Shown here: piece by piece, positions 1-64,000 of the stretch
Layout: each line of letters starts with the position of its first letter
How positions within the stretch are numbered: the first letter of the stretch is position 1
Position numbers and translations under genes: made by a program
Origin: a virus
Reading direction: 5' to 3' (one strand)
Length of the DNA stretch: 64,000 nt
Virus record (IMG/VR): IMGVR_UViG_3300033978_000480
Span: 62,001 to 126,000 of that record
Notes under the pieces: generated by a model
The model's database searches: none
Told to the model about the DNA's origin: nothing
Seen by the model: the letters and a program-made list of their open reading frames with translations, nothing else

Positions 1-240
1 CACCTAGAAACACAGCGAATGCTAGCTGATATGCGCCGACGAGCAGAAGCCCGAAGGTTGCAAAACACGCTAATGTCTGCCGATCTCTTGGTGGTAATCG
101 CCGAGCAAGAGCGCGCGCGGCTTTCTCGCGTGCGACTTGAAAATATTGCGGCAGCTGAAAAAGCGGCCGCGGTGTCTGCCGCTGTAGCAAACGTGCCCGA
201 CCAGTCTTCAAAACGTCGAAGAATTTTCAAGCTCTACTAG
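1..240 (+). CDS. Hypothetical basic/Ala-rich protein, possibly 5'-truncated
   Basis: The reading frame is open from base 1, so the true start may lie upstream. The first in-window ATG is at 19 (73 residues from there). The product is rich in Arg, Ala and Glu and looks helical. It ends in a basic tail with the core RRIFKLY. The next gene ends almost identically (RRIQKLY), so the two may share a C-terminal signal or be distant paralogues. I recognise no family. The next gene follows after 8 bases with an AGGAGA ribosome site, suggesting one operon. Confidence 0.6.
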   Translation, partial: HLETQRMLADMRRRAEARRLQNTLMSADLLVVIAEQERARLSRVRLENIAAAEKAAAVSAAVANVPDQSSKRRRIFKLY

Positions 241-248
241 GAGAAAAT

Positions 249-443
249 ATGGCCGCCCGCGTTCCGACACCGACACTGAAAGAAATAGCTGAGCGCGCCA
301 AAGCGATCCGCGCAACGTGGACGCCGCAAGAAAGAAAAAAGAAATGCGTTTATTCAACAGATGTGCGATATACGCCGATGTCGGAAAATGTGTTTTCGGA
401 TAGCATTGGGCCAAGTTCCCGCCGCATTCAAAAACTCTATTAG
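249..443 (+). CDS. Hypothetical small basic protein with RRIQKLY tail
   Basis: 64 residues, ATG preceded by AGGAGA. Basic, with a Lys/Arg-rich centre. No known domain seen. The last residues (SSRRIQKLY) match the tail of the preceding protein (KRRRIFKLY) although the bodies differ, so the tail may be a conserved binding or targeting peptide. The following gene starts 8 bases downstream, consistent with co-transcription. Confidence 0.7.
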   Translation: MAARVPTPTLKEIAERAKAIRATWTPQERKKKCVYSTDVRYTPMSENVFSDSIGPSSRRIQKLY

Positions 444-451
444 GATCTAGT

Positions 452-886
452 ATGTCTTGTTGCCAAAATAAAACCGGCAAAAAAATTGAAAAGCTGCAGT
501 TGCCGCCGCTGGTATACGACGTTGCTGCAAACCTCGTCACCACGCTATGCGATCTCGTAAATGCGGGTATAAAGACACTACCAGACACGCTCACCGTTAC
601 AGAGCTTATGTTAGTGCTGCAATCGTTAGTTCAAAAGAATGATGAGCTGCAGCGCAAAGTAGACGAACGTAAAAGTCCCGCGGTGACTACAGCCGGCGCT
701 GCGGTGAACGTAGCATTTGGGCCTAACAATGCATATGTGCTATCAATGCCCGTCACACCTGCCGCGTGCGACGAGCTAGCTGAGCAGTTTGACGCAATAG
801 CTCAGCGACTCCGGCAAGCCGCTAGATCAAATATGTTTGACTGTGAACACCAGCAGATTTTATTTCCGTTTGTAGATTGCGCCTGA
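452..886 (+). CDS. Hypothetical protein, 144 aa
   Basis: 144 residues starting with a Cys pair (MSCCQNK), with a helical N-terminal half (residues about 35-75) and a C-terminal helix. No catalytic or binding motif recognised. ATG preceded by TAGGAT. It lies in the same run of small genes upstream of the glycosyltransferase. Its stop at 884-886 leaves room for that gene's ribosome site at 901-906. Confidence 0.7.
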   Translation: MSCCQNKTGKKIEKLQLPPLVYDVAANLVTTLCDLVNAGIKTLPDTLTVTELMLVLQSLVQKNDELQRKVDERKSPAVTTAGAAVNVAFGPNNAYVLSMPVTPAACDELAEQFDAIAQRLRQAARSNMFDCEHQQILFPFVDCA

Positions 887-912
887 CGTCATCTGCCACC
901 AAAGGACTGGTC

Positions 913-2046
913 ATGTCGAAGCCAACGCTGCACCTTATTGGTATCTTTCACACGATTCACAATCAGGCGTACTCGCATTGCGCGTTTACCGGGAAAGCAC
1001 TGCGCTTTTCTAAAATGATGCAGATGCGCGGCTACCCGGTAGTCGAGTATGCCAACGAGGGCAGCGAAAGCGAAGCACGAGAAAAGATCGTTATCTTGTC
1101 GCGCAAAGAGCTGCAAGAAATGACGGGCGAACGAAAAAAGACAGATTTTTATGCGGATCTTGCCACTGTCGGCACGCCGCACCATACAGAGTTTGAGTCG
1201 CGCCTAGTGTCTTTTATGAAGCATCGGGTACAGCCCGGCGACATTATTTGCCATCCGTTTGGTCACGCGCATTCAAGACTGCTCAATGACTTCCCGAAGA
1301 ACCTGCACGTTGAGACCGGCATTGGCTACCCGACGCTGGTAGACGGGACGATTAAGATATTTGAAAGCTACGCGTGGCGGCACTACCACGCCGGCAAAGA
1401 CGGTCGCGAGGGCAGCAACTATGAATGGGTTATTCCAAACTATTTTGATATCAATGACTGGCAACCCAGTTTTGCTCCCGGTTCTTATTACGCTTTTCTT
1501 GGGCGTATTGGGGCGCATAAGGGTCTGAACACGCTGCTGGAGATTGCGCGGCACCTGCCTGAAGGCGGCCCGAAAATCGTGTTGTGCGGGCAGGGCGACC
1601 CGACGCCGTGGCTGCACCCAAACATCGAGTACCGCGGACCAATTTCTGGTACAGCGCGCAGCGAGTATATGCGCAACGCGATCTGTTCTCTCATGCCCAC
1701 CACGTTCATCGAACCATTTGGCGGATCTGGCGTTGAGGGCCTAATGTGTGGCACGCCGCTGATTACGACAGACTACGGCGCCTTTGCCGAAACCGTACAG
1801 CACGGTTTCAATGGCTTCCGCTGCAAAACGCTCGAAGACTGGCTCGAAGCTCTGGAGGCCGTGACGCAGCTAGACCGCGCTGCTGTGTCCAATGCAGCCA
1901 GAGAAACCTACAGCCTTGAAGCGTGCAGCAAACGCTACGATGACGCGTTTGAAAAAATACACCAGCTGTACGATAAAGGCTGGTACACGCTGTCAGAAAA
2001 ACGGCTCAAAAAAGCCCCAAAAATTGCCGTTTCCGCGGGCCTATAA
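913..2046 (+). CDS. GT4-family (GT-B fold) glycosyltransferase
   Basis: 377 residues from ATG 913, chosen because AAAGGA sits 6 bases upstream; an in-frame ATG at 877 would overlap the previous gene and lacks a ribosome site. The C-terminal Rossmann domain carries the retaining GT4 signature EPFGGSGVEGLMCGTPLI near residue 268, where the two Glu positions of the E-x7-E motif bind the nucleotide-sugar donor. Before it come FLGRIGAHKG and VLCGQGD, typical of the donor-domain start. The likely role is transfer of a sugar to host surface glycan, phage DNA or a virion protein. The acceptor cannot be told. It is the last gene before a promoter at 2052-2080. Confidence 0.88.
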   Translation: MSKPTLHLIGIFHTIHNQAYSHCAFTGKALRFSKMMQMRGYPVVEYANEGSESEAREKIVILSRKELQEMTGERKKTDFYADLATVGTPHHTEFESRLVSFMKHRVQPGDIICHPFGHAHSRLLNDFPKNLHVETGIGYPTLVDGTIKIFESYAWRHYHAGKDGREGSNYEWVIPNYFDINDWQPSFAPGSYYAFLGRIGAHKGLNTLLEIARHLPEGGPKIVLCGQGDPTPWLHPNIEYRGPISGTARSEYMRNAICSLMPTTFIEPFGGSGVEGLMCGTPLITTDYGAFAETVQHGFNGFRCKTLEDWLEALEAVTQLDRAAVSNAARETYSLEACSKRYDDAFEKIHQLYDKGWYTLSEKRLKKAPKIAVSAGL

Positions 2047-2051
2047 ATAGG

Positions 2052-2080
2052 CTAAATTTCGCGCTATATCGTGGCATATT
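2052..2080 (+). promoter_or_regulatory. Promoter of the CTAAAT-N17-CATATT class
   Basis: CTAAAT at 2052-2057 and CATATT at 2075-2080 with exactly 17 bases between, just after the glycosyltransferase stop and before the next gene group. The same hexamers and the same 17-base gap recur at 10872, 13206 and 14823 (variant TATATC). Transcription would start near 2087. Confidence 0.65.
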
Positions 2081-2144
2081 ACTTGCGCACTGCAAATATG
2101 TATTTGCAGAACTTTGCGCCTTCGGGTTCTCAAAGGAGACCGCT

Positions 2145-2318
2145 ATGCCTTACCCGATTGTTCGTGAGATTCTGATTGTTTTCTGCACCATAGCTGGTAC
2201 CCTCGTGGGCTGGCTTGCGGGCAAAAGCATCAGCATACCTACAGCAGAAATGTCGCTTGCATTTGTCGGCATGGCCCTCGGTGGCGCATTTGCTGATATC
2301 TGCACGCGCAAGGAGTGA
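2145..2318 (+). CDS. Small two-helix membrane protein
   Basis: 57 residues, ATG preceded by AAAGGAGA. Residues about 7-25 and 35-52 are hydrophobic (cores EILIVFCTIAGTLVGWLAG and MSLAFVGMALGGAFADI), joined by a short polar loop. This is a hairpin membrane protein the size of a small holin or superinfection-exclusion protein, but no family is recognised. Its last codons contain the ribosome site of the next gene (AAGGAG), so the two are translationally coupled. Confidence 0.7.
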   Translation: MPYPIVREILIVFCTIAGTLVGWLAGKSISIPTAEMSLAFVGMALGGAFADICTRKE

Positions 2319-2322
2319 TACC

Positions 2323-2970
2323 ATGAAACGTGTGTTGTGTTTTGTGCTCCTGACGGTTGTGTGCGCTTTTTCGGAAGCCAAGGATTTTCCGTGGAACCAC
2401 GATGTGCGTGACCCGGCTTTCGAGGCGTGGGCTATGACTGAAATACGCGCAGTTGTCGAAGAGAATTTCGCGGCTGTTAACAATGAAGACGTCAAAAGGC
2501 TCATGGCGACCCACACGAGCTACTGCCCTGATCGGGAAGAGTTCATGAAAGAAGCTAAGCAGTCTTTTGAAGACTTCGACGTTTATGTCCGGCTGGTTGA
2601 TTTACGCTGGGGTGGCGCTGGCAACGCGTCCAGCGTATATAAGTCAGGTCACCGGTGTTCTGTGATCGTGACGCAGCAAACAATGCCGGCTAATGCTGAA
2701 GATGGCGATTACACGTCATACAGAGGCAACTCCGCTTTGCTGCCCCCGACGGAGCTAGTTTATTACACGCTCCACTGCCACATGGAAAAGGGCAAGTGGA
2801 AGATCCACATGATCAATGGGGACGTGTGCCGGACGACGTGGGAGTATTTCGAAGACGATAAAAGAGAGCGCGAAAGGCTATCTGGTAATACAGCGTCAGC
2901 GCCCGGTCGATCGCCGTTTGATTGCGCAAATGGTCGGTGTCAGAAACCGGTCATTCGCGTAGGTAACTAA
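2323..2970 (+). CDS. Exported protein with NTF2-like fold (tentative)
   Basis: 215 residues from ATG 2323, chosen because AAGGAG lies 9 bases upstream and the residues that follow form a clear signal peptide (MKRVLCFVLLTVVCAFSEA). The mature part has an N-terminal helix pattern (VVEENFAAVNNEDVKRLMATH) and later beta strands ending in a Trp-rich strand, as in NTF2/SnoaL-like domains, so it may be a small periplasmic binding protein. The assignment rests on pattern only. Tail is polar, with two Cys near the end. Confidence 0.6.
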   Translation: MKRVLCFVLLTVVCAFSEAKDFPWNHDVRDPAFEAWAMTEIRAVVEENFAAVNNEDVKRLMATHTSYCPDREEFMKEAKQSFEDFDVYVRLVDLRWGGAGNASSVYKSGHRCSVIVTQQTMPANAEDGDYTSYRGNSALLPPTELVYYTLHCHMEKGKWKIHMINGDVCRTTWEYFEDDKRERERLSGNTASAPGRSPFDCANGRCQKPVIRVGN

Positions 2971-3004
2971 TGTCTACAGTGTTGCGGTGACGCAGCACTG
3001 GCCC

Positions 3005-3078
3005 GACCCCTTAGCTCAGCTGGTTAGAGCATCGGACTTTTAATCCGTTGGTCCTCGGTTCGAATCCGAGAGGGGTCA
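3005..3078 (+). tRNA. tRNA-Lys(TTT)
   Basis: A 74-nt cloverleaf: 7-bp acceptor GACCCCT/AGGGGTC, D arm with GCTC...GAGC, anticodon stem TCGGA/TCCGT around loop CTTTTAA (anticodon TTT), T arm with TTCGAAT, discriminator A. No CCA is encoded. Confidence 0.95.
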
Positions 3079-3118
3079 CTGTTTGGGGGTTCGATTGTTT
3101 CACACAAGGATGAGTGAA

Positions 3119-3319
3119 ATGAATTGGGTAGTTATGCTTCTTATGTCGATCTTAATGCCAGTTGTGCAGCCGACTCTGCAAAATGGAGTACAGAAAATGT
3201 CGGCTAAGATTCAGCAGGTTTCCCAACCAAGCCCTTATATTACGTACCACGAAGGGCGCTGGTGGAAGTTAGAGAACGGTCAGTGGTACGTCTGGCAGGA
3301 GAACAAAAATGCCAATTAG
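3119..3319 (+). CDS. Small membrane-anchored protein
   Basis: 66 residues from ATG 3119, chosen over upstream ATGs because AAGGA lies 8 bases before it. An N-terminal hydrophobic segment (WVVMLLMSILMPVV) is followed by a short polar domain rich in aromatic residues (HEGRWWKLENGQWYVW). A single-pass or secreted small protein of unknown function. Overlaps the next gene by 11 bases. Confidence 0.6.
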   Translation: MNWVVMLLMSILMPVVQPTLQNGVQKMSAKIQQVSQPSPYITYHEGRWWKLENGQWYVWQENKNAN

Positions 3320-3590
3320 TGCGCCGCTGTTTAATCTATATTTCACAGGTGAGTACGACAAGATTCCGACTCGTATGCAGACGGCCCTTACGCGATACGT
3401 CACCGACCGCGTGGCTCCCGGTAACTTCCTGCAAGCGGTCATTAAGAACGACCTGCGCGACGCCTGTGGCCGCGCAGATAGTGAGAATCTGCCGCTGTTA
3501 CCCCTGTACGTTAAATGGCTTTACAACGTCGCTCCGGGCGGCTGTTGGGGTAGCCTAGACAACTACAAGGCGTGGATGGCTGGTGAGTAA
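3309..3590 (+). CDS. Conserved small phage protein of unknown function
   Basis: 93 residues. The stretch GNFLQAVIKNDLRDACGRAD followed by a C-terminal NVAPGGCWGS resembles a small protein found in many unrelated tailed phages (PPGSFL.AVL.NDL...GRAD.....CWGS pattern), whose function is not known to me. Helical and probably cytoplasmic. It sits between tRNA genes in the accessory region. Confidence 0.8.
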   Translation: MPISAPLFNLYFTGEYDKIPTRMQTALTRYVTDRVAPGNFLQAVIKNDLRDACGRADSENLPLLPLYVKWLYNVAPGGCWGSLDNYKAWMAGE

Positions 3591-3620
3591 TCTATAAGCC
3601 TTTTTGCGTAAAAAGTTGCC

Positions 3621-3693
3621 GGGATCGTAGCCCAATGGCAGAGGCAAAGGACTTAAAATCCTTCAAGTGTGGGTTCGAGTCCCACCGATCCTA
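3621..3693 (+). tRNA. tRNA-Leu(TAA) with a short variable loop
   Basis: Acceptor GGGATCG/CGATCCT (terminal G-T), anticodon stem AAGGA/TCCTT around CTTAAAA (anticodon TAA), T arm GTGGG-TTCGAGT-CCCAC, discriminator A. Only five bases (CAAGT) separate the anticodon and T stems, whereas bacterial tRNA-Leu normally carries a long class II variable arm. 73 nt, no CCA encoded. A second Leu tRNA at 5304 has the same feature. Confidence 0.88.
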
Positions 3694-3716
3694 ATGGTTG
3701 ATCAAAAGGAGTTTTC

Positions 3717-4067
3717 ATGCCACAAGACACGGTTAAATACAAACCGGTTTGTTGCTACCAGTGCGGAGAAACGTTTCGGTCGTATACGTTCAAAGACGTG
3801 TACGACATGCGCATTGACGGCGTGATTCACAAAGTGCCCGTATACGCTGTCCCGTGCCGGCGTTGCGACGCCTGCGACATCGCGATAACGGACGCTGGTT
3901 CCGATGAGGCCGTGCAGTGGTCGTACAAAAAGTACCTCAACGAGCACGGATTAAACACGCCATGGCTGCGTTTCCGCCGCTGGATTCGTCGCCGTTGCCG
4001 AATCGCGTGCGACCGGTATAACTGGTACCGGCTGCGATTCGATAAATGGCGTGGCAAATATTCGTAG
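3717..4067 (+). CDS. YgiT/MqsA-like zinc-ribbon protein
   Basis: 116 residues, ATG with AAGGAG upstream. CCYQCG near residue 12 and CRRCDAC near residue 48 flank a strand pattern containing V.....V.V..V.C..C, as in the YgiT-type zinc finger of MqsA antitoxins. No toxin partner or HTH is visible, and residues 75-116 are strongly basic with many Arg and Trp/Tyr, suggesting nucleic-acid binding. Lies between tRNA-Leu and tRNA-Val. Confidence 0.65.
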   Translation: MPQDTVKYKPVCCYQCGETFRSYTFKDVYDMRIDGVIHKVPVYAVPCRRCDACDIAITDAGSDEAVQWSYKKYLNEHGLNTPWLRFRRWIRRRCRIACDRYNWYRLRFDKWRGKYS

Positions 4068-4073
4068 CAACGT

Positions 4074-4147
4074 AGGCGCATAGCTCAATTGGTCAGAGCA
4101 CCTGCTTTACACGCAGGGGGTTAGGGGTTCGAGTCCCTTTGCGCCTA
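4074..4147 (+). tRNA. tRNA-Val(TAC)
   Basis: 74-nt cloverleaf: acceptor AGGCGCA/TGCGCCT, D arm GCTC...GAGC, anticodon stem CCTGC/GCAGG around TTTACAC (anticodon TAC), T arm with TTCGAGT, discriminator A. No CCA encoded. Confidence 0.93.
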
Positions 4148-4211
4148 TTGCCCGGTGTGGGGCGTATTCGACAACAGCCGCGCACACCCGCGGTGTATTC
4201 ACGGAGGATTT

Positions 4212-4580
4212 ATGATCCGCATTTTCATGTGCCTGTGTCTGGTTGCGTCTGCTCTCACGGTTGAGGCGGCTCCCCGACGACGATATACCTACAACACGAC
4301 ACCGGCAGCCTCGCCAGCGCGTGTGTCTGGGTATACGTCCACCTCCTCTATGCCGACGGGTAATACCGGTTCGGCACAGGGTGTGGCTGAAATACAGGCT
4401 TCGCGCGGCTACGTGGGCCACTTCGGTGGCAACAGTGGTTACGAGGGTTGCGGCTCCGGTTCGACGCCAGAGCAAGCCCTAAACAACTGCTGCTATTCCA
4501 ATAGCGGCATGGCAGTTGTGGATCAGGGCGTAGCCTGTGGCCGTAATGGCCGTTGGTACGCTTGCAAGCGGTACCGGTAA
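4212..4580 (+). CDS. Small secreted Cys-rich protein
   Basis: 122 residues from ATG 4212, chosen because GGAGG precedes it and a signal peptide follows (MIRIFMCLCLVASALTVEA, cleavage near AA-PRRR). The middle is Ser/Thr/Pro/Gly-rich linker. The C-terminal 55 residues form a compact Gly/Asn domain with five or six Cys (EGCG, NNCC, GVACG, WYACK), probably disulfide-bonded in the periplasm. Function unknown. Confidence 0.7.
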   Translation: MIRIFMCLCLVASALTVEAAPRRRYTYNTTPAASPARVSGYTSTSSMPTGNTGSAQGVAEIQASRGYVGHFGGNSGYEGCGSGSTPEQALNNCCYSNSGMAVVDQGVACGRNGRWYACKRYR

Positions 4581-4592
4581 TACTGGCTAATC

Positions 4593-4706
4593 GGCGGGCG
4601 CTGGAGGAAGCTCAAGCCTCTGGCGCCCGCCCCGCGGCCCGCGGAAACCGGTTGGCAAGCGAGTCTTATTAACTCGAAACGCGGGGTTCGACTCCTCGGC
4701 GGGCTA
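4593..4706 (+). tRNA. tRNA-like element, possible tRNA-Ile(TAT), preceded by an interfering hairpin
   Basis: The 3' half is tRNA-like: anticodon stem CGAGT/ACTCG (4660-4676) around CTTATTA (anticodon TAT), five-base variable loop, T arm CGGGG-TTCGACT-CCTCG, and GCGGGCT+A at 4699-4706. That 3' strand pairs with GGCCCGC at 4636-4642, giving a 71-nt body, but no normal D stem can be drawn in 4643-4659. Directly upstream a 9-bp hairpin (4593-4601 with 4623-4631) repeats the sequence TCGGCGGGC of the acceptor 3' strand and could compete with acceptor pairing. It may be a decaying tRNA, a tRNA with an unusual D arm, or a regulatory mimic. Confidence 0.45.
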
Positions 4707-4746
4707 TTGTTTGTTCTGTTTGTTATCGACTTTTATAGGAGTTAAC

Positions 4747-4908
4747 ATGCGCTACAAGAACGTAACGGCTGATGGTTCTTTTTTCGCCATTGTCAAATGG
4801 GCAGAAACCAACAACGCGCATTACGACACGCGCGTTATAAATGGTCGGATACAGATTGGCATGTCGCCATATCACTGGCGTCGTGCTGAATATCAAGGTG
4901 CAGCATGA
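4747..4908 (+). CDS. Hypothetical protein, 53 aa
   Basis: 53 residues from ATG 4747, supported by AGGAG 7 bases upstream. A short mixed alpha/beta sequence with basic and aromatic residues; no motif recognised. Ends in ATGA overlap with the next gene, so the two are coupled. Confidence 0.6.
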   Translation: MRYKNVTADGSFFAIVKWAETNNAHYDTRVINGRIQIGMSPYHWRRAEYQGAA

Positions 4909-5090
4909 CACTTGAACGTGCGGCCGAGCTAGTTTCAGCGCTCCGCGTAGCTGAACCAAACTCATTAGCTGCGCCTGATTTGTTCTCTCACTTTGTGGAT
5001 TATTTCAATCTGCAGGGAGAAAAAAAACTAACGCAATTTGCAGAGCTGTGCGGTTTTCTTATCGCTTGCGATGTTAGTCGCGTTGGTTGA
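4905..5090 (+). CDS. Hypothetical helical protein, 61 aa
   Basis: 61 residues. Starts inside the last codons of the previous gene (ATGA). Predominantly helical, with no domain recognised. Followed four bases later by tRNA-Glu. Confidence 0.6.
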   Translation: MTLERAAELVSALRVAEPNSLAAPDLFSHFVDYFNLQGEKKLTQFAELCGFLIACDVSRVG

Positions 5091-5093
5091 ACG

Positions 5094-5166
5094 GGCCCCA
5101 TCGTCTAGAGGCCTAGGACACCACCCTTTCACGGTGGATACCGGGGTTCGAATCCCCGTGGGGTCA
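5094..5166 (+). tRNA. tRNA-Glu(TTC)
   Basis: 73-nt cloverleaf closely following bacterial tRNA-Glu: acceptor GGCCCCA/TGGGGTC, D arm CGTCTAGAGGCCTAGG, anticodon stem CCACC/GGTGG around CTTTCAC (anticodon TTC), T arm CGGGG-TTCGAAT-CCCCG, discriminator A. No CCA encoded. Confidence 0.95.
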
Positions 5167-5303
5167 TTGATGAGTAAAACCATTGAACTGTTCCGGCTGA
5201 TCCCCGGCAGGAGGTAGTGAGGTTTTAAGTTCGATTTCCCGGTATGCCTATCCACGTGGCTCGTATATCGGAAGCGACCCCTAATCGACACTCATCAATT
5301 TTT
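5167..5303 (+). ncRNA. Structured RNA A between two tRNAs
   Basis: A 137-base gap holds no convincing gene. Its ends pair perfectly: TTGATGAGT at 5167-5175 with ACTCATCAA at 5290-5298 (9 bp), followed directly by TTTTT, like a closing stem ending at a transcript terminus. Inside, TCG-A-TTTCC (5231-5239) pairs with GGAAGCGA (5271-5278) with one bulge and encloses the palindrome CCACGTGG. A 15-codon ORF from 5170 is too short to credit. No known RNA family recognised. Confidence 0.5.
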
Positions 5304-5377
5304 AACTCGGTAGCCCAATTGGCAGAGGCGGTAGACTTAGGATCTACTTGTTGTGGGTTCGACTCCCACCCGGGTTA
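5304..5377 (+). tRNA. tRNA-Leu(TAG) with a short variable loop
   Basis: 74-nt cloverleaf: acceptor AACTCGG/CCGGGTT, anticodon stem GTAGA/TCTAC around CTTAGGA (anticodon TAG), variable loop TTGTT, T arm GTGGG-TTCGACT-CCCAC, discriminator A. Like the Leu(TAA) gene at 3621 it lacks the long variable arm usual for bacterial leucine tRNAs. The two share D- and T-arm sequence, suggesting duplication. No CCA encoded. Confidence 0.88.
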
Positions 5378-5567
5378 TTGTCTCGGCAGCGTGTGTACAG
5401 CGCTGCGAAATGCAGGGGGAAGTTAGTCCTCCTTAATTCGTTTGTGGGAGGGTAGCAAAGGTATTGATATCTATGGCCGGGCGCATCGGCCCGGCCGCCA
5501 AATAGATAACAATATGCCCGATAGGACCACGTCCCTGCGGCGAGACTTTTTCATCTAGGAGAGAATC
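5378..5567 (+). ncRNA. Structured RNA B (no gene seen)
   Basis: This 190-base gap is rich in perfect stems: GCAGCG/CGCTGC (5387-5406), GGCCGGGC/GCCCGGCC (5475-5496), and an outer pair GCAGGG (5412-5417) with CCCTGC (5533-5538) followed by CGGCGAGACTTTTT. It also holds the sequence TTGATATCTA near 5462, seen again in other intergenic gaps. The final 20 bases carry the ribosome site (AGGAGAG) of the gene at 5568. Confidence 0.45.
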
Positions 5568-5942
5568 ATGTGGGACGATGTCATAATTGGCAGCGGAAAT
5601 AGTCTGAACGGCGCTTGCCTCGTGCGCAAGCTAGAGAATGCTGATATCTCTGCTAACGCCGCGTCATACTGGATCCACCAAGCCTATCTTGGCGGCAGCA
5701 TGACTATTTTCAAGAACACGCTGGAAGGTGACAAGCTGAAAACCATGCTTACCGACGGCACAGCAGATGGCGACATTTCGGTTTGGCTGGAAAACGTGTT
5801 TATTGATAACGTAGAAAGCGGCCGGTTGAAAATGCTTGTGCGGTCGGCCATAATGCGGGCAGAGTCCAATGCCCGTAAAAAGAAGGCTAAGGACATTCGC
5901 AAAGCTTTTAGCCGCGCATTCAGAAAGATTGATGAGTATTGA
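5568..5942 (+). CDS. Hypothetical protein, 124 aa
   Basis: 124 residues with AGGAGAGA upstream of the ATG. Mixed N-terminal half and a strongly basic helical C-terminus (residues about 88-120, many Lys/Arg), suggesting nucleic-acid contact. No recognised domain. Lies directly upstream of the tmRNA, 8 bases away. Confidence 0.7.
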   Translation: MWDDVIIGSGNSLNGACLVRKLENADISANAASYWIHQAYLGGSMTIFKNTLEGDKLKTMLTDGTADGDISVWLENVFIDNVESGRLKMLVRSAIMRAESNARKKKAKDIRKAFSRAFRKIDEY

Positions 5943-5950
5943 TTGATACA

Positions 5951-6292
5951 GGGGGCGTACTGGTATCGACGTATAGACGGAAACACACATTGCATTCCGT
6001 GGTTGATCGAGAGGCCACGTTAATACTCGATTAAATGTTAATTGGCACTTTCAACAGTGTCCCCGCTCTCGCTGCCTGAGCAGTGATCGGGTGAGGCGCG
6101 TGACCTCATCGCCCATCACGCTGGCCGACTGGAAGAAGTCTGACAGGCTGGACAGACAGCCAAAGATGGTGGTAGCCCACCTGACGCCGATAATCGGCTG
6201 GCTTTGTTCATTGTGTAAGCAACAATGAGACATGAATGTAGACGTGTGTGTGGAAACTATTACGGACGCGGGTTCGACTCCCGCCGCCTCCA
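5951..6292 (+). ncRNA. ssrA: tmRNA (phage-encoded ssrA)
   Basis: The two ends form the tRNA-like domain: 5' GGGGGCG pairs with 3' CGCCTCC, and the 3' end GGACGCGGGTTCGACTCCCG is nearly identical to the T arm of enterobacterial tmRNA. A tag reading frame runs from GGC 6044 to TGA 6077-6079 and encodes GTFNSVPALAA, ending in the ALAA degradation signal. Stable helices follow (for example around 6083-6122), as in tmRNA pseudoknot regions. It would rescue ribosomes stalled on broken phage or host mRNA and tag the products. The resume codon (GGC, Gly) is inferred from the frame and the usual tag length. CCA is not encoded beyond the discriminator. Confidence 0.92.
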
Positions 6293-6295
6293 TAT

Positions 6296-6418
6296 AACAA
6301 CGTTCGTGGGTGAAGGCGCCTCAAAAAGGTTAGCCGTGGAAACTAGGGCAAATATTCACGCATGAGCCCGAAGACCTATACCCCGTGATGGCCTGCGTGT
6401 CCGTCACAACGTTGTTTT
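6296..6418 (+). ncRNA. Structured RNA C, directly after tmRNA
   Basis: AACAACGTT (6296-6304) pairs perfectly with AACGTTGTT (6408-6416), followed by TT. Inside are short stems such as GGGC/GCCC (about 6346-6369). No ORF with a ribosome site exists here. It starts 3 bases after the tmRNA and could be processed from the same transcript. No known family recognised. Confidence 0.5.
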
Positions 6419-6419
6419 A

Positions 6420-6552
6420 ACCGGGCGCTCCTTGCCTTCGGATACCACTGCGGGGAATCTCGTAGTGAGCTGCCGACGTGGGGGAGCACTAAGAACAGCT
6501 GCAGCTGGGCTTAGATAAGGGCTGGGGCGTAAATGGCCCACCCGGTTTTTTT
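6420..6552 (+). ncRNA. Structured RNA D ending in a T-run
   Basis: ACCGGG (6420-6425) pairs with CCCGGT (6541-6546), running straight into a seven-T tract as in an intrinsic terminator with a very large loop. The interior holds a 7-bp hairpin CACTGCG/CGTAGTG, the palindrome CAGCTGCAGCTG and a stem GGGCT/GGCCC near the 3' end. It begins two bases after RNA C and ends 60 bases before the next gene. It may terminate the tRNA/tmRNA transcript. Function unknown. Confidence 0.5.
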
Positions 6553-6614
6553 CTTTGCTCGTGGCACGTTGTCACGGGTTGTCCAGTGGTTTTTTAACGT
6601 AAGGATACGTTTAT

Positions 6615-7229
6615 ATGGCAAGGCAAGCAGCCCGTAAAGTGCTAGTGTCTGAATCAGTAGTTTCGAAATATACCGGCCGGCCAAAAGCCGGCACGCAGCA
6701 TCCGTTCAAACAGTTTGGGCCAGCCTATCCAGCACTACATGACTGGACCGTCGTGCTGAGTCGTGATCCGCTTTATATCCACATCACGCAAAGGATGATC
6801 GATCTCGCAATTCCGGGTTCGCCGGAGCACTGTGTTTTGGCGTTAGCGCTAAAAGCTTTTTGGGGTAAGCACTACTCGTTTCAGGTAGGCAAGGGTATCA
6901 TCAAAATCTGGGATCTTGCCAACAAGATCGAGATTCGGTGGCACTGCCCTACTACGTTATCGCGCGCAGCCGGCGTGTTTGATAAAGACAAGCCGTGGCC
7001 GTTGCCCCCGAACGTTTACAAACTCAACCCCATGACGCCACTTCTTCAAAACCGAAAGCGCGCAGAAAACAAGAAGAAGGTCGCGGCTTGTATGGTAAAG
7101 GGTGTAGCTGGTCGCGCATTTGAAGTCATTCGGCTGACGAAGAAGAGGAAAAAGAAGTCTGCGGTTACTCGTACTGTTCTGCGCAATACGCGAATCAAAT
7201 GGAACGGCGCGACGGTGATCAAGAAGTAG
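6615..7229 (+). CDS. Hypothetical basic protein, 204 aa
   Basis: 204 residues with a strongly basic C-terminal third (KKRKKK cluster near residue 178). The first two thirds contain aromatic and Pro residues and may be globular. No motif recognised. The upstream ribosome site (AAGGATACG) is moderate. A strong hairpin follows 22 bases after the stop, so it ends a transcription unit. RNA or DNA binding is possible from charge alone. Confidence 0.7.
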   Translation: MARQAARKVLVSESVVSKYTGRPKAGTQHPFKQFGPAYPALHDWTVVLSRDPLYIHITQRMIDLAIPGSPEHCVLALALKAFWGKHYSFQVGKGIIKIWDLANKIEIRWHCPTTLSRAAGVFDKDKPWPLPPNVYKLNPMTPLLQNRKRAENKKKVAACMVKGVAGRAFEVIRLTKKRKKKSAVTRTVLRNTRIKWNGATVIKK

Positions 7230-7251
7230 TAGCCGATATTGTGCACGCGTA

Positions 7252-7289
7252 GCCGGGCTGAAGTATGTTCTGCCATTCTTCAGCCCGGC
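7252..7289 (+). terminator. 12-bp hairpin, terminator-like
   Basis: GCCGGGCTGAAG pairs perfectly with CTTCAGCCCGGC across a 14-base loop, 22 bases after the stop of the basic 204-aa gene. The T-tract is broken (GCGCTTATTTTG), so termination may be partial. Confidence 0.6.
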
Positions 7290-7294
7290 GCGCT

Positions 7295-7490
7295 TATTTT
7301 GATATCTGGTCGCCCGACGCCAGTGCGTACCCAACTCTCAAGCTCAGCTTGTCGGTTGATGATGCGCAGAGGATTGGGTATTGGTCGGCTGTTTCGGGAA
7401 TGTGGACAGCCGGTCGAGATTGTTAAGCATGTTCCTCGTCCTCGCATTGCCCGCGTGCGAAGGATTAAATTGAGCGGGCTTTTTTTTCTT
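7295..7490 (+). ncRNA. Structured RNA E with terminator
   Basis: No gene is credible in this stretch. It holds paired segments ACCCAA/TTGGGT (about 7329-7379), CGGCTGT/ACAGCCG (about 7385-7411), and a final intrinsic terminator GCCCGC (7449-7454)/GCGGGC (7474-7479) with an eight-base T-run. TTGATATCTG at its 5' end resembles the TTGATATCT sequence found in other gaps. It looks like an independent small RNA or a long leader that ends before the gene at 7508. Confidence 0.45.
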
Positions 7491-7507
7491 TACAGGAGGT
7501 TACTAGC

Positions 7508-7750
7508 ATGGCTAATCAGAAGGATCTGAAAATCGTTGAGTGCGAAATCACCGGCATGCCAAACGACATGTTCGACCCGATGCCGCAAGTTCGCGTGCGT
7601 TTTGAGGGCAGCGCGGCTGACGACTTTGTCACGCTGTTTTCTTACTTCCCTGACGAGCTGGAGTTTTCAACCAGCGAGTTCATCAACCTGACGCGCACAC
7701 AAGCTATGCGGTTGTATAGCGATCGAGATGTTGCCTACCTGAGAAACTAA
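7508..7750 (+). CDS. Hypothetical protein, 80 aa
   Basis: 80 residues, ATG preceded by ACAGGAGG. Acidic, with beta strands and a final helix; no family recognised. The stop overlaps the start of the next gene (TAATG), a coupled pair. First of a run of four or five small genes that share spacing and ribosome sites. Confidence 0.75.
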   Translation: MANQKDLKIVECEITGMPNDMFDPMPQVRVRFEGSAADDFVTLFSYFPDELEFSTSEFINLTRTQAMRLYSDRDVAYLRN

Positions 7751-8016
7751 TGATGTCAAAACCAGCTGTCGGTAAACGCATTAAACTTCTGGGCGCAATG
7801 GTAAACCCAAACTCGACTTGGATGCCCGTAGAAGAAGGTATGGCGAAAGATCTGGAAGGCACGATTGTGCACATGAATTTTAACGGCCCGCCTGAGTATC
7901 ACCAGATTAGTGTGAACTGGGATAACGGACGGACGTTGGCTATTTTGCCATACGTTGATGAATTCATTGTGCTTGATTATGCAGACGTTTTCACTAAGCA
8001 TGAAGGAGATGCGTGA
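7750..8016 (+). CDS. DUF4314-like small beta-barrel protein
   Basis: 88 residues. The pattern VGKRIKLL...G.IV...G..HQISVNWDNGRTLAILPYVDEFIVL matches the DUF4314-type SH3-like domain of phages and bacteria, in which a short barrel carries a conserved WDNG..L turn. The biochemical role of the family is unknown to me. ATG at 7750 overlaps the previous stop; the next codon is also ATG (7753). Confidence 0.7.
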   Translation: MMSKPAVGKRIKLLGAMVNPNSTWMPVEEGMAKDLEGTIVHMNFNGPPEYHQISVNWDNGRTLAILPYVDEFIVLDYADVFTKHEGDA

Positions 8017-8019
8017 GCT

Positions 8020-8352
8020 ATGGCTGGTTACGAAGGCATGCGCAACGGCGTAGTTGAGAAGTTAAATTCTGTCGGCAACTGCCCCGCCTGCGGAGGCAGT
8101 TGGGACGGCGGAGACATTCTTGAAAGCTTCACCGCCCTACGCGAAAAGGGTGCTGAGTATTACAAGAACAAAACGGATGAAGAGCTGAAACAAATAGCCG
8201 GCCAGTATGGCTGGACTGTTGAGAACCCACAAAGGTTCAGCAAGTTAATCGGCGTGGAGTTGCCGTATTCGCACCCGCAGCATTACGACGGCGTGTCGTT
8301 TTGGCGGTGCCCGCACTGTAAAGCACAGTGGTCGCGTTTTGGTAACGCCTAG
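8020..8352 (+). CDS. Zinc-ribbon protein, 110 aa
   Basis: 110 residues. CPACGG near residue 21 and CPHC near residue 99 frame a helical insert, giving a likely four-Cys zinc site with a long central loop. Similar split ribbons occur in small phage proteins of unknown role. AAGGAG lies 12 bases before the ATG, inside the end of the previous gene. Confidence 0.65.
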   Translation: MAGYEGMRNGVVEKLNSVGNCPACGGSWDGGDILESFTALREKGAEYYKNKTDEELKQIAGQYGWTVENPQRFSKLIGVELPYSHPQHYDGVSFWRCPHCKAQWSRFGNA

Positions 8353-8364
8353 AAAGGATAATAA

Positions 8365-8616
8365 ATGTGCGATAACGCGGAACATGAAACAGAGTACTCA
8401 TCGTACGACGACGGTTATGACGCACGCTATTGCGTTGACTGCAACGAGTGGCTTGAGCAAAAGTGCAGTGATCCAGATTGCATGTACTGTGGCGTTCGTC
8501 CAGATCGCCCGTTACCTGTGGTTGTAAATCTAAAAGCAATTGAGTGTTGTCGTAGTTCAGCGGCGGCACTGGAAGCGGCTAAAAACGGAAACTATGACCC
8601 AGAAAAGGAGTACTGA
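8365..8616 (+). CDS. Cys-rich small protein, 83 aa
   Basis: 83 residues with a cluster YCVDCNEW...C.D..CMYCG (residues about 22-43), probably binding zinc. Acidic at both ends. Function unknown. Preceded by AAAGGATAAT and overlapping the next start by one base (TGATG). Confidence 0.65.
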   Translation: MCDNAEHETEYSSYDDGYDARYCVDCNEWLEQKCSDPDCMYCGVRPDRPLPVVVNLKAIECCRSSAAALEAAKNGNYDPEKEY

Positions 8617-9269
8617 TGCGAGTTTATATTGGCCCGTACCATCATTGGTTTGCGCCTTACCGCTGGGCTAAGAAACTACTGCGGAAATGGTACGATGTCG
8701 ACGGCCCGCGCATAAACCTTGAAACCTACGACAAGGTTAACCGTATCGCGCGCAGGCGTTTTAAATGGTTGCGTTTTATTGAAGAATGGTTCGACTCTCG
8801 GTACAAGCGTAAAGTTAAAGTGCGCGTGGACTACTATGACAAGTGGGGAATGGACTCTACGCTTTCGCTCGTTATCCTGCCTATGCTCAAGCAGTTAAAA
8901 GCAACCAAGCAGGGTTCGCCGAGCGTGGACGATAGCGACGTGCCGGACGAACTTAAAAGCACTAGTGCGATCCCCCATATGACAGACGCGCAGTTAGCCA
9001 TGGGTGAGGTTGACAGCAATTTGCACAAACGTTGGGAGTGGGCCCTAGACGAGATGATCTGGGCGTTTGAGCAGATGAACGACGAGGACGCGGACAGTAA
9101 GTTTCACTCAGACGCTGACCCAGCCAAGCCCCGCAACGAACCCGGCATCTCGTTTGAAGAGGGCATGAAGCGCGGTAAGTTCGACATGGAAGGCTACATG
9201 GCGTGGCAGAGCAGGAAGACTCGTGGTCTTACCCTGTTTGGCAAGTATTTCGAAAGTCTTTGGGATTAA
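8616..9269 (+). CDS. Conserved phage protein of unknown function, 217 aa
   Basis: 217 residues. The block starting YIGPYHHWFAPY, the central KVRVDYYDKWGMDSTLSLVI and the later ILPMLKQLKATKQG, ..VDDSDVP.EL and WALDEMIWAFEQM are hallmarks of a protein family widespread in large tailed phages. The family has no assigned activity that I know of. Probably cytoplasmic. It is the longest and best conserved member of this small-gene cluster. Confidence 0.85.
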   Translation: MRVYIGPYHHWFAPYRWAKKLLRKWYDVDGPRINLETYDKVNRIARRRFKWLRFIEEWFDSRYKRKVKVRVDYYDKWGMDSTLSLVILPMLKQLKATKQGSPSVDDSDVPDELKSTSAIPHMTDAQLAMGEVDSNLHKRWEWALDEMIWAFEQMNDEDADSKFHSDADPAKPRNEPGISFEEGMKRGKFDMEGYMAWQSRKTRGLTLFGKYFESLWD

Positions 9270-9275
9270 ATAACA

Positions 9276-9434
9276 ATGACCGACTGGCAAAGGGCTTGGC
9301 GTTATTGCGGCAAAACGCGGAACAGCGCCAAGGGTAAGAAAACGCTAAAGCGGGATAACCACCGCAAGAACCGGATCATGGCCAAGAAGTTGGATGACGT
9401 TTACGTGCGTCTCAGCGGTTGGGACGTCATTTAA
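9276..9434 (+). CDS. Small basic protein, 52 aa
   Basis: 52 residues from ATG 9276 to TAA 9432-9434. Very rich in Lys, Arg and Asn in the centre (GKKTLKRDNHRKNR), so nucleic-acid binding is possible. There is no strong ribosome site, but it starts 6 bases after the previous stop and may be translated by coupling. Confidence 0.5.
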   Translation: MTDWQRAWRYCGKTRNSAKGKKTLKRDNHRKNRIMAKKLDDVYVRLSGWDVI

Positions 9435-9454
9435 ATAACCACAAGGAGTTAAAC

Positions 9455-9667
9455 ATGACAAAGAATCAAACTCTCGTGTCACTAGTAGACTGTGTCGCGG
9501 ATATCATGAAAAGCGACACCAGTATCGCGCGACGTTTTATCGTGGAGGGTTGCGTAAAATTTAACAGCAACACTGTTTCTGATCCCGCGTTTCGTCTGCC
9601 TGATGGTGAACAATACAAAATACGAATAGCCAGTTTCAATTTCGCGAAACGCCTCTTAGAGCAATAA
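9455..9667 (+). CDS. S4-domain-like small protein
   Basis: 70 residues from ATG 9455 (AAGGAG upstream). The pattern S-(I)ARRFIVEGCVKFN...V.DP.....DG....I resembles the S4 RNA-binding fold of ribosomal protein S4, RluD and tyrosyl-tRNA synthetase, where a helix-turn-helix motif ends in a G-V-x-x-N turn. If correct, it is a free-standing RNA-binding module, plausible beside the tRNA/tmRNA genes. The call rests on pattern alone. Confidence 0.5.
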   Translation: MTKNQTLVSLVDCVADIMKSDTSIARRFIVEGCVKFNSNTVSDPAFRLPDGEQYKIRIASFNFAKRLLEQ

Positions 9668-9686
9668 ATAACCATAAGGAGTTACC

Positions 9687-9974
9687 ATGCATTACGTGAC
9701 TTTGCGGGCGTTGGGAAGTGGCGAGTCGCATCACCACATCCGTGGATATGTTACGGACCACAACGGAGACTATTTGCTGGAAATCGGCAACACTTGCCAC
9801 GCCGATCCACGGCTCATGGCTTTTGCGGCGATGTTCCCGGAAATCGAAGAATTCTTGCGGGTGATCGATTCTCCGCTGGCCAAGTTGTTGCTCAGCCAGT
9901 TGAGCGACACGGAGCACACGCTACGCAATCGGTTGCGGGCGTCTGAGTACGGCGCCGACGCTGCGACGCATTAG
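9687..9974 (+). CDS. Hypothetical protein, 95 aa
   Basis: 95 residues with AAGGAG upstream. N-terminal strands with a His cluster (ESHHHIRG) and a helical C-terminal half. No domain recognised. Followed by the sequence TTGATATCTAAA before the next gene. Confidence 0.65.
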   Translation: MHYVTLRALGSGESHHHIRGYVTDHNGDYLLEIGNTCHADPRLMAFAAMFPEIEEFLRVIDSPLAKLLLSQLSDTEHTLRNRLRASEYGADAATH

Positions 9975-10006
9975 TCATTGATATCTAAAAAAAAAGGAAA
10001 TCAACC

Positions 10007-10294
10007 ATGCGGGTTCTTGACGCGCTGATTGATCTGATTAAAGTGAGAGACCAGTTGGCAAACATGGAAGAGAAGCTACAGCATCTTCGCCGTGTTGTTG
10101 ACGGGTCCGTGAATGAAATCATGGACTTTATGCAAGAACAAAATCTTATTAAGGTGGCAGATGTCGGCGACTCGGACTGCAGCGGCTTGGAACAACCAAT
10201 GGTGGGCGGAAGTAGTACACAAGGAGAAAGCAGCGTTGGAACCGACAGTGAACACGAAGAGTGGTACCCGCTACAAGACGGACCCGGAGATTGA
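10007..10294 (+). CDS. Coiled-coil small protein
   Basis: 95 residues. Residues about 5-50 form an amphipathic heptad-like helix (LIDLIKVRDQLANMEEKLQHL). The rest is acidic and disordered. ATG preceded by AAAAGGAAAT. The last 59 bases overlap the next predicted gene in another frame. Confidence 0.6.
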   Translation: MRVLDALIDLIKVRDQLANMEEKLQHLRRVVDGSVNEIMDFMQEQNLIKVADVGDSDCSGLEQPMVGGSSTQGESSVGTDSEHEEWYPLQDGPGD

Positions 10295-10448
10295 AGTGAA
10301 AAATCTCCGCAAGGCTCTAGCGCAGATCCGTACGGCTGTCATCAAGTGGCAGCATGAGATTCACGCCGGCTATGAAGGCGGCGAGGCGGATGACATTAGC
10401 CAGCGGTTCTCCGCGGCTATTGTGGCGACGATCGACCGCGTAAGCTGA
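10236..10448 (+). CDS. Hypothetical helical protein with TTG start
   Basis: 70 residues if translation starts at TTG 10236, chosen because ACAAGGAG lies 9 bases upstream; the only earlier ATG (10113) has no ribosome site and would give a large overlap. Mostly helical. No family recognised. It closes the operon before a hairpin and terminator. Confidence 0.5.
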   Translation: MEPTVNTKSGTRYKTDPEIEVKNLRKALAQIRTAVIKWQHEIHAGYEGGEADDISQRFSAAIVATIDRVS

Positions 10449-10610
10449 GTCGCTTTTAATACTGTTAGCACAAGCGGCGCCTAGCGCATGTAGCCGCTGC
10501 TTGTGCTAACGCATTCTTGGCGGCCGGTTGGTCGCTTCGGCACGAGCGTGGGCCTCGTTAACCCCACAAAAGCCGGCGGGGATGCGCTTCCCTGCCGGTT
10601 TTTTTAGCTA
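10449..10610 (+). ncRNA. Hairpin-rich region F with terminator
   Basis: No gene seen. GTTAGCACAAGC and GCTTGTGCTAAC (about 10465-10508) form a perfect 12-bp stem. A second fold GGCC...GGCC with an inner CGCT/AGCG lies at about 10521-10554. The stretch ends in an intrinsic terminator (CCGGCGGG with CCCTGCCGG, 10572-10598) and a T7 tract. It could be a small RNA or simply a double terminator. Confidence 0.5.
10571..10605 (+). terminator. Intrinsic terminator followed by AGCTATTAG
   Basis: A GC-rich stem with one bulge around GATGCGCTT, then TTTTTTT at 10599-10605, then AGCTATTAG. Two other terminators in the window (11641 and 15716) are followed by the almost identical AGCTATCAG. Confidence 0.8.
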
Positions 10611-10791
10611 TTAGACGTAAAGTCTTGTCAAATAAGCACTTACGTCCGCAGGGTATTGCCGCTCGACCTAAACCATTGTCAGTAAAAGACTTACGTAAAA
10701 TGCTTTGTGCAGCTTTAAGGTGCGCTTTGAAACAGGTAAAATAACCCGGCGCTATAAATATCTAAATCCGTCTAATCCGGGGAGTCGCACC
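10611..10791 (+). promoter_or_regulatory. Long regulatory gap with ACTTACGT repeats
   Basis: No gene in about 180 bases. ACTTACGT occurs at 10638-10645 and 10689-10696, and the inverted form ACGTAAAGT at 10615-10623. The sequence CGCTATAAATATCTAAAT lies at 10751-10767, AT-rich like a promoter, although no second hexamer at 17 bases is visible. The gap precedes a 27-codon gene with GGGGAG. Confidence 0.45.
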
Positions 10792-10875
10792 ATGCCAACA
10801 TATGGGTACTTTATTGGCGACTACGATGACGAAGACTTAGACGACTTCGATATGATCATCTTTATTGACCTCTAA
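10792..10875 (+). CDS. Hyperacidic 27-aa miniprotein
   Basis: ATG 10792 to TAA 10873-10875, with GGGGAG upstream. 27 residues, nine of them Asp or Glu (core GDYDDEDLDDFD) and no Lys or Arg, ending in a hydrophobic IIFIDL. Its charge could mimic nucleic acid, but it may also be a short leader peptide. Its stop codon overlaps the CTAAAT hexamer of the next promoter. Confidence 0.45.
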   Translation: MPTYGYFIGDYDDEDLDDFDMIIFIDL

Positions 10876-10935
10876 ATTCGCCGCCAAATACGGGCATATT
10901 AAGTGAATGATGGGCGTAAGCCATAGTACTTACGC
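10872..10935 (+). promoter_or_regulatory. CTAAAT-N17-CATATT promoter plus CGTAAG/CTTACG operator
   Basis: CTAAAT 10872-10877 and CATATT 10895-10900, 17 bases apart. Just past the expected start point an inverted repeat GCGTAAG (10914-10920)/CTTACGC (10929-10935) repeats the ACTTACG sequence found twice upstream. That arrangement suits a repressor operator or a leader hairpin. Confidence 0.65.
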
Positions 10936-10976
10936 TTTCTTTACTTAAAGGCAACTCGTATGAAAAAGGCGAAAAA

Positions 10977-11237
10977 ATGCTCACGACGTTTATCGGGGTC
11001 TTGGTTGTTTGTGCGGTTATTGGCTGGATTGATTCTGCGATCCGCCAGTCTGCCGATTTCGATGCCCTAAAGAAGCGCTGGTCGGAACCTACTCCACCGC
11101 CAGCTCCGACGCCGCAACCAGTACAACCCACAACAGGGCGGCGTATTATTCTTGACGCCAATGCGCAGCCGATTAGTTCGGCATCGCCAACGTCATTTGA
11201 TACGCGGGCTTATGAGGGCAATTGGCTGGCGAACTAG
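10977..11237 (+). CDS. Membrane-anchored Pro-rich protein
   Basis: 86 residues. Residues 1-18 are hydrophobic (MLTTFIGVLVVCAVIGWI), followed by a short charged helix, a Pro/Thr linker (PTPPPAPTPQPVQP) and a polar tail. The architecture, an anchor plus a stiff linker, is seen in spanins and small virion anchors, but no family is recognised. A second frame starting at ATG 10960 overlaps it; this frame was preferred for its coherent membrane helix. Confidence 0.55.
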   Translation: MLTTFIGVLVVCAVIGWIDSAIRQSADFDALKKRWSEPTPPPAPTPQPVQPTTGRRIILDANAQPISSASPTSFDTRAYEGNWLAN

Positions 11238-11262
11238 GCTTTAAACCTTTCGTGGAGTTTAT

Positions 11263-11634
11263 ATGTTTACGCAAGGAGAAGCTGAGAACGCTATCTGCAC
11301 TACACTTAATAAGTTTATGCAGGAGTACATGGGGAAAGGAGCAACTACCATAAAGACTCGTATTGCAGGCGATATGGTCATTGTGCGTATTTCTGGGATG
11401 TTAACAAAAACAGAGCAGCTGTTAGCGCAGACGCCTAATGGCTCTGAGTTGTTAAAGTCTATGCGTCGGCATCTCATGGTAGACGCCGGTACAGAGCACT
11501 TTAGCCGGGTTTTCGCAGAGTTATTGGAAACACCGGTTTTAAATATCTATTACGACTGCAATTTATTAACTAACGAAGAATTCTTACTGGCGACGTTGCT
11601 TGAAGAACCAACGTTTCGTCAAAAGAAAACTTAA
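11263..11634 (+). CDS. MpsC / DUF2294-family protein
   Basis: 123 residues. The sequence GKGATTIKTRI.GDMVIVRISGMLTKTE, then a charged helix and a strand VLNIYYD, matches the single-domain pattern of DUF2294 (named MpsC, linked to a Na+-translocating membrane-potential system in bacteria). Such a protein is unusual in a phage; it may alter host membrane energetics, but that is inference. The ribosome site is weak (CGTGGAG). A terminator follows the stop. Confidence 0.65.
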   Translation: MFTQGEAENAICTTLNKFMQEYMGKGATTIKTRIAGDMVIVRISGMLTKTEQLLAQTPNGSELLKSMRRHLMVDAGTEHFSRVFAELLETPVLNIYYDCNLLTNEEFLLATLLEEPTFRQKKT

Positions 11635-11640
11635 ACTAAA

Positions 11641-11679
11641 GCGCGGTGGATAAATCTACCGTATTCACGCGCTTTTTTT
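11641..11679 (+). terminator. Intrinsic terminator followed by AGCTATCAG
   Basis: GCGCG/CGCGC outer stem and GGTGGAT/ATCTACC inner stem, then seven T residues (11673-11679) and AGCTATCAG. It ends the MpsC-like gene. The next 140 bases hold no gene; GGGCGTATTCAG near 11731 resembles the downstream half of the phage promoter motif. Confidence 0.8.
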
Positions 11680-11818
11680 AGCTATCAGTATTTCTCGCCC
11701 TTTTCTTCACGCAATCTTTCTGCCAAAATGGGCGTATTCAGCTTGGGAACAGCCGCGCGATCTTATTCATAGCCAACTATTCGGAAATACCTATTAGTTG
11801 GCAGACAAGAGCTACGCC

Positions 11819-13189
11819 ATGCCATTTAGATCTGAAAAGCAACGGCGCTTTCTTTGGGCCGAGCATCCAGATATTGCCAAACGCTGGGCGCACGAGTATC
11901 CGCAGAAGAAAAAACTGCCCATGTACGCAGACGACAAGGATAAAACAAAAATGAACCGCGCATCAGACGTTAAAGCAGCCTGTGATAAGTATATGGCTCA
12001 AATTAAGTTAACAACCGGTCAGAATATTGACGTAAATCCAGTGTTAACAAAGCTTTACGGCAAGTTAAGTAAACAAGCGGATTCCACGACGGTTAAAATG
12101 ACGATGCCGCAGGGGACCAAGCCAATGGCCGCGGGAGAAGAACCTGTGGAGCCAGCGAAAACCCAGCAAGATCCAGATTCGGGCTGCGTTACACCGAAAA
12201 AGCCTGAAAACATGATGCTTTCTAAACTCTCGGTTGTGCTTTCGCAGTCGATTATGCAAGCGCTTGAGAACGAAAAAGCCGAGGCAGAGGCCCGAAACGC
12301 CCAACTTATGCCGGCGAACGCTGGAATTAAACGTTATGCTATGCCAGCTAATGGCACCCCGCCTCCGATGGGTATGGCTCAAAGCGCTGCTCCTGCTGCG
12401 CCCGCTGCTCCGGCAGACCCCGCTCAATCTGGCCAGCTGCCGCCTGTCGGTGGTGGTTCGAACCCGTCGGCGAACCCTATTAATTCCTATGGCGCTATCT
12501 CTAGTAGCGGCGAAATTAATGGCAACGCAGCTTTCGGTGGCCCCAGCATTGGCAAGCTGGCTTCTTCCCCGGCGTGGCAGCGTAGTGCCGGTAAGAATCC
12601 AGAAGGTGGCCTCAATGCCAAAGGCCGCGCCAGCTATAACAAAGCCACGGGCGGCAACCTCAAAGCCCCTGTGACGGAGAGTAATCCCACAGGCGAACGG
12701 GCCTCGCGCCAGAACTCTTTTTGCTCAAGGATGTGTGGCATGAAAAAAGTAAACACCGGCGCTGAAACAAAGAAAGATCCTGATTCGCGCATTAACAAAT
12801 CTCTGCGCAAATGGAACTGCAAATGCTCTAGTGCGTACGAGTTTGGCAAGCAGGCTGGCATATTTAATAGTCTGGCTGGCTTAGTGGGCCGCGGCGCTAC
12901 GGCTGCTGTGAAAGCTGCCCCGGTAGCTGCGCCGAAGTTAAATTTCGCAACAGCACATCCGTCTGTGTTAGGCCCACTTGCGTCTGCCCGAGGCCAAGCT
13001 TTACCGGCCGACCTCTGGGATGTACTGCACAAATGGAAAAACCCACGGCCAGCTGTAGCGCCCGCAAACAGGCTTCGCGTAGGCGGAAACCACTGGAATC
13101 GCTTTGGCGAGACTATGACCACACCAGAGCAGCAGCAGGCTTTAAGCGCAGCGACCCAGCGTTGGCGAGATGCTGCCGCGGCGAAATAA
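11819..13189 (+). CDS. Large Ala/Gly-rich protein with phage 'SEKQRRFLW' head and Cys-rich module
   Basis: 456 residues from ATG 11819 (an in-frame TTG at 11798 is possible). The N-terminus MPFRSEKQRRFLWAEHPDIA.RW is a short motif common at the start of phage virion-associated proteins. Middle is Pro/Ala-rich and probably flexible. Around residues 295-345 a module with RASRQNSFCSRMCGM...DPDSRINKSLRKWNCKC resembles a small Cys module found in phage proteins. It is followed by SAYEFGKQAG, the same EFG..AG motif that starts several other proteins here. Probably a virion or ejected protein. A late-type operon begins right after it. Confidence 0.7.
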   Translation: MPFRSEKQRRFLWAEHPDIAKRWAHEYPQKKKLPMYADDKDKTKMNRASDVKAACDKYMAQIKLTTGQNIDVNPVLTKLYGKLSKQADSTTVKMTMPQGTKPMAAGEEPVEPAKTQQDPDSGCVTPKKPENMMLSKLSVVLSQSIMQALENEKAEAEARNAQLMPANAGIKRYAMPANGTPPPMGMAQSAAPAAPAAPADPAQSGQLPPVGGGSNPSANPINSYGAISSSGEINGNAAFGGPSIGKLASSPAWQRSAGKNPEGGLNAKGRASYNKATGGNLKAPVTESNPTGERASRQNSFCSRMCGMKKVNTGAETKKDPDSRINKSLRKWNCKCSSAYEFGKQAGIFNSLAGLVGRGATAAVKAAPVAAPKLNFATAHPSVLGPLASARGQALPADLWDVLHKWKNPRPAVAPANRLRVGGNHWNRFGETMTTPEQQQALSAATQRWRDAAAAK

Positions 13190-13205
13190 GCCTAGGCGCT
13201 GATAT

Positions 13206-13234
13206 CTAAATAAAAGCCCTATTTCGGTCATATT
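13206..13234 (+). promoter_or_regulatory. CTAAAT-N17-CATATT promoter
   Basis: CTAAAT 13206-13211 and CATATT 13229-13234 with 17 bases between. The leader that follows holds two hairpins (GCCCAGTAGTGTATTGGGC and GCTGC/GCAGC) before the AAGGAGGAG ribosome site of the gene at 13307. Confidence 0.65.
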
Positions 13235-13306
13235 CAGTGATGCCCAGTAGTGTATTGGGCTGTCCTGTACCCCGGCTGCACTCTTTGCAGCATAAGGAGG
13301 AGACCG

Positions 13307-13516
13307 ATGATTCTTTGTAAAAAGATCAAGCAGTTTTTCAGTCCACCCATATCGACCGCTCGCCTTAACGCAAAGATTGACGCTGTGGAAAACACCGTTG
13401 ATCGTTTGCTGGCCGTGGTCGAACAGTCAATGACAATGCAGCGTGAGCTGGTTGTGTCATACGACGTGCTGTCGCGCAAAGTGGACGGAATCCTGCAAAC
13501 CACAGAAGGGAAATAA
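13307..13516 (+). CDS. Hypothetical coiled-coil protein, 69 aa
   Basis: 69 residues from ATG 13307, chosen for the strong AAGGAGGAG upstream. Residues about 22-60 form a long helix with heptad-like spacing (VENTVDRLLAVVEQSM). A short basic N-terminus precedes it. No function assigned. First gene of an operon driven by the promoter at 13206. Confidence 0.7.
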   Translation: MILCKKIKQFFSPPISTARLNAKIDAVENTVDRLLAVVEQSMTMQRELVVSYDVLSRKVDGILQTTEGK

Positions 13517-13518
13517 CT

Positions 13519-13728
13519 ATGATTACAGAATTTCCCCCTGAGATTCTGCCTGAGTCTGAAGTAGCTCGGCACACCCAAGATTGCGTCGAGAACTGGCGAA
13601 AGACGCTGCCTGCAGAAGAGTTTGCTGAGCTGGAAACGCGCTTGCGGGACCAGTTTAACCAGACTGTAACGCAAGCCGCTGAGATCCTTGTTCGGACGTG
13701 GTTTAATCAGAAAGTACGTGTCATATGA
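13519..13728 (+). CDS. Hypothetical helical protein, 69 aa
   Basis: 69 residues, Glu-rich helices throughout. Starts 3 bases after the previous stop and overlaps the next start (ATGATG), a coupled operon with the amidase-like gene. No family recognised. Confidence 0.65.
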   Translation: MITEFPPEILPESEVARHTQDCVENWRKTLPAEEFAELETRLRDQFNQTVTQAAEILVRTWFNQKVRVI

Positions 13729-14819
13729 TGAAGCTCTACAACGGGCCAATTCATGACATAGACCTCGACGAACCACCGGATACGCGCTGGATTCAATTCG
13801 CTAGCTCCCAAGCTGGCGCAATTCATAAGCTCCTTGCCGACATCGAAACATGCGTCGACGAAGAGCTTTCCTCGCGTCTTTGTGCGCCACTTCGTGCAGT
13901 GCTTATGGCTGCACTAAGCGGCGGCGGTTCATTGTTACGCTACGTCGTGAGCTGGTTTGGCGAAGAATACACCCAAGAGTTAGCGTGCATTGCCAAGCAC
14001 GCTGACGTACCTGTGGGAAAGCTCATGCTGGGGAATCTCATCTATGACTTTACGTCTCTTTCAGAGATGTACGGTTGTGGCTGCTCCAGCGTGAGTTTTG
14101 AAGTTAACGAGTCGCCGCTTTTGGTTCGAAACATGGACTGGGTTATGCCGCGCAGCACTGGCCGGCATACCAAAGTCATACGCTTTCATCGTGGTGGCAA
14201 AGCCTACACTGCAGTAGGCGTTGCCGGCATGGTGGGTGTTGTTTCAGCCATGAGTGACGACTGGGCGGTGACAGTAAATCAAGCGCCAATAGTAGAAAAA
14301 CTAAATACTATTGCTGGTGTGCTGTCGTCGCCCACGCTGCTGTGCAGATGGCCCGCGCTCCAACGCGTTCGGGTCGTTTGTGACCAGCTGCCCAGTTACA
14401 ACGGTATGGTACTTGGTCTTCGTGGCCATAAAGCGCTCGTGCCGTTTTTTGCGCACGTCGTTGGCACGAAAACTCGGGAACACACTGTGGTAACGCACGT
14501 CGGGAATGACTCTACGATTCGCACGAGGCGGCACAGCATTGTGCAAACGAACCATTATGTTGCTGGCGAGTACAAAGCGTACAACATGCCAGAAATAACA
14601 GCAGATGGTTGTCGGTGGAGTACGTTTAATCGGTATCGAAAAGTTAAGCAACGGCTGCAGACCGCGCTTGACGAGAAAGAGTTTACGCAAGAAGTAGCTA
14701 AGCAACCTGTGCGTGCTTTGAGGCTTCTGGCGTCTGCAACCGACGAGGACACCATGCAACAAATGGTATTGTGGCCCGCGCGGAAGCAAATGGTTCTAAA
14801 AACCCGGCTGAACGGCTGA
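13725..14819 (+). CDS. Ntn-hydrolase of the acid ceramidase / NAAA / choloylglycine hydrolase type
   Basis: 364 residues. A pro-segment of about 118 residues precedes GCGCSSVSF, where Cys120 is the likely nucleophile, exposed by self-cleavage as in the CTSI motif of N-acylethanolamine acid amidases. Family residues follow: LLVRNMDW (Arg135, Asp138), the strand repeat VGVAGMVGVVSAM, and TVNQAP (Asn185 as oxyanion-type residue). Members hydrolyse linear amides: ceramides, N-acyl lipids, bile salts, penicillin V and sometimes acyl-homoserine lactones. The substrate here is unknown. There is no signal peptide, so action inside the host cell is more likely. Transcription unit of three genes ending here. 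Confidence 0.75.
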   Translation: MMKLYNGPIHDIDLDEPPDTRWIQFASSQAGAIHKLLADIETCVDEELSSRLCAPLRAVLMAALSGGGSLLRYVVSWFGEEYTQELACIAKHADVPVGKLMLGNLIYDFTSLSEMYGCGCSSVSFEVNESPLLVRNMDWVMPRSTGRHTKVIRFHRGGKAYTAVGVAGMVGVVSAMSDDWAVTVNQAPIVEKLNTIAGVLSSPTLLCRWPALQRVRVVCDQLPSYNGMVLGLRGHKALVPFFAHVVGTKTREHTVVTHVGNDSTIRTRRHSIVQTNHYVAGEYKAYNMPEITADGCRWSTFNRYRKVKQRLQTALDEKEFTQEVAKQPVRALRLLASATDEDTMQQMVLWPARKQMVLKTRLNG

Positions 14820-14822
14820 TAG

Positions 14823-14851
14823 CTAAATAAAAGCCAAAAGCCGGGTATATC
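14823..14851 (+). promoter_or_regulatory. CTAAAT-N17-TATATC promoter
   Basis: CTAAAT 14823-14828, 17 bases, TATATC 14846-14851, then TAATGATG, matching the CAGTGATG that follows the 13206 promoter. It drives the single gene at 14941, with a 70-base leader containing hairpin GCGAAT/ATTCGT. Confidence 0.62.
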
Positions 14852-14940
14852 TAATGATGCGAATGTGTTATTCGTGTCCCCATATCAAGTTACATGGGTT
14901 TCGGCGTAACTGTGTTCTCCATGTTTAAGGAGCCTATCAG

Positions 14941-15654
14941 ATGGTTGCTACTGCAAAGAAGAAGGTCAACGTCAAGGCTGCTCGCAAGTCCGGCACGGTG
15001 AACCGCGCGGGCGCTGGCAAGACTCGTACCAAGGCCAGCACGGCCAAGCCCATGACGTCCAGCGACGTCGAGGCCGTCGTGCACCGCATCATCGACGAGC
15101 GGTCGATGGTGGCCCGGGTGCGTGAGACGGCTGTGCCCGTGATCGCGGTCGTGTTCGAGGGTCTGCAGAACATCGCCAACTCCGTGTGGGCGTTCTGTGG
15201 CAAGGTGTACACCACCTGCCGCGACGCGCTCACGGCGATGCATCACTGGCTCGGCGCGCAGATGCACGCCGCGGCTGGGCAGTCCAAGAAGGCGTACGAG
15301 CAGCTGCGTGAGCTGGTCGGCTCCATGAGCATGGAGTCGGCAAGCGCGGCGGTTGTGGGCCTGATGGCCACGGCGGCTGCGGTCGGCATCGCCATCGTCA
15401 CTGGCGGCGCTGTCGGCGTTGCCATGACTGGCGTTGCGACGAACCTTGGCGCCAGCGCTGCGGTGGCCCAAGTGACGAGCGTGATTTTCGCGTCGATCTC
15501 GGCGGTGTGCGTTGCCGAGGTGATGTACGCGCTCGCGCTCGCCGGCCTGAGCGATCAGCTGCTCGCGGCAGCCAAGATCGAGGCTGAGGCCAAGGACCGC
15601 GCGGCCAAGACCATCGTGGTCAACGCCGTGAAGGTCGCGCCCGTTGGTGCGTGA
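14941..15654 (+). CDS. Abundant-looking basic/membrane protein, 237 aa
   Basis: 237 residues, ATG with AAGGAG 10 bases upstream. The N-terminal 35 residues are Lys/Ala/Arg-rich like a histone-H1 tail. Residues about 118-200 contain long Ala/Val/Gly-rich hydrophobic stretches (GLMATAAAVGIAIVTGGAVGVAM) that could be buried or membrane helices. Its third codon positions are almost all G or C, unlike its neighbours but like the major capsid gene at 59700, so it is probably made in large amounts. It has its own promoter and terminators. Role unknown; DNA packing or a virion membrane role are options. Confidence 0.75.
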   Translation: MVATAKKKVNVKAARKSGTVNRAGAGKTRTKASTAKPMTSSDVEAVVHRIIDERSMVARVRETAVPVIAVVFEGLQNIANSVWAFCGKVYTTCRDALTAMHHWLGAQMHAAAGQSKKAYEQLRELVGSMSMESASAAVVGLMATAAAVGIAIVTGGAVGVAMTGVATNLGASAAVAQVTSVIFASISAVCVAEVMYALALAGLSDQLLAAAKIEAEAKDRAAKTIVVNAVKVAPVGA

Positions 15655-15657
15655 ATT

Positions 15658-15748
15658 TTTACGCTGGATCTTCCTGACCAGCGTAAAGATCTTTACTGTA
15701 TGTAAAGGTCAAATTGGTGGGTGCCCGCAAGGGTGCCCACCTTTTTTT
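15658..15748 (+). terminator. Two hairpins ending in an intrinsic terminator
   Basis: TTTACGCTGG/CCAGCGTAAA (15658-15687) is a perfect 10-bp stem right after the stop. GGTGGG-TG-CCC, a GCAA tetraloop, GGG-TG-CCCACC and TTTTTTT (15716-15748) form the main terminator. AGCTATCAG follows, as after the terminator at 11641. Confidence 0.85.
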
Positions 15749-15819
15749 AGCTATCAGAGGTCGTAAGTTACAATAAACCGAGCTATAATCTGCCTTTGAT
15801 ATCTAAATCAGGTTGCGCC

Positions 15820-17592
15820 ATGCCGCCCAATGACAATGAAAACGGCGTTGATTTGCGTACGCTCGGTGGTGCGGGTGGCGCTGCGCTCCCCACGATTGGC
15901 CTGCTGGAGTATTTGTTCTCCACGCTGCCGAAGTATCGCAAACTAATTCAAGACGCCCCTGACTGGTCTACTGTTGACGGCAACGTAGACATGAACAAAG
16001 CCATGCGCACGCTACGGCCGGGCGATTTTGGCGTGGCTGGTTTGCAGCGTAGCAAATCCGGCCCCTTGGTAAATTTCTTAATCAACGGCTCGGCTATTAC
16101 CTCTGGCGGGCCGGGCGCGCATGGCCAGATGGTCGGGCCGTATATTCAGGCGCCGTACTCTGTAGCGAACACACCCAAAAGCGGTAAGCCCCCGGCGCTG
16201 CCCTTTTTAATGAACGACCGCGGCGAGTTATACAACTCATCACTCGCGCGCAACCGACAGGGCTTCATTGATGAAATTGCGCCAAGCCCGGAGAACACAG
16301 AGCAGTATTTAACGTCATACGGCAATACAAAGCGCTACGGAATACTTAAAGAACGCCTACGGGCGATCAGCCAGCAGCTGCAAGAGAACGGCGGTACCAA
16401 GCAGCTGCGCGGTGAACGCGCACAAACAGTGAGCGATCTGAAGCGCCTTTTGGGTAGTCAATCCTTGCGCGCGTTCTTTGAGGGCACGCCGCAAGCGCAG
16501 GCCAAGAGTACGCTGGCGCGCATTCAGCAACTAGCAGACCAGACGACCGGCGAAGCAGCTACTGGCCAGAAAGCGCGTTTGCTTGACTTAGCGCAGCGGT
16601 TTGCTGGACGTGGTGAAGCTGGCGGAAGATCCACGCAGCTGGCTGAAGAGATCAAACGCACTGTAGAGCGCATGGGCACGCAAGGTAATTTACCCAGATC
16701 TACGTTATTTCGTCCCAAGGCATTTGAGACGTTTGTGCCGACGCTGCATCACGGCGGCATTGGTGGCGCAGCGCGTGATCCTGTGTTTCATATGTTCGAA
16801 TCGCTGCCAGAATCCGTGCAGCGCGATATCGCAAAACGACAAGGCATTGGCCTGCGAACACTGCGCAAACAAATGGAGAATAACAAGCGCCAAATGGTGC
16901 TTGATCGCCGGGCGGCTAAGAAAGCGCCGTGGAAATTTAACGCTGGAAGCAGCTTGGGTATAGATAACGTGTACGACGATTTGGCCAGAGACCGCTCGGC
17001 ACTATTTCCCGAAGGTTATTACTTCAATCAGCCCCGCGGCACGATCTACGCCCGCGCGGCAGATCACGTAGATGACGCGAAGTTAAACAAAGCACTGCAG
17101 GCTCGTACGGCGACATCGTATGCCTCGGCAGACGCGATGGGGGCCGGCGGTAAAGAAGTCACTGGTATCAATACTATTCGACGGCGCCTTCCCTTTTTGC
17201 AAAAGCTGCCGTTTATTGGGGGTCGTGGAATTGGCTCCAAATCATGCTGGGGCGACCATTGCGGCTCGATGCCGTCGGCTGTTCTTGACGATATTGGCGC
17301 TATAAAACCTAAGCTTCCCCACGCAGACGTTTTGCCCAATACGTTATTAACAGACAAAAACGTTAAGATATTAGGTGTCACGAATAAGCCGTTGATCATG
17401 AAGCAGCTTATGCAGTCGGCGGGGCGGCGCTCTTTTTTGGGTCTGGGCGCTGCTGGATTGATGGGGGCTGCGGGTTACGGTCTGGGCGCTGTCGGCAATG
17501 CATTAAAAGCATCGCCGGCGAAACCCATGCCTCCGCAGTTGGATCCCCACATGTTTGCACAGGCCCAAAAACTCCTGCAGCCGAGATCATGA
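15820..17592 (+). CDS. Large virion-associated protein, possible permuted papain-like peptidase
   Basis: 590 residues from ATG 15820, which sits in the same TTGCGCC-ATG type of context as ATG 11819. Residues about 53-100 contain LRPGDFGVAG... and GPGAHGQMVG, and much later CWGDHCGS (near residue 487). A PGD start, a His in the middle and a Cys near the end recall circularly permuted NlpC/P60 (YiiX-like) enzymes. This is tentative. The centre is helical and Gln-rich. A C-terminal RRSFLGLGAAGLMGAAGYGL looks like a membrane helix after twin Arg. TTTGATATCTAAAT just upstream resembles half of the phage promoter. Confidence 0.6.
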   Translation: MPPNDNENGVDLRTLGGAGGAALPTIGLLEYLFSTLPKYRKLIQDAPDWSTVDGNVDMNKAMRTLRPGDFGVAGLQRSKSGPLVNFLINGSAITSGGPGAHGQMVGPYIQAPYSVANTPKSGKPPALPFLMNDRGELYNSSLARNRQGFIDEIAPSPENTEQYLTSYGNTKRYGILKERLRAISQQLQENGGTKQLRGERAQTVSDLKRLLGSQSLRAFFEGTPQAQAKSTLARIQQLADQTTGEAATGQKARLLDLAQRFAGRGEAGGRSTQLAEEIKRTVERMGTQGNLPRSTLFRPKAFETFVPTLHHGGIGGAARDPVFHMFESLPESVQRDIAKRQGIGLRTLRKQMENNKRQMVLDRRAAKKAPWKFNAGSSLGIDNVYDDLARDRSALFPEGYYFNQPRGTIYARAADHVDDAKLNKALQARTATSYASADAMGAGGKEVTGINTIRRRLPFLQKLPFIGGRGIGSKSCWGDHCGSMPSAVLDDIGAIKPKLPHADVLPNTLLTDKNVKILGVTNKPLIMKQLMQSAGRRSFLGLGAAGLMGAAGYGLGAVGNALKASPAKPMPPQLDPHMFAQAQKLLQPRS

Positions 17593-17631
17593 GATAGCCG
17601 ACTAAATATACATCTACGACTGGGGGCCGCT

Positions 17632-18474
17632 ATGGACGCGCGCGAATTCTTTGCCCTACTTTTCCGCCACGTGATTCTTATTCTAGCCGGCGCTCATGTA
17701 GCGCTGGCCGGCACGCGGGACCCCAACACGCCAGACGAAAAGTACGTCGAGTTTGGCAAGCAGTTTCCGTCTGTGCTGCGCATCCGGGCAAATATCATTG
17801 ACCCCGAAAGTAAGTACCCCTACCAGTATGGCTCTGCAGTGGCTATTCGGCCGCACTGGATTCTTACGGCAGCGCATGTGTTAGCCGGCGCTGAGAACCC
17901 CGTGGCGATTAAAGACGGCGACAAGAAGTTCGCGCTTGGCCCTGTGTTCGTCCATAAAGACTTTGAAGAAGAGACTGTAGGCTTTCACGACATCGCATTG
18001 CTGTACTCGCCCGAAGATTTTGAGCTAAAGTTTTACACGCCGCTGTATACAGACAAAGATGAAGTTGGCAAGGCTGTGACGATTGCCGGCTATGGTTTCT
18101 ACGGGACGTTTCATACGGGCGGCAAACAAATAGATAGCAATAAGCGCGCCGGGCATAACAAAATAGACAGCGCTGAACGCGCGGTTCTTTTATGCAGCCC
18201 CAGTGTGACAAACCGCATGCCGCTAGAATTCATGATTGCTTCTGGGGATTCCGGTGGTGGCTTATTTATCGGCAACGAATTAGCCGGGATTAACTCTTTT
18301 CTCATGGCTACTGACAAAAAACCCGACGGAAGTTACGGCGATGACGCGGCTTTTACCCGTGTGAGTTTGTACGCGGATTGGGTAGAATCACAGATCGCGG
18401 CGTATGAATTAAAGATAGCCGGCAAAGGCACGCTCGCGGCAGATCTAGATTTAATCTCCCCACCTGAAGAGTGA
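17632..18474 (+). CDS. Exported trypsin-like serine protease (S1 fold)
   Basis: 280 residues with an N-terminal export signal (FRHVILILAGAHVALAGT). The catalytic triad is visible in order: His in WILTAAHVL (near residue 80), Asp in FHDIALL (near 120) and Ser in ASGDSGGGLF (near 206), with the usual GDSGG oxyanion loop. It should cleave proteins in the periplasm or outside the cell. A free-standing S1 protease is uncommon in phages. It could act at lysis, on envelope proteins, or be carried by the virion. Followed at once by a small membrane protein. Confidence 0.9.
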   Translation: MDAREFFALLFRHVILILAGAHVALAGTRDPNTPDEKYVEFGKQFPSVLRIRANIIDPESKYPYQYGSAVAIRPHWILTAAHVLAGAENPVAIKDGDKKFALGPVFVHKDFEEETVGFHDIALLYSPEDFELKFYTPLYTDKDEVGKAVTIAGYGFYGTFHTGGKQIDSNKRAGHNKIDSAERAVLLCSPSVTNRMPLEFMIASGDSGGGLFIGNELAGINSFLMATDKKPDGSYGDDAAFTRVSLYADWVESQIAAYELKIAGKGTLAADLDLISPPEE

Positions 18475-18476
18475 TC

Positions 18477-18737
18477 ATGGAAAGTCTGTCGCTGTTGGTA
18501 TTGTCGACGTTGATATTTTTACTATTCTGCGCCACATATCTCTGCGGGCCAATCGCCGCATTGTTTGCGGTGAAAAAATGGTCAATCGCCGCAGTGGTTA
18601 CCGGAGCGTTTGCGTGCTGGCTCGGTATTTACTTCTTCGTCACGGTAAACACGGAATTTAGATATCTAGGTCTAGTATCAACTGGTTTGGGGCTCTGGGC
18701 GATGTACAAAATCGCGCGCAATATCATGGCGGACTGA
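18477..18737 (+). CDS. Three-helix membrane protein
   Basis: 86 residues from ATG 18477 (GTG at 18471 is an alternative that overlaps the previous stop). Three hydrophobic segments (LLVLSTLIFLLFCATYL, IAAVVTGAFACWLGIYFFV, YLGLVSTGLGLWAMY). No family recognised. It lies between the exported protease and the helicase; a pairing with the protease is possible but unproven. Confidence 0.65.
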   Translation: MESLSLLVLSTLIFLLFCATYLCGPIAALFAVKKWSIAAVVTGAFACWLGIYFFVTVNTEFRYLGLVSTGLGLWAMYKIARNIMAD

Positions 18738-18738
18738 C

Positions 18739-20919
18739 ATGAGCGAACTTCCAAATAGTATTTCTAGCGCGGTTACGATATGGGCGGCTAAACAGGCTGA
18801 CCTAAACCCTGATATTCAGCTGCAAGACCACCAGCAAAGAATCGCCGACAGAATCTCGGGCCAAGATCCCAGATTATTGGTCTATCACGGCCTAGGTTCG
18901 GGGAAATCTTTATCGGCGCTCGCTGCGGCAGAAGAAGCGCAGAACCAGAGCGGCGGGAATTACGGCGTCGTAGTCCCGGCGAGCTTGCGGGGAAACTTCC
19001 AGAAAGAAATTGGCAAGTTCACGCATGACTCGAATCCAGAGATCATGAGCTACACGGGCTTAGCCTTGGGCAAGAACTTCCAAGAGCAGCCCGACACGCT
19101 GATCATGGACGAAGCACATAGACTTCGCAATCCACGTTCAGGGGCAGCGCAAGCAGCAGCGCAAGCAGCGGCAAACGCCAAAAGACTCTTACTGCTCACA
19201 GGCTCGCCGATCACAAACTCGCCCAGTGACATGGCGAATTTGTTATCTATGCTGAACAACAAGCAAATTACGCCAGAAGAGTTTGAAGACCGCTACGTAG
19301 GTTATAAGACAGTCCGGCCGGGCATCATGGGCTGGTTACGGGGCGCAAAGCCCGGCGTCAAGCCAGTCGTAAAGAACGAGGCTGAGTTACGCGCGCTCCT
19401 GAAGGGCAAAGTCGATTATCAGCCCAGCAAGACTCCCGACGGCGTGAACGTACAAGAAGAACAAGTCAAAGTGCCCTTATCAGCCGAGCAGCAAAAGATC
19501 CAAAAAGCTATTCGCACTAAAATTCCACCGGGTTTTCTCTGGAAGCTTGACCAAGAGTTTCCCCTAAGCCGCGACGAACTGGCGAAGTTAAATTCGTTTA
19601 TGACGGGCATGCGCCAAGTGAGTCTGTCCACGCAGCCGTTTCGCGTGGACAAAGACCCGGCGAAAGCGTTTACACAGAGCGCGAAGTTACAAAAAGCATT
19701 TGAAGACCTGCGCGCTACGCTGAAAGAAGACAAGCGCAAAAAAGCTATTATCTACTCGAATTTTATTGACTCTGGCTTGGCCCCCTACGCGTCTGCGTTA
19801 GAAAAAGCCAAGATCCCGCATGCGTTTTTCCACGGCGGCGTCAGCCCAAAGGCGCGCCAAGCCGCCGTGGACGCATACAACACGGGCAAGCTTAAAGCTC
19901 TGCTCATTGGCCCTGCGGGCGCCGAAGGCTTGTCTACAAAAGGCACGAGTCTGATCCAGCTCTTAGATCCGCACTGGCATGAGTCGCGCAGTCAGCAGGC
20001 CAAGGGCCGTGGGTTGCGTTTTGACTCGCACGTGGGATTACCAGAAGAACTCAAGAACGTCGCAGTAAAAAGATATCTAAGTGCGTCGCAAAATCCCAGC
20101 TTGCTTGGCAAACTCATGGGCTACAAGCGCGAACGCACCGGCGACGAAGTTCTAGAAAGACTCACAGCCGAAAAAGAACAGATCAACGAAGAGTTTCGCC
20201 GGTTACTTCGCGAAGAAGGCTCGCAGTACGCAAACCAGCAGCAAGAAAAGCTTGGCGCTGCAGCTCCGCCAGACTTTCAGCCAGACTATACGCCGGGCCA
20301 GTTACACGGCATGGGTGTATACAAGTCTTTGTATGAACAAGAGGGCCCGAGATTAGCCAGCTTAGGCGAATGGAAGCCAGAATGGGTCACAGAGCATGAC
20401 CCCAAGGGCTGGCTGGAGTGGTACCAGAACTATAACGCCGGCCGTAGAATCCCCGACGAAGACATGCGGCAGATCAAGCGCTGGGCGAGTTTCAAAGCAC
20501 GCCACGGCGGGCCATTTGTAAAGAAACCGTCGCCACGTAGAGGGTGGGCGCTACGAAACTGGGCGATTGACCCAGAGAAGCTAGTATCAAAATCCCGCGC
20601 GGGTGATATCAAAACCATGCTGCAAGAGTATCAAGAGAAAGAGCTGAAAAAATATCTTAAAAAACAGCCCATGCTGGCTGAAAAAACCAGCGCTAATATC
20701 GCCGCGCCGTTAAAACTCCTGCAAAAGCATGTAATAGCTGTTAGTTCGCGGCCTCTTCCAAAGAAAAAGAAACGCCTGCTACAATATGTAACTGGTTTAC
20801 CCCACCCCAAGGTGCCGGTGAAGCGCGTTATTGATAGCATCCTTGACGACGAGACTTCTCATGCCGCTCCCGATGATCTCGCCCAGCAAGCTGCCGGAGA
20901 TGCTGCTGTCTCGTCGTAA
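18739..20919 (+). CDS. SNF2/D6-D11-like superfamily II helicase
   Basis: 726 residues. Helicase motifs in order: Q-like LQDHQQR, Walker A GLGSGKS (near residue 55), Ia VVVPASL, II DEAH (near 124), III LTGSPITNSP, then in the second RecA domain AIIYSNF, ALLIGPAGAEGLS and motif VI QQAKGRGLRFDSH. The motif VI region followed by GLPEELKNVAVKRYL resembles the D6/D11-type helicases of nucleocytoplasmic DNA viruses (early transcription factor and NTPase). The C-terminal 250 residues are unique. It could act in transcription by the phage polymerase, in DNA ejection, or in replication; context with virion proteins favours packaging in the particle. Confidence 0.88.
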   Translation: MSELPNSISSAVTIWAAKQADLNPDIQLQDHQQRIADRISGQDPRLLVYHGLGSGKSLSALAAAEEAQNQSGGNYGVVVPASLRGNFQKEIGKFTHDSNPEIMSYTGLALGKNFQEQPDTLIMDEAHRLRNPRSGAAQAAAQAAANAKRLLLLTGSPITNSPSDMANLLSMLNNKQITPEEFEDRYVGYKTVRPGIMGWLRGAKPGVKPVVKNEAELRALLKGKVDYQPSKTPDGVNVQEEQVKVPLSAEQQKIQKAIRTKIPPGFLWKLDQEFPLSRDELAKLNSFMTGMRQVSLSTQPFRVDKDPAKAFTQSAKLQKAFEDLRATLKEDKRKKAIIYSNFIDSGLAPYASALEKAKIPHAFFHGGVSPKARQAAVDAYNTGKLKALLIGPAGAEGLSTKGTSLIQLLDPHWHESRSQQAKGRGLRFDSHVGLPEELKNVAVKRYLSASQNPSLLGKLMGYKRERTGDEVLERLTAEKEQINEEFRRLLREEGSQYANQQQEKLGAAAPPDFQPDYTPGQLHGMGVYKSLYEQEGPRLASLGEWKPEWVTEHDPKGWLEWYQNYNAGRRIPDEDMRQIKRWASFKARHGGPFVKKPSPRRGWALRNWAIDPEKLVSKSRAGDIKTMLQEYQEKELKKYLKKQPMLAEKTSANIAAPLKLLQKHVIAVSSRPLPKKKKRLLQYVTGLPHPKVPVKRVIDSILDDETSHAAPDDLAQQAAGDAAVSS

Positions 20920-20992
20920 ACTCTTTGAAGCTATCGCCGCGAACGTCGCAAAACGAAAAATTCAAAACTCCATTCAAGCCACAGGTGACAGA

Positions 20993-22630
20993 ATGAGCGT
21001 AACGCCGCAGCAATTCGGTATGCAACTGGGTCAGCAAGCAAAGCAGGCAAACTTAGGCAACGCTTTGCGCGGCCTTGGTATTCAAGCTGGTCGCGCTGGC
21101 TTACGCCTTGGTAACGCTGCCAAGCCGCTTGTCGATGAAGCCACAAGCATGGCGAACACTGGCGCGCAAAGATTGGGCCAGACGATGTTCGGCAACCCTG
21201 TTCGCGCTGCTGTGTCGGGCGCTGGCTTAGCAACAGCTGGTCTTGCCTACGGTGATCATCTGGCGGCTAAGAACCAAGCGATGTCGCAGCTGAAAGACGT
21301 TAACAACGACGTGCAGAAGTTCAAGTTAAATGGCGTGGGCAGCGGCATGAAGATGCCGCAAATGCCGTCTAATGGTGTAATGCCGCGCAGCACTGGCCAA
21401 GGCGGTCTTACGGGCGGCGGCGGTCCGTTGTCGATGTCTCTGGCCGGCAAGCAAGCCGGAATCGTACCGAGTGTGTGGGATGCTACTTCTAAAAGTCTTC
21501 AACAGCGCGCTTCTTTACTCCAAGACATGTTTGCAAACTTGCGGCCGCTGGCTGGGCGCAAAGGTTTAAATGCCGTTGGGGCTGCATTTAAACCAGAAAA
21601 ATATAACGGTAACTGGGGTCGCGGTTTAACCACGCAGCATCTGAGCAAAATGACCGATGATGCGTCGCAACAGCTCGGTAGCGTGAGTGATAAATTAGAA
21701 AACCTGCAAGATCTTTTTCCATTAAAGAAAGCTTCGCTACTCTCGGCCCTTAGCGGCGGTTTGGGTGCTGGCGTCGGTGGCCTCGCTGGCGGTATGGGTG
21801 GCGGCATGATGGGTGCGCTTACCGGCGGCGCGTTAGGTGGCGCTCCGGGTGCTGGCATTGGTCTGCTCTCTGGCGGCGCGCTGGGCATGGGCGCTGGTGC
21901 GCATCTGGGCGGTAACATCGGCGCGAGCATTGGCAAGAAAAAGAAGAAAGACGACGAGCCTAAGAAAGAAGAATCGGCCGAAAAAGAAGAAAAATCCGAT
22001 GAGGGCGAAGAAGAAGTTAAAAAGAGCGCCGCGGCTGTTTTAACTTTGCTGCAGAAAAACAACCCAGAGCAATTTAAAGCAGCGGCGGGCCCGGGCACAG
22101 CGGAATTCGGCACGAAGGTGACGCCGACGGGTAGCCGACGTGCCGGCCCGATTGTAACTCAGCCGAAGCCGATTCGGATGCCGGTTGGTCCTGCTCCGGC
22201 GGCACGACCTGCGGCTGCTCCGGCTGCTGCTCCGGCGGCTGCTCCGGCGGCACGACCTGCGGCTGCTCCGGCTGCTGCTCCGGCGGCTGCTCCGGCGGCT
22301 GCTCCGGCGGCACGACCTGCGGCTGCTCCGGCTGCTGACCCGCGGCGCCAATATACGCCGTTTGATTGGAATAAATATCCGCACGACCAACAGAAAAATT
22401 TTGAGCGTGACGTGACACGGCGAATGTATACACAGTACGGCGTCCCCGAGCACGCTATGCGGATACCAAAAAGCGCGCCTGATCTATGGCAGAATGTGCC
22501 GCAAGACCAGCGAAAAATGATGGAACGCGATGTGCAAGAGCGGTTGTACGGCCAGTATGGTGGTGTGGAAGCGTTTAATAACTCGATGAGCGACTGGGCG
22601 CAGCGCGAAGCCACACCGCCCGCGCAGTAA
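20993..22630 (+). CDS. Large Ala/Gly/Pro-rich protein with EFG-type N-terminus
   Basis: 545 residues from ATG 20993, chosen because the next residues (SVTPQQFGMQLGQQAKQA) match the start of three other proteins here; the frame stays open upstream, so starts at 20873 or 20900 overlapping the helicase end are possible. Residues about 250-305 are a Gly-zipper-like membrane region (GGLGAGVGGLAGGMGGGMMG), then a Lys/Glu-rich segment, then an Ala-Pro repeat (about residues 402-450). The C-terminus has two copies of a W...PHDQ/VPQDQ...F/M-ERDV..RMY/RLYGQYG module. Likely a virion or ejected membrane-active protein. Confidence 0.65.
   Translation: MSVTPQQFGMQLGQQAKQANLGNALRGLGIQAGRAGLRLGNAAKPLVDEATSMANTGAQRLGQTMFGNPVRAAVSGAGLATAGLAYGDHLAAKNQAMSQLKDVNNDVQKFKLNGVGSGMKMPQMPSNGVMPRSTGQGGLTGGGGPLSMSLAGKQAGIVPSVWDATSKSLQQRASLLQDMFANLRPLAGRKGLNAVGAAFKPEKYNGNWGRGLTTQHLSKMTDDASQQLGSVSDKLENLQDLFPLKKASLLSALSGGLGAGVGGLAGGMGGGMMGALTGGALGGAPGAGIGLLSGGALGMGAGAHLGGNIGASIGKKKKKDDEPKKEESAEKEEKSDEGEEEVKKSAAAVLTLLQKNNPEQFKAAAGPGTAEFGTKVTPTGSRRAGPIVTQPKPIRMPVGPAPAARPAAAPAAAPAAAPAARPAAAPAAAPAAAPAAAPAARPAAAPAADPRRQYTPFDWNKYPHDQQKNFERDVTRRMYTQYGVPEHAMRIPKSAPDLWQNVPQDQRKMMERDVQERLYGQYGGVEAFNNSMSDWAQREATPPAQ
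22196..22338 (+). repeat. In-frame Ala-Pro tandem repeat
   Basis: The unit beginning GGCACGACCTGCGGCTGCTC recurs three times at spacings of 48 and 60 bases, filled with CTCCGGCGG/CTCCGGCTG triplet-like subunits. It encodes a rod-like PAAAPAA...AAR series. Unequal copies point to slippage or recombination, so copy number probably varies between isolates. Confidence 0.85.
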
Positions 22631-22727
22631 CGCTATAAAAACAAGCCTTAAATTCGCCGGCGACGCGGCGTTACAGCCCCGGTATAATTAGCTCTTCGAG
22701 GCACGGAAGCCTTTAGGAGACCGGAGC

Positions 22728-23078
22728 ATGGCGGCTCGATTTAAATATTATCAGGCCCTCCTGCGGACGCTCAAAAAGGACTGCCCTGCGGCATTTCCTG
22801 TCTCCGTGCGTCGCGTGCAGCTCTCGAAACTAGAGGGCCGTTGCTGGAAACACGGCAAGAAGTTCTACATCCAGATCGATAAAAGTCTGGATGAATCTCG
22901 CGCCATTGACGTCTTGCTGCACGAATGGGCGCACGCGCGTGGCTGGAATCATCGGCTTGATACAGCTGTAGACGACGCGGCGTTTAATAAGCTCGCCCAT
23001 GATGCTGCGTGGGGCGTTGCGTATGCCGAAGTGTATGTGCACTACGAGCGTATTTTCACAAGTCCAGCTGTGTTATGA
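22728..23078 (+). CDS. Small zinc metallopeptidase-like protein (HEWAH)
   Basis: 116 residues, ATG with TAGGAGACC upstream; a TATAAT box lies at about 22684. VLLHEWAHARGW (near residue 65) carries the HExxH zinc motif, and FYIQIDKSLDE before it supplies the strand typical of minimal metallopeptidases. The third ligand could be the His or Asp in the following helix. Phage members of this type are often encoded in morphogenesis regions, but their substrates are unknown. The next gene overlaps its stop (ATGA-like). Confidence 0.7.
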   Translation: MAARFKYYQALLRTLKKDCPAAFPVSVRRVQLSKLEGRCWKHGKKFYIQIDKSLDESRAIDVLLHEWAHARGWNHRLDTAVDDAAFNKLAHDAAWGVAYAEVYVHYERIFTSPAVL

Positions 23079-23212
23079 GCGGGCCCAAGAAGCCTGCGCC
23101 ACTATCTCGGGAGTTCTTATTAGCGCAGAAAAAATGTTGCGGCAGAAAATGTCATAACTGCCCATATCTTCCCAAATACTCAGCCGGCAGCACGAAAGTA
23201 AAACCATGTTAA
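23075..23212 (+). CDS. Small Cys-rich protein (DUF5522-like)
   Basis: 45 residues starting inside the previous stop codon. REFLLAQKKCCGRKCHNCPY is the pattern of a small widespread protein in which four Cys around CCG..C..CPY probably bind a metal. Function unknown. It overlaps the HNH gene start by a few bases. Confidence 0.65.
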   Translation: MSGPKKPAPLSREFLLAQKKCCGRKCHNCPYLPKYSAGSTKVKPC

Positions 23213-23580
23213 AGTTTTGCGTCGTGTTGTTTTCGTGGCTAGAGCAGTGCTTACCAGTAGCATTGCGTCCACGGCGTATTCTCGACATGCGCCAGCGAGC
23301 CGGAGAATGGCGCAGAGTAAGGGCAGAACATTTAAAGAAATATCCCGTGTGCGAAGTCTGTGGCCGCGATAAAAATCTTATTGTGCACCATATTTTTCCG
23401 GTCAGCGTAGCGCCAGAGCTAGCGTTAGTGGAAAATAACCTGCTTACGATGTGCGAAACCCCATGTCACTTTATGTTTGGGCACTTTTTCAGCTATCATT
23501 GTTACAATAGGGAAGTGCGTAGCATGGCCAAAAAGTTTCGCGCGCAGTTGCTCAAACGAAAATGTCAACCATTTAAATAG
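23206..23580 (+). CDS. HNH endonuclease
   Basis: 124 residues. The beta-beta-alpha metal fold is seen as CEVCGRD...IVHHIFPV...NNLLTMCE..CH: a zinc-stabilising Cys pair, the catalytic His pair, the Asn and the final His. Free-standing HNH proteins assist terminase cleavage or act as homing nucleases. No terminase is nearby in this window, so either role is open. The N-terminal 30 residues are hydrophobic and basic. Confidence 0.85.
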   Translation: MLKFCVVLFSWLEQCLPVALRPRRILDMRQRAGEWRRVRAEHLKKYPVCEVCGRDKNLIVHHIFPVSVAPELALVENNLLTMCETPCHFMFGHFFSYHCYNREVRSMAKKFRAQLLKRKCQPFK

Positions 23581-23588
23581 CGTGGATT

Positions 23589-24341
23589 ATGCAACCATAC
23601 GAGTTTGGTTACGCCGTGGGCTCGCAAATGAAACAAGCGGGCGTCTTGGGTGATATCGGCAGCGGTATTTCGAGTGCTGCCAGTGAGATGTGGAATCCGA
23701 CAACGAGCTTGGGCACAGCCGCAAACATCGCGGGCTACATGACGCCGGGCGTGGGTTCCGTACTGGCTGCCCGTGACTTGTATAACAACGTCAGTCAGGG
23801 CAATGTGCTGGGAAGTCTAGGCTCAGCCGGCATGATGGCGCTGGGGCTGATTCCGGGCGCTGGCTTACTCGGCGGCGCAGCCAAAGGACTCGCGCGTGGC
23901 GGTCGAGCTTTAATGGGTGGCGGTCGCGTAGCCCAGACAGTCGGCAAGGGGCTCAACGCCGCGGCTGAGGGCACTATGGCCGCATCCAGAGGCATGGTCG
24001 CGGCGAACCGCGCGGCCACTGGTATTAACTCAAACATATCGCAGGGCATTCAGAAGCATATTCCGCTGGCCCAAACTAGCTGGAAGTCTGTGGGTCCGAT
24101 GTCCGTGCCCTTAAATCCGATCAAGTCCACAATGAACGCGGCTATTCGTAATCCGATTAATACGCTGGCCATGACGACCAGCTCGGCGCCGCCAGAAAAC
24201 ACAGCTGCGCAAATTGGCGCGCAGCAGCTCAGTGGAGCCGGGCCGATTACGCAGCCGGCTACGCCAGCCCCGCGAATTCCCACTTTAAACAGGCCGATGG
24301 CGCCGGGTTCTTTCCGGCCGCAGCCCATTGCACGTTTTTAA
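23589..24341 (+). CDS. Gly/Ala-rich membrane-type virion protein
   Basis: 250 residues. Begins MQPYEFGYAVGSQMKQAGVL, an EFG..VG...K.A motif shared with neighbours. Long Gly/Ala-rich segments around residues 35-105 (GSVLAARDLYNNV, GSAGMMALGLIPGAGLLGGA) could span membranes. The C-terminus is Pro-rich and disordered. Probably a virion or ejected protein. No enzymatic motif. Confidence 0.65.
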   Translation: MQPYEFGYAVGSQMKQAGVLGDIGSGISSAASEMWNPTTSLGTAANIAGYMTPGVGSVLAARDLYNNVSQGNVLGSLGSAGMMALGLIPGAGLLGGAAKGLARGGRALMGGGRVAQTVGKGLNAAAEGTMAASRGMVAANRAATGINSNISQGIQKHIPLAQTSWKSVGPMSVPLNPIKSTMNAAIRNPINTLAMTTSSAPPENTAAQIGAQQLSGAGPITQPATPAPRIPTLNRPMAPGSFRPQPIARF

Positions 24342-24364
24342 CTAGGTTTAACTAGGAGCGTTTC

Positions 24365-24943
24365 ATGAATCCGTATGAGTTTGGCTTTGCCGTTGGTGCT
24401 ATGGAGAAGACAGCGGCTATTAATTTGGGCACACTTGGCGCTCGGCTTGCACAGGCTGGTTCTTCTGCCTTAACTGGCGCGAAGACTATTAATACTGGCG
24501 CAAAGCATCTGGTGCGTGGCACTGGCAACGTGGTCGGCGGCCTTGGCAGTGTCGCTGACGCTGCTGGCTCGCTCGCAAAGGGCGTCGGCCGTGGCGCTAT
24601 GCAACTTGGCCAGCGTACTAATTCTGTGGCTGACAATATGAACGGCGGCGTGATCAAAGACTTGCTGAAAGTGCTCGGTCACGGCACTCGCGCTGTTGGC
24701 CGCGTGACGCACAGTGCTGGTGGCGGCGCTGGACTGGTCGGTTCTGGTCTCAAGGGCACAGGGCGCGGCTTAAACAGCGTTTCGCAAATGGGCTATGGCG
24801 TGCCGACTGCTGCGGCGCTTGGCTTAGGTGCCGCTGGTGCTGCCGTCGCGCCGAAAGTCCCGCTACCTAATGTGAACTTACGTTCGCCGCTGGACGTGGA
24901 CTTTAGTTACAAGACGCGCAACCCCATTGAAGTGAATTGGTGA
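24365..24943 (+). CDS. Gly/Ala-rich membrane-type virion protein, related N-terminus
   Basis: 192 residues starting MNPYEFGFAVGAMEKTAAIN, parallel to the preceding protein. Gly/Ala/Ser-rich throughout, with a late hydrophobic stretch (GVPTAAALGLGAAGAAVAP). Likely a paralogue or functional partner of the 23589 and 25101 products. AGGAGCG precedes the ATG. It shares an ATG/TGA overlap with the next small gene. Confidence 0.65.
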   Translation: MNPYEFGFAVGAMEKTAAINLGTLGARLAQAGSSALTGAKTINTGAKHLVRGTGNVVGGLGSVADAAGSLAKGVGRGAMQLGQRTNSVADNMNGGVIKDLLKVLGHGTRAVGRVTHSAGGGAGLVGSGLKGTGRGLNSVSQMGYGVPTAAALGLGAAGAAVAPKVPLPNVNLRSPLDVDFSYKTRNPIEVNW

Positions 24944-25104
24944 TGTGCCCGATTTGTGAGAGCCCGCCGATTGAGATCCGCGGAAAATTAGTGTGCCCCT
25001 TTTGCCATATTATTCTAGAGACGTGTTGCGAAGGCGGCCGCTGCGATTATTCAAAAGAAACTATAGATAACAAAACAGATAACAAAACGGAAGAACAACC
25101 ATGA
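24943..25104 (+). CDS. Small zinc-ribbon protein, 53 aa
   Basis: ATG overlaps the previous TGA (TGATG) and its own TGA overlaps the next ATG, so it is coupled on both sides. MCPIC near the start and CPFC near residue 18 give a four-Cys ribbon, followed by CCEGGRC. The tail is acidic. Similar tiny ribbon proteins occur in other large phages with unknown function. Confidence 0.65.
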   Translation: MCPICESPPIEIRGKLVCPFCHIILETCCEGGRCDYSKETIDNKTDNKTEEQP

Positions 25105-27437
25105 ACGAACTCCATGCTTTTGGTGCTGCGGCTCGTGCTGAACTAGAAAAAGAAGCGGCGCCGAATCTGGGCGCGATGGCTCGATCGCTGGGGAATTACG
25201 CCACCAAGCGTGTGTTACCCGCGGCAAAAAACCTTGCCAACAAAGCGGTTGAAAAAGCCACGCCGGTTGTAAACAAAGCCACGACAGCGGCCAAGCCGTA
25301 CGTAGACGATTTAGCGAATCGCGCGACTGGCGCTGCGAAAGCTGTCGCTGGTAATCCTACGGTACAAGGCGTCGCGTCACGGTTTGGCAACGCGGCAAAT
25401 CGCGTAGCCACAGGTGTGGGTACGATTGGCCAGCTGGCGCAAGATGCGACGCGCGGTGGTCTTAATATAGCCGACGATGTTGCGCGTTATGCTATGAATG
25501 GCCCCGGTAGTGCGGCTGCGGCTGGCGGCAAGCTCGGCGACAAAGTAGTCCGCGGCGTGCAGACAGAAGCTGGCCGTGCATTCGGCACGAGCCCCGTCGG
25601 CGACAAGCTGAACCCACTAAATCTAGCCGCTGGCGGTGGCGCTATTTACGGCGCTGGCAAAGCAACTGGTTTGCTCGGCAGTGGAAGCGCTGACGTGGCA
25701 GATCCGACGCCGAATAACTTACAAGAACAGCAACATCGTTCGTATGACATGCAAAAGCAAATGCAGACGAACACGGGCGGTAATAATTCGCAAGGTTTAA
25801 TGGGCATGTGGAACAGCCTGCCGCTCGAAGCTCGCTACGCTATTGGCGCTGGCGTTCCTTTGGCATTAGTCGGCGCTGTTATGGGCGGCAGAGGTAACAC
25901 TGGCGCTGGTCTGGGTATGGGCGCGCTTGGTTTAGGCGCCGCTGGTTTGGGCGCGGCTGGCGCGGGCATGTTTGGCGACGGTGCTCGACGCATGGTTGGC
26001 CAAGGTGCAAATGCGCTGTACAGCATGGTTGGCGGCCAGAGCGACCCCATGAGCCAGATGCGCACGCTCGGAAAGCTGAGCCCGGAGTTTGGCACCACGG
26101 CGCTTATGGGCCGCGACCCGAATCTCAGCGCAGAGCAAGCTCGCGGCATGTATGACTTTATGACGCAGAACCAAGAAGCTATTGAGCGCCTGATGCCGCA
26201 GCTGCAAAACAGCAGCGTGACAAGCGCGCCAGCAATAAAAGCCGGCGCGTATTTCGCCGAGAAGTTAGCTGGCCGCTGCTGGACCGGCTACGAACCAGTG
26301 CCGGGCAAGAAGCCGTATAGCAATGACTCGTGCCGGCCTGTAAGTAAGAAGAAAAAGAAGAGCGAAAAGAAAGCTGCCAGTCCGTTTGGGCCCGCGCAGC
26401 CGATCACTGGTGCTCGGCCGACGATGACGCAAATGCCGCCGAAGCCTGCTGAGAAACCAGTGGCAAAGCGCGATGTCAGCAAGCTTCCGCCGTATGTCTC
26501 GCAAGGCCAGCAGGCAGCAGAGCAGGCAGCCAAGCAGCCGCCAATGAACACGATGGTAAAGACCCAAGCGGCAAAGAAGTTTGCCGGTGTTGCGGGCCAA
26601 GGCAAGACCACGATGAACGCGACGCCCTCAAGCCGTGGCGATAAGAAGTTAGTAGACGACAAGCAGCGCGAGACTAATAGCCCGGTACCGACAGACGCCA
26701 AGAACAACACGCAAGAAGCTGGTTTGACAGCCGCCGAGAAGCAAGCGTTTGGGGCGGCACTCGGTCGCGCTATTGGTACCGGCGCTAAGGGCTTAGTGCG
26801 CGGCGCTGGTCGAGCCGCTTTTAACGTGGCCGAAGGCGCGGCGAACGCGCTAGCCGACGGCGCAAATTACGTTGGAAAGAACGTTCTTAATATGAAACCT
26901 TCTTTGCCGTCAGGCGTGCAGCAGGCCGCAAAGAAAGCCCCGGCGTTAGCTGATCCGCCGGGTTGGAATGCACCGTATAATCCCAACATAAGATATGCTG
27001 ATTCAGCTGCTGGAAAAGCTTTTGCCGCCAGCTCGGCTGCTCAACCAGCGCAGTCTATGGGTCAGAAGATCGTCGGCGGCGTCAACGCAGCAGCTCAAGG
27101 TGCGGCTGCCGCTGGCCGTGGCGTCGGAGCCGCTGTAAACGCTGGCGCAAACATCGTAAAGGGTGTAGCGCCGCTCGCGCAGGGTGTCGTCGGCGGTGTT
27201 GGCGCTGCAGCGCAGGGATTAGGTACTGGTGTAAATGTGGCCGGCAAGGCGCTTTCAGCGGCCTCCAAAAGCCCGCTGACCGCTATCCCGACTGCGGCAG
27301 CTGGTATTTACGGCGCCTCGCAAATGGGCGGCATGATGCCCAAGGGCATGCCGAAATTTCAATCGCCCATCACGTGGGAAAATAATAATAACGGTGTAAA
27401 GCCCATGCAGTCGGGCCGCATTAATCAGCCGCTGTAA
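25101..27437 (+). CDS. Very large Ala/Gly-rich virion-type protein, 778 aa
   Basis: 778 residues. Starts with a variant of the shared motif (HAFGAAARAELEKEA). Gly-rich hydrophobic regions lie near residues 250-295 (GAGVPLALVGAVMGG, GALGLGAAGLGAAGAG) and 660-760. A module RCWTGYEPVPGKKPYSNDSC near residue 393 is a Cys-bounded motif seen in other phage virion-associated proteins. A second internal copy of the motif (AEKQAFGAALGRAI) near residue 550 suggests two fused units. Likely an ejected or inner virion protein. Confidence 0.7.
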   Translation: MNELHAFGAAARAELEKEAAPNLGAMARSLGNYATKRVLPAAKNLANKAVEKATPVVNKATTAAKPYVDDLANRATGAAKAVAGNPTVQGVASRFGNAANRVATGVGTIGQLAQDATRGGLNIADDVARYAMNGPGSAAAAGGKLGDKVVRGVQTEAGRAFGTSPVGDKLNPLNLAAGGGAIYGAGKATGLLGSGSADVADPTPNNLQEQQHRSYDMQKQMQTNTGGNNSQGLMGMWNSLPLEARYAIGAGVPLALVGAVMGGRGNTGAGLGMGALGLGAAGLGAAGAGMFGDGARRMVGQGANALYSMVGGQSDPMSQMRTLGKLSPEFGTTALMGRDPNLSAEQARGMYDFMTQNQEAIERLMPQLQNSSVTSAPAIKAGAYFAEKLAGRCWTGYEPVPGKKPYSNDSCRPVSKKKKKSEKKAASPFGPAQPITGARPTMTQMPPKPAEKPVAKRDVSKLPPYVSQGQQAAEQAAKQPPMNTMVKTQAAKKFAGVAGQGKTTMNATPSSRGDKKLVDDKQRETNSPVPTDAKNNTQEAGLTAAEKQAFGAALGRAIGTGAKGLVRGAGRAAFNVAEGAANALADGANYVGKNVLNMKPSLPSGVQQAAKKAPALADPPGWNAPYNPNIRYADSAAGKAFAASSAAQPAQSMGQKIVGGVNAAAQGAAAAGRGVGAAVNAGANIVKGVAPLAQGVVGGVGAAAQGLGTGVNVAGKALSAASKSPLTAIPTAAAGIYGASQMGGMMPKGMPKFQSPITWENNNNGVKPMQSGRINQPL

Positions 27438-27502
27438 GGAGCGTGCGTATCGCTTAAATATCAAAACCTGTTTCTATACCCCACCAAGGAAGGCGGGACT
27501 GT

Positions 27503-28207
27503 ATGGCCACATCACGTCCAGTAAGACGAGCGGAAAAGAAAGCAAAGAAAAAAAACGACCAACAAGAACGGGCAAAGGCAGCGTTAGCGCCGTGTGAAAT
27601 TGAGTGGCGCACAGACAGTCAGAAGCGCGCGTGGAAAACGCTGCACGATAATGACATCACGTTCTTGCTCGGCTCTGCTGGTTCGGGCAAGACGTTTCTT
27701 GCAATGGCCTACGCCATTAACGAGATTCTGGCTAAGCGCAAAAGCCAGATTATCTTGACGCGCCCCATCGTGGACGCGGGTGAAAAACTGGGATTTCTTC
27801 CCGGTTCGTTCGGCGAAAAAGTCAATCCATACATGCAGCCGCTGTATGACACGATGGACACGCTTTTGGGTAAGTTCAACGCCAAGCGCGAGTTTGTGAA
27901 CAAAGCCATCGTGTTGGCGCCGCTGTGCTACATGCGTGGCCGGACGTTTAACGACTCGATCGTTGTGTTTGACGAAGCCCAAAACGCCACGTACATGCAG
28001 CTCAAACTTCTGCTCACGCGTTTCGGGCAGAACACGCAAATGGTGATTACAGGCGACCCGCACCAGAGCGATTTGCCGTTTTCTCCGCCGCCGTTAAACG
28101 AAGTTGTTACGAAATTAAAGGGCGTTGCCAGTATAGATACTGTGCAATTTGCCCATAATGACGTCGTGCGGCATCCGATCGTCGCGGCGGTTCTAAAGAA
28201 GCTCTGA
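27503..28207 (+). CDS. phoH: PhoH-like P-loop ATPase
   Basis: 234 residues. Walker A GSAGSGKT (near residue 59), TRPIVDAGEKLGFLPG, Walker B IVVFDEAQN and the sensor region TGDPHQSDLP are diagnostic of PhoH. The family are NTPases with suspected RNA-helicase or RNA-metabolism roles and are common in marine and freshwater phages. Basic N-terminal 30 residues. A 100-base gap follows it before the ferritin-like gene. Confidence 0.95.
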   Translation: MATSRPVRRAEKKAKKKNDQQERAKAALAPCEIEWRTDSQKRAWKTLHDNDITFLLGSAGSGKTFLAMAYAINEILAKRKSQIILTRPIVDAGEKLGFLPGSFGEKVNPYMQPLYDTMDTLLGKFNAKREFVNKAIVLAPLCYMRGRTFNDSIVVFDEAQNATYMQLKLLLTRFGQNTQMVITGDPHQSDLPFSPPPLNEVVTKLKGVASIDTVQFAHNDVVRHPIVAAVLKKL

Positions 28208-28313
28208 CGCATTGGCAAAGTATTGTGCATTTTTCGTTTGCCGGCTAAACTTCGCCGACAAGCGTCATTTGCATTGTCGCTATATGGTAAATACTTTTAC
28301 GTGAGGGTTGCCC

Positions 28314-28787
28314 ATGACGTTGCCGCAGTTTTTAGAAATCATGAACAGTGATTTAGCGAACGAATGGACGCACTTGCAGTTCTATCTGTATCACGCAAGC
28401 GCTGTCACGGGCTTACACGCGCACGAGTACAAAGAATTTTTAACAGAATCAGCGCAAGGCGAACTGCAGCACGTGCAGGCGTTTTTGGACCGGTTATTTG
28501 GCTTGAATTACGCGCAGCCGTCCCAGAGCGCCAAGCCATTTGCTGTATCCAGCCGCGTTGAAGATATCATTATCGGCGCCATAAAGCTCGAAGAAGAGGT
28601 CGTGCAGAACTACACGCAACGACTGCAGCAGCTGGATGAACTAGCCGCAGCGCATCCGGTGCAGTCGGCGTATCTTAAAGTGTTCTACGAAGACCAGTTA
28701 CAAGACAGCTACGAAGACTGCGAACACTTACGGCGTATTTTAAAAAACGTGACTGGCAGTATAGAGCCACGAAAAACCGGAGATTGA
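28314..28787 (+). CDS. Ferritin-like diiron protein
   Basis: 157 residues from ATG 28314. Four-helix bundle pattern with metal ligands in the expected places: Glu17 (NEWTHLQFY), Glu50 and His53 (GELQHV), Glu93-95 (IKLEEEVV), and Gln128/Asp131 in the last helix (EDQLQDSYED), close to the FtnA/Dps-like arrangement. It could store iron or remove peroxide during infection, or supply an iron-bound virion part. The best match is to ferritin rather than Dps by ligand layout, but this is by eye. Confidence 0.75.
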   Translation: MTLPQFLEIMNSDLANEWTHLQFYLYHASAVTGLHAHEYKEFLTESAQGELQHVQAFLDRLFGLNYAQPSQSAKPFAVSSRVEDIIIGAIKLEEEVVQNYTQRLQQLDELAAAHPVQSAYLKVFYEDQLQDSYEDCEHLRRILKNVTGSIEPRKTGD

Positions 28788-29050
28788 GCTATGCGGGAGT
28801 GTTGCGGCTTGGCGACCAGAGTGCTGCTGCGAGCGGGCTACTCCCACCTGCTCTGCGCCTCTCTGGTAGTGACGCCGCAGAAACTCAGTTGTCCCGCTGA
28901 GTTTTGCACCACACTTGGATAGCCGTGGTGCCGGATACTGGTTGTCGGGTTTCAAACGAGTCCAAGCGCCTCCTTCGCCCCTACGCCATACGAGCAAAAA
29001 CAGAGCACGAGCGGCTCCGTTGCCAGTATCCAGCCCGCATAAAAAAGTGT
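28788..29050 (+). ncRNA. Structured RNA region G/H with internal terminator
   Basis: The first part pairs TGCGGC (about 28803) with GCCGCA (about 28874) and, inside it, ACCAGAG with CTCTGGT, then ends in a terminator AACTCAG/CTGAGTT plus TTTT (28882-28905). The second part has CACCAC/GTGGTG (about 28907-28930) and a long-range GGATACTGG/CCAGTATCC pair (about 28934-29032). A 43-codon frame from ATG 28791 (MRECCGLATR...) runs through the first part, so a small protein cannot be excluded. Confidence 0.45.
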
Positions 29051-29068
29051 TAAATAAAGTGTTACACC

Positions 29069-29374
29069 ATGTCACCGCAACGCATCGAAAACGAAACGCG
29101 CGAAGAAATGCTGCGGCGTATTGATAACGAAATTCGGCGTGAGCGTCGTCTAGAGCGCTGGTTTTTGCGTTCGTTAATGACGTGGTTTTTAATCGTGGCG
29201 GCGTGGCACGTGTGGCCCTACCTGAGCGTCCCAGAGAACTGGCCCATTATGTTCACGTGCCTACGGGCTGTCATGCAAATTGCTGGTTGTGTGGCTGCGC
29301 TACTCGGGTTTCTTGTAACGCTCGCGTGGATTGGATCCGGCGGGCAGCTCTTTAAAGACGACCTGTACGAATAA
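29069..29374 (+). CDS. Two-helix membrane protein, 101 aa
   Basis: 101 residues. A charged N-terminal helix (EEMLRRIDNEIRRERRLERW) leads into two membrane helices (WFLIVAAWHVWPYL, VMQIAGCVAALLGFLVTLAWI) and a short acidic tail. The ribosome site is poor. Function unknown; size and layout fit small inner-membrane phage proteins. Confidence 0.65.
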   Translation: MSPQRIENETREEMLRRIDNEIRRERRLERWFLRSLMTWFLIVAAWHVWPYLSVPENWPIMFTCLRAVMQIAGCVAALLGFLVTLAWIGSGGQLFKDDLYE

Positions 29375-29394
29375 ACAAAAGGAATTGTTTACGT

Positions 29395-29841
29395 ATGACC
29401 ATTCATTCACAATCCAAATGGCCAGAAGCCGTGGCCATCGGAGCTGAGGGCGTTTCGTTAGCCATTGCAAAGATGCTGCGGCACAAGATCGTCCCGTGTG
29501 TGCCGATCATCGACATTGGCTACGACTTAGTGTCTGAATACGGCAGTGTCGTGAAACGCGTGCAGATTAAAGCGACCACGCTGATCAACGCGTCTCGGCC
29601 AGAATCCATGCGGTTTTCGCTGTCGAAGCACAAAGCCGGCCTGCACCGCAATGGCTCTTATGTTCCGTCCCAGCGGCGCGTGTATCACCCCAGCGACGTT
29701 GATGTATTTATTTTTGTGCATGTGCGTTTAAAGAAATTTTACGTAGTGCCGGTCGCTGAGTTAGATTTCAGAAAGCACTACATTACGTTCAACGGCAAAA
29801 GCCCGTGGGCGGATGCTTGGCACGTGCTCAAGGAAGCATGA
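29395..29841 (+). CDS. PD-(D/E)XK-type nuclease
   Basis: 148 residues. [13 protein letters not shown], then YDLV, then KRVQIKATT reproduces the E...D...(Q/E)xK pattern of small PD-(D/E)XK endonucleases (PDDEXK_5/archaeal resolvase-like), with Asp43-type and Lys residues as metal and catalytic ligands. Followed by DVFIFVHV...FYVVP, the usual closing strands. It could process recombination intermediates or degrade host DNA. Overlaps the HAD gene (ATGA). Confidence 0.75.
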
Positions 29842-30272
29842 ATCCTTACCGCAACACAACGATCGCCATAGATTTTGACCGCACGTTCACGAGTGACGTG
29901 GACATGTGGCGCGTGGCTATTAAATTATTTGCCAGCCGCGGTCATAAAGTTGTTTGCGTGACTGGGCGCACAGACTCGGTCGCTAATCGGCTCCAATTAG
30001 CTGAGATTTTTGGCGAAGCAACGTTTAAACTGCTCAGTGGTTGCATTTTTTGCAACCACTCACCCAAACGAGAAACAACGCGGCGGCACGGCTACAAAAT
30101 AGACATCTGGATTGATGACTTACCAGAAGGCGTGGGCGCAACAGATCCGCGAGAGTTTAAAAAACTAGAAGACCAATTTGACGTCTGCGAGACACTCCCT
30201 ATTTTCACGCCAAAAGCAGTAAACCCTTATACTGTTTGGGAGCCTAAAACCACAGACGCCAGCTTTAAATAA
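29838..30272 (+). CDS. HAD-superfamily hydrolase
   Basis: 144 residues from ATG 29838, overlapping the previous TGA. Motif [13 protein letters not shown] (nucleophile Asp near residue 12), motif II CVTGRTD and motif [12 protein letters not shown] are all present. Short HAD proteins of this kind are phosphatases of nucleotides or polynucleotide ends. Between the nuclease and a membrane protein; a role in nucleotide or DNA-end processing is plausible. Confidence 0.8.
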
Positions 30273-30279
30273 CAAAATT

Positions 30280-30600
30280 ATGGATTACGTCGTATATGCC
30301 CTTGTCCCAGTTGCTTTTGTGCTTGGTTACGTTGTGGGCCGGGTGGATTTTATTGCAGATCGGCTTAGAGAACCGACTGGCACGACATACCAATCGCCCC
30401 TTGCGCGCAAAACGAGCGCCAAAACAGCTACGGCACCCGCCGCCGCCCAACGCATAGACATTGATACTGCCATTGTCACCGGCGCTATTGATACGTCGGG
30501 CATGCAACGAGCCGGCGCAAAAGAGATGGGCAAAACGACTTCGACCGCAGATAATATTTCTTCTTCTGTTTCCAAATTAGCGCAGTTAAAAGGAAAATAA
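30280..30600 (+). CDS. Single-pass membrane protein with Ala/Thr-rich tail
   Basis: 106 residues. Residues 3-22 are hydrophobic (YVVYALVPVAFVLGYVVG), followed by a low-complexity Ala/Thr/Ser tail. It stops 2 bases before the actin-like gene, so the two may work together, for example as anchor and filament, but this is inference only. Confidence 0.6.
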   Translation: MDYVVYALVPVAFVLGYVVGRVDFIADRLREPTGTTYQSPLARKTSAKTATAPAAAQRIDIDTAIVTGAIDTSGMQRAGAKEMGKTTSTADNISSSVSKLAQLKGK

Positions 30601-30602
30601 CC

Positions 30603-31637
30603 ATGGCCAAGGGTTTAGACGTCGGGACATCGTTTATCGTACTGGCTTCGGACAGCCTCGAACCGATCAGCTACACCAGCGACGATCAGGCTGAATTTAT
30701 CAATTACAAAGATTTTCGTGACGCGTTCTACGTGATTAAGCCCACTACGCCAGTGGCCACGAAGATGATCGAAAAGGGCCTGCAGGGCAAAGTCTTCGTC
30801 AAGGACAACGACGGTGCTTTTATTCTGCTGGGACAAGACGCTATTGATAAAGCCATCGAGCGCAACGAGTCGGCCAAGCGACCTATGTATCGCGGCGTTG
30901 TGAGCCCCAAGGAAAAAGAAGCCAAGCGCGTACTGGCGTTTATCCTCAAAGAAGTTGCTGGTAAAGCCACCGAGCCAGATGAGAAGCTCGTGTTCTGCAT
31001 TCCGGCGCAGCCCGTGGACCAAGAAGACGACGACTTTGACGTTGGTTATCACGAAGACGTGGTCAAAGCAGTCTTGGCCGAACAGGGCTATACTGCGCGG
31101 GCTATTAACGAAGCCGAGGCGCTGTGCTACTCAGAGCTAGCCAACGATGACTACACGGGCATTGGGCTTTCGTGGGGCGCTGGCATGGTCAACGTGTGCG
31201 TGATGCTCAACGGCGAGCCGACTGTGCTGTTTTCGACCACGAAGTCTGGCGACTGGATTGATCGCATGACCGCCGTGGCGACAAACGAGCCAGACTCGGT
31301 TGTGCAGGCTGAGAAAGAGCAGGGCGAGTTCACGATTGGCGAGCCAAACGAGAACGTGATTCTGGCCGCTGTTAGCTCGTACTATGAGCGCCTTATTGAC
31401 TACACCACGAAGCAATTAGCGGCAGCGCTAAGCAATCACAAGGCGTTGCCGAAGTTCAAAGAGCCGATTTTGATAGCAATGGCGGGCGGCACGACTAAAG
31501 CCGCGGGCTTTGTGGAAATGTTCCGGCGCAAGCTCGAAGAGAATAATTTTCCGCTGCCAGTGAAAGAAGTCCGGCACGCCTACGACCCGCTGCACGCTGT
31601 CGCGCGTGGCTGTCTCATTGCTGCCAAGATTCTCTAA
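30603..31637 (+). CDS. Actin/Hsp70-fold ATPase
   Basis: 344 residues. Phosphate-1 loop GLDVGTSFI at the N-terminus, phosphate-2 GIGLSWGAGMVNVCVM (near residue 183) and the adenosine loop IAMAGGTTKAAGF (near 295), followed by ARGCLIAA, define the ASKHA fold. It lacks the substrate domain of DnaK and is the length of ParM/MreB, so it may polymerise. Phage filaments of this class could place DNA or capsids in the cell. It might instead be a chaperone-like ATPase. The partner is unknown. Confidence 0.75.
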   Translation: MAKGLDVGTSFIVLASDSLEPISYTSDDQAEFINYKDFRDAFYVIKPTTPVATKMIEKGLQGKVFVKDNDGAFILLGQDAIDKAIERNESAKRPMYRGVVSPKEKEAKRVLAFILKEVAGKATEPDEKLVFCIPAQPVDQEDDDFDVGYHEDVVKAVLAEQGYTARAINEAEALCYSELANDDYTGIGLSWGAGMVNVCVMLNGEPTVLFSTTKSGDWIDRMTAVATNEPDSVVQAEKEQGEFTIGEPNENVILAAVSSYYERLIDYTTKQLAAALSNHKALPKFKEPILIAMAGGTTKAAGFVEMFRRKLEENNFPLPVKEVRHAYDPLHAVARGCLIAAKIL

Positions 31638-31737
31638 TCACGCGCGTTCTTTTTGTGGACGCTTTGCTGAGCCTGCGGTACGATTGGGCACCGCAGCGCA
31701 TGCATCGCGCTCGTGTTAACAAACTAAGGAAAGTTAT

Positions 31738-32196
31738 ATGGGTACACGCCAGCGTTTCGACGGAATTATCATTTCGCATCTCGGAAATATCGCTGGCCGG
31801 GTTCCAGAACGTGAAAATACGCTTAAATATCTGCAGGCGGCGTTGAAAGCTGGCTGGCACGTAATGGCAGACGTGCAGTTTATTAATGGCGCGTTTATCT
31901 TGCCGAATGACAACGGTTTTAGTGCCGCCCCGCCCAGTTTCTTCTCGAATCAACGCGTCTGGTCCCGCTGCCAGAACGCCGAAACCATGGATGCGCTGTG
32001 CAACATTGGCGCGCATGCTTTTATTAATGCCGACGCGCCTTTGGTGTTAACAAGCGCGCAATTTATCTGGACGCTTCCGCCCCGCGAACTTTCTCCGCGC
32101 TCTATCGCGGTTTATCCAGAACTGGCCGAAGCTGATTGGCTCGAACAATATGAGCCAGCTGGCCTGTGCAGCAATGAACCGATGAACTACATTTAG
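31738..32196 (+). CDS. GDPD-like (TIM-barrel fragment) protein
   Basis: 152 residues. IIISHLGN..GR.PE-type start, then WHVMADVQFINGAFILPNDN and IWTLPPRELSPRSIAVYPE reproduce strand-loop blocks of glycerophosphodiester phosphodiesterase-like proteins often found in phages. The catalytic His/Glu set is not complete (His14 is present; the usual ExD is ADV), so activity is doubtful. Lies alone between two gaps. Confidence 0.55.
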   Translation: MGTRQRFDGIIISHLGNIAGRVPERENTLKYLQAALKAGWHVMADVQFINGAFILPNDNGFSAAPPSFFSNQRVWSRCQNAETMDALCNIGAHAFINADAPLVLTSAQFIWTLPPRELSPRSIAVYPELAEADWLEQYEPAGLCSNEPMNYI

Positions 32197-32223
32197 TTTT
32201 AGTTTGTTGTGTCATCGCGTTCT

Positions 32224-32252
32224 TTGACAATTTGGCGGCCTGTGCGCAATTC
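32224..32252 (+). promoter_or_regulatory. Sigma70-like promoter (TTGACA)
   Basis: A perfect TTGACA at 32224-32229, 17 bases, then CAATTC (32247-32252), a weak -10 box. It lies upstream of the structured RNA at 32298. A hairpin CTGTAC/GTACAG (32252-32280) follows. Confidence 0.45.
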
Positions 32253-32297
32253 TGTACATCAGCTCGTTATGGGCGTACAGAGTTGTTAAAATTGAGG

Positions 32298-32518
32298 TGT
32301 GTCAAAAGTTAGTCGTGGTGGTCGACTGGTTAGGCGTTTCTTCTGCGGCATGGATGCGGCAGGGGTTACAGGTTCCGTGGTCAGATTTTGTCGGGCTCAC
32401 GGGCGGAGGAGCAGCAAATGCCACACGGGATAATTTATATCCTTGAAAGTTGCTGCGGAACCGCGGCTTCGGCCGTGGTAGGGCCTGCGGACAGGGGATC
32501 GCAGGGGCTTTTGACACA
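32298..32518 (+). ncRNA. Structured non-coding RNA I, about 221 nt
   Basis: The ends pair in a perfect 11-bp stem, TGTGTCAAAAG (32298-32308) with CTTTTGACACA (32508-32518). Between them are independent perfect stems: CTGC/GCAG (about 32341-32360), CCGTG/CACGG (about 32374-32401), GCAGCAA/TTGCTGC (about 32411-32456) with inner GGAT/ATCC, ACCGCGGC-TTCG-GCCGTGGT (about 32460-32479), and CCTGCG/CGCAGG (about 32484-32505). No ORF with a ribosome site is present. The layout, a closing stem holding several hairpins, suggests a folded functional RNA. No known family recognised. Confidence 0.65.
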
Positions 32519-32561
32519 TTTTGTTTGACGTAAGTGTATATCTTGCAGGCAGTTAGTAATT

Positions 32562-32918
32562 ATGAACGATGAATTTATTCATTCATTGTCCGTGCTTTTT
32601 AGCGCGTTTGGCGCAGCTGCTTTTGCTGGGCTGGCAACCCTTTTGCGGTTTGCCAAGAAGTTATCTAAACTAGCAGTGGTCAGCGCAATGTTGAACGCCG
32701 GATTTCTGGGGCTCGCCATTGCGTTGATTTGGTATCAGAATTATCGGAAAGCCGAAAACGTCTATGGGCTGATCGGCATTTGCGTGCTGGCGGGCATGGG
32801 CGGCTCGACGCTGACAGATCTGGCGATTTCGTTATTGTCAGGCGCGGGTATCAAAGTAACCATTGTGCACGAACGCGATCGACAAGGAGATCACGAGCAT
32901 GACAATGACGAATCGTAA
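32562..32918 (+). CDS. Holin candidate (three membrane helices)
   Basis: 118 residues. Hydrophobic segments at about 8-26, 42-60 and 71-92 (LSVLFSAFGAAAFAGLATLL, VVSAMLNAGFLGLAIALIW, LIGICVLAGMGGSTLTDLAI) and a charged His/Asp tail. This resembles class I / LydA-type phage holins. It overlaps a small membrane protein in another frame, as holin and spanin or antiholin genes often do. No endolysin was identified next to it. Confidence 0.6.
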   Translation: MNDEFIHSLSVLFSAFGAAAFAGLATLLRFAKKLSKLAVVSAMLNAGFLGLAIALIWYQNYRKAENVYGLIGICVLAGMGGSTLTDLAISLLSGAGIKVTIVHERDRQGDHEHDNDES

Positions 32919-33048
32919 ACAATTGAGTGTAGCGGCGTGGGGCGCATCAGCAGTATTCTGTGTGCTGCTTCTTGTTTCTGCGCTCTCGGCTGTTTCGCAC
33001 AGCATCGGTAGCCACGTCGATATGCCAACTATCTCAACACATCCTTGA
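32899..33048 (+). CDS. Small single-pass membrane protein
   Basis: 49 residues from ATG 32899 (CAAGGAGATC upstream, inside the holin candidate). Residues about 10-30 are hydrophobic (AAWGASAVFCVLLLVSALSAV), followed by a short periplasmic-type tail. It could be a spanin or holin regulator by position. No family recognised. tRNA-Asn begins 6 bases after its stop. Confidence 0.55.
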   Translation: MTMTNRKQLSVAAWGASAVFCVLLLVSALSAVSHSIGSHVDMPTISTHP

Positions 33049-33054
33049 CATTTA

Positions 33055-33130
33055 TGCCTGATAGCTCAGTTGGTAGAGCAGGCGACTGTTAATCGCCGGG
33101 TCGTAGGTTCAAGTCCTACTCAGGCAGCCA
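33055..33130 (+). tRNA. tRNA-Asn(GTT) with encoded CCA
   Basis: Cloverleaf TGCCTGA/TCAGGCA acceptor, D arm GCTC...GAGC, anticodon stem GGCGA/TCGCC around CTGTTAA (anticodon GTT), T arm GTAGG-TTCAAGT-CCTAC, discriminator G and an encoded CCA (33128-33130). It is the only tRNA in the window with CCA and lies 28 kb from the tRNA cluster, so it was probably acquired separately. Confidence 0.95.
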
Positions 33131-33147
33131 TAAGAACGGTCTCAGCT

Positions 33148-34470
33148 ATGGACAGCTTATCTGCGCTTGATCCGCTTAGCTGGGAGCCTGACTATCTGCG
33201 GGACCATCCCGCCTACGCCGCCGGCAATGCGCTGGGCTGGCTGTACCGCGGCGACAAGCAAGCCGCGACGAATTATCCGCTCACAGGCCGCCTGTACTTG
33301 TCTAATTCTGGCTGGCTGATGCTTTCTGTGCCCAATGCGCTTGTGCGTGGCGTGTATGACGCCATGAGCGAGCCGGGCATTGAGCTGCCTACGGCCGCCG
33401 CGTGGTCTGTCGGCGACAAGAAAGAACTACTCAACGCGCACATCTCAGTTATGACGGCCGACGAAGTGCAGCAGGTTGGTTCTGATAACATTAACGAGCG
33501 CGGCCACATGTTTGGCTACACGCTCAGCGGTTTAAAAGAAATCACGCCGCGGTCAAACACGCCAATCAGCAAAATCTGGGCGATTCAAGTAACCGCGCCA
33601 AACTTAGCTGCCTTGCGAAAAAGCTACGGCTTATCTGCGCTGCCGAATAACGACGAGCAGTTTCATATCACAGTAGCTGTGCGTAAACGCGGCGTTCTTC
33701 TCGACAACGGCAAGGCCAAGGGTTACGAAACCGCTGCCGAAAGCACCGAGGGGCGGCGGTTTAGTAACCCCATTAGCCGGGGCGCGCTAAAAGCTGCTGC
33801 CGCGGATGACACCACGTACGACTGCAGTTGCTCTGGGGCGTGCACTTGCCCCGAGACTTGCACGTGCAAACAAAATGGGCGCTGCGGCGCCCCGCACAAA
33901 GCCGCCGCGCTTTCCCGATCGGGAGCAAAACTTTCCCGAGCGGGACAAAACGACCTGTTAGTGGGCGGAAAAGCCGACAATGTTCCCGATCGGGAAATTT
34001 CTACACCAGCGTTAGCCGAAGGAGCTAAACATGAGCACGAACACACAGACAATGATCAAATCGCCCGCGAAATTGCCAAAGATCATCTGTCCGAAGACCC
34101 GCGCTACTACGAAAAAGTCAAAGAAATAGAGAAAGCGAGTTACGCGGCGCAGAATTCTGCTGGCAGTGTGTACGCGCAGCAGTTTCGCAATCTTTTGAAT
34201 TTCCGTGAGCCGTTTAAATACGACCACAACAAGCCGGTGTTTCAGAATGTCACCGATCACTTGTTAAAAGCCAAGCAGCGCGGCGACTTTATCATTTCTG
34301 CACGAAACAAAGCGCACATCTACCGCTCGCAGTTAGATCCGCAGTATCGGTATCAAATGGCGCAAGCGGCTATTAATGGCACGCTGCCGCAAATGAATAC
34401 AACAGACAAGATTGTGCAAATGTACGGTAATGATATCTTTGACTCAATTGGCCGCTGGGGGAAGAAATAA
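33148..34470 (+). CDS. 2H-phosphoesterase-like protein with metallothionein-like Cys cluster
   Basis: 440 residues from ATG 33148; a frame open from 33070 would run through tRNA-Asn. Two HxSx/HxTx motifs (AHISVMTADE near residue 98, FHITVAVRK near 173) are the signature of 2H phosphoesterases, which act on cyclic nucleotides or RNA 2',3'-cyclic ends. At about residues 228-250 there is a dense cluster CSCSGACTCPETCTC plus RCG, likely binding metal. The C-terminal half is helical and unlike known domains. Three DNA palindromes lie inside the gene at 33912-33996. Start and end overlap neighbours tightly. Confidence 0.65.
   Translation: MDSLSALDPLSWEPDYLRDHPAYAAGNALGWLYRGDKQAATNYPLTGRLYLSNSGWLMLSVPNALVRGVYDAMSEPGIELPTAAAWSVGDKKELLNAHISVMTADEVQQVGSDNINERGHMFGYTLSGLKEITPRSNTPISKIWAIQVTAPNLAALRKSYGLSALPNNDEQFHITVAVRKRGVLLDNGKAKGYETAAESTEGRRFSNPISRGALKAAAADDTTYDCSCSGACTCPETCTCKQNGRCGAPHKAAALSRSGAKLSRAGQNDLLVGGKADNVPDREISTPALAEGAKHEHEHTDNDQIAREIAKDHLSEDPRYYEKVKEIEKASYAAQNSAGSVYAQQFRNLLNFREPFKYDHNKPVFQNVTDHLLKAKQRGDFIISARNKAHIYRSQLDPQYRYQMAQAAINGTLPQMNTTDKIVQMYGNDIFDSIGRWGKK
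33912..33996 (+). repeat. Three palindromes TTCCCGATCGGGA inside a gene
   Basis: TTCCCGATCGGGA at 33912-33924, TTCCCGAGCGGGA at 33933-33945 and TTCCCGATCGGGAA at 33983-33996. The first two are 21 bases apart centre to centre, two helix turns. They encode different residues in different frames (SRSGA, SRAGQ, VPDREI), so the repeat is selected at the DNA level rather than the protein level. Confidence 0.75.
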
Positions 34471-34736
34471 TGACAACACCGTGGCTCGATGCAATCAAAA
34501 AGAAGTTGGGGCTAGATAAGAAAAAGCCGCAACCAGCGCCCACGCCATCACCAGCGCCGAAGCCCTCGCCCGGTGTGATTGATTACTTGAAGGCGTTAAA
34601 GTTATTTAACGCATCGCACCTTGATAAACTAGGCCCGGCAGTTGGCTTAAGCCTGCTGACGCTTTTTTTTGCTATTAGCGGTTTATTGGCGTGGATTGTG
34701 GTTGTGCTTAAATTCATGCTCACTCTGGCGCGCTAA
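34470..34736 (+). CDS. Single-pass membrane protein with Pro-rich linker
   Basis: 88 residues. A basic head (DAIKKKLGLDKKK), a Pro/Ala/Ser linker (PAPTPSPAPKPSPG), then a C-terminal hydrophobic region (GLSLLTLFFAISGLLAWIVVVL). Overlaps the previous stop by one base. Function unknown; a C-terminal anchor with a stiff linker suggests a small envelope or virion protein. Confidence 0.65.
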   Translation: MTTPWLDAIKKKLGLDKKKPQPAPTPSPAPKPSPGVIDYLKALKLFNASHLDKLGPAVGLSLLTLFFAISGLLAWIVVVLKFMLTLAR

Positions 34737-34739
34737 ACC

Positions 34740-35780
34740 GTGAACAACATTCATACGCTTACGACATGGCAGGCTGTACCGCAACGCATTGCGACGTTGT
34801 TACCGCTAGCGCACGCGACCAAGTTTGCACACGAGCAGGCGGCGAGTTCTGCTGGATTGCTCGCAACTTCGGTGGCGACATGGCGACCAGATCTGAACAT
34901 GATCACGCTGTATGTCCCTGACGCCATTACCAAAGAAGCTTTTGCGGTATATGAGCGCGCGGTGCAAGCCGGCGGCCGATCAACCGCAGCCGTGACGCTC
35001 CACGGGACTGAACCTGACTGGGACGAAGAAATCGTTATTAAACGCGGCTCTTTAGTCCCGGCTCTGCCGACTGTCTGGAACACGGGCAATACGCTACTAG
35101 GCGGCCCGACGCCGTTATCCAATGGCATCATGGCTGGCTTGCTTGCTGGTGGTACTGGCTACGGCGCTGGCATGTTAGCAGAGCAGCTGTTTCCAGAGCG
35201 TTATATTCAGCGCGGCAAGCTGCGCCGCACATTGGGCTTACTTGGCGCTGCCGGCGGCGCTGCAATGGGTGGCTTAAATGCCTACTCAAACGCAAAAGCG
35301 CTGCGCACGAGTTTTCTCAAAGGGCTGATTACAAATAACAAAACACCGGTGACGTATCCGTATCAGGTAAAAATGCAGGAGCGCGAAAAGAAGGCATACG
35401 CGCCCTATCCCGGAGCACCCGAGCAGTCTCTGTATTCGCCGGTTGTTTCTGTGCCGCAATTCAATCAGGCCGCGTGGCAAGACGTAAACAGAGGCATGCG
35501 GGCCGGTAATTTCCAGACATACACGCCGCCGCAATTCGCCGCAGCCACCACGGGTCTCATGACCGGTATTAGCACAAATATGCGGTCGCCCATTATCCGC
35601 CCGATTGACGTAATTAACGGTATTGCGTCTGCCGGCGTGGGCTTGGCGACGGCGCATGTAGCCGGGCGGGCGTTATCGGCGCTTGCTGGTTTGACGCCAG
35701 AAGGTCAAAATAAGTTACAAGAAATGGGTCTCTGGGGCGGCATGATGCACGCCATGGTCCCATCGCTTTTTGGCCGTTAA
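34740..35780 (+). CDS. Membrane-type virion protein with GTG start
   Basis: 346 residues, GTG start 4 bases after the previous stop. Gly-rich hydrophobic segments near residues 122-148 (NGIMAGLLAGGTGYGAGMLAE) and 162-180. The rest is soluble, with a Pro/Tyr-rich middle (YAPYPGAPEQ). No family recognised. It belongs to the group of Ala/Gly-rich proteins here that may be virion-borne. Confidence 0.6.
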   Translation: MNNIHTLTTWQAVPQRIATLLPLAHATKFAHEQAASSAGLLATSVATWRPDLNMITLYVPDAITKEAFAVYERAVQAGGRSTAAVTLHGTEPDWDEEIVIKRGSLVPALPTVWNTGNTLLGGPTPLSNGIMAGLLAGGTGYGAGMLAEQLFPERYIQRGKLRRTLGLLGAAGGAAMGGLNAYSNAKALRTSFLKGLITNNKTPVTYPYQVKMQEREKKAYAPYPGAPEQSLYSPVVSVPQFNQAAWQDVNRGMRAGNFQTYTPPQFAAATTGLMTGISTNMRSPIIRPIDVINGIASAGVGLATAHVAGRALSALAGLTPEGQNKLQEMGLWGGMMHAMVPSLFGR

Positions 35781-35787
35781 TTGCGTA

Positions 35788-35816
35788 TTGCAGTCTTTTT
35801 TGTTTCGGGGCATAAT
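35788..35816 (+). promoter_or_regulatory. Sigma70-like promoter TTGCAG-N17-CATAAT
   Basis: TTGCAG 35788-35793, 17 bases including a T-run, CATAAT 35811-35816, then the AAGGAG ribosome site of the gene at 35844. GGGGCATAAT echoes the GGGCATATT half of the phage promoter class, but the -35 box differs, so it may serve the host polymerase. Confidence 0.55.
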
Positions 35817-35843
35817 GTGTGCTCATTACTCAAGGAGTGATTT

Positions 35844-36215
35844 ATGGCTACAAAGAAAAGTGTTGAAACAGTACGTGAAGAACTGCGGGTGTTAAACAGC
35901 GCTGTTGACGATGTAAACGTTGACAACGGTAACTGGCTAACGCCGGAATTCTGGACAATGGCCTTCGGCGCGATCACGAATCTCGTGGCTGTTGGCGTCC
36001 TCATTGGCTGGATTGACTCGTCGCAGGCTGAGTCGCTGACCAAGGCTATAACGGCGATCGTTGGTGCCACGCAAATTGTCGTGCTGAATAGCGCGTTGAT
36101 TTGGAAGTATCTGTCTGGCCGCACTGAGCTGCGTGCCCAGATGGTTGACGCCCGCTATCGGTACATGGAAGCAGTGGCTGTTGAGAAAATGCGTTCAGAC
36201 CGCGCGAGCAGCTAA
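35844..36215 (+). CDS. Holin-like two-helix membrane protein
   Basis: 123 residues, AAGGAG upstream. A charged N-terminus, helices at about 39-56 and 65-85 (AFGAITNLVAVGVLIGWI, AITAIVGATQIVVLNSALIW) and a basic tail. Size and topology resemble phage holins or small pore proteins. It is the first gene after a promoter, close to several exported proteases. A second holin candidate is at 32562. Confidence 0.6.
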   Translation: MATKKSVETVREELRVLNSAVDDVNVDNGNWLTPEFWTMAFGAITNLVAVGVLIGWIDSSQAESLTKAITAIVGATQIVVLNSALIWKYLSGRTELRAQMVDARYRYMEAVAVEKMRSDRASS

Positions 36216-36218
36216 CAC

Positions 36219-36623
36219 ATGACCACGGCAGAACTGCAAAAACGAATTGATGCATCCGCAGCGTTGTCGGACTTGAAGCGCAAACTCACGGACGAGATTG
36301 CGCTTCAAGCTGACAATAGCTTTCAGTTTGATCCGTTTCTGGTTGTAATGATTATCTCTGTGCTTGTGCAGGTGATTATTCATTGCCGCGAGCAGAATTC
36401 AGACGATGCGATTCAACAAAGCATGCGAGAACTGCGTACGCTTCCGCCCCGTAAATTAATGCGACTACGACGCCGCTTAAACAATTTATGGCGCGAGCAC
36501 TGCGCTAAGACAGGTACAGAATACACACCCGATAACCCAATCGTTGGGGCTGTGTATCGGTTAAGTGATACAATTGATGACGCTGCCGCAGCCGGCCTCG
36601 TGGAGTTGGCTGCCGCGCGTTAA
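36219..36623 (+). CDS. Hypothetical protein with one membrane helix
   Basis: 134 residues. Charged helices flank one hydrophobic segment (FLVVMIISVLVQVIIHC, residues about 40-56). The C-terminal half is basic (RKLMRLRRRLNNLWREH). It starts 3 bases after the previous stop. No family recognised. Confidence 0.6.
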   Translation: MTTAELQKRIDASAALSDLKRKLTDEIALQADNSFQFDPFLVVMIISVLVQVIIHCREQNSDDAIQQSMRELRTLPPRKLMRLRRRLNNLWREHCAKTGTEYTPDNPIVGAVYRLSDTIDDAAAAGLVELAAAR

Positions 36624-36644
36624 TCTCTTGCAAGGATGCGCATT

Positions 36645-37469
36645 ATGGCAAGGAAGCCAACCGCACAATCAGAAGCTCATGTTATTCCTGTCGGCGAGAT
36701 CCTCAAGCGTTTACACGCGCTCGGGTATTTCGGAGACAAGACACTGGCGCAGGTCAAAAAGATCAAAGGCGTCGAGTTACAGAAGGCTGTACGGGCGTTT
36801 CAGGAATTTAACGGCCTGAGCCCTACGGGCACAGTTGGCCCGAAGACCGCGCACCGGATCAACCGGCGTCGCTGCGGCCTACCTGATTTTAATATCACGG
36901 CACCCGGCGGCGACCCGTGCAAATGGCCAATGCCCGGCGTGACGTACTACCACGATGTGCATCTGCCCGGTTTAACAGACTCGCAGGTAGCCGAAGCGTA
37001 CGACATTGCATTCAGCCAGTGGGCCGAAGTGTGCAATCTGAATCCGTCGCGTGTTGATGCCGCGAACAAAGCTAATATTTATGCTCGTTCTGGCGTCGGT
37101 AAGAAGTACGGTTTAGATAACAAAGGCGGCACGTTGGCGTGGAGCGAGTTACCGTGCGGTGTTGCTGAAAACATCCAGCTTGATCAGATGTTTGACGAGG
37201 CAGAAGACTGGTCTTTTAATATGGCCGTCGCTGTCATCTGCCACGAGCTTGGTCACGCATTGGGCCTGCCGCATTTAAATTCCGGCAATCTTATGGCGCC
37301 GTATTACGACCCAAACGTCACAAAACCGCAAGATGGTGACGTTGTAGAGATAGTGAAGTTATACGGTAAACGAACAGCGGCGTATCCCATTACGCAAGAT
37401 GCCGGATTACAAATTAACGGTACGCTTACAATTAATGGTCGTCCGTATGTTCTTGTGCCGCAGACGTGA
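36645..37469 (+). CDS. Matrixin (MMP-like) zinc protease with peptidoglycan-binding-like domain and cysteine switch
   Basis: 274 residues from ATG 36645 (AAGGA 8 bases upstream). Residues about 17-70 are a PG-binding-1-like three-helix domain (LHALGYFGDKTLAQVKK...AVRAFQEFNGLSPTG.VGPKT). Residues 76-81 read RCGLPD, matching the PRCGxPD cysteine switch that keeps animal matrix metalloproteinases latent, with Cys77 as zinc-blocking residue. The catalytic domain has HELGHALGLPH (His200, Glu201, His204, His210) and a Met-turn NLMAPYY (Met217). It should be a zymogen activated after release, cutting envelope or matrix proteins. No export signal is evident. Confidence 0.9.
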   Translation: MARKPTAQSEAHVIPVGEILKRLHALGYFGDKTLAQVKKIKGVELQKAVRAFQEFNGLSPTGTVGPKTAHRINRRRCGLPDFNITAPGGDPCKWPMPGVTYYHDVHLPGLTDSQVAEAYDIAFSQWAEVCNLNPSRVDAANKANIYARSGVGKKYGLDNKGGTLAWSELPCGVAENIQLDQMFDEAEDWSFNMAVAVICHELGHALGLPHLNSGNLMAPYYDPNVTKPQDGDVVEIVKLYGKRTAAYPITQDAGLQINGTLTINGRPYVLVPQT

Positions 37470-37504
37470 TAAAATAACAATAACACACAATCGTTGGAGA
37501 AATT

Positions 37505-37786
37505 ATGACTATGAATACGTTTCAGCTTGTTTTAGCCGGTCTTTTTCTTGTAGCGCTTGTTGCGACCTATCGTGACACGCTGCTTGGTTTTTTAAAGAAG
37601 CGCGGCGTAGCCGCCGTATCGGGCGTGCAGGAATCGATCGCTGTCCCGCTCGTCAACGACATCTTGGCGGTGACCAAGCTGCGTGACAAACTTTCTGCAG
37701 AAGGCTGCACGGCGGGCGTTGATGCCTGCACAGCTTTGCTGCGCGTGATTGTCGAGTATGAACAGCCGTCAAAGGGTGTTGTATGA
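37505..37786 (+). CDS. Single-pass membrane protein, 93 aa
   Basis: 93 residues, GGAGA upstream of the ATG. Residues about 5-25 are hydrophobic (TFQLVLAGLFLVALVATYRD), followed by a soluble helical part with two Cys. Overlaps the next gene (ATGA). Function unknown; placed between two protease genes. Confidence 0.6.
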   Translation: MTMNTFQLVLAGLFLVALVATYRDTLLGFLKKRGVAAVSGVQESIAVPLVNDILAVTKLRDKLSAEGCTAGVDACTALLRVIVEYEQPSKGVV

Positions 37787-38238
37787 AAAAAGTAGTTTGG
37801 ATTCTCGGTTTACTGCTGCTGCTGTCGTTTGTGTTTCCAAACGGCCTACCCGGTTTGCACACACCGACCGACACAGACGTAACGCCCGTTGTGCCCGCCG
37901 GGCCAACTGACGCGAAAATTGTTGAAGTATTAACTGGGTCTGACGCCGCTGATCGCGCGCGCATTGCGGGTGTGTACGCTGGTTTAATCCACGTGCTAAA
38001 TCGCGACGGCGGAAAGAAACTGATCACAACGACTGAAAAGTTTGCGATGCTGCAGGCCAATACACTCGGCGTAGCTATTGATACGCCGGGCGAGTATCCG
38101 GGGCTCGACACCGCAATTGAGAGCGTGTTTTTAACGGCTGTGGGTTCTGATGACGTCGTACCCGTTACGCCGGAACTGGTCACAAAGTTGGTCGATGCTT
38201 GTGCTGTTATTGTCAATTCGGCTACTACGGCTAAATAA
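37783..38238 (+). CDS. Exported or membrane-anchored protein, 151 aa
   Basis: 151 residues beginning with a signal-anchor (MKKVVWILGLLLLLSFVFP). The remainder is soluble and helical, without motif. The ATG overlaps the previous TGA. Likely periplasmic side. Coupled with neighbours in an operon of envelope-directed proteins. Confidence 0.6.
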   Translation: MKKVVWILGLLLLLSFVFPNGLPGLHTPTDTDVTPVVPAGPTDAKIVEVLTGSDAADRARIAGVYAGLIHVLNRDGGKKLITTTEKFAMLQANTLGVAIDTPGEYPGLDTAIESVFLTAVGSDDVVPVTPELVTKLVDACAVIVNSATTAK

Positions 38239-38241
38239 CAA

Positions 38242-38697
38242 ATGCCGCTCACGCTGTCTGTACTGTTATTGTGTTTGATCGTTTGGCTGTTGGCCGTGAT
38301 GTACGCCCACCTGAACATGGTGGACTATCCATCGCGGCCGCAGGGATTAGAGTTGGTACAAATTAGGAGTAATATCGCTATGGCTGATGTTTTAACGTAT
38401 CGTGTTTCTGCCGCCGCCCCGGTTGACGCTGACGTGGTCTCGCGCGTTGTTACGCTCAAGATCAACGGCGAAGACAAGGGCGCTCGGACGTTTGAGGGCG
38501 CTGTAACTGATCTCGGCACCGTCGCCGCGCCGCAAGGTGCGGAAGTCGAGCTGTCGCTGGTCGACGTAGATGACGCGGGCAACATTTCGCAGCCTGCTAC
38601 ATATACGTTCACGGCTGTTGATACCCTGCCGCCGGCCGTTCCCGGCGCGTTCAATGTCACGCTGGTCAGCGAAGCTCCCGAAGAGCCCGCTGTCTGA
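38242..38697 (+). CDS. Beta-sandwich protein with alternative membrane-anchored form
   Basis: The full frame has 151 residues with an N-terminal hydrophobic helix (LTLSVLLLCLIVWLLAVMYA) but no ribosome site. ATG 38380, inside the frame, has AGGAG 10 bases upstream and gives a 105-residue soluble form whose strands (VVTLKINGEDKGA, AEVELSLVDVDDAGNIS) look like an Ig/Fn3-type domain. Either two products are made or the internal start is the real one. A domain like this would suit a virion surface or tail part. Confidence 0.55.
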   Translation: MPLTLSVLLLCLIVWLLAVMYAHLNMVDYPSRPQGLELVQIRSNIAMADVLTYRVSAAAPVDADVVSRVVTLKINGEDKGARTFEGAVTDLGTVAAPQGAEVELSLVDVDDAGNISQPATYTFTAVDTLPPAVPGAFNVTLVSEAPEEPAV

Positions 38698-38718
38698 ATC
38701 TAATGTCGGAGTCATTCC

Positions 38719-39744
38719 ATGGCCAATACAGAGAACTTCTTTGAAAACGTTTATGACGTTGTGGCAGCGTACGAAGGCGGCTACGTGGGGGCTTACAGCA
38801 ACCCCGAAGCAGCTGAAGCGCTCCGCGATCAGATTAAAGCCGCCGGTGGTATTCCCGACGGCGCCATGGCATGCTCGACATATAAACTTGAAGAAACTGG
38901 CAAGGGCAGGTTAAGTTTGCCGTTTCTTGAGATCCTGAAGCTCTACCCGGACGCCCTGCCGGGTGGAGCGCAGGGTCGCGGTGACTGTGTAAGTTGGTCG
39001 ACGCGAAACGCCTGTCTCGGCACGATGTGCTGCGAGATTACAAGCGGTGTTCCCGACCCCAACAGCAACCGGCTTGAGGGTGCGCCGGAAGTAAGTGACA
39101 CCGCGCGGCTTAACGGCGTGTTAAGCACTGAGGCGTTTTACAATTGGCGCCGACACGGTGGCGACGGCTGGAGCTGCGCTGAAGCCGCGCAAGTAGCCTT
39201 AAACGATTCTGGTCTCTGGCTTCGAAAGAAGTACGACGAGATCGATGTTGACTTTACGCAGTACAGTTCGCGGAACGCCGGTATTTACGGGAGCCGAACG
39301 CCCCCGGAATCATGGCGCGCGATCGGTAAAGATCACCGCGTGCAGACAATCACAGAAGTAGAAGAGTATGAAGCGCTGCGCGATCTTTTAGCCAACGGTT
39401 ACTGTATAAGTAGCTGCGGTAGTGAAGGATTTTCAGATAAACGAGATGAACATGGCGTCAGTCGTCGTCGTGGTAGTTGGGCCCACGCGCTCGCATATCT
39501 CGCTGTAGACGACCGGCCTGAAACGATTAAGTTATATGGTGAGCCGCTTGTATTAGTTCAAAACTCGTGGGGCGCGTGGAATGACGGAAGTCGGCGTATT
39601 TTAGGCACTACGATCGATATTCCTGTTGGTGCTTTCTGGGCGCTCTGGTCAGATATTAAAAACCGCTATATGGTAGCTATCTCTGGCGTAAACGGTTGGC
39701 CGCCGAAGAAGCTCAAGAGTTATGGCGCGCTCGGTAACATATAA
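38719..39744 (+). CDS. Papain-like (C1-type) cysteine peptidase
   Basis: 341 residues, GGAGTC upstream. Gln85 and Cys90 in GGAQGRGDCVSWSTRN, His256 in GSWAHALAYL and Asn282 in VLVQNSWGAWNDG give the complete Q-C-H-N set of papain-fold enzymes, including the NSWG signature. No pro-region or signal peptide is visible. Phage C1 peptidases are rare. It could be virion-borne, or cut host proteins in the cell. Near the matrixin gene, forming a protease-rich stretch. Confidence 0.85.
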   Translation: MANTENFFENVYDVVAAYEGGYVGAYSNPEAAEALRDQIKAAGGIPDGAMACSTYKLEETGKGRLSLPFLEILKLYPDALPGGAQGRGDCVSWSTRNACLGTMCCEITSGVPDPNSNRLEGAPEVSDTARLNGVLSTEAFYNWRRHGGDGWSCAEAAQVALNDSGLWLRKKYDEIDVDFTQYSSRNAGIYGSRTPPESWRAIGKDHRVQTITEVEEYEALRDLLANGYCISSCGSEGFSDKRDEHGVSRRRGSWAHALAYLAVDDRPETIKLYGEPLVLVQNSWGAWNDGSRRILGTTIDIPVGAFWALWSDIKNRYMVAISGVNGWPPKKLKSYGALGNI

Positions 39745-39780
39745 GCGCAACGTGTTGCAATAATCGAAAAAGGACGACAT

Positions 39781-40125
39781 ATGTTTGAATGGCTTGTTCT
39801 CGCAGTTCCGGTGACATATGCCGAACCACCCAAGAAAGACTATATCGGGGTGGTCGCTGCAGAGGCTGCTTATGCTTCTTTGCTTCCTGACGCGGCGCCT
39901 GTAAAGCCACTCGTAGACACAAAAGACTGCAAGCGCTGCAACGGCACAGGTCGGATCCGCACGGGCGACGACATTAACTGGACGGACTGCCCGGACTGTG
40001 AACCGAAAGACGGCTCTATCAAAGAATCGGGCCCGCTGCCGTCCATGCGTTTACAGGTTAAGCCCCTGCCGCCGGTTAAAACGAGTGATTGCGAAACCGG
40101 TCGTTGTCCAGCTCCTCGCACGTAA
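39781..40125 (+). CDS. Exported DnaJ-type zinc-finger protein
   Basis: 114 residues. A short hydrophobic N-terminus (LVLAVPVTYAEPP) may be a signal peptide. CKRCNGTGRI...TDCPDC (residues about 50-75) is a CxxCxGxG zinc motif like that of DnaJ. The rest is Pro-rich. TTGCAATAA and AAAGGAC precede the ATG. Function unknown. Confidence 0.6.
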   Translation: MFEWLVLAVPVTYAEPPKKDYIGVVAAEAAYASLLPDAAPVKPLVDTKDCKRCNGTGRIRTGDDINWTDCPDCEPKDGSIKESGPLPSMRLQVKPLPPVKTSDCETGRCPAPRT

Positions 40126-40133
40126 GGTGTTGA

Positions 40134-40625
40134 ATGTCTGTGTCTCAGTCGTCTGGCAAATGCTATAGCTACCGCGGTCTCAAATTTTACGCCAAAAACG
40201 GCTTTGTTTGTCTGCATGACGAGCAGACTGGCGAGTTTTATGTTTTAACGCGCCGTGAGTTTCTTCAACGCGCGCAGGCAATTAGCGACGAGGCCAAGCG
40301 GCTGCGCACAATGGCTGCGTCAAATCCAGCTCAGGCCGCGTGGATGTCCGCCGACCGCATGGATTTACAGGTGGCTATTGATAATATGGTCGCCTGTACC
40401 AAGGAAGCCAAAGAGCAGGGCGACCGCAACGATCCCGCTGTAGATGCGTGGTTTACAAGACACCGCCCGGGCAGAAAGAGTAAGATATCGATGGCTAGCG
40501 GAGCTAACTTTAAGACGGCGTTGCCGGGTGTTTTACCGTTGGGTAAAGATACCGGAAAATATGTAACGCCGGACTTTACTGTTGGCGCGCAGCCGAAAAA
40601 ACTTATTCTGCCCGGAGAATTTTGA
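40134..40625 (+). CDS. Hypothetical protein, 163 aa
   Basis: 163 residues: small beta region (YSYRGLKFYAKNGFVCLHD), then a helical middle and a disordered C-terminus. AAGGTG upstream. No family recognised. It stops one base before the start of the next gene, in an operon leading to the RNA polymerase genes. Confidence 0.6.
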   Translation: MSVSQSSGKCYSYRGLKFYAKNGFVCLHDEQTGEFYVLTRREFLQRAQAISDEAKRLRTMAASNPAQAAWMSADRMDLQVAIDNMVACTKEAKEQGDRNDPAVDAWFTRHRPGRKSKISMASGANFKTALPGVLPLGKDTGKYVTPDFTVGAQPKKLILPGEF

Positions 40626-40626
40626 C

Positions 40627-40983
40627 ATGGACGTCACGGAAAAAGAAGCTTTTAAGCTCGGTTTTCTGCAGCGCTGCGCCGAAGAAGCGCTTGACGCTAC
40701 AGCCCTTGAGCAGCGTGTAAACGCAGCTGACGCATTTGCCAAGTGCGGTTTTGATATGAGTTCGTTGTCCAACGCAGGGAATATGGCTGGCAATATTGCC
40801 TACGCCCCGCTTCTGCTTGCGACAGCTGGTGGCGGGTTAGCGGGACATCTGGCCGGTAAGTTAACTGAGCCCGATGTAGACGAAGAAGATCTCAAGGCGC
40901 GAGAATTAGCCGCGGCGTACAAGGCGTACGCCGCTAGGGCTAAGACAAACAAAAAGTTACGGTTGTATCGTCCAGAAAGGTAA
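40627..40983 (+). CDS. Small protein with AFKLGF N-terminal motif
   Basis: 118 residues from ATG 40627, chosen because CCGGAG precedes it. The start, MDVTEKEAFKLGFLQRCAEE, matches an (E/A)AFK.GF..(R/K)..E motif seen at the N-termini of many phage virion proteins and related to the EFG..(V/L)G motif of others here. A Gly/Ala hydrophobic helix lies near residues 55-75. Probably virion-associated. Confidence 0.65.
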   Translation: MDVTEKEAFKLGFLQRCAEEALDATALEQRVNAADAFAKCGFDMSSLSNAGNMAGNIAYAPLLLATAGGGLAGHLAGKLTEPDVDEEDLKARELAAAYKAYAARAKTNKKLRLYRPER

Positions 40984-40986
40984 TTT

Positions 40987-41334
40987 GTGAGTTTGCGCAA
41001 ATATCACGGAGAAATTGGCGGGCAGCAGCACGCCAACCAGAATTTAAACTGGCCGGGAACTCTGGACGGTTTTCCTGTTATCGGCAACGGAAATCGGGCC
41101 GACCTAAAACAGGACGAACTCGAAAATATTGACCTGCGATACGATTTTAAATCGCACATGTTCGAGTTATGGGATCCGCAGCAAAAGACGGAATTTGACG
41201 ACATCAATGATAAAATAGTCAACGGCTGGTATCGGCTGCTGAAACGCAGCGATAACTGGGACGACGAGAAAAAACATTTTCGTATCTGGCTGGAGTGGGC
41301 GCAGGTTTACGGCATGCTTCCGCCAAAGATGTGA
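40987..41334 (+). CDS. Conserved phage protein, 115 aa (GTG start)
   Basis: 115 residues with a GTG start 3 bases after the previous stop. The charged and aromatic pattern LRYDFKSHMFELWDPQQK... KIVNGWYRLLKRS resembles a short protein seen in other large phages, of unknown function. Acidic, probably cytoplasmic or virion. Confidence 0.65.
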   Translation: MSLRKYHGEIGGQQHANQNLNWPGTLDGFPVIGNGNRADLKQDELENIDLRYDFKSHMFELWDPQQKTEFDDINDKIVNGWYRLLKRSDNWDDEKKHFRIWLEWAQVYGMLPPKM

Positions 41335-41346
41335 ACGAGGATATAA

Positions 41347-42228
41347 ATGACCACCAACATTAAAACAGCTGCCAATGGAACACCTGTCTCAGCCCCTGTT
41401 GGACAACCTACGCCCCAAGATTTCCAGCGTTTCTGGGGTGACCGCATTGTGCGTACTGGCGTCGGTGGTCTTGGTCTTGGTGCTGGCGCTGCAAGCCTTT
41501 ATTACTTGGCGCGCGGTTTGTCGCAGGCTTTGCGCGACAGGAAGCCCGTAGAAGAAGAAGACGAAAACGTACCGGCTACTGCCGTGGTCGCGGGCAACAA
41601 AATGGCCGGGCTGTATGACAATATGGCAACGGGCACCGGAAAAATGCTGCCCGACAGCCTCGCTGATTTTTTAAAGCCTTTCACGCCGGCAATTCGGCCC
41701 GGCAAAGACAACACGTTTGATCCGAATGTCATTCGGTCTTCTTTCGGCACAGCAGCCACGCTTGGCGCTGGCGCGCTTGGCACATATGGCGGTTACAAGC
41801 TCATTAGCGCGCTGCACGGTATGAAAAAGAAACGCGATCGGCAAGCTGAGATCGACGAAGCTGAGCAAGCATATTACGACGCGCTTACTGGCAGCGGCGG
41901 CAATAAGCTGGCCGGCGTTTATGACACAGCGAGCGAGAAAGCTGCTGCAGAAAAAATGGCGAACCCGCTGGAGTTGCTTAGCGGCATGTGGGATACGGCA
42001 AAACGCGTGCCAGCAGCTGTTGGCGGCGGCTACGTTGCTACTGGTTTGGGTCTCGGCGGCCTTGCCGCGAAACTAATGTATGACCGCGCCCGTGAACGCT
42101 CTAAGGCCAAAGCAGTCGAAGAGGCTGCACGCTCCAAAGCGCGCATCGCCGGGATTCTGCCGACATACGTTGACCCGGATGAAATTGTCGCCTTAAAGCA
42201 GCGAGCCGAACAAGCGCAGGCAGGGTGA
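41347..42228 (+). CDS. Membrane-type protein upstream of RNA polymerase
   Basis: 293 residues. Hydrophobic Gly/Ala helices near residues 37-57 (RTGVGGLGLGAGAASLYYLAR), 135-155 and 222-245. Charged helical tail with Lys/Arg/Glu repeats. No family recognised. It ends 4 bases before the RNA polymerase gene, so the two are probably co-transcribed. Confidence 0.65.
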   Translation: MTTNIKTAANGTPVSAPVGQPTPQDFQRFWGDRIVRTGVGGLGLGAGAASLYYLARGLSQALRDRKPVEEEDENVPATAVVAGNKMAGLYDNMATGTGKMLPDSLADFLKPFTPAIRPGKDNTFDPNVIRSSFGTAATLGAGALGTYGGYKLISALHGMKKKRDRQAEIDEAEQAYYDALTGSGGNKLAGVYDTASEKAAAEKMANPLELLSGMWDTAKRVPAAVGGGYVATGLGLGGLAAKLMYDRARERSKAKAVEEAARSKARIAGILPTYVDPDEIVALKQRAEQAQAG

Positions 42229-42232
42229 TGCT

Positions 42233-45200
42233 ATGCCGACCCCTGAACTGCCCCCGTTAAAGCAACCCGATTTTGCTTCTGCGCCGCCGTTAGCGCCCGC
42301 AGCGCCAGCGCCTCTTCCGCCGCCAGCCATGCGCACGTTTGGCGATATTGGATCGATGCGGCAGAACATATTTGAGCAGGCACGTACGAGCGCGCAATCG
42401 TTGCGGCCTCTGCAGAACGATCTTTATACGCTGCAGCTGCAAGACGTAGATTATTCCGGCCCAGAAAGTTTCACACGGGCTGATCAGAAGAAAGCTGTCC
42501 TCTCTAGAGGCACGCTTGCTCGCCGATTGCAGGGTACGTGGACGCTCGTTGATAACAAAACCGGCGAGTCGGTTGGGCAGAAGCGCGCTACGATTGCACA
42601 CGTGCCGTATCTCACAGACTCTGGCACATTCGTAAACGGCGGCGTTGAATATACGCTAGCGCATCAGATGCGGTTAAAAGCCGGTGTGTTTACGCGCGAA
42701 AAAGACAACGGCGAGATTGAAGCGCATGTGAACACGCTGCCCGGTAAAGGCCGCTCGCATCGTTACTTCCTCGACCCCAAAACCGGCGTATTCAAAATCA
42801 GCATCGGGCAGGCGCAGATCCCACTCATGCCGATGCTCAAAAGCATGGGCGTCTCTGAGCAAGATATTCGCAAGGCGTGGGGCAACGAGATTACCGCCGT
42901 CAACATGGAAAAAGGCGACGCGGGCACAATGGATAAATTGTATGCCCGCATCGTAAATAAACAGGTGGCGGGAGCTGACGCGCTGGCCAAAGCAAAGGCT
43001 GTGGCTGAAGAGTTTGCCAAGACAGAGTTAGATCCAGAAGTAACTAGACGAACACTCGGCGGCGAGCACAAGAACCTTACGCCTGACACCATTCTGGCGA
43101 TTACAAAAAAACTTATCGCCGTCAATCGTCGCGAAGCCGAATCAGACGACCGCGACAACATGGTGTTTCAGTCAGTGGTCGGTCCAGAAGATTTAATATC
43201 AGAACGGTTTACAAAAGATCGGTCTGCGTTAAATAAATTACTCTGGCGGGCCACAGCGAAGAAGTCTATCGACCACATACCCAGCGGCGTATTCGATAAG
43301 GCTATTTCAGCTGCGCTAATCGGCTCTGGTCTCGGCTCTAGTCTTGAAGAAATCAACCCGGCCGAGATTTTCGACCACCAGACGCGCGTAACCCGCATGG
43401 GCGAGGGCGGCATCTCGTCACTAGACGCTGTTCCGGCCGAATCGCGTAGTGTGCAGCCGTCGCATCTCGGGTTCATCGATTATCTGCGGACGCCTGAGTC
43501 CGGAAAAGTCGGCGTTGATATGCGTTTTGCTCGTGGCGCAATGAAGGGCGCTGACGGCAAGGTGTATACGCCGGTTGTAAACATGCAGACCGGCGAAACA
43601 GAATATAAAACACCGCAAGAGCTGTCAGACACACCGCTAGTGTTCCCCGGCGAAGAGAACAACAAGTTGCCGGTTGTCGCTGCGCTCGTCAACGGAAAGA
43701 TGAAGTACGTTGACCGAAAAGAAGCGCAATACAGCTTGCCCAACATGGACTCGACGTTCTCCAGCCTTACAAACATGGTACCGATGAAGGCCATGATCAA
43801 AGGCCAGCGCGTCATCATGGGTTCGCGCATGTTTACTCAAGCTTTGCCGCTTGTAGGAGCGCAAGCGCCGTTAGTGCAGTCGGCCAAGTTTGATGACCCC
43901 AACATGTCGCACGAAGACGAAATGGGAGAAAAGCTTGGCGCCACCCGGGCAACCACTCGCGCGCAGGTAGTCGATGTAACGGCTGACGGTATTGTGCTGC
44001 GCGACAAAGACGGGAACAAGAAAACAGTCGAGTTGTATAACGAGATGCCGTACAACCGAAAAACGTTCTTGCATCAAACGCCGATGGTAAAACCCGGCGA
44101 TGTTGTGCAACCCGGGCAGCTGCTGGCTAAGTCAAACTTCACAGATGATCAGGGTAGCGCGGCACTCGGGCTTAACATGCGTGTAGCTTATGTGCCGTTC
44201 CGCGGTAAAAACTACGAAGACGCCATAGTGATATCAGAATCGGCGGCAAAACGGTTGACGTCTGAGCACATGTATCAGCACGAAGCAGAGTGGGATGAAA
44301 ATACACACGTCGGGAAAAAGGCATTCACAAGTCTGTTTCCGACAGAGTACGACAAGAAAATGCTGGACAATTTTGACGATCAGGGCGCAATTAAAAAAGG
44401 CGCTGTCGTTAATTTTGGCGACCCCCTTGTTCTCGTCGCTAAGAAAAAAGATACGGTGTACGGCAAGGTGCACCGCGGTCGTGCCGGTAGTTTCACCAAC
44501 GACACTGTTACGTGGGACCATCACGCGCCCGGTATTGTAACCGACGTTATGCACACCAAAAAAGGTGTCAGCGTTGTTGTAAAAAATCAGGCGCAGATGG
44601 ACGTTGGCGATAAGCTCACCGGTCGCTTTGGTGATAAGGGCGTCATTGCCGATATCATTCCAGACGACCAGATGCCGCAAGACAAAGAAGGCAATCCGTA
44701 CGAAGTGCTTGTCAGTCCGCTGGGTCTTATCAGCCGCGTGAATCCGGCGCAGGTTATAGAAGCAGCACTCGGTAAAGTTGCAGCAAAAACAGGCAAACCA
44801 TTCAAAATCAAAGACTTCGATGACCAGAATGATTTAATTGAATTTGCGCAGAAAGAACTCGACAAGAACGGGCTTTCAGACACAGAAGATTTAACAGATC
44901 CTGAGACTGGCCGAAAAATTCCGGGTGTTTTAACCGGAACGCGTTTCTTCATGAAACTGCACCATACAAGTGAGTCTAAGGCGCAGGGTCGGGCCATGGG
45001 GGCTTATACCGCCGAAGGCACGCCAGCAAAAGGTGGCAGTGAGGGCGCGAAGCGTGTTGGCATGCTCGACCTCGGTGCTTTGTTATCGCACGGCGCTGGT
45101 AAAGTTATCCGCGACGCCAAAATGGTACGCGGGCAGGCCAATCCAGAATACTGGTCGCAGTTCATGGCTGGCTATACGCCGCCGCTGCCGAAAGTTCCGC

Positions 45201-46669
45201 ATGTCTATGAAAAATTTGTTGGGCAGCTGAAAGCGTCTGGCATTAACGTCGTCCGCAGCGGCACGAAAACAAACGTCATGGCGTTGACTGACAAAGACGT
45301 GGATCAGCTTGCCGGTCCAAGAGAGATTCAAAACTCTGAGACTGTTGACTGGAAAGGCCGGTTGAAACCAATTGCTGGCGGCCTGTTTGACGAGAGCTTA
45401 ACAGGTGGTCACGGCGGCAATCGGTGGGGGAAGATAACCCTTCACGAGCCGATGCCGAATCCAGTCATGGAAGATCCGATCCGGCGTGTTCTCGGGCTAA
45501 CAGAAAAGAAATTCCGCGGTATCCTCGCCGGCCAAGACAAGATTAACGATCAAACCGGTCCCAAAGCTATTCAGACGGCGCTGGCCAATATTAATCTGCC
45601 GAAAGCGATTGAGCAGGCGCGTGAAGATATCAAATCCGGCCGTAAGACACTGCGCGACGCCGCTGTTCGTAGGCTTGGGTTTTTGAAAAGCGCGGAGCAG
45701 GCCGGTGTGCATCCGAAGGACTGGATGCTGACAAAAGTTCCGGTCCTGCCGCCGCTATTTCGGCCGGTCAGCACCATGGGGCCGAAGAAGTTGCCGCTCG
45801 TTGCCGACGCGAACTACTTGTACAAAGAATTGCTCGACGCCAATGACTCGTTAAAAGAAGCGTCTGGTGCGCTTGCAGAGTACGGCGACGAGCGCCTTGG
45901 TGTATATGACGCCATGAAAGGCGTGACCGGTCTTGGTGAGCCGCAGCAGCCGAAAAACGCTGAACGCAACGTAAAGGGATTTTTACGGCATATTTTCGGC
46001 AACTCGCCCAAGTACGGTACGGTACAGCGCAAGTTACTCAGCTCGACGGTTGATCTTGTCGGCCGCGCTGTTATTACGCCGAACCCAGACCTAGACATGG
46101 ACGAGGTTGCCCTGCCAGAAGAGAAGGCGTGGGATATCTATAAGCCTTTTGTGGTGCGCGATTTAGTTCGCCGCGGCCTTCCCAGAATGCAGGCACTTGA
46201 TGCCGTAGAGAAAAAAACGAAAGAAGCGGCAGCCGTGCTTGAGCGGCAAATGAGTTCGCGCCCGATTGTTATTAACCGCGCGCCCGTGCTGCATCGTTAC
46301 GGCATGATGGCTTTCTACCCGCGGCTGACCAAGAACAAAGTCATGGAAGTCAACCCGGTTATTACCAAGGGTTTCGGCGCTGACTTTGACGGCGACGCGA
46401 TGCAATACCACGTACCCAGCACAGAAGACGCCGCTAAAGAAGCCGTGGACAAAATGCTACCCAGCAAAAATTTATTTGCGGCATCCACGTTTAAAGCGCA
46501 CTACGTACCGAACAAAGATTATCAAACTGGTTTGTACGTCGCGTCCAGTAGAATTAATAACAAAGCAAAACCCCGGGTATTCCGAAACAAGCAGGACGCT
46601 ATGCAGGCGTACAGGCGTGGTGAAATAGAGGTAGACACCCCGGTTCATATTGTGGAAGATACTAAGTAA
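42233..46669 (+). CDS. RNA polymerase beta subunit fused to the N-terminal half of beta'
   Basis: 1478 residues. The beta part contains NYEDAIVISE (near residue 659) and GDKLTGRFGDKGVIADIIP (near 790), matching the beta clamp/Mg2+-site regions, then a beta C-terminus with GAKRVGMLDLGAL. From about residue 1034 beta' begins (SETVDWKGRLKPIAGGLFDE), lacking the N-terminal zinc finger, and runs through RPIVINRAPVLHR to the catalytic loop GADFDGDAM (Asp1384, 1386 and 1388 binding Mg2+), where the usual Asn is Gly. The rest of beta' is at 47634. No alpha, omega or sigma gene is in the window. Such an enzyme would transcribe phage genes independently of the host core. Confidence 0.93.
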   Translation: MPTPELPPLKQPDFASAPPLAPAAPAPLPPPAMRTFGDIGSMRQNIFEQARTSAQSLRPLQNDLYTLQLQDVDYSGPESFTRADQKKAVLSRGTLARRLQGTWTLVDNKTGESVGQKRATIAHVPYLTDSGTFVNGGVEYTLAHQMRLKAGVFTREKDNGEIEAHVNTLPGKGRSHRYFLDPKTGVFKISIGQAQIPLMPMLKSMGVSEQDIRKAWGNEITAVNMEKGDAGTMDKLYARIVNKQVAGADALAKAKAVAEEFAKTELDPEVTRRTLGGEHKNLTPDTILAITKKLIAVNRREAESDDRDNMVFQSVVGPEDLISERFTKDRSALNKLLWRATAKKSIDHIPSGVFDKAISAALIGSGLGSSLEEINPAEIFDHQTRVTRMGEGGISSLDAVPAESRSVQPSHLGFIDYLRTPESGKVGVDMRFARGAMKGADGKVYTPVVNMQTGETEYKTPQELSDTPLVFPGEENNKLPVVAALVNGKMKYVDRKEAQYSLPNMDSTFSSLTNMVPMKAMIKGQRVIMGSRMFTQALPLVGAQAPLVQSAKFDDPNMSHEDEMGEKLGATRATTRAQVVDVTADGIVLRDKDGNKKTVELYNEMPYNRKTFLHQTPMVKPGDVVQPGQLLAKSNFTDDQGSAALGLNMRVAYVPFRGKNYEDAIVISESAAKRLTSEHMYQHEAEWDENTHVGKKAFTSLFPTEYDKKMLDNFDDQGAIKKGAVVNFGDPLVLVAKKKDTVYGKVHRGRAGSFTNDTVTWDHHAPGIVTDVMHTKKGVSVVVKNQAQMDVGDKLTGRFGDKGVIADIIPDDQMPQDKEGNPYEVLVSPLGLISRVNPAQVIEAALGKVAAKTGKPFKIKDFDDQNDLIEFAQKELDKNGLSDTEDLTDPETGRKIPGVLTGTRFFMKLHHTSESKAQGRAMGAYTAEGTPAKGGSEGAKRVGMLDLGALLSHGAGKVIRDAKMVRGQANPEYWSQFMAGYTPPLPKVPHVYEKFVGQLKASGINVVRSGTKTNVMALTDKDVDQLAGPREIQNSETVDWKGRLKPIAGGLFDESLTGGHGGNRWGKITLHEPMPNPVMEDPIRRVLGLTEKKFRGILAGQDKINDQTGPKAIQTALANINLPKAIEQAREDIKSGRKTLRDAAVRRLGFLKSAEQAGVHPKDWMLTKVPVLPPLFRPVSTMGPKKLPLVADANYLYKELLDANDSLKEASGALAEYGDERLGVYDAMKGVTGLGEPQQPKNAERNVKGFLRHIFGNSPKYGTVQRKLLSSTVDLVGRAVITPNPDLDMDEVALPEEKAWDIYKPFVVRDLVRRGLPRMQALDAVEKKTKEAAAVLERQMSSRPIVINRAPVLHRYGMMAFYPRLTKNKVMEVNPVITKGFGADFDGDAMQYHVPSTEDAAKEAVDKMLPSKNLFAASTFKAHYVPNKDYQTGLYVASSRINNKAKPRVFRNKQDAMQAYRRGEIEVDTPVHIVEDTK

Positions 46670-46692
46670 CTTTAGCTCGACACGGAGGTCGT

Positions 46693-47403
46693 ATGTTCAC
46701 TGTTAACCCCGAACTAATCGCGCTGGCAAAGGCGCGATTTGAGAAGTCTGCGCTCGTGCCCGGTGCCGCCGTTGATCCGGCTGCGGCTGGGGCTGCACCG
46801 CCAGTAGACCCTGCGACCATGGGAGCAGTGCCGCCGGTTGACCCCGCGATGGCCGGCGCCGCGCCCCCGATGGATCCCGCGGCAATGGGTATGCCTGCTG
46901 CGCCTGCGCCCATGCCTGCTGCTCCGGCGGCGCCGGGTGCGGCCCCCGCATCTGGAATGCAGCAAAAGTTAAAACCAGAACAAATGATGCAGATGCTCGA
47001 TTACCGGCTTTACAACATGCAGCAGCAGCTTACCGCGATTATGAACGCGATGGGCGTGCAAGTTCCGCCGGAATCGCTCGTCCTGCCGCCGGGTACTACT
47101 GGCGCCCCGCCCGCTGAAACAGCGCTGCCGGGTGGATCGATGGCTCCTCCGCCGCCGGATCAAAGCGCGCAGGGTGGCATGCAGCCGCCCGGTGGCCCGC
47201 TTCCGCCGGGTGGTCCGCTCCCGCCGAACGCCGCACCGCAAGATCCGACAGCGAAGGTTGCTTGGTGGAACGTAGAAGCGGAAAAGCCGGCGTCGTACAT
47301 CGGCTATCCTGTGCCGCAAAACCCGAATCAACCAACTGACGTGCAGATTAAAGCAAATGCCATATCCGCCATGATTCGGAGTCTTGCGGGCAATGCTGGT
47401 TAA
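46693..47403 (+). CDS. Pro/Ala/Gly/Met-rich disordered protein between polymerase halves
   Basis: 236 residues, CACGGAGG upstream. Repeats such as PVDPATMGAV/PVDPAMAGA and P.GGPLPPGG make most of it low complexity, with a helical middle (QKLKPEQMMQMLDYRLYNMQQQ). It is a full gene with its own ribosome site, so it is not an intron or intein between the polymerase halves. Role unknown; it may be a scaffold or a virion linker. Confidence 0.7.
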   Translation: MFTVNPELIALAKARFEKSALVPGAAVDPAAAGAAPPVDPATMGAVPPVDPAMAGAAPPMDPAAMGMPAAPAPMPAAPAAPGAAPASGMQQKLKPEQMMQMLDYRLYNMQQQLTAIMNAMGVQVPPESLVLPPGTTGAPPAETALPGGSMAPPPPDQSAQGGMQPPGGPLPPGGPLPPNAAPQDPTAKVAWWNVEAEKPASYIGYPVPQNPNQPTDVQIKANAISAMIRSLAGNAG

Positions 47404-47632
47404 AACGCAGCACCACTTACAGCCAACCGAGCAAAAGGCGCACAGCATCGTCGTGGAAGACGACGTTGGTAATCCGATCTTCGTCGCCATTCAAGTCGAC
47501 GAAGCCATCATTTACTCAACGCCCGGCGAAAAAGACTTCCACTCAATGCTGCGCGCTCTGGGTATTGAAAAAACGGTGGTTGTAGCCGACTTTAAACCTA
47601 AGCCGCTGCAGAATATTGTGCGGCCGATGTAA
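47393..47632 (+). CDS. Hypothetical protein, 79 aa
   Basis: 79 residues from ATG 47393, overlapping the previous gene by 11 bases. Beta-rich (SIVVEDDVGNPIFVAIQVDEAII) and compact. Ends one base before the start of the beta' C-terminal gene, so it may be translationally coupled to it. No family recognised; a small polymerase partner is a possibility, unproven. Confidence 0.6.
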   Translation: MLVKTQHHLQPTEQKAHSIVVEDDVGNPIFVAIQVDEAIIYSTPGEKDFHSMLRALGIEKTVVVADFKPKPLQNIVRPM

Positions 47633-47633
47633 C

Positions 47634-49514
47634 ATGCTTAAAACCACGCTCGGACAAGTCCTGATTAACGAAGCGCTCCCGCCGGAGATGCGCGACTATG
47701 ACCGCGTGCTCACTAAAAAAAGCATGGGCGCGCTGGCGACTGAGCTAGCCAAGTCGCATCCCGAAAAATATCGGGAGGCAATGAAAAAACTGCACGACGT
47801 CGGCAAAGACGCTGGTTACAGCAGCGGCGGGCTTTCTTTCAGTTTGAAGCACATTCGCCCGACGCTGGCCGTGAAAGCCGCGCAGATTCGCACGCAAAAT
47901 GCCATGCGCGAGATTCTGTCCGACAAGCGTTTAGACAGCAAAACGCGGCAAATTAAACTGCTAGAGTTAGCTGCAAACACGCAAAAAGAGTTGCTAGACA
48001 AGGTCTACAAAGAAGCCGAGAGCCAAGACAATCCGCTGGTGCATCAGATTGCTGGCGCTGGTGTCGGCAATAAATATCAATTGAATTCTTTGATCGGGGC
48101 TGACATGCAGTACCTCGATCACCGCGGCGAGCCGATTCCAATTCCAGTGCTACGCGGCTACGGGCAAGGGTTACGCCCCGTTGAATATTTTGCCGGCGCT
48201 TTCGGTACCCGCAAAGGTGTTATCGACCTTAAGACGGCCACCGCCGACGCTGGGTTTTACGGTAAACAGCTGGCGCAGATGACGCACAGACTTTTAGTCA
48301 CCGCGGACGACGATGACGATACAGACGAAGAGCGCGCGGCATCTGCGTTAGAACGTGGCTACCCCACAGACGTCGATGACCCAGATAACGAGGGCTCACT
48401 GCTCTCTCGCCCAATCGGACCGTATAAACGCAACACGGTATTAACGCCGAAGATCCTGCGTGACATTAAGGACATGGGCGTTAAAGATATTTTAGTCCGT
48501 AGCCCGATTGTAGGGGGTCCAGCAGATGGCGGCGTATACGCGAAGGACGTTGGTTATCGCGAAAAAGGCCGTTTACCGCCGGCTGGAGATTATGTGGGCA
48601 TCGCCGCGGCCCAAGCGTTGTCTGAACCTGTCACACAAAGCCAGATCAGCTCGAAACACTCTGGCGGTGTCGGCGGCGCAGGCGCAATCTCTGGTTTTAA
48701 AGCGCTCAATGCCCTTGTGCAGGTGCCGAAAAAATATCCCGACGGCGCCGCGCATGCGCAAGCCGACGGCCGGGTGCAAGAAATCCGTCCGGCTCCGCAG
48801 GGCGGCCACTATGTGCAGATTAATGGGCAAGATCACTATGTTCCGACCGAGAGAGCATTATCAGTTAAAAAAGGCGATGATCTTGAAGCTGGCGACGTAC
48901 TATCTGACGGTATGCCCAACCCGTCAGAGATCGTAAAGCACAAAGGCATCGGCGAGGGTCGGCGTTATTTTGTGCAAGCCATGCGGCAGGTAATGGGCAA
49001 TAGCGGGATTACAGCTCACCGCCGAAACATTGAATTATTGTCGCGCGGCCTTGTAAACCATGTCCGGCTGACCGACGAATATGGCGATTACTCGCCGGAC
49101 GACATTGTGCCGTACTCTTCGTTAGAGCGAAATTGGACGCCGCGCGACGGAAGCGTGTCAGCGGCGCCGCAGACATTAACCGGGCACTATCTCGAAAAAC
49201 CGGTTTTACACTATTCAATCGGCACGAAGATCGGTAAAAACGTGCTAACGAACTTGAACAAATACGGCATTAAAAATATTCAAGCCCACAAAGAACCGCC
49301 GCCGTTTCAGCCGGAAATGGTGCGGGGTATGGCCAATATTTCAAATGACCCGGATTGGATGACGCGCATGCTTGGGTCGTACCAAGAAAAAGGTTTAATG
49401 AATAGCGTTCACCGCAACTTATCCAGCGACGCCGCCGGCAGCAGTTATGTGCCTGCTTTAGCGCAAGGTGAGCAGTTTGGCGTAACCGGCACGACAAGCG
49501 GGTGGAAGCCTTGA
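47634..49514 (+). CDS. RNA polymerase beta' C-terminal half
   Basis: 626 residues from ATG 47634. Before the trigger loop, LVRSPIVGGPADGGVYAKD corresponds to the beta' RSVLTC..R.GVCAKC zinc site, but all its Cys are lost. The bridge/trigger region is GIAAAQALSEPVTQ...SSKHSGG (near residues 322-345): the trigger-loop His is kept, whereas the Met and Arg of the usual TMRTFH are Ile and Ser. GITAHRRNIELLSRGL is the later conserved helix. Together with the 42233 gene it completes the two large subunits in about 2100 residues, well below bacterial size. Confidence 0.92.
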   Translation: MLKTTLGQVLINEALPPEMRDYDRVLTKKSMGALATELAKSHPEKYREAMKKLHDVGKDAGYSSGGLSFSLKHIRPTLAVKAAQIRTQNAMREILSDKRLDSKTRQIKLLELAANTQKELLDKVYKEAESQDNPLVHQIAGAGVGNKYQLNSLIGADMQYLDHRGEPIPIPVLRGYGQGLRPVEYFAGAFGTRKGVIDLKTATADAGFYGKQLAQMTHRLLVTADDDDDTDEERAASALERGYPTDVDDPDNEGSLLSRPIGPYKRNTVLTPKILRDIKDMGVKDILVRSPIVGGPADGGVYAKDVGYREKGRLPPAGDYVGIAAAQALSEPVTQSQISSKHSGGVGGAGAISGFKALNALVQVPKKYPDGAAHAQADGRVQEIRPAPQGGHYVQINGQDHYVPTERALSVKKGDDLEAGDVLSDGMPNPSEIVKHKGIGEGRRYFVQAMRQVMGNSGITAHRRNIELLSRGLVNHVRLTDEYGDYSPDDIVPYSSLERNWTPRDGSVSAAPQTLTGHYLEKPVLHYSIGTKIGKNVLTNLNKYGIKNIQAHKEPPPFQPEMVRGMANISNDPDWMTRMLGSYQEKGLMNSVHRNLSSDAAGSSYVPALAQGEQFGVTGTTSGWKP

Positions 49515-49595
49515 GCCGCTTTTTGTAGGATATAAGGACTTCGGCGCGGTAAATTATTGCCGTGTCATTATTTGTGCGCAGCATGGAGGCTGGCC

Positions 49596-51980
49596 GTGTA
49601 TAACAAAAAAGCTAAAGAGTCGTCCGTTAAGCATCTGCTCAACGTCATGCGGTCCTATGACCGGACCCAGACTAAGTACGCTGATTTAGGCGGAAAAGGT
49701 GATGACACTTCTTTCGAGCAGTCGTTTAGCAATCTTGCGCACGCCTATCTCCGCGACTCAGCACCCAAGCTCCTTGACCACGAGATCGGTTTCCAGCTTC
49801 TCGACCGTAATCGCGAGAACACCAAGGCTGTCGGTGTATTTGCGTTTAAAGTTGGTTCGATGTGGCTGTACGCGCCCGTGTTCTTTTTAAACGGCGACCT
49901 CAAGGGCCACGAACTGCTGTATATCAAGAATCAGGACATGTTCGTGCCGCTCAAGGAAAACTGGATTAACTATCTGATCAACCGCAAGCCCAACATTCTT
50001 GGTAGCGGCGTCGAGCGCAATCTGTCTAATCTCGGCCAGCGCCAGCCTGACTTTACGCAACTCTCTCGTAGCCCGTCGAAGTTTGGTTCGGCGAAACCCA
50101 CGCTTAAAGAGATGATGACGGCCGCTATGCCGGCGTTCGCCAAGAGCGCCACATTAAATACACAACAAACCTTCGCTGAACTCGGTGAAGCGTTAAACCT
50201 GAAAACGTTCTTAAAGCAGGCTGGTTTAGACGTAATCGGCTCGTTAATTAAAATGTGCCAGTACGCGCCGCAGGTAGCCAACGCAATCGACGAGTTTCAC
50301 GGTTTAGATATCATCAAAGAAGCAATGGCTGCTGCCAAGCTTCGCGAAGCCGCCTCGACTACCAAAGTTGCCAGCGTACTGTCGGAAGCACCTAAGACGC
50401 CCGAAGCGGCCAAGGGTCTCAAGGTCATCGCGTATGACGCTACAGTTCAGACCAAACTGCCGGCTGGTCATACAGAAGAAGATCAAGAGAAGTTACTGCG
50501 CGACGGTGTGCTGATCCAAGACCAACGCGACCGCGACAATGTCTCGATCCCTTACAACATTCAGGTCGAGAAAAAGCTGTTCAATCCGACCGAAAGCGGC
50601 CTGTACGAGATCCTCGTCAAGCCCGGCGATATTGAGCGCTGCTACGTGGCTGTGCACCCGCAAGGCGCTGCCAAGCGCGAGAACTTCATTACTGTTGTGC
50701 GCACAGACGGCAAGCCTGACTGGCTTAATACCCGCGCTGACCAAGTGTTTGCGCTGTCGCGCGTTGAGGGCGAAGAGTTTGACAAGTGGTTCGACGCCCT
50801 GCCCGAAGCCAACAGCGTGCCCAGCAAAGACGCGCGGTATATCGCACTTAGCAAGCGCGGTGACTGTACGGCTCCGTTCCGCGTTATTCGCGAGTACGGC
50901 AAGTCGGAGCACGACATGCAGTGCTACGAAGTGCATCTTGAAGATCACTCGAAGTATCCGCCCAAGGGCAGCATTTGCGGTAGCTGCTATACAGACCCTC
51001 TGAACTATGACAAGTGGCGTGACGGTGTTCGCATTCACCTGAACGGTAAGAAGGGTTCCAGCCTGCGCGCGAGCATGGGCGACATCTTCGTGCCGGAAGG
51101 TTTCAAGCTCCTCAAGGTGAGCAAGGGCGCAGACGATGAGGACACGGTTAAAGATCAGGACGCATGTGGTTGCGGCGAGAGTGATCCGCCGGCCCTGCAG
51201 CCCGGCAACCTCGTTGACGCGCAACTGGCGCTGATGGGCAAGACTGCCGCCTTAACTGTGTACCACAACGGCACAGAGGTCAGCATTAACAAAGAAGCCA
51301 GCCTAAGCCCCATCAAGGCGCTGGTCACACTTGTTGAGCACCACGGCCTGCGTGAAGAAGCTGCCCGCGAGATCTTAAAGCAAGCGTCTGCCAAGAAGAA
51401 GTTTGAGTGCCGCGTGAAGTACGCCGATCCGTACGGCGGCGCAATGCTCGTCAACAGCGCCCCGAACGCCCCGACAGATCCGGGCCCGGTTATGGGCGGC
51501 GAAAGCATCATGGGCACCAGCGTTCCGACCCAGCTCGGTATTGACGTTGGTCTGCCTGTGTCTGGCATGAGCGCGAGCAACACAGACCGCAGTGTTTACA
51601 ACCCCAACACGCAGTTTGATAAGCGAGACGTGCGGTCTATCGTTGACGCCGCGCAGAGCGGCCAGCGCGAAGTATTTGACACGGCCATGGTGGGCACAAT
51701 GTTGCGCGCTGTACGTGACGACTCGCTGGTTGACCGGTATATGGGCGAGCTGACCAAGGGGTTAGACAAACTTGGCCGCATTTTATTTATGTTTTACTGG
51801 CACGGCGATCGGTTTGCTGAGCGTTATGGCAAGTCCGACATGCCGGAACTAGAAGATTCGCTGCGCAACGCGTTTGAAATGCTCGGCGACGTTATTCTGT
51901 TCCTCAAGCAGAAAACAATTGAACCGTATCCCGAAGAGGCCGCGTCGGATATCGATCTTGGCGCTACCGCTAACGTTTAA
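49596..51980 (+). CDS. Large phage structural-type protein, 794 aa
   Basis: 794 residues, GTG 49596 chosen because GGAGG lies 6 bases upstream; the open frame upstream lacks a ribosome site. Mixed domains: an N-terminal region with KVGSMWLYAPVFFLNGDLKG, a central beta region with Cys pairs (CGSCYTDP, DACGCGESD), and a helical C-terminal part (LVDRYMGELTKGLDKLGRILFMFYWH). I recognise it only as similar in style to large conserved phage proteins near the head genes. A portal, neck or co-packaged protein are all possible. Codon use leans to C/G endings, so expression is probably high. Confidence 0.6.
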   Translation: MYNKKAKESSVKHLLNVMRSYDRTQTKYADLGGKGDDTSFEQSFSNLAHAYLRDSAPKLLDHEIGFQLLDRNRENTKAVGVFAFKVGSMWLYAPVFFLNGDLKGHELLYIKNQDMFVPLKENWINYLINRKPNILGSGVERNLSNLGQRQPDFTQLSRSPSKFGSAKPTLKEMMTAAMPAFAKSATLNTQQTFAELGEALNLKTFLKQAGLDVIGSLIKMCQYAPQVANAIDEFHGLDIIKEAMAAAKLREAASTTKVASVLSEAPKTPEAAKGLKVIAYDATVQTKLPAGHTEEDQEKLLRDGVLIQDQRDRDNVSIPYNIQVEKKLFNPTESGLYEILVKPGDIERCYVAVHPQGAAKRENFITVVRTDGKPDWLNTRADQVFALSRVEGEEFDKWFDALPEANSVPSKDARYIALSKRGDCTAPFRVIREYGKSEHDMQCYEVHLEDHSKYPPKGSICGSCYTDPLNYDKWRDGVRIHLNGKKGSSLRASMGDIFVPEGFKLLKVSKGADDEDTVKDQDACGCGESDPPALQPGNLVDAQLALMGKTAALTVYHNGTEVSINKEASLSPIKALVTLVEHHGLREEAAREILKQASAKKKFECRVKYADPYGGAMLVNSAPNAPTDPGPVMGGESIMGTSVPTQLGIDVGLPVSGMSASNTDRSVYNPNTQFDKRDVRSIVDAAQSGQREVFDTAMVGTMLRAVRDDSLVDRYMGELTKGLDKLGRILFMFYWHGDRFAERYGKSDMPELEDSLRNAFEMLGDVILFLKQKTIEPYPEEAASDIDLGATANV

Positions 51981-51989
51981 AGGTGAATT

Positions 51990-52373
51990 ATGCCTAGTAC
52001 AGTTTGGTCCGGTAGTGTTTCGTTTACAGCCACCGGCAGCCAGTCGAACACAATCGCTGTACCGATGCCGCACCGCGCGACATTGCGCGGCTACAGCCTC
52101 GTCGAGTCGGCGGGTGGCGCAACTGGCAATTTTACGGCTGCGCTGTACACCAGCAAACAAGACACGGCACCGAACAACACGCTTCCGGCCGACTCTTTTA
52201 AATTAATGTCGTTTGACCAGACCGCAGCGTCTAATAACAATCTGAACTTGTCGTACGTTAATCGCGACGGAACGCCAACAAATCCGCAGCGTTATCTCTA
52301 CCTCAAAATCACACCGGCTGCGACAAAAACGCTGGTGTTTTCTGTAACCGTCGATACCCCGACGCTTCGATAA
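51990..52373 (+). CDS. Beta-sandwich protein, 127 aa
   Basis: 127 residues, AAGGTG upstream. Alternating strands with Thr/Ser/Asn turns (SFTATGSQSNTIAVPMPHRA, YLYLKITPAA..LVFSVTVDT), typical of a small beta-sandwich used as decoration, fibre or tail part. The next gene's ATG directly follows its stop. Confidence 0.65.
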   Translation: MPSTVWSGSVSFTATGSQSNTIAVPMPHRATLRGYSLVESAGGATGNFTAALYTSKQDTAPNNTLPADSFKLMSFDQTAASNNNLNLSYVNRDGTPTNPQRYLYLKITPAATKTLVFSVTVDTPTLR

Positions 52374-53321
52374 ATGAATAACACGTTGCGTGATAGCCCG
52401 CGTCGTGCTCCGCACTGGCGCTGGCTGCGTGCTGTTGAAATCGACGGCGGTGGTTTTCGCGCGTCCCGGAATATTGACGGGCCCGATGGTTTTATCTGGA
52501 TTCGCCGCGCCCTAAAACTCAAGCGGCATTTTGAGCGAGCTAATAACAGGCCGCAGGCGGTATACGCGCTGCTGTACCGAGACCGCGACCTGTTCTGGGC
52601 GCATGCGATTTGGAGCGAAGATAAGTCGCCAACGCGCTGGGCAATAGAGGCGCGTATTTTAGCTGGCCAGACAGACGAAGAAATTGCGCAAAAAGCTGGC
52701 ACAGAACCGGGCGTCATCGCAGCTTACGCAAATACATTTTTCGACGTACGCGATAAATTAGATCGCATGGATTACGTCCAAAACGTAGTTATGGCTGACG
52801 CCGTAACGCGTGGGCTACAGGAGCGGCACTATGACCTGCTCTGGAAATTGCTCGGTTTTCGCGGCGGTCCTCACGTAATTGATGCAGTAATTAATAAGTT
52901 TCCAAACGTGAATCGCCCAGAAAACGCGGACGGTGTTTCTGGCTATTTTCAAGATATGGCGATCAGTAGCATGAAATATAAGGCCGCCATAGCCAGTTTG
53001 AGCGTTCCAATTAATACACATACACAGTTACCATTGCTCGATTCTTTTGTAAAATATGTAGAAATCGAGCGGACGACGGATAGTACCAGCAAGGCACACG
53101 CAACGATTGTCGAAAATATCGGCGCGATGTTATCTGCACTTCCGTTCAAAGTGGGTACAAAACTGGATTCGGCAGCTATAAAAATGTTACCTTACGATAA
53201 CGGGGCTGCCGAGTTACGAAACGATGAAATGATGATTGTGGCTACTGGCGGCTCGCTGGATAATCAAACGATCATCCAAGCACTGCATTACCCGGAGAAT
53301 ACCGATGCGGGCACTAAGTAA
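52374..53321 (+). CDS. HTH phage protein, possible small terminase or adaptor
   Basis: 315 residues. EARILAGQTDEEIAQKAGTEPGVIAAY (residues about 84-110) is a helix-turn-helix, followed by FFDVRDKLDRMDYV, a combination found in a phage family near head genes. It could be a terminase small subunit that binds packaging DNA, but no large subunit is in this window. The C-terminal half is soluble and helical. Overlaps the next gene by 17 bases. Confidence 0.6.
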   Translation: MNNTLRDSPRRAPHWRWLRAVEIDGGGFRASRNIDGPDGFIWIRRALKLKRHFERANNRPQAVYALLYRDRDLFWAHAIWSEDKSPTRWAIEARILAGQTDEEIAQKAGTEPGVIAAYANTFFDVRDKLDRMDYVQNVVMADAVTRGLQERHYDLLWKLLGFRGGPHVIDAVINKFPNVNRPENADGVSGYFQDMAISSMKYKAAIASLSVPINTHTQLPLLDSFVKYVEIERTTDSTSKAHATIVENIGAMLSALPFKVGTKLDSAAIKMLPYDNGAAELRNDEMMIVATGGSLDNQTIIQALHYPENTDAGTK

Positions 53322-54690
53322 AGAAGCTGAGCAAAAATTAATTAGCGCTATTGAACGCGCGGCCTCCCTTGTTAACGATGGCGCCAACCCAAACGACGCC
53401 ATTGTTAAAAGCGCTTCGGACGCTAACATCCCAGCCGGGCACATTAATCTTATGGTGCACGCCTACAACACTGGCCGTACCACGAAGCAGCGCGAGCAGG
53501 GTTCTAATCCGCTAGAGAAAGCAGCAGACTTTCAATTAGCAAATGCAGATACCGTTATGGCGCGCTTATATCCGCAACAAGTCAAGACATCGGCAGAACT
53601 GACGCAGTCGTCTGTTGTGTCGGCTGAGTACGCTATATCGCCGCGCGGTTTCATCGGCCGCCGAAACGCTGAGATGCAGAAAGCTGCCGCCGCTCAGTCG
53701 ATTCTCCCGGAAAAGACTTTCGTACCAGCACCCCGCGACGATCATTCAGCCGCCCGTCGTGCTTACAGCCAGCAAGTTGCCGAAAAGCGTGCGGCTGAAG
53801 AACTTCGTCGGCAAGCAACCGCGGCGCATATGAAAGCTGCCGCGGCCATGGAAGATCTTTGTCATTACTTTCGTGTACCCGGCAGCATGGCGTTTAACGA
53901 CGCTGTTCGCGAGGTCGGTTTGCGGCTTGGTGACATCGGCGTCTCAACACTCAAGAAAGCCGCTGCTGTATACCCGCAGTTAGAGAAACAAGCCGCCACG
54001 AACGAGAACTTTTTCGGTAATTTGCCCGTGGTCACGCTTGTTGAGGACGTTATTCGCGCCGTTGGTTCGTATAACGACGCGCAAAGCAAAATTGCCGCAA
54101 CGCAAACCAAGGCAGCTGAATTCGGTAAGAAAGAAGTACCAGAAATTATTACAGGTTCGATCCTGCATGACCCCAAGACAGCTCCGCTAGCTTTAAAAGT
54201 GGCTGCTGTTGTCGGTAAAGGAAAAAAAAAACCTGATAGTCCAGAACCTGCCCCGTTAGGCTCGTATAGCGGCGTGTTATCGCACATGGGCAAAATTATG
54301 GGTCCCGGCGCTGCTATTGCTAAAAGCGAAACAGACAGCGACCCGACGCGGCAAAAAGCCAAAGCGTTTATGAGCATGTCTGACGCCGACCACGAAAATA
54401 AACTTCAGCAGATTAAATCGCGCGGCGTGTTAAATGATCTCATCCTGAACGACCCTGTAATCTCTGGTTATGACCCGCACGAAGTAGCTTCTGCTTATAA
54501 TCAGATCGCCGAAATGGCTCCTAACTTTACCGGACAAAGCGCGGCTATGCAGGCGTTACTTCGCAAACGGTTAGAGGCGGGTCAGCTGGCTGATTTTGAC
54601 GTAAAGCAAATGATTGAAATGGAAAAACTGCGCGCTGAGAGTTTAAAGTCAAATCTTGAAGCGCAGCAAAAAGCTCGTGAACTCCTGTAG
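53305..54690 (+). CDS. Ala/Glu-rich helical virion-type protein, 461 aa
   Basis: 461 residues from ATG 53305 (GGAGAA upstream, inside the end of the previous gene). Almost entirely helical with many Ala, Gln, Lys and Glu. A Lys-rich patch and a Met/Asp-rich region lie past the middle. No recognised domain. Position among head genes suggests scaffold, internal core or neck function. Confidence 0.6.
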   Translation: MRALSKEAEQKLISAIERAASLVNDGANPNDAIVKSASDANIPAGHINLMVHAYNTGRTTKQREQGSNPLEKAADFQLANADTVMARLYPQQVKTSAELTQSSVVSAEYAISPRGFIGRRNAEMQKAAAAQSILPEKTFVPAPRDDHSAARRAYSQQVAEKRAAEELRRQATAAHMKAAAAMEDLCHYFRVPGSMAFNDAVREVGLRLGDIGVSTLKKAAAVYPQLEKQAATNENFFGNLPVVTLVEDVIRAVGSYNDAQSKIAATQTKAAEFGKKEVPEIITGSILHDPKTAPLALKVAAVVGKGKKKPDSPEPAPLGSYSGVLSHMGKIMGPGAAIAKSETDSDPTRQKAKAFMSMSDADHENKLQQIKSRGVLNDLILNDPVISGYDPHEVASAYNQIAEMAPNFTGQSAAMQALLRKRLEAGQLADFDVKQMIEMEKLRAESLKSNLEAQQKARELL

Positions 54691-54698
54691 GACTTAGC

Positions 54699-55679
54699 AT
54701 GAACAACACCGAAGCAAAAGAACTTGCGCGCGGCTTGTCCGGTGTGGCGCTACGCGAGCCGAATGACGCCATGAGCAAAGTGGCTGCAGCCGTTGTTGAC
54801 TTACAGTTCAAACAAGCCGCGATTGATCTGCAGCAAATCATCAGCAGCCCGTATACGCAGAATGCTTTACTGGGCGCTGGCGCTGGTGGTTTAATCGGCG
54901 CGCTGCAGGGTAAAAAGAAACGCCGCGCCGTGCTTGATTACGCCTTAATGGGCGGCTTGGGTGGTCTTGGCGCTACCGCAGCAAAAGAAATGTTATTAAA
55001 ACCCGCGACGCCACCCCCGGCCGTTGCTGCAGCCAAATACGATAACAACCCGGTTGGGGCTGCGACTGGCTTGGCTGCTGCTGGCGCTGGTGCCTACGGC
55101 GGTCGTCAGGTTGCAAACGCAATTGACTCGCACGGCAAACTCAACAGGCTTCTGGGCGCTGATTCGGCAATCGCTAAACAACTACAGCCGACCATCGACA
55201 GCCTGCGCTCTACGAACGGCGCAACAAAAATCACTGAGAACCTTACGGATCATTTGCGGGCTGCGCAGCTTGCTGGTAACCCGTCGCTTGCAACACGGCT
55301 GCAGTCGTTAGCTCGCGGGAATGACCACATGCCACGTGACGTCGGCCTGCACCTTGAAAATGCCGGTATGACAACGCCATCTTCTGTGGCCGGTCGCGTG
55401 CAATCAGCTCGCGGCGCAGCTCGTGGCAACTTTTTAGGTGGCCTCTTCGGTCGCAACACGGACGACGTCGCTAACTCGATGGCAGCGATTGCCGCCGAGC
55501 CGGCTTCTGGCGTCGGTCGCGCTGGCCGCGGATTAACCGGTTCTCAGTTGCAGCAGGCGCTGCGGCGGTTACCGCGTCGTGGAGGCGCTCTCGTCGGTCT
55601 CGGTTTACCCGTATTAGGTGCGCTGGCCGGTCCAGCGCTTTTAAACAGTTTTAGCAGCGGCGCTGCCGCGGGTGAGTAA
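54699..55679 (+). CDS. Gly/Ala-rich membrane-type virion protein, 326 aa
   Basis: 326 residues. Gly-zipper hydrophobic segments near residues 52-66 (GAGAGGLIGALQG), 80-93 and 120-138, and a final helix (GGALVGLGLPVLGALAGPALL). Soluble helices between. Similar in make-up to the 20993-27437 proteins. Likely virion or ejected. No enzymatic motif. Confidence 0.6.
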   Translation: MNNTEAKELARGLSGVALREPNDAMSKVAAAVVDLQFKQAAIDLQQIISSPYTQNALLGAGAGGLIGALQGKKKRRAVLDYALMGGLGGLGATAAKEMLLKPATPPPAVAAAKYDNNPVGAATGLAAAGAGAYGGRQVANAIDSHGKLNRLLGADSAIAKQLQPTIDSLRSTNGATKITENLTDHLRAAQLAGNPSLATRLQSLARGNDHMPRDVGLHLENAGMTTPSSVAGRVQSARGAARGNFLGGLFGRNTDDVANSMAAIAAEPASGVGRAGRGLTGSQLQQALRRLPRRGGALVGLGLPVLGALAGPALLNSFSSGAAAGE

Positions 55680-55681
55680 AC

Positions 55682-57148
55682 ATGAGCATGATCAAAGTTA
55701 TTCAACCGCACTCGCAGGATTTCAGCGAGCCGGTCGCCGCGCTAATTAAGATATCTAGTCGCGGCATCATTGGCGCCGACAAGCAAGACCTTGTAAAACG
55801 CGCCGGCGCTGAATTTGCGCACAAACTTGAAAACATCAAGTTTGCCAAAGATGAGATCCCGGTTCACATGATCGCCATCGGGGCTACGGAAGATTACGGC
55901 CCCAACCGCAACGGCGACGGGTTTAGCCGCGAATGCTGCCAAAACTATCACAACACATTTGAAAAGTACGCCCGTTTTTACCGGGATCACGCCAATAAAA
56001 ATCCGGCAAAAAGTTTCGGCATTGTAAAAGCCAGCGCCTACCACGAGCCGATGCGCCGTATTGAGCTAGTTGTAGCTTTAAACGGCTCTAAAGAAGCCGC
56101 TGATCGTAACGGTGGTTTAATTGCCGATAAGGAAATGGAAAAGCTGGCAAACGACAAAGACATCGCCGTTTCCATGGCCTGCAAGATCCCGTTTGATAAG
56201 TGCTCTTCCTGCGGCAACACGGCCAAGACACGGGCCGAATACTGTGACGCTGTAGAAAACGGCGGGCACTGCAAGGCTGGCGGTTTACGGCGCAATATCG
56301 GGCGCGTTCTAGACGACGGCCACGTACTGCACGCCGATAACCCCAATCCTAGCTTTTTTGATATTTCGCACGTTTTCAGGCCTGCAGACCGCATTGCGTA
56401 TGTTTTCGGCAAAGTCGCCGAACTGCAAAAGGCGGCTTCTGCGCACTGTATTTCCGGGGTAGAGCTGGCCGAGCAAATGGGGATTACTGCCCCGATTGCC
56501 TTTGACGCTGGCGGTACCCCTAGTCGACGGGTGCAAACACAATTAGAGGCGTTAACACAATTAGCGCAGGCTGAGAAGTTAGCTGGTGACGGCGCTGCGT
56601 GGGCCCAGACCGCTCTCGCGTCTAATCCAGTTGTTCAACCGGCTATTGATGTAAATTGCTGCCCGTCTGTTAAAATGTCGGAAGTGTTGCGCGGATTAAC
56701 AGACGCCGGTGTAATCCTGCCTTTGCGGGACTTTCTGGCGTTGACAGTTAAATCAGCCAATGCGAAACTTGTTAGTGCAGTGGCCTACGCGCTGCCTAAC
56801 ATGTTCTCTAAAGTTGCAAACGATCCTGATGTCGTTGGGTTACTTGAGAACAACGTGTACTATCCAGCAAATGCCGCGTCGCCAAGCGTGCGGGTATGGG
56901 CTGAAAAAGTAGCACACACACATAGCGTATTACCGAGCAATGTTGAAAAGCGGGCTTATTTAGCCGCTCTTCGCAACGCTCAACCCAGTGAGTTTTCAAC
57001 AGATAAACAAGCAAGTGGAGAAGCAGAAACAGCTCTTGCGCAACATTACGCTTTGTATAAGATCGCTGCTTACGCCACAATCTGCGAGAAATATGGAAAT
57101 CATTGGTTGACAACAAACCACTGTGTATTGCAAAATTATGTCACATGA
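55682..57148 (+). CDS. Prohead/capsid maturation protease (gp21/HK97-type)
   Basis: 488 residues. IGATEDYGPNRNGDGFSREC and ARFYRDHANKNPAKSFGIV carry the catalytic His (near residue 103), and IAVSMACKIPFDKC the Ser (near residue 164), followed by a Cys-rich CSSCGN...YCD insert seen in prohead core proteases of large phages. The fold processes scaffold and capsid proteins during assembly. The C-terminal 200 residues are helical and probably serve as assembly domain. Position directly before scaffold and capsid genes fits. Confidence 0.8.
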   Translation: MSMIKVIQPHSQDFSEPVAALIKISSRGIIGADKQDLVKRAGAEFAHKLENIKFAKDEIPVHMIAIGATEDYGPNRNGDGFSRECCQNYHNTFEKYARFYRDHANKNPAKSFGIVKASAYHEPMRRIELVVALNGSKEAADRNGGLIADKEMEKLANDKDIAVSMACKIPFDKCSSCGNTAKTRAEYCDAVENGGHCKAGGLRRNIGRVLDDGHVLHADNPNPSFFDISHVFRPADRIAYVFGKVAELQKAASAHCISGVELAEQMGITAPIAFDAGGTPSRRVQTQLEALTQLAQAEKLAGDGAAWAQTALASNPVVQPAIDVNCCPSVKMSEVLRGLTDAGVILPLRDFLALTVKSANAKLVSAVAYALPNMFSKVANDPDVVGLLENNVYYPANAASPSVRVWAEKVAHTHSVLPSNVEKRAYLAALRNAQPSEFSTDKQASGEAETALAQHYALYKIAAYATICEKYGNHWLTTNHCVLQNYVT

Positions 57149-57194
57149 ACGGAAGCTAATCGCTTAACACGATTAGACCCCAAAGGAGAAAGTC

Positions 57195-58574
57195 ATGGCA
57201 CGGATGCAACGTTCACTGTTCGCTCAACTTAATGCTCTCGCCGAAGAGATCGCGCAGAGCCCCATCAAGTCGGCTGCTGATAAGTCGGCTTCTCCCGTGC
57301 CGGCTGATCCGGGTGGCTATCAGGGTGCGTCTTCGCATCCGACTACGACCGCCGACAACGGCGTCCAGAATGCTTCGACCGGTGCCCGTGCGTCTGAGTA
57401 CGCCGCCGACATCAAGAAGCAGCAGGGCGCTCTTGCTGTAGACAACACACCTGAGCTTTCGCAAGAAGGTCGTCAAGACGAAGTTCAAACGAACATTGGT
57501 CTTGCCGCTAAGGCGACTGGCGAAGATCCCGCCAATGAAAAAGATTTCAAGGGCACGAAAGATGATCCGGGTACTTCGTCGCCGGTTAAGGCCGATGACG
57601 GCGAAAAGTATAGCACGGTAACTTTCAAAGAAGCCCGTGAGCGCGCTGGCAACCTCGGTAACGATATCCTCGCTAACCTCATCAACTTTGGTGTTAGCAA
57701 TCTTCAAGGTGAGAAGGCCGCTGAAATGCCGGCTTTCCTCAAGGAGAAGATGGAAGGAAAAAAAGAGGAAGCCGGTGAATCCGCCAAGCACGAGGCCACT
57801 GAATCACCGGCTGCTGAAAAGGCCGAACACAGCGGCTTAAAGGGCGACCAGCACAAGCTCGACACCGACAACGACGGTAAGATCGAAGGTTCTGATCTTG
57901 CTGCGCTTCGGAACGACAAGGCTGCTGCCTTCAAGGCTGGTTATGAACTTGCTGCGCATCTCGGTCTGAACAAAGAAGCTGCTGAAGCTTCTGTTCGCGA
58001 CGTGTGCGCTAACACGCTTCGTGAAGCCGACGAGATGGCTGACCTGTTCATTGGCTTTGTAACTTCGAAGTCCGCTGCTGCTGATCCGACCGAAGAAGCT
58101 GCCGAAGGCGAAGATCACTCTGCCCCCGGCGACGCCGACTCGGGCATGGGTGACGCCCCGGCTGCCGCGCCTGCTGGCCTTGAGGCCATGATGGGTGGCG
58201 AGGGTGGTGCTCCTGATATGGCGCCCGAAGAGACCGCCGGCGGCGAGCCGTCGGAGGACGAGGCTGTGCAGGAACTTGCTATGGCGCTTCAAGAACTCGG
58301 CATCCCGCCGGAAGCTCTTCTGCAAGCCCTGTCGCAAGGTGGCCAAGGTGGCGGTGACGCCGCTGGCGCTCCCGCGATGGAGCCGCCGATGGACCCGGCT
58401 ATGGCCGGCGCTGACCCGAAGATGGCCGCGGCTAACGACCTTAACCTGATCGGTCACGCTGTTGTTAACTTTAAGCGCGCCGGTAAGTTTCAGATCAAAG
58501 AAGCCCGCACAAAGCGTTCGCGCGAACTGCGGGACATGATGAAACAGCACGTTCTTGAACTCGTAAACCGGTGA
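57195..58574 (+). CDS. Acidic scaffold-like protein with EF-hand loop
   Basis: 459 residues, CAAAGGAG upstream. Very rich in Ala, Glu, Asp and Pro, mostly disordered and helical, as expected for a capsid scaffold. Residues about 226-240 read DTDNDGKIEGSDL, a perfect calcium-binding EF-hand/dockerin loop. NDKAAAFKAGYELAAHLGL repeats the AFK.G motif. A basic C-terminus (ARTKRSRELRDMMKQHV) could bind the capsid protein. It lies between the protease and the capsid genes. Confidence 0.7.
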   Translation: MARMQRSLFAQLNALAEEIAQSPIKSAADKSASPVPADPGGYQGASSHPTTTADNGVQNASTGARASEYAADIKKQQGALAVDNTPELSQEGRQDEVQTNIGLAAKATGEDPANEKDFKGTKDDPGTSSPVKADDGEKYSTVTFKEARERAGNLGNDILANLINFGVSNLQGEKAAEMPAFLKEKMEGKKEEAGESAKHEATESPAAEKAEHSGLKGDQHKLDTDNDGKIEGSDLAALRNDKAAAFKAGYELAAHLGLNKEAAEASVRDVCANTLREADEMADLFIGFVTSKSAAADPTEEAAEGEDHSAPGDADSGMGDAPAAAPAGLEAMMGGEGGAPDMAPEETAGGEPSEDEAVQELAMALQELGIPPEALLQALSQGGQGGGDAAGAPAMEPPMDPAMAGADPKMAAANDLNLIGHAVVNFKRAGKFQIKEARTKRSRELRDMMKQHVLELVNR

Positions 58575-58591
58575 TAACACGGAGGTTTTTA

Positions 58592-59017
58592 ATGTCTACT
58601 GCAAATAACGCGCTCGTACAGAAAATCATCGATTACATCGGTTACTCCGATGCCGCGATGACCAAAGCCGCCGCCGCCGACAAGGCGCAGGTTGAAACCA
58701 GCGAGAAGCTGGCCAGCCTGATCCCCGAAGCCGTAAAGGTGTGCGTGGAGAACGAGCGGATTGAAGCTCACCAGAAAGAAGCGCTCGCTGCAGCTCTTCA
58801 AGATCCGGTGCGCACAATGGAACTTGTTATCAAATTAGCTGCGCATAAAAACGCTGCTGAAATGGCTCGCCTTGGTACACCGGTCGCCACAAAGACGGCC
58901 GGCTATGACCCGACGAGCAGCCTGACGAGCGGGTATGTGGGTGCCCGCGATGGTCGCCTCAAGGCTTCTGATGTGAAATTTTTCACTGGCCTTGGTCTCA
59001 ACCCGCCCACTACCTGA
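58592..59017 (+). CDS. Hypothetical head-region protein, 141 aa
   Basis: 141 residues from ATG 58592 (CACGGAGG). Helical Ala/Lys-rich N-terminal two thirds and a short C-terminus (SSLTSGYVGARDG). No family recognised. The CACGGAGG ribosome site is shared with the decoration gene downstream, suggesting coordinated high expression. Confidence 0.65.
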   Translation: MSTANNALVQKIIDYIGYSDAAMTKAAAADKAQVETSEKLASLIPEAVKVCVENERIEAHQKEALAAALQDPVRTMELVIKLAAHKNAAEMARLGTPVATKTAGYDPTSSLTSGYVGARDGRLKASDVKFFTGLGLNPPTT

Positions 59018-59072
59018 GTTTCGTCCCTTACCTGAACACGTTTCCAATTGCTAAAGACACGGAGGTCTAACA

Positions 59073-59660
59073 ATGCCTGCTCCTGATCTTATGTTTGAAC
59101 ACGGCCTTGACGTCAAAAAGGGCTGGTTTGATATGGCGTCCCTTGACTACTCGGCCAAGCTGAAAAGCACGGTCTCTTACGATGTTCCGCGCGGTCGCGT
59201 GGTGCATCTGCAGAAAGAGAGCGGCAAGGACGTTTTCGCCCCCGGTGTTTCCACCACGGGTGTTGCTATTTTCTTGCTGAACGGTTCGGCAGATGCTGAC
59301 GTCAGCAATCCGGGTACCACAGCGTCCGGCGCCTTCATGCATCAGGCTGTTTCGCCCTCGGGCAAACTGTCGGGTCTTGTCGCGACCGGTGGTTATGAAA
59401 TTGCCACCACCGAGTACGTGAAGACGTCCGGCAATCCTGCTGTGGCCGTGGTTTACAGCCCCGGCGATCTTCTGACTGCTCCCACCACCGGCGGCTCGAC
59501 TGTCGAGGGCGTGCTGACGAAAGCCAGCGCTGTGCAGTACGTAAACCCGGTTTGCGGTGTTGTTTCGAGCGGCGCGGCCAAGAACCACAATGGCGTGGAC
59601 ACGCTTTCCTTCTGGTGCGTGTACCTGCCGGCTGGCACCGCGGCGACAATCAACGCTTGA
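59073..59660 (+). CDS. Capsid decoration-like protein, 195 aa
   Basis: 195 residues, CACGGAGG upstream. Beta-rich, with Gly/Thr/Ser turns (VVHLQKESGKDVF, GVAIFLLNGSADADVS, SFWCVYLPAGTAATI), a make-up typical of head decoration proteins. It directly precedes the major capsid gene and shares its G/C-ending codon preference. No specific family recognised. Confidence 0.65.
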   Translation: MPAPDLMFEHGLDVKKGWFDMASLDYSAKLKSTVSYDVPRGRVVHLQKESGKDVFAPGVSTTGVAIFLLNGSADADVSNPGTTASGAFMHQAVSPSGKLSGLVATGGYEIATTEYVKTSGNPAVAVVYSPGDLLTAPTTGGSTVEGVLTKASAVQYVNPVCGVVSSGAAKNHNGVDTLSFWCVYLPAGTAATINA

Positions 59661-59699
59661 TCTATCCCTAACTAATTCAGGAACATGGAGGTTCCCAAA

Positions 59700-60626
59700 A
59701 TGCCCACTCAGCAAGAAATCCAACTGCTTAACGAGACGCTTTTTGAGCAGCTTGATACCCCCGGCATGCAAAAGCAGGCCATTGATGCGGTTAACGATTT
59801 CACGCGCACCAAGATGCGTGAAGACGGGTTCTACCGGCGGATTATGCCGCCGCTGACTATCACCAACGACGAGCTGGACCGTCAGGTTGACACTGACAAG
59901 CCCGTCAAGGTTGTGGACAAGGAGCCCGATTCCCCGGCGGCTGTGTCGCTTCCGTTCGCGACGCTCCCGATCAACTTCTACATCCGTGGCCCGCGCTACC
60001 GCGTCATGTTTGACCGGATCGTGTCGCCCCGCGCTGTGAAGGACGTCGACGAGCTGCGTACGTATGTCATCGACATCCGTCAGGTTCTGTCGGACAACAT
60101 GATCAAGGACATGCTGGCTGAAGAGGACGGCAAGTTTATTGCCGCCTTCAACGCCGTCCTGCCGACTGCTGGTGTTGCTAACGTCGCTAGCGGCGTTGTG
60201 CAGTACGAGGAGATCAGCGGTGGTATCACCCGCGAAACGCTGGTGGACGCCCTGAAGGTCATGCCGCGCACGCCGTCGCACTTTGAGGTTGAAACTTGCC
60301 TCGTGAATAACATCACGATCAAGGAACTCCTCAAGTTCGGCCGCGACGAAATGGGCGGTGACTTCTCGCAGGACATCATCAAGAACGGTTGGGCGGAAAC
60401 CAACTTCCTCAACTGCCGCTGGATCGTCACGATCAAGCGCGACCTCGTTCCCGATGATGCCATGTTCATGTTCGCCTCGCCGAAGTTCATCGGCAAGAAC
60501 TACGAGCTGGAGCCCACCACGATGTACATCCGTCGTGAGGCGTTCATGCTTGAGTACTTTGCGTATCAAACATCCGGCGGCTCGTTCGGCCATACGAACG
60601 GTCTCGCTCGGGTTGACTTCAAGTAA
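59700..60626 (+). CDS. Major capsid protein (HK97-like)
   Basis: 308 residues from ATG 59700; an ATG at 59685 is part of the ATGGAGG ribosome site. The order (N-arm helix, FYRRIMPPLTI, a P-domain region with FATLPINFYIRGPRY, long spine helix, and a beta-rich end with RREAFMLEYFAYQTSGG) matches HK97-fold capsid proteins. Codons strongly prefer G/C in the third base, as expected for the most abundant virion protein. Flanked by decoration and small head genes. Confidence 0.8.
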   Translation: MPTQQEIQLLNETLFEQLDTPGMQKQAIDAVNDFTRTKMREDGFYRRIMPPLTITNDELDRQVDTDKPVKVVDKEPDSPAAVSLPFATLPINFYIRGPRYRVMFDRIVSPRAVKDVDELRTYVIDIRQVLSDNMIKDMLAEEDGKFIAAFNAVLPTAGVANVASGVVQYEEISGGITRETLVDALKVMPRTPSHFEVETCLVNNITIKELLKFGRDEMGGDFSQDIIKNGWAETNFLNCRWIVTIKRDLVPDDAMFMFASPKFIGKNYELEPTTMYIRREAFMLEYFAYQTSGGSFGHTNGLARVDFK

Positions 60627-60661
60627 TGTCGTGTAAGGATTAACACCTAAAGGAGCACGTT

Positions 60662-61048
60662 ATGGATAACGTTAAAGAGGCGGCAGAGCAAGCGTATGCC
60701 ACCATCGTGGCGGAACTTGCCGCGCCGTATTTCTTCGAGAAGCTTGCCGCGCATGGGATTGCCCCGCGCACGGAAGGCGAGGCCGCAGAAATGTGGTCGG
60801 CCGCTTCCAAGCTTCATGTGCTCTACACGGCGGAGCAAGAAAAGGCCGCGGCTGCGCAAGCATCCGAGCTAGCTGCTACTAACCAGCAGCTGGACGCGAT
60901 GCTTGCCGCCGCGGGCCTTGGCGGCACAGTTGAAAAGGCGGCTGCTTTCGGCGGCGCGGCTAACGTCGCAGCGGATCAACCTGAGATCGCTCAGGCTGTT
61001 CTGGTGCTTCAAGCCGCGGCTGCTACAGCTCTGCAAAGCGCATCTTGA
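60662..61048 (+). CDS. Ala-rich helical protein, 128 aa
   Basis: 128 residues, AAAGGAGC upstream. Nearly all helix, Ala/Glu-rich (EQAYATIVAELAAPYFFEKLAA). No domain. Situated right after the capsid gene, so perhaps an internal head or head-completion protein. Confidence 0.6.
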   Translation: MDNVKEAAEQAYATIVAELAAPYFFEKLAAHGIAPRTEGEAAEMWSAASKLHVLYTAEQEKAAAAQASELAATNQQLDAMLAAAGLGGTVEKAAAFGGAANVAADQPEIAQAVLVLQAAAATALQSAS

Positions 61049-61066
61049 AGAATGGAGTAACTAACA

Positions 61067-61390
61067 ATGCCAGTACCCGGTTTATACACGACAGTTAAGA
61101 ACACTTCGGGCGCTGCCCGCGTGTTCGGTTTCCTTGGCGCCCACGGCAAGCGGCTCGAATCAAACGCAACCTACACGGTTCCGGGCGATCTCGTGGCTAA
61201 GCTTGGCAACGGCGGTAGGGACAGTCAGCGACAATTCAAGGCGCTTGAAAAGGCCCTTGAAACAAACAAGATCGACATTTTAAGCTCGCCCGCTGTTTAC
61301 CTGCTCGACGCGAACGACAATAGCGTCGATCAGCTGCGGGTCAACGCCAACACTCTCGGCACGGTAACGCCGCCGACAGGTTGGACTTGA
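61067..61390 (+). CDS. Small beta-rich head protein, 107 aa
   Basis: 107 residues. Starts MPVPGLYTTVKNTSG and contains GFLGAHGKRLESNATYTVPGDL, a compact beta fold with one charged helix (QRQFKALEKALE). Such small proteins near the capsid gene often act as decoration or capsid-stabilising parts. Terminated by the hairpin at 61418. Confidence 0.65.
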   Translation: MPVPGLYTTVKNTSGAARVFGFLGAHGKRLESNATYTVPGDLVAKLGNGGRDSQRQFKALEKALETNKIDILSSPAVYLLDANDNSVDQLRVNANTLGTVTPPTGWT

Positions 61391-61417
61391 TTAAAAGCAA
61401 ATCGGTCTGAATCTTTA

Positions 61418-61455
61418 CAAGGGCTGGCTGCGTAAGCGGCCAGCCCTTGCTGTTT
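61418..61455 (+). terminator. Terminator after the capsid gene block
   Basis: CAAGGGCTGGC and GCCAGCCCTTG form a perfect 11-bp stem (61418-61449), followed by CTGTTTG. The T-tract is short. TATACT at about 61457 may start the next operon. Confidence 0.75.
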
Positions 61456-61485
61456 GTATACTAGAGCTATAGCACGGAGGGATAT

Positions 61486-62478
61486 ATGGTCGTTATTGCC
61501 ACACCCGTTTCTCATCCCATTGTCCCGTGTTGCTCTGGCGACAGCGCCGGTCAGCAGGTAGCGCCAGTCGCTTGCGCGACACAGAACGTCATAAGCGCGC
61601 CCGTCTCGACGGTTAACGGGAAACCGCTGCTGACCCGCATGCGCGCCATTACCGTCACACAGGGCCAATGCGCCACAGTTGCGTGGCAGCTACACGACCG
61701 AGAAGGTCACCCCGTTAATATCGCGCCATGCGTAACAAGCAATAACTTTAAAATCGTTTTACGGTTAAAAGAACAGTTATCTCTCGGCAATCAGAACGCA
61801 CCTGTAGAGGTTAACGCGACTATTGTCGACGCGGCGACCGGTAAAGTTTCCGCATCACTGACATCCGCCATGACAGGCGTACCCGGTGTGTACTACGGCG
61901 AAATGGCGATGGTGAGCGTGCCCGCGCAATTGAGTCAGCAACCGTGCGTGATCTTTTCAAACACGTTTTCGCTGATCATTGCGCGCAGCACGTTTGACAG
62001 CGTAAACCAGATCGGCGGGCCGCCCAGTATCGCCGAAATTCGGCTGCACCTGCGGGACTCAGCGCCGGGCGAGAGCTTTCTTTTAGATAACCTCATGTTT
62101 GACGACGCAGAAATTGCGCTGGCGATTGCGCGACCGGTTCAGTACTGGAATGAAGTGCCGCCGCCGATTGACGCTGTATACAACACGCAATCATTTCCGT
62201 TTAGATATCATTGGCTGGAAGGTATATGCGCCAATCTGTTTTTAATGGTGGCGGAACAATTTAGGCGCAATCAGCTCGACTATACCGCGGCCGGGTTGTC
62301 AATTAACGACCAGAATAAAGAGTCGGGATATGAGCGCGCAGGCCAAACACGGTGGCAGGCGTACCGCGAGTGGGTGCGGGCTACAAAGGCTAGCATCAAT
62401 CTGGAAGGCTGCTACGGCGAAGTCTCGTCGTCGTATAAATATTCTTCGTACACCGACGCGCTTCGTATACGTTATTGA
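61486..62478 (+). CDS. Head-completion/neck-type protein, 330 aa
   Basis: 330 residues, CACGGAGGG upstream. The N-terminal half is beta-rich (VTQGQCATVAWQLHDREG, FKIVLRLKEQ) and includes several Cys. The C-terminal half is helical (MFDDAEIALAIARPVQYW, WLEGICANLFLMVAEQF), reminiscent of connector/neck proteins joining head and tail. No firm family. First gene after the capsid block terminator. Confidence 0.55.
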   Translation: MVVIATPVSHPIVPCCSGDSAGQQVAPVACATQNVISAPVSTVNGKPLLTRMRAITVTQGQCATVAWQLHDREGHPVNIAPCVTSNNFKIVLRLKEQLSLGNQNAPVEVNATIVDAATGKVSASLTSAMTGVPGVYYGEMAMVSVPAQLSQQPCVIFSNTFSLIIARSTFDSVNQIGGPPSIAEIRLHLRDSAPGESFLLDNLMFDDAEIALAIARPVQYWNEVPPPIDAVYNTQSFPFRYHWLEGICANLFLMVAEQFRRNQLDYTAAGLSINDQNKESGYERAGQTRWQAYREWVRATKASINLEGCYGEVSSSYKYSSYTDALRIRY

Positions 62479-62531
62479 TGTTGTGAGTGGGTTAACATAA
62501 CTATTCCCGTCTAAACCGCGCGAAACGTCAA

Positions 62532-63779
62532 ATGCCTCAATCTGTTGTTTTTCCCTTCCGTCGCGTATCTGTGGATCATATGGTCCGCGGTACAACACGT
62601 GTTTGGTGGCAATTAGACCGGGTATTTAATCAACCCGGCCCGTATGTCTTTCAACTGCAATTAGGCAAAACCGGTTTAAGAGACGCAGCCGACTGGGTAA
62701 ATATCGGCCCGCCAGTTGTAAACGGTTACGCGGCTTACGACCCTATTTGGCGCGAAGCCGGCTACGACCTACTCGACCATTATCGCGTAGTTCTTACGAC
62801 GCCTACTGATGTTTACGTCTCGCAGGCAGCTAGTTGCTTCGGAGATTTACCGGAGCGCGACTGGACGTTAGCGCGTGAAATTATCAGAAAAGAGCAATTG
62901 CGGTTTCAGTATGTTGCCACGCCGGGTTACCTATTAAAACCATTCCGCTTTGGTAAACCATGCCGTAGATGCCGCGACGAGCTAACGCAAGAAGTACTAG
63001 ACTCTGACTGCCCTGTTTGTAGCGGTACGGGTTTTGAAGTTGGATATCACCCGCCGCTTGCGCTGCAGTGCTGGGATATCTCGCCGCAAACAATTCAAGA
63101 AGATGTAGACGCAAACATAAAGGGTTCGACACGAGAAAGCCCGTATATCACAGCCCGCGTCATCGGTTTCCCTGCAATTAACAAAAACGATATTTGGGTA
63201 AACGGATCTAGCGACGAACGATGGCTAGTTGAAACAATTCAAATAGGCGCGGCAATTCGGAACGTGCCGATTGTTTACCAGATTAAATTAGGTCTAATTC
63301 CGTTTAGCAACACAGCGTACGCTATCGAAATCGGTGGAGAGCCAGCCGCGCGCGTAGGCCCGACATTGCCGATAGAAGGCTGTGGGGCTATTCCGGTCGA
63401 CCACAATCACGGCGGGCTGGATGAGCTTGTTTACAAAGATGCAAGCGATTGCCCTATTGTGGGTGCGCGTGTGTATATCTTTGACAAAACCATATTTGAA
63501 ATTAGCGGCGCGCAGACGTCAAAGACATTAGCGCTTGGCAGCACAACGACAACCGCAAACGGGCGCTGGACGCAATCGCTTAACCTAGACCCGGGCGAAT
63601 ATGCCGTAATGTTTGAAAAGCCGGGAGAATACGGTCCGGATGCTACTTTTATCGTCGTTACTTCTCCTTCTGCTCCGTTAGCTGTTTCATTACCGGCGCC
63701 AGAAGTTATTTCAGTCGTTACGCCGCCGCCAGTTGTTGCAGCGCCGGTTAAAGCTGTAAATGATTTTTGGGAGATATAA
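62532..63779 (+). CDS. Virion protein with zinc-ribbon insert, 415 aa
   Basis: 415 residues. N-terminal beta domain; residues about 143-166 contain CRRCRDELTQEVLDSDCPVC, a four-Cys zinc site; a C-terminal beta domain with TTTTTANGRWTQSLNLDPGEY resembles carboxypeptidase-regulatory/prealbumin-like repeats. Similar proteins follow the neck gene in other large phages. Upstream ribosome site weak. Next gene's GTG overlaps its stop. Confidence 0.6.
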   Translation: MPQSVVFPFRRVSVDHMVRGTTRVWWQLDRVFNQPGPYVFQLQLGKTGLRDAADWVNIGPPVVNGYAAYDPIWREAGYDLLDHYRVVLTTPTDVYVSQAASCFGDLPERDWTLAREIIRKEQLRFQYVATPGYLLKPFRFGKPCRRCRDELTQEVLDSDCPVCSGTGFEVGYHPPLALQCWDISPQTIQEDVDANIKGSTRESPYITARVIGFPAINKNDIWVNGSSDERWLVETIQIGAAIRNVPIVYQIKLGLIPFSNTAYAIEIGGEPAARVGPTLPIEGCGAIPVDHNHGGLDELVYKDASDCPIVGARVYIFDKTIFEISGAQTSKTLALGSTTTTANGRWTQSLNLDPGEYAVMFEKPGEYGPDATFIVVTSPSAPLAVSLPAPEVISVVTPPPVVAAPVKAVNDFWEI

Positions 63780-63935
63780 GTGGAGAAAAAAATTAACCCT
63801 GCCGAACCGTTATTGAGCCGTGTTGCTGTTGGGTTAGATAAACTAAAAATAGGCGAAAAGATCAAACTTTTCACCGAGAGTAAAAAGGATCATTTACGTG
63901 AGTACTTGCGACGAACCAAATCCGCCAGAAATTGA
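63780..63935 (+). CDS. Small basic helical protein, 51 aa
   Basis: GTG start overlapping the previous stop (TAAGTG). 51 residues, Lys-rich helices (LDKLKIGEKIKLFTESKKDHL). No family recognised. Its end overlaps the next gene's start. Confidence 0.55.
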   Translation: MEKKINPAEPLLSRVAVGLDKLKIGEKIKLFTESKKDHLREYLRRTKSARN

Positions 63936-64000
63936 AGCGCAGTTCCCGGCTGGAAGCACACCAGAAAACCGTGTAGAGCGCGTCAGTTCGCTTTGTTCTT
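63898..64000 (+). CDS. Partial gene running off the window
   Basis: GTG 63898 with AAGGA about 9 bases upstream opens a frame that continues past base 64000. The visible 34 residues (MSTCDEPNPPEIEAQFPAG...) are polar and Pro-rich. Too short to assign. Confidence 0.5.
   Translation, partial: MSTCDEPNPPEIEAQFPAGSTPENRVERVSSLCS

Follow-up and report, generated by a model that had tools for sequence, protein, structure and literature searches.

Latency by a cysteine switch within a full propeptide has been described in mammalian matrix metalloproteinases (MMPs) and is thought likely in those of other animals, plants and fungi, whereas karilysin, a bacterial MMP, carries a propeptide of 14 residues and an aspartate switch (both as given in PMC6949598). 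In Listeria, the phage-derived metzincin Mtz sensitises cells to phage lysis and to lysins (PMC8235301); neither ‘cysteine switch’ nor ‘matrix metalloproteinase’ is used as a term in the main text of that paper. A 2025 study of MMP transfer likewise has neither ‘phage’ nor ‘virus’ in its main text, with ‘viral’ appearing only in the title of a reference (PMC12587646), and among papers in the open PMC literature, covered mostly at the level of listings, we found none that describes a cysteine-switch MMP from a phage.

Here we describe a gene of an uncultured phage whose product has the layout of an animal MMP zymogen, together with its relatives, its gene neighbourhood and the roles that these suggest. 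The window, i.e., the whole stretch of DNA that was analysed, is 64,000 bases long and spans positions 62001-126000 of an uncultured virus record of 157,526 bases.

An MMP-type zymogen gene

An earlier note on this DNA had claimed that one of its genes encodes a protein in the order of animal MMP zymogens, and we found the PG_binding_1 domain, the RCGLPD switch, the HExxHxxGxxH motif and the Met-turn all present in the 274-aa product (Table 1). The ORF runs from an ATG to a stop codon at the coordinates given there, with an AAGGA about 8 bases upstream of the ATG. Pfam placed PG_binding_1 at residues 16-69 (E 1.6e-10, above the curated cut-off) and Peptidase_M10 at residues 94-241 (E 1.6e-18), with RRCGLPD between the two. 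In the comparison with M10 profiles that the note had proposed, Peptidase_M10 scored 67.6 bits against a curated cut-off of 24, and it was matched at E 0.01 by 36/36 members of alignment A3. In a phmmer search human proMMP-1 was the top PDB-sequence match (8.6e-17), in a single alignment through the switch, and a 36-row family profile matched the same protein at E 1.2e-44 over profile positions 14-250, again across the switch. Both alignments set C77 against the switch cysteine of proMMP-1.

Residues 1-75 taken alone gave weak matches only, to bacterial PG-binding-type proteins (best E 0.12), and the two PHROG endolysin matches below 1e-3 cover residues 6-77 only. As the domain occupies the place of an MMP prodomain, the name PG_binding_1 alone is no evidence of peptidoglycan binding. 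A peptidoglycan-hydrolase catalytic domain was not found in the protease, M10 and PG_binding_1 being its only Pfam matches above cut-off, nor was a secretory signal peptide (the maximum 19-residue hydropathy, KD19, was 1.18, with no hydrophobic segment). That the protein is an MMP-type zymogen is in our assessment close to certain, and sequence and predicted model together make it very probable that its latency would be imposed by the cysteine switch.

Table 1 Coordinates of the protease, its parts and neighbouring or related genes in the window
Feature	Coordinates	Strand	Basis
Trypsin-like serine protease, hydrophobic N-terminus, GDSGG, candidate activator	17632..18474	+	Pfam scan, hydropathy, record survey
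Holin-like protein, two hydrophobic segments	35844..36215	+	weak Phage_holin_10 and weak PHROG holin matches
Small protein, one central hydrophobic segment, directly 5' of the protease gene	36219..36623	+	synteny, hydropathy
ProMMP-like zymogen gene (274 aa)	36645..37469	+	Pfam, phmmer, family profile, model superposition
Prodomain region, PG_binding_1 residues 16-69	36690..36851	+	Pfam; superposed jointly with catalytic domain on proMMPs
Cysteine switch R76-C77-G-L-P-D81	36870..36887	+	sequence, conservation rows
Cys92, covaries with Cys171	36918..36920	+	18/18 distant rows with residues at both sites
Cys171, covaries with Cys92	37155..37157	+	distant-row comparison
Catalytic zinc motif H200-E-L-G-H204-A-L-G-L-P-H210	37242..37274	+	sequence, conservation rows
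Met217 of Met-turn (NLMAP)	37293..37295	+	sequence, conservation rows
Small N-terminally anchored protein, spanin-like by place only	37505..37786	+	synteny, hydropathy
Small N-terminally anchored or exported protein	37783..38238	+	synteny, hydropathy
Small N-terminally anchored or exported protein	38242..38697	+	synteny, hydropathy
Papain-like cysteine protease candidate, 341 aa, Q85/C90, H256, N282-S-W	38719..39744	+	motif from alignments
Small Cys-rich protein (CxxCxGxG...CxxC)	39781..40125	+	sequence; weak Pfam matches, all sub-cut-off

Predicted structure

An initial model from 21 close sequences (pLDDT 64) left the switch disordered and was replaced by a second, built from 36 diverse rows, with a mean pLDDT of 82.9 and a pTM of 0.74. 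When the second model was compared with known structures by VIA-align, proMMP-2, -9, -1, -10 and -3 ranked at the top: 1eak_B aligned over 226 residues at 3.1 A (Z 25.5), and proMMP-1 (1su3_B) over 207 residues at 2.1 A with residues 16-246 of the model (Z 24.8). Foldseek agreed on the proMMP superposition, and the karilysin structure 4r3v gave Z 20.7. Because a single superposition takes in both domains, the predicted model shows the prodomain in its zymogen position, packed against the catalytic domain in the way seen in proMMPs. The earlier note had named as a check a structure prediction with Cys77 facing the zinc. What held is the overall arrangement, with the model superposing on proMMP zymogens over both domains and C77 aligning with the switch cysteine of proMMP-1; the switch region itself is predicted at low pLDDT (mean 66 for residues 71-80 and 48 for residues 81-90, with residues 82-88 under 50).

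Conservation and relatives

Successive scans of IMG/VR returned 29, 53 and then 67 loci, the largest contigs being 193-205 kb long. These syntenic contigs, together with a baseplate J gene in the flank of the window, bear out the note's view that the gene belongs to a phage, and uncultured phages of about 200 kb carry the protease as a core gene. To be counted in the sets of 51 close and 19 distant proteins used below, ORFs had to have at least 100 aa, E <=1e-12 and the HExGH motif, with one row per distinct C-terminal stretch; distant M10 proteins came from two pattern scans and from the ORFs of the loci found. We found RCGLPDF to be identical in 30/30 rows (29 loci and the window). Among 51 distinct close proteins C77 was present in 49/49 covering rows, and the switch cysteine was present in all covering rows of the 51 close and 19 distant proteins, given that two close and two distant rows are cut short of the switch and that the switch cysteine of L167 is alignment-dependent (another alignment places no cysteine there). 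The zinc motif and the methionine were kept in 51/51 close and 19/19 distant rows, all pre-selected for HExGH.

Relatives that bear a switch were found in several further phage lineages, and also in phage-like elements of Planctomycetota. The switch reads PRCGCPD in four other phage contigs (L158, L173, L175 and L176), PRCGHPD in L169, PRCGVPD in L216 and ICGVPD in L223, with FCAYPD (L212) and RCMTPD (L193) as further variants; two Planctomycetota contigs have the CG-type variants VCGVAD (L031) and FCGVVE (L032). In a tree of 33 rows, which has several long branches and open forks and was used only for this point, the window lineage came out as a single group (support 95/92), separate from the six cellular M10 proteins of planctomycetes. 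At 1e-6 the family profile matched 23 of 199 Planctomycetota genomes, strongly only in G001 (9.1e-100); the next-best match (1.5e-19) covered the catalytic part only. Among 50,697 records of cultured phages, tblastn gave no match for the window protein or for the L031, L173 and L216 proteins, and neither the window DNA nor the papain-like protein matched cultured phages, so the host is not readable from any named phage.

Some M10 proteins have another build: in the viral contigs L165, L168, L174 and L157 they are short, their leader is either RR-type or hydrophobic, and they have a Cys-motif but lack the prodomain helices. Gln/Val-rich exported repeat proteins lie near the M10 genes of three elements (L169, L212 and L063).

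A lost structural-zinc site and a covarying cysteine pair

We take the ligands of the structural zinc in the MMP S-loop to be His, Asp, His and His. In both the phmmer and the profile alignments the corresponding positions of proMMP-1 fall on V151, K153, W166 and M182 of the window protein, and none of the 51 close rows has His or Asp at any of the four. By contrast with these ligands, D158, D184 and E187, presumably the acids of the MMP calcium site, are kept in 51/51 close rows. Since the structural-zinc ligands are absent, the window protein is a variant and not a canonical MMP.

Two cysteines of the window protein, C92 and C171, were concordant in 18/18 distant rows with residues at both sites (6 with both cysteines, 12 with neither), L159 being set aside because of a gap; these rows represent 17 distinct genes, because L063 repeats the L058 gene (as L031) in truncated form. 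The pairs 92/130 and 92/199 were rejected, as they did not agree across the distant rows and C130 and C199 did not follow C92/C171. Judging from this covariation, C92 and C171 probably form a disulfide outside the cytoplasm, and the pair may stand in for the missing structural-zinc site: the bond would stiffen the loop that a second zinc holds in place in animal MMPs.

Gene neighbourhood and lysis genes

The holin-like gene and the small gene at 36219 adjoin the protease in 53/53 other loci (54 with L030, the window's own locus). Genes 37505 and 37783 are present in 52/53, the exception (L048) ending just after the M10 gene, and the papain-like gene, 1.25 kb downstream of the protease gene, in 50/53, where the three exceptions (L015, L024 and L048) are short of DNA. 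The Phage_holin_10 match of ORF 35844 (E 6.5e-4) is below the Pfam cut-off. As the 341-aa protein has no match in Pfam or, profile search included, in PDB, its candidate identity as a papain-like protease comes from motif and kin: a homologue with 40% identity lies beside the M10 gene of L158, the protein in the papain-like position of L173 matches a PDB cysteine protease at 2.1e-14, and six aligned proteins, that of L173 among them, share the Q/C/H/N residues in the order known from papain, including the NSW. In L216 two genes, one a small ORF and the other encoding a TM protein, lie between the M10 gene and a terminase-like gene (the terminase recognised by eye). A thioredoxin beside the M10 gene of L193 was not accepted, having the WCGPC motif and weak matches only.

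We found no peptidoglycan hydrolase among the Pfam matches of 78 flank ORFs, and none in the 25 families listed out of the 28 matched by the 64 window ORFs. In the relatives the search covered SLT, Phage_lysozyme and Amidase_2, each found in 0/15 records. M23 peptidase was rejected as a candidate: its matches were sub-cut-off in 15/15 records, with none above, and the pair in G000 lies inside RNA polymerase ORFs (43949-44185 and 48750-48902). PG_binding_1 occurs once per record in 17/19 records, as this protease gene in G000 and in an M10-sized frame of 276-328 aa in the others.

Animal proMMPs are opened by trypsin-like enzymes, and for this reason we regard the trypsin-like protease of the window as a candidate activator. 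It was found in 12/12 records of the window lineage and in 0/7 outside it; being absent from all seven, it is no general activator.

The window holds further phage genes. The phage RNA polymerase has its beta domains and the start of beta-prime in one 1478-aa ORF (42233-46669) and the later beta-prime part in a separate ORF (47616-49514). A phage-encoded tmRNA (5951-6292) carries the tag GTFNSVPALAA, and six tRNAs lie at 3005-5378 and 33055. Other window ORFs (alignment A6) match Volactin, a viral actin (1.3e-61), MpsC (1.9e-26), PhoH and a ferritin-like family. Collagen-repeat proteins, of which each related genome has many, are located at L258:15798-17969 (G000 ~53.3-55.5 kb).

Planctomycetota elements and the host

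In G001 and G002 terminase and head genes, assigned by PHROGs, surround the M10 gene, and G001 also has a portal gene. Homologues of the papain-like protein were found in 9/392 Planctomycetota genomes, and in G342, G124 and G336 the homologue is in the interval before the terminase, where G001 and G002 carry the M10 gene. The terminase is shared (47-50% identity) in all three of these papain-type elements, and the ATPase (43-47%), portal and head genes in two of them, L262 and L263. With an M10 or papain-like protease upstream of the terminase in all five elements, either protease can fill this gap; the window phage and L158 carry both, close together. Thioredoxin_7 was above cut-off in 3/3 papain-type elements, and the M10-type G001 has a cytochrome-like protein. 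The loci of phage-like elements with an M10 zymogen or a papain-like protease in this interval are L062-L065 and L262-L264.

The Planctomycetota elements suggest a planctomycete host and a role at the envelope or at exit. The host of the window phage is probably a planctomycete, a reading drawn from three Planctomycetota matches in a narrow-pattern scan; the presence of the papain-like family in 9/392 genomes does not, alone, fix the host.

Proposed role and alternatives

The reading that we prefer, and to which we give about even chances, is that the zymogen belongs to the lysis module and is a latent protease directed at the envelope, which a large tailed phage would use when infection ends. 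In the reducing cytoplasm of the host Cys77 would be a free thiol that ligates the catalytic zinc and silences the enzyme, and a silent zymogen could build up without harm to host or virions. Having no export signal, the protease would reach the envelope as an endolysin does, once the holin-like neighbour opens the inner membrane. There, the zinc would be freed either through oxidation of Cys77 or through cleavage of the propeptide, for which the protease itself, the phage's own exported trypsin-like protease and the papain-like neighbour are candidates. The enzyme would then cut envelope proteins and complete lysis. The zymogen is thus pictured as probably kept off inside the host and switched on at virus exit. 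The earlier note had proposed activation after lysis or during entry, against envelope proteins or biofilm matrix; gene context (the holin-like neighbour and the Planctomycetota elements) favours the envelope and lysis part of this proposal, and entry and matrix are weighed below.

Planctomycetes, once thought to be protein-walled, have lysozyme-sensitive peptidoglycan (PMC4432640), and the protease alone may therefore not lyse them. In a bolder version, which we hold to be doubtful, planctomycete phages would rely on a gated cascade of proteases, in place of the endolysin or in addition to it. The redox-sensitive switch of the MMP-type zymogen would open once the inner membrane fails, through the phage-encoded trypsin-like or papain-like protease or through oxidation, with thioredoxin-like or cytochrome-like redox proteins in the corresponding slot of related elements.

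Several other roles can be imagined for such a zymogen. It might travel with the virion, packaged or attached to the tail, stay off until contact and then breach a new host's protein layer. The absence of a signal peptide would suit such an entry protease, as would the position of the M10 gene directly after a Baseplate_J-type gene in L158 (by Pfam) and L173 (by eye). In the window record, however, the baseplate J gene is about 45 kb from the protease, it is the holin-like neighbour that is constant, and a structural domain is not attached to the protease; we consider entry unlikely. Proteolysis might instead serve to process the phage's own proteins, e.g., collagen-like fibres or other structural precursors, given that there are collagenases among animal MMPs and that collagen repeats were detected in 16/19 records of M10-bearing phages (19-31 matches in most window-lineage genomes). 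Against this, repeats were not found in 3/19 such records (two of them <70 kb) and were found in 4/9 large cultured phages taken as a control, a result for which we dropped the collagen link as support. Moreover, a cytoplasmic maturation enzyme should not need a thiol lock that the reducing cytoplasm holds closed, and we judge a processing role to be quite improbable.

A further candidate is an extracellular helper that lysis would set free to digest the matrix or slime protein of cells nearby; on biofilm matrix the analysis turned up evidence in neither direction. The MMP family does target extracellular proteins in animals, and parts of the cassette look exported, but we found no specific support for such a helper, and the conserved position on the holin side favours a cell-autonomous role; we hold the helper to be very unlikely.

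A zymogen that is a core gene of phages and has relatives in other phage lineages offers a possible path for the transfer of MMP zymogens from one microbe to another, as well as a simple system for the study of thiol-gated latency. If the lysis reading is true, phages can exit by cutting protein beside or instead of sugar, which is plausible for hosts whose walls have long been said to be rich in protein. If the protease cascade also exists, an animal-style proMMP activation cascade operates within a phage lysis programme.

Comparison with known systems

Viral MMPs are known from granulo-, nudi-, irido-, asco- and entomopoxviruses of insects, and these were among the fold matches to predicted viral models. 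They belong to animal viruses, whereas the window protein comes from a tailed-phage record with syntenic phage contigs, and its nearest cellular kin are Planctomycetota elements. Among phage proteins, two BFVD models of uncultured Caudovirales from metagenomes, A0A6J5RTD2 and A0A6J5P205, have an M10-like fold; they are titled ‘Uncharacterized protein’ and ‘Peptidase M10 metallopeptidase domain-containing protein’ and are likened to the window protein by fold, the alignment of A0A6J5RTD2 covering the greater part of the query (TMq 0.71, 300 columns). The Listeria Mtz resembles the window protease as a phage-associated metzincin that acts together with phage lysis, but it has a Sec signal and a TIMP-like partner lipoprotein, Tim, unlike the window protease (as reported in PMC8235301).

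Karilysin of Tannerella has the M10 catalytic domain in common with the window protein, which differs in its full prodomain and cysteine in place of the short propeptide and aspartate. The closest likeness is to the animal proMMP-1, -2, -3, -9 and -10 (matrixins, M10A), with which the window protein has in common the prodomain, the RCGxPD switch, HExxHxxGxxH, the Met-turn, the calcium-site acids D158/D184/E187 and the superposition of the whole zymogen. It differs from them in its phage setting, in lacking a signal peptide and a hemopexin domain, in the replacement of the four structural-zinc ligands and in the extra cysteines 92, 130, 171 and 199. The kind of protein is thus known; what is new is the setting, the lost zinc site with its covarying cysteine pair, and the slot in which one protease is exchanged for another.

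Follow-up and report, generated by a model that had tools for sequence, protein, structure and literature searches.

The window, meaning the whole 64,000-nucleotide stretch of viral DNA analysed here (positions 62,001 to 126,000 of IMG/VR record IMGVR_UViG_3300033978_000480), carries two genes for a divergent multisubunit RNA polymerase (RNAP) of a phage, in which one gene joins beta to the N-terminal portion of beta' (beta'N) and a second gene encodes the C-terminal portion of beta' (beta'C). The genes of the locus are as follows.

42233-46669, plus strand: ORF1, 1478 aa, beta joined to N-terminal beta' through the DPBB/DFDGD domain (Pfam, phmmer, alignment)
46693-47403, plus strand: Pro/Ala-rich ORF, 236 aa, with GGAGG ahead of its ATG
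47393-47632, plus strand: 79-aa ORF overlapping the 236-aa ORF
47634-49514, plus strand: ORF2, 626 aa, C-terminal beta' with the TTxG motif, rim helices, bridge helix, trigger loop, jaw and C-terminal clamp

Profile and sequence searches, including matches to PDB sequences, place both products in the beta/beta' families, confirming the layout proposed by an earlier sequence-only reading. Pfam recognizes Rpb2_3 (residues 371-428) and Rpb2_6 (582-926, E 1e-51) in the beta part of ORF1, Rpb1_1 (1130-1211) and Rpb1_2 (1327-1405, E 8e-25) in its beta' part of approximately 450 aa, and Rpb1_5 (E 9e-24) in ORF2. Similarly, phmmer aligns residues 100-1028 of ORF1 with bacterial beta (best E 2e-68) and residues 1081-1473 with beta', and ORF2 matches beta' from approximately residue 664 onward in mycobacterial numbering. 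ORF2 begins 1 base past the stop of the 79-aa ORF, most likely at ATG 47634 rather than TTG 47616. The two intervening ORFs, rightly taken for genuine genes in that reading, are both conserved in 35 close relatives, and a family search assigned neither of them to a family.

The intact beta+beta'N/beta'C pair was recovered in 39 of the 45 relatives first collected and, when the scan was widened, in 57 of 80, the remainder being mostly cut by contig or locus ends. In total, the two-gene layout is common to 65 distinct viral sequences, including the cultured Salmonella phage Arash and Vibrio phage D69. The chance that an unbroken fusion gene was split by a frameshift, a nonsense mutation or faulty assembly is practically negligible, as dozens of independent contigs repeat the layout, including the two conserved genes in between, and complete cultured genomes show the same break. 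A cellular carrier or prophage was also considered and rejected, and a scan of 84,980 genomes with ORF1 revealed no close relative.

The main catalytic and structural elements were located as follows.

44612-44638, plus strand: beta active-site lysines in GDKLTGRFGDKG, K794 and K802 (E. coli beta K1065 and K1073), from the alignment, with coordinates derived from residue numbers
45230-45421, plus strand: beta-beta' junction, the full beta C-terminus running into the beta' N-terminal motif ALTDKDV..ETVDWKGRLKP..GGLFDE
46376-46396, plus strand: catalytic loop GADFDGD, with Gly at the Asn458 equivalent and all three Asp kept
48177-48281, plus strand: bridge helix, ORF2 residues 182-216 (a helix in the predicted model)
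48636-48659, plus strand: trigger-loop motif QSQISSKH, with Gln335 and His342 (E. coli Q929 and H936) invariant

ORF1 retains K794, K802, D1384, D1386 and D1388, the two-DPBB signature of beta/beta' RNAPs, and His342 of ORF2 is invariant across 49 sequences. The trigger-loop changes noticed earlier (M932/R933 to Ile/Ser, with H936 retained) are real, as is the absence of both beta' zinc sites from the window phage: GHGG stands in place of the first zinc-binding domain at the beta-beta' junction, and the 2104 residues of ORF1 and ORF2 contain no cysteine at all. The second zinc site was lost inside the split clade, being retained by Arash and D69. The replacement of Asn by Gly in NADFDGD holds for the window protein and fails as a mark of its lineage, where the equivalent residue is Gly in 76, Asn in 40 and Ala in 6 of the split-clade loci. 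Structure models, built for one chain each from alignments without rows from annotated phage records, yielded predicted folds of both halves that resemble experimentally solved bacterial beta' (E 8e-27 and 3e-31); the model of the junction and beta'N hits cyanobacterial and plastid RpoC1 best, and those chains terminate almost where it does. Judged by these residues and folds, ORF1 and ORF2 together specify the core of a single phage RNAP of the beta/beta' kind, which is predicted to be active.

Comparison with known fused and split enzymes alters two earlier impressions of this architecture. The fusion point had been described as unlike that of Helicobacter or Wolbachia; the joint is in fact of the same kind as in Helicobacter RpoBC (L240), beta C-terminus to beta' N-terminus, and the difference lies in the later break in beta'. 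The RpoBC fusion of Wolbachia likewise joins the beta C-terminus to the beta' N-terminus. Unlike the window phage, both of these bacteria possess a complete beta' in a 2900-aa single chain, keep the zinc sites and work with alpha. The break itself, at E. coli beta' position 568, had been called unusually placed, yet the cyanobacterial rpoC1/rpoC2 break (Lyngbya, L185) lies at 589, only 21 residues downstream, and phiKZ-type enzymes are split in the same region after the DPBB (PMC7598289). Cyanobacterial and plastid RNAPs thus share with the window phage a beta' broken after the DPBB, whereas their beta is separate and they belong to another clade. Acquisition of the gene pair from a cyanobacterium, whose beta' is split almost identically, is very improbable: although the nearness of the break sites and the RpoC1 structure matches would favor it, RpoC1 heads the ranking because its chain ends at the same place, cyanobacterial beta is unfused, and Lyngbya falls inside Bacteria with 100/100 support, apart from the phages, so that the tree rules out a cyanobacterial origin argued from the break site.

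The phiKZ/AR9-type RNAPs resemble the window clade in having beta' split after the DPBB (DPBB-A), no alpha and a virion-packaged version (PMC7598289). In contrast to the window phage, whose beta is whole and fused to beta'N, they have a split beta as well and no joining of beta to beta'. They are also poorly alignable by sequence with the window RNAP, and no sigma homolog is recognizable in them by sequence. Far more divergent still from the window RNAP are the crAss-like and P23-45 enzymes. The crAss-like phage RNAP is a two-barrel, single-chain enzyme used from the virion. The tape-measure RNAP of P23-45 is a two-barrel phage enzyme of a single chain, used from the virion (PMC10770324), and the crAss RNAP escapes beta/beta' profiles (PMC7481178).

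In phylogenetic trees, the split-layout phages form one clade (support 99/97), represented among cultured Salmonella/Vibrio phages by Arash and D69. Its sister group (100/100) is a clade of phages with single-chain RNAPs (98/96), and both lie apart from Bacteria and from phages with separate subunits. Arash (Gp206 and Gp216) and Vibrio phages D69, D181 and D148 have the same fusion and break as the window phage, which belongs to this Arash-like split-RNAP clade by layout, monophyly, structural synteny and possession of a sigma-like protein. The single-chain RNAPs (50 IMG/VR loci, L083 and others) also have fused beta and beta' and lack the first zinc site; unlike the window phage, they have a continuous beta' in one chain of approximately 2100 aa, with NADFDGD in 49 of 50 loci and the second zinc-site pattern in 43 of 50. 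The split architecture and its single-chain sister appear to be unreported in the literature searched.

The best reading of these relationships, drawn from sequence comparison, is that a single-chain enzyme was later broken once after the catalytic domain; the direction, fission or rejoining, comes from parsimony with sister clades, as the tree itself leaves it unfixed. The ancestral enzyme would most likely have been a single polypeptide of the kind seen in the sister clade, and its gene would have broken a single time, in a dispensable loop beyond the double-psi beta-barrel. The opposite course, in which the whole clade descends from a split form and the single-chain phages later reunited their genes, is permitted by the tree alone because the two groups are sisters, and the phiKZ-type RNAPs have their split near the same position (PMC7598289). 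It is nevertheless unlikely, given that beta' is continuous in most cellular relatives and in separate-subunit phages, and that an in-register union of genes kilobases apart is harder to achieve than a break.

It had been suggested that the window phage might belong to the mReC lineage of Weinheimer and Aylward (2020), a proposal that the comparison does not support. As in the window phage, the mReC enzymes are tailed-phage beta/beta' RNAPs alignable with cellular ones; they were selected by a COG0086 match of at least 800 aa with NADxDGD, the RNAP is described as two subunits, and the phages carry Gp23-type capsids (PMC7481178). The window protein has GADFDGD and the short beta' part of ORF1 described above, and the Gp23 family PF07068 was detected in 3 of 7 separate-subunit genomes and in none of the 15 single-chain or 18 split genomes (0/33 together). 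The Arash capsid shows a weak match to the HK97-type Phage_capsid family and none to Gp23. The mReC marks (NADxDGD, Gp23) fit instead the separate-subunit phages, a distinct branch in the tree. Membership in mReC, with the fusion overlooked there, is therefore distinctly unlikely, even though fused NADFDGD proteins (L006, L029) could pass the filter for both COGs; the window RNAP probably lies outside mReC, as compared with its published description only.

Alpha (PF01193) was undetected in 18 records of the split clade, whereas 13 of 14 control genomes were positive; it is likewise absent from phiKZ-type phage enzymes (PMC7598289). A conserved sigma-like partner is encoded outside the window (G000:142204-143058), an ortholog of Arash Gp10 with a PF04539 match (E 1e-7). 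Such a protein is present in Arash and 9 of 15 single-chain genomes versus 0 of 5 separate-subunit genomes; sigma region 2 was undetected by Pfam in the protein of the window lineage. Sigma-70-like promoters upstream of genes were not above shuffles, and k-mers enriched in intergenic DNA were mostly T-runs.

Downstream of ORF2, the window shares a block of genes with Arash.

49557-51980, plus strand: homolog of Arash structural protein Gp218 (E 7e-18)
52374-53321, plus strand: homolog of Arash Gp219 (E 1e-5)
55682-57148, plus strand: homolog of Arash structural protein Gp222 (E 2e-48)
59685-60626, plus strand: major capsid protein candidate, homolog of Arash Gp226 (E 3.5e-34)

In both phages, the RNAP genes are embedded in a structural region close to the capsid gene. 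Identities to the Arash/Vibrio phage RNAPs are 31% for ORF1 and 23-25% for ORF2. Arash differs from the window phage in a longer flap tip and has 4.8 kb between its two RNAP genes; its annotation names Gp206 simply "beta", with the fusion unmentioned (PMC10585845). Virion presence is known for the Arash orthologs, Arash being the one cultured relative studied by proteomics: Gp206 was the most-detected virion protein (3516 spectra, 100% coverage), with 1210 spectra for Gp216 and 467 for the sigma-like Gp10 (PMC10585845). The published counts correspond to approximately 2.3, 2.0 and 2.0 spectra per residue, respectively, and this similarity is compatible with roughly equal amounts of the three proteins.

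Taken together, we consider it likely that the window encodes an alpha-free, two-chain beta/beta' RNAP, derived from a single-chain ancestor broken once and packaged in the virion with the sigma-like protein to serve early genes; assembly, activity, promoter use and timing are inferred. Chain 1 would supply all of beta and beta' through the aspartate loop, whereas the bridge helix, trigger loop, jaw and C-terminal clamp would come from chain 2. Noncovalent assembly of the two, with no need for alpha, would be expected to bring the pair of beta lysines and the three aspartates of beta' together in one active center. After injection from the virion, where the phage sigma-like protein would accompany it, the enzyme would most likely transcribe early genes independently of host RNAP. 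Alternatively, it might be a non-virion polymerase for middle and late genes, its presence in Arash virions reflecting carry-over; phiKZ-type phages own both virion and non-virion enzymes (PMC7598289), and the Arash authors raised the idea that abundant infection-phase proteins might be carried along (PMC10585845). This alternative is unlikely in view of the top spectral count and complete coverage of Gp206, the shared placement of the genes close to the capsid gene in the window phage and Arash, and the finding of only one RNAP in the record, where a second could be missing because the record is a 157.5-kb fragment compared with approximately 203-205 kb for the longest relatives.

A virion-packaged enzyme of this kind would be of general interest, as a widespread phage clade possesses an RNAP that is alignable residue by residue with the bacterial enzyme, yet fused, broken and apparently alpha-free. 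It offers a natural experiment on where the transcription engine needs joining or separation and on how assembly proceeds without alpha. As one member, Arash, can already be cultured, the hypothesis that a bacterial-type RNAP holoenzyme is injected can be put to the test.

Inteins, split ones among them, reside in these genes and provide a rare view of essential-gene fragmentation, a question that also stands for phiKZ-type enzymes. Many inteins occur in the RNAP genes of relatives, with cis inteins at more than 12 sites, including the catalytic loop and a position beside the trigger loop. An intein at the beta'N/beta'C break would directly support intein-driven fission, and a search at the break itself found none. 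Tentatively, tailed phages may have made a cell-type RNAP into one polypeptide, which one branch broke again by intein-driven fission, giving a splicing-free, alpha-free, virion-borne two-gene enzyme with a sigma-like factor. A route from intein to split intein to gene fission is plausible from the sequences of relatives: split inteins already divide the fused gene into two genes in two of them (L283 and L289), and in L283 a 600-codon ORF lies between the split-intein gene halves.

Pfam and PDB sequence searches place both halves of the phage RNA polymerase (RNAP) in beta/beta', bearing out the sequence-only reading that beta is fused to the N-terminal part of beta' (beta'N, in ORF1) and that the C-terminal part (beta'C, in ORF2) is encoded separately. 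The source is a 157.5-kb virus record (window, bases 62001-126000) in which only one RNAP was found, and the locus is arranged as follows (window coordinates):

42233-46669: ORF1, 1478 aa, beta followed by beta' up to the DPBB
46693-47403: intervening ORF
47393-47632: intervening ORF
47634-49514: ORF2, 626 aa, the remainder of beta'

The two complete ORFs reported between the RNAP genes are indeed open, tightly packed and kept in 35 relatives, with no known family found for either, and the ATG of ORF2 lies one base past the stop of the preceding ORF. The original observation is correct and larger in extent than stated. The enzyme is of a known kind but its architecture is new; some members are culturable, one of which has published evidence of virion presence. 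The fused-then-split layout was not found in the open-access papers searched or the reviews consulted.

In alignment to E. coli, nothing intervenes between the C-terminus of beta (..SGINV) and the beta' N-terminal motif (ALTDKDVDQLAGPREIQNSETVDWKGRLKPIAGGLFDE): the two are simply fused end to end, like those of Helicobacter (L240), contrary to the earlier claim that the fusion point differs. The last residue of ORF1 corresponds to E. coli beta' 568, and ORF2 picks up at TTLGQ; beta' of the cyanobacterium Lyngbya is broken at 589. The first zinc-binding domain is excised from ORF1, with GHGG in its place, the second zinc site is missing, the flap tip is short and E. coli-specific inserts are absent. 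Active-site residues beta K1065 and K1073 and beta' R425, D460/D462/D464 and H936 are retained (E. coli numbering), and N458 is replaced by Gly, M932 by Ile and R933 by Ser, confirming the residue changes and zinc-site losses first noticed from the sequence alone. Since N458 contributes to NTP sugar recognition in E. coli, its replacement could possibly alter sugar discrimination; among relatives, this position is Gly, Asn or Ala. AlphaFold modelling gave pLDDT 86 for ORF2 and 84 for ORF1 residues 850-1478. Both models match solved beta' structures from bacteria (E 8e-27 and 3e-31, respectively), the top matches of the latter being cyanobacterial and plastid RpoC1, chains that end at nearly the same place as ORF1.

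A single viral-contig scan with ORF1 yielded 45 loci, 39 of them with the intact two-gene layout. Among cultured phages, Salmonella phage Arash and Vibrio phages D69, D181 and D148 carry the fused gene (31% identity) along with beta'C as a gene of its own; an intron-like insert further interrupts the fused gene in D181 and D148, and in D181 (L049:13440-14393) it carries a homing endonuclease ORF. Two profile-led scans retained no more than their best 80 loci each, and the locus counts do not represent prevalence. The E. coli beta'-led scan gave a single-chain group of 50 loci (L083-L162), in which an ORF of ~2100 aa spans beta, beta'N and beta'C, and a separate-subunit group of ~30 loci, with beta' of ~900 aa and beta of ~1000 aa. 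After a third scan enlarged the split group, the intact pair is represented by at least 65 distinct sequences overall. The single-chain group was likewise not found in the open-access papers searched or the reviews consulted, and phages with such a chain are apparently undescribed.

Phylogenetic analysis (IQ-TREE, LG+C20+F+G4, 42 rows, 1271 columns; bootstrap/SH-aLRT) recovered the split clade (99/97) and the single-chain clade (98/96), joined at 100/100, as well as Bacteria (100/100) and, on a long branch, the separate-subunit phages (100/100). The split, single-chain and bacterial groups were also recovered by FastTree with 71 rows. Because the split and single-chain clades group together, the fusion most simply predates the break, which has a single origin in the sampled data; deep placement relative to cells is unreliable owing to the long stems. 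Membership in mReC, the metagenomic phage RNAP lineage proposed as a home for this enzyme, is unsupported. Known here by its published filter (a COG0086 match of >=800 aa with NADxDGD) and its Gp23-type capsids (PMC7481178), mReC most likely corresponds to the separate-subunit group, since the Gp23-type family PF07068 was matched in 3/7 separate-subunit genomes and in 0/15 single-chain and 0/18 split genomes.

Long in-frame inserts with intein ends occupy more than 12 sites in the RNAP ORFs of relatives, including beta 423, 533, 612, 796 and 836, just past DFDGD, and beta'C 195, 208 and 330. Several lie at active-site motifs, and site beta 423 is occupied in both sister clades. The loci concerned, followed by two with a split intein, are:

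L005, L022/L038, L043, L044, L045, L247, L248, L267, L268, L277, L282, L287, L290, L293, L304, L308, L313 and L320, with at least four inserts each in L282, L304 and L045
single-chain loci L089, L094, L099, L113, L119 and L126
L283:410-7254 and L289:168-7254: split intein at residue ~940 dividing the fused gene

In L283 and L289, the N-half is closed by a stop, and a C-half with its own start precedes the remainder of beta-beta'N; the two halves are separated in L283 by an unrelated ORF of 600 codons. When joined, the halves hit the Intein_splicing and HINT models only with scores short of the curated cut-offs (E 6e-6 and 2e-5), but Cys1 is in place, as are the TxNH block and the SN|S end. This split intein shows one route by which this RNAP gene family can break; for the beta'N/beta'C break, where no intein was seen, that route would be hypothetical. 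Other irregularities include a single in-frame stop within the beta GDK..GDKG motif (GRYG*GDKGV) of three related contigs (L290, L309, L288), representing recoding, an error or an insert, and a ~380-450-aa insertion, not intein-like, near ORF1 residue 261 in L293, L294 and L299, whose start in L293/L294 looks SET domain-like by eye.

In Arash virions, the fused chain Gp206 was the most detected protein (3516 spectra), with 1210 spectra for the beta'C chain Gp216 and 467 for sigma-like Gp10; the authors described the polymerase proteins simply as beta and beta', and did not decide between packaging and carry-over (PMC10585845). Divided by length, the counts are ~2.3, ~2.0 and ~2.0 per residue. 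The Gp10 ortholog, which shares 66% with a near relative and matches PF04539 at E 1e-7, lies at 142204-143058 of the whole record, its family profile matches Arash Gp10 at E 3e-22, and sigma-like relatives are present in 9/15 single-chain genomes; no alpha was found in the 18 records searched. Genes downstream of beta'C follow the Arash order, structural Gp218-Gp222 and then capsid Gp226.

Across their 2104 residues, ORF1 and ORF2 lack cysteine altogether; going by the rest of the genome, ~27 would be expected. Genome-wide, further long cysteine-free proteins include the sigma-like protein, an SNF2-type helicase (window 18739-20919, 726 aa) and a 1521-aa protein, among others; because the first two share this lack, it may mark virion or virion-injected proteins rather than the polymerase. 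Arash virions contain the DNA helicase Gp217, and phiKZ-type RNAPs are accompanied by SWI2/SNF2 helicases (PMC7824862).

The window also encodes a matrixin-type metalloprotease (36636-37469; PF00413, E 2e-18, plus a peptidoglycan-binding domain) kept in 38 relatives, a tRNA-Asn at 33055, and a phage tmRNA at 5951-6292 (tag GTFNSVPALAA) near five tRNA genes.
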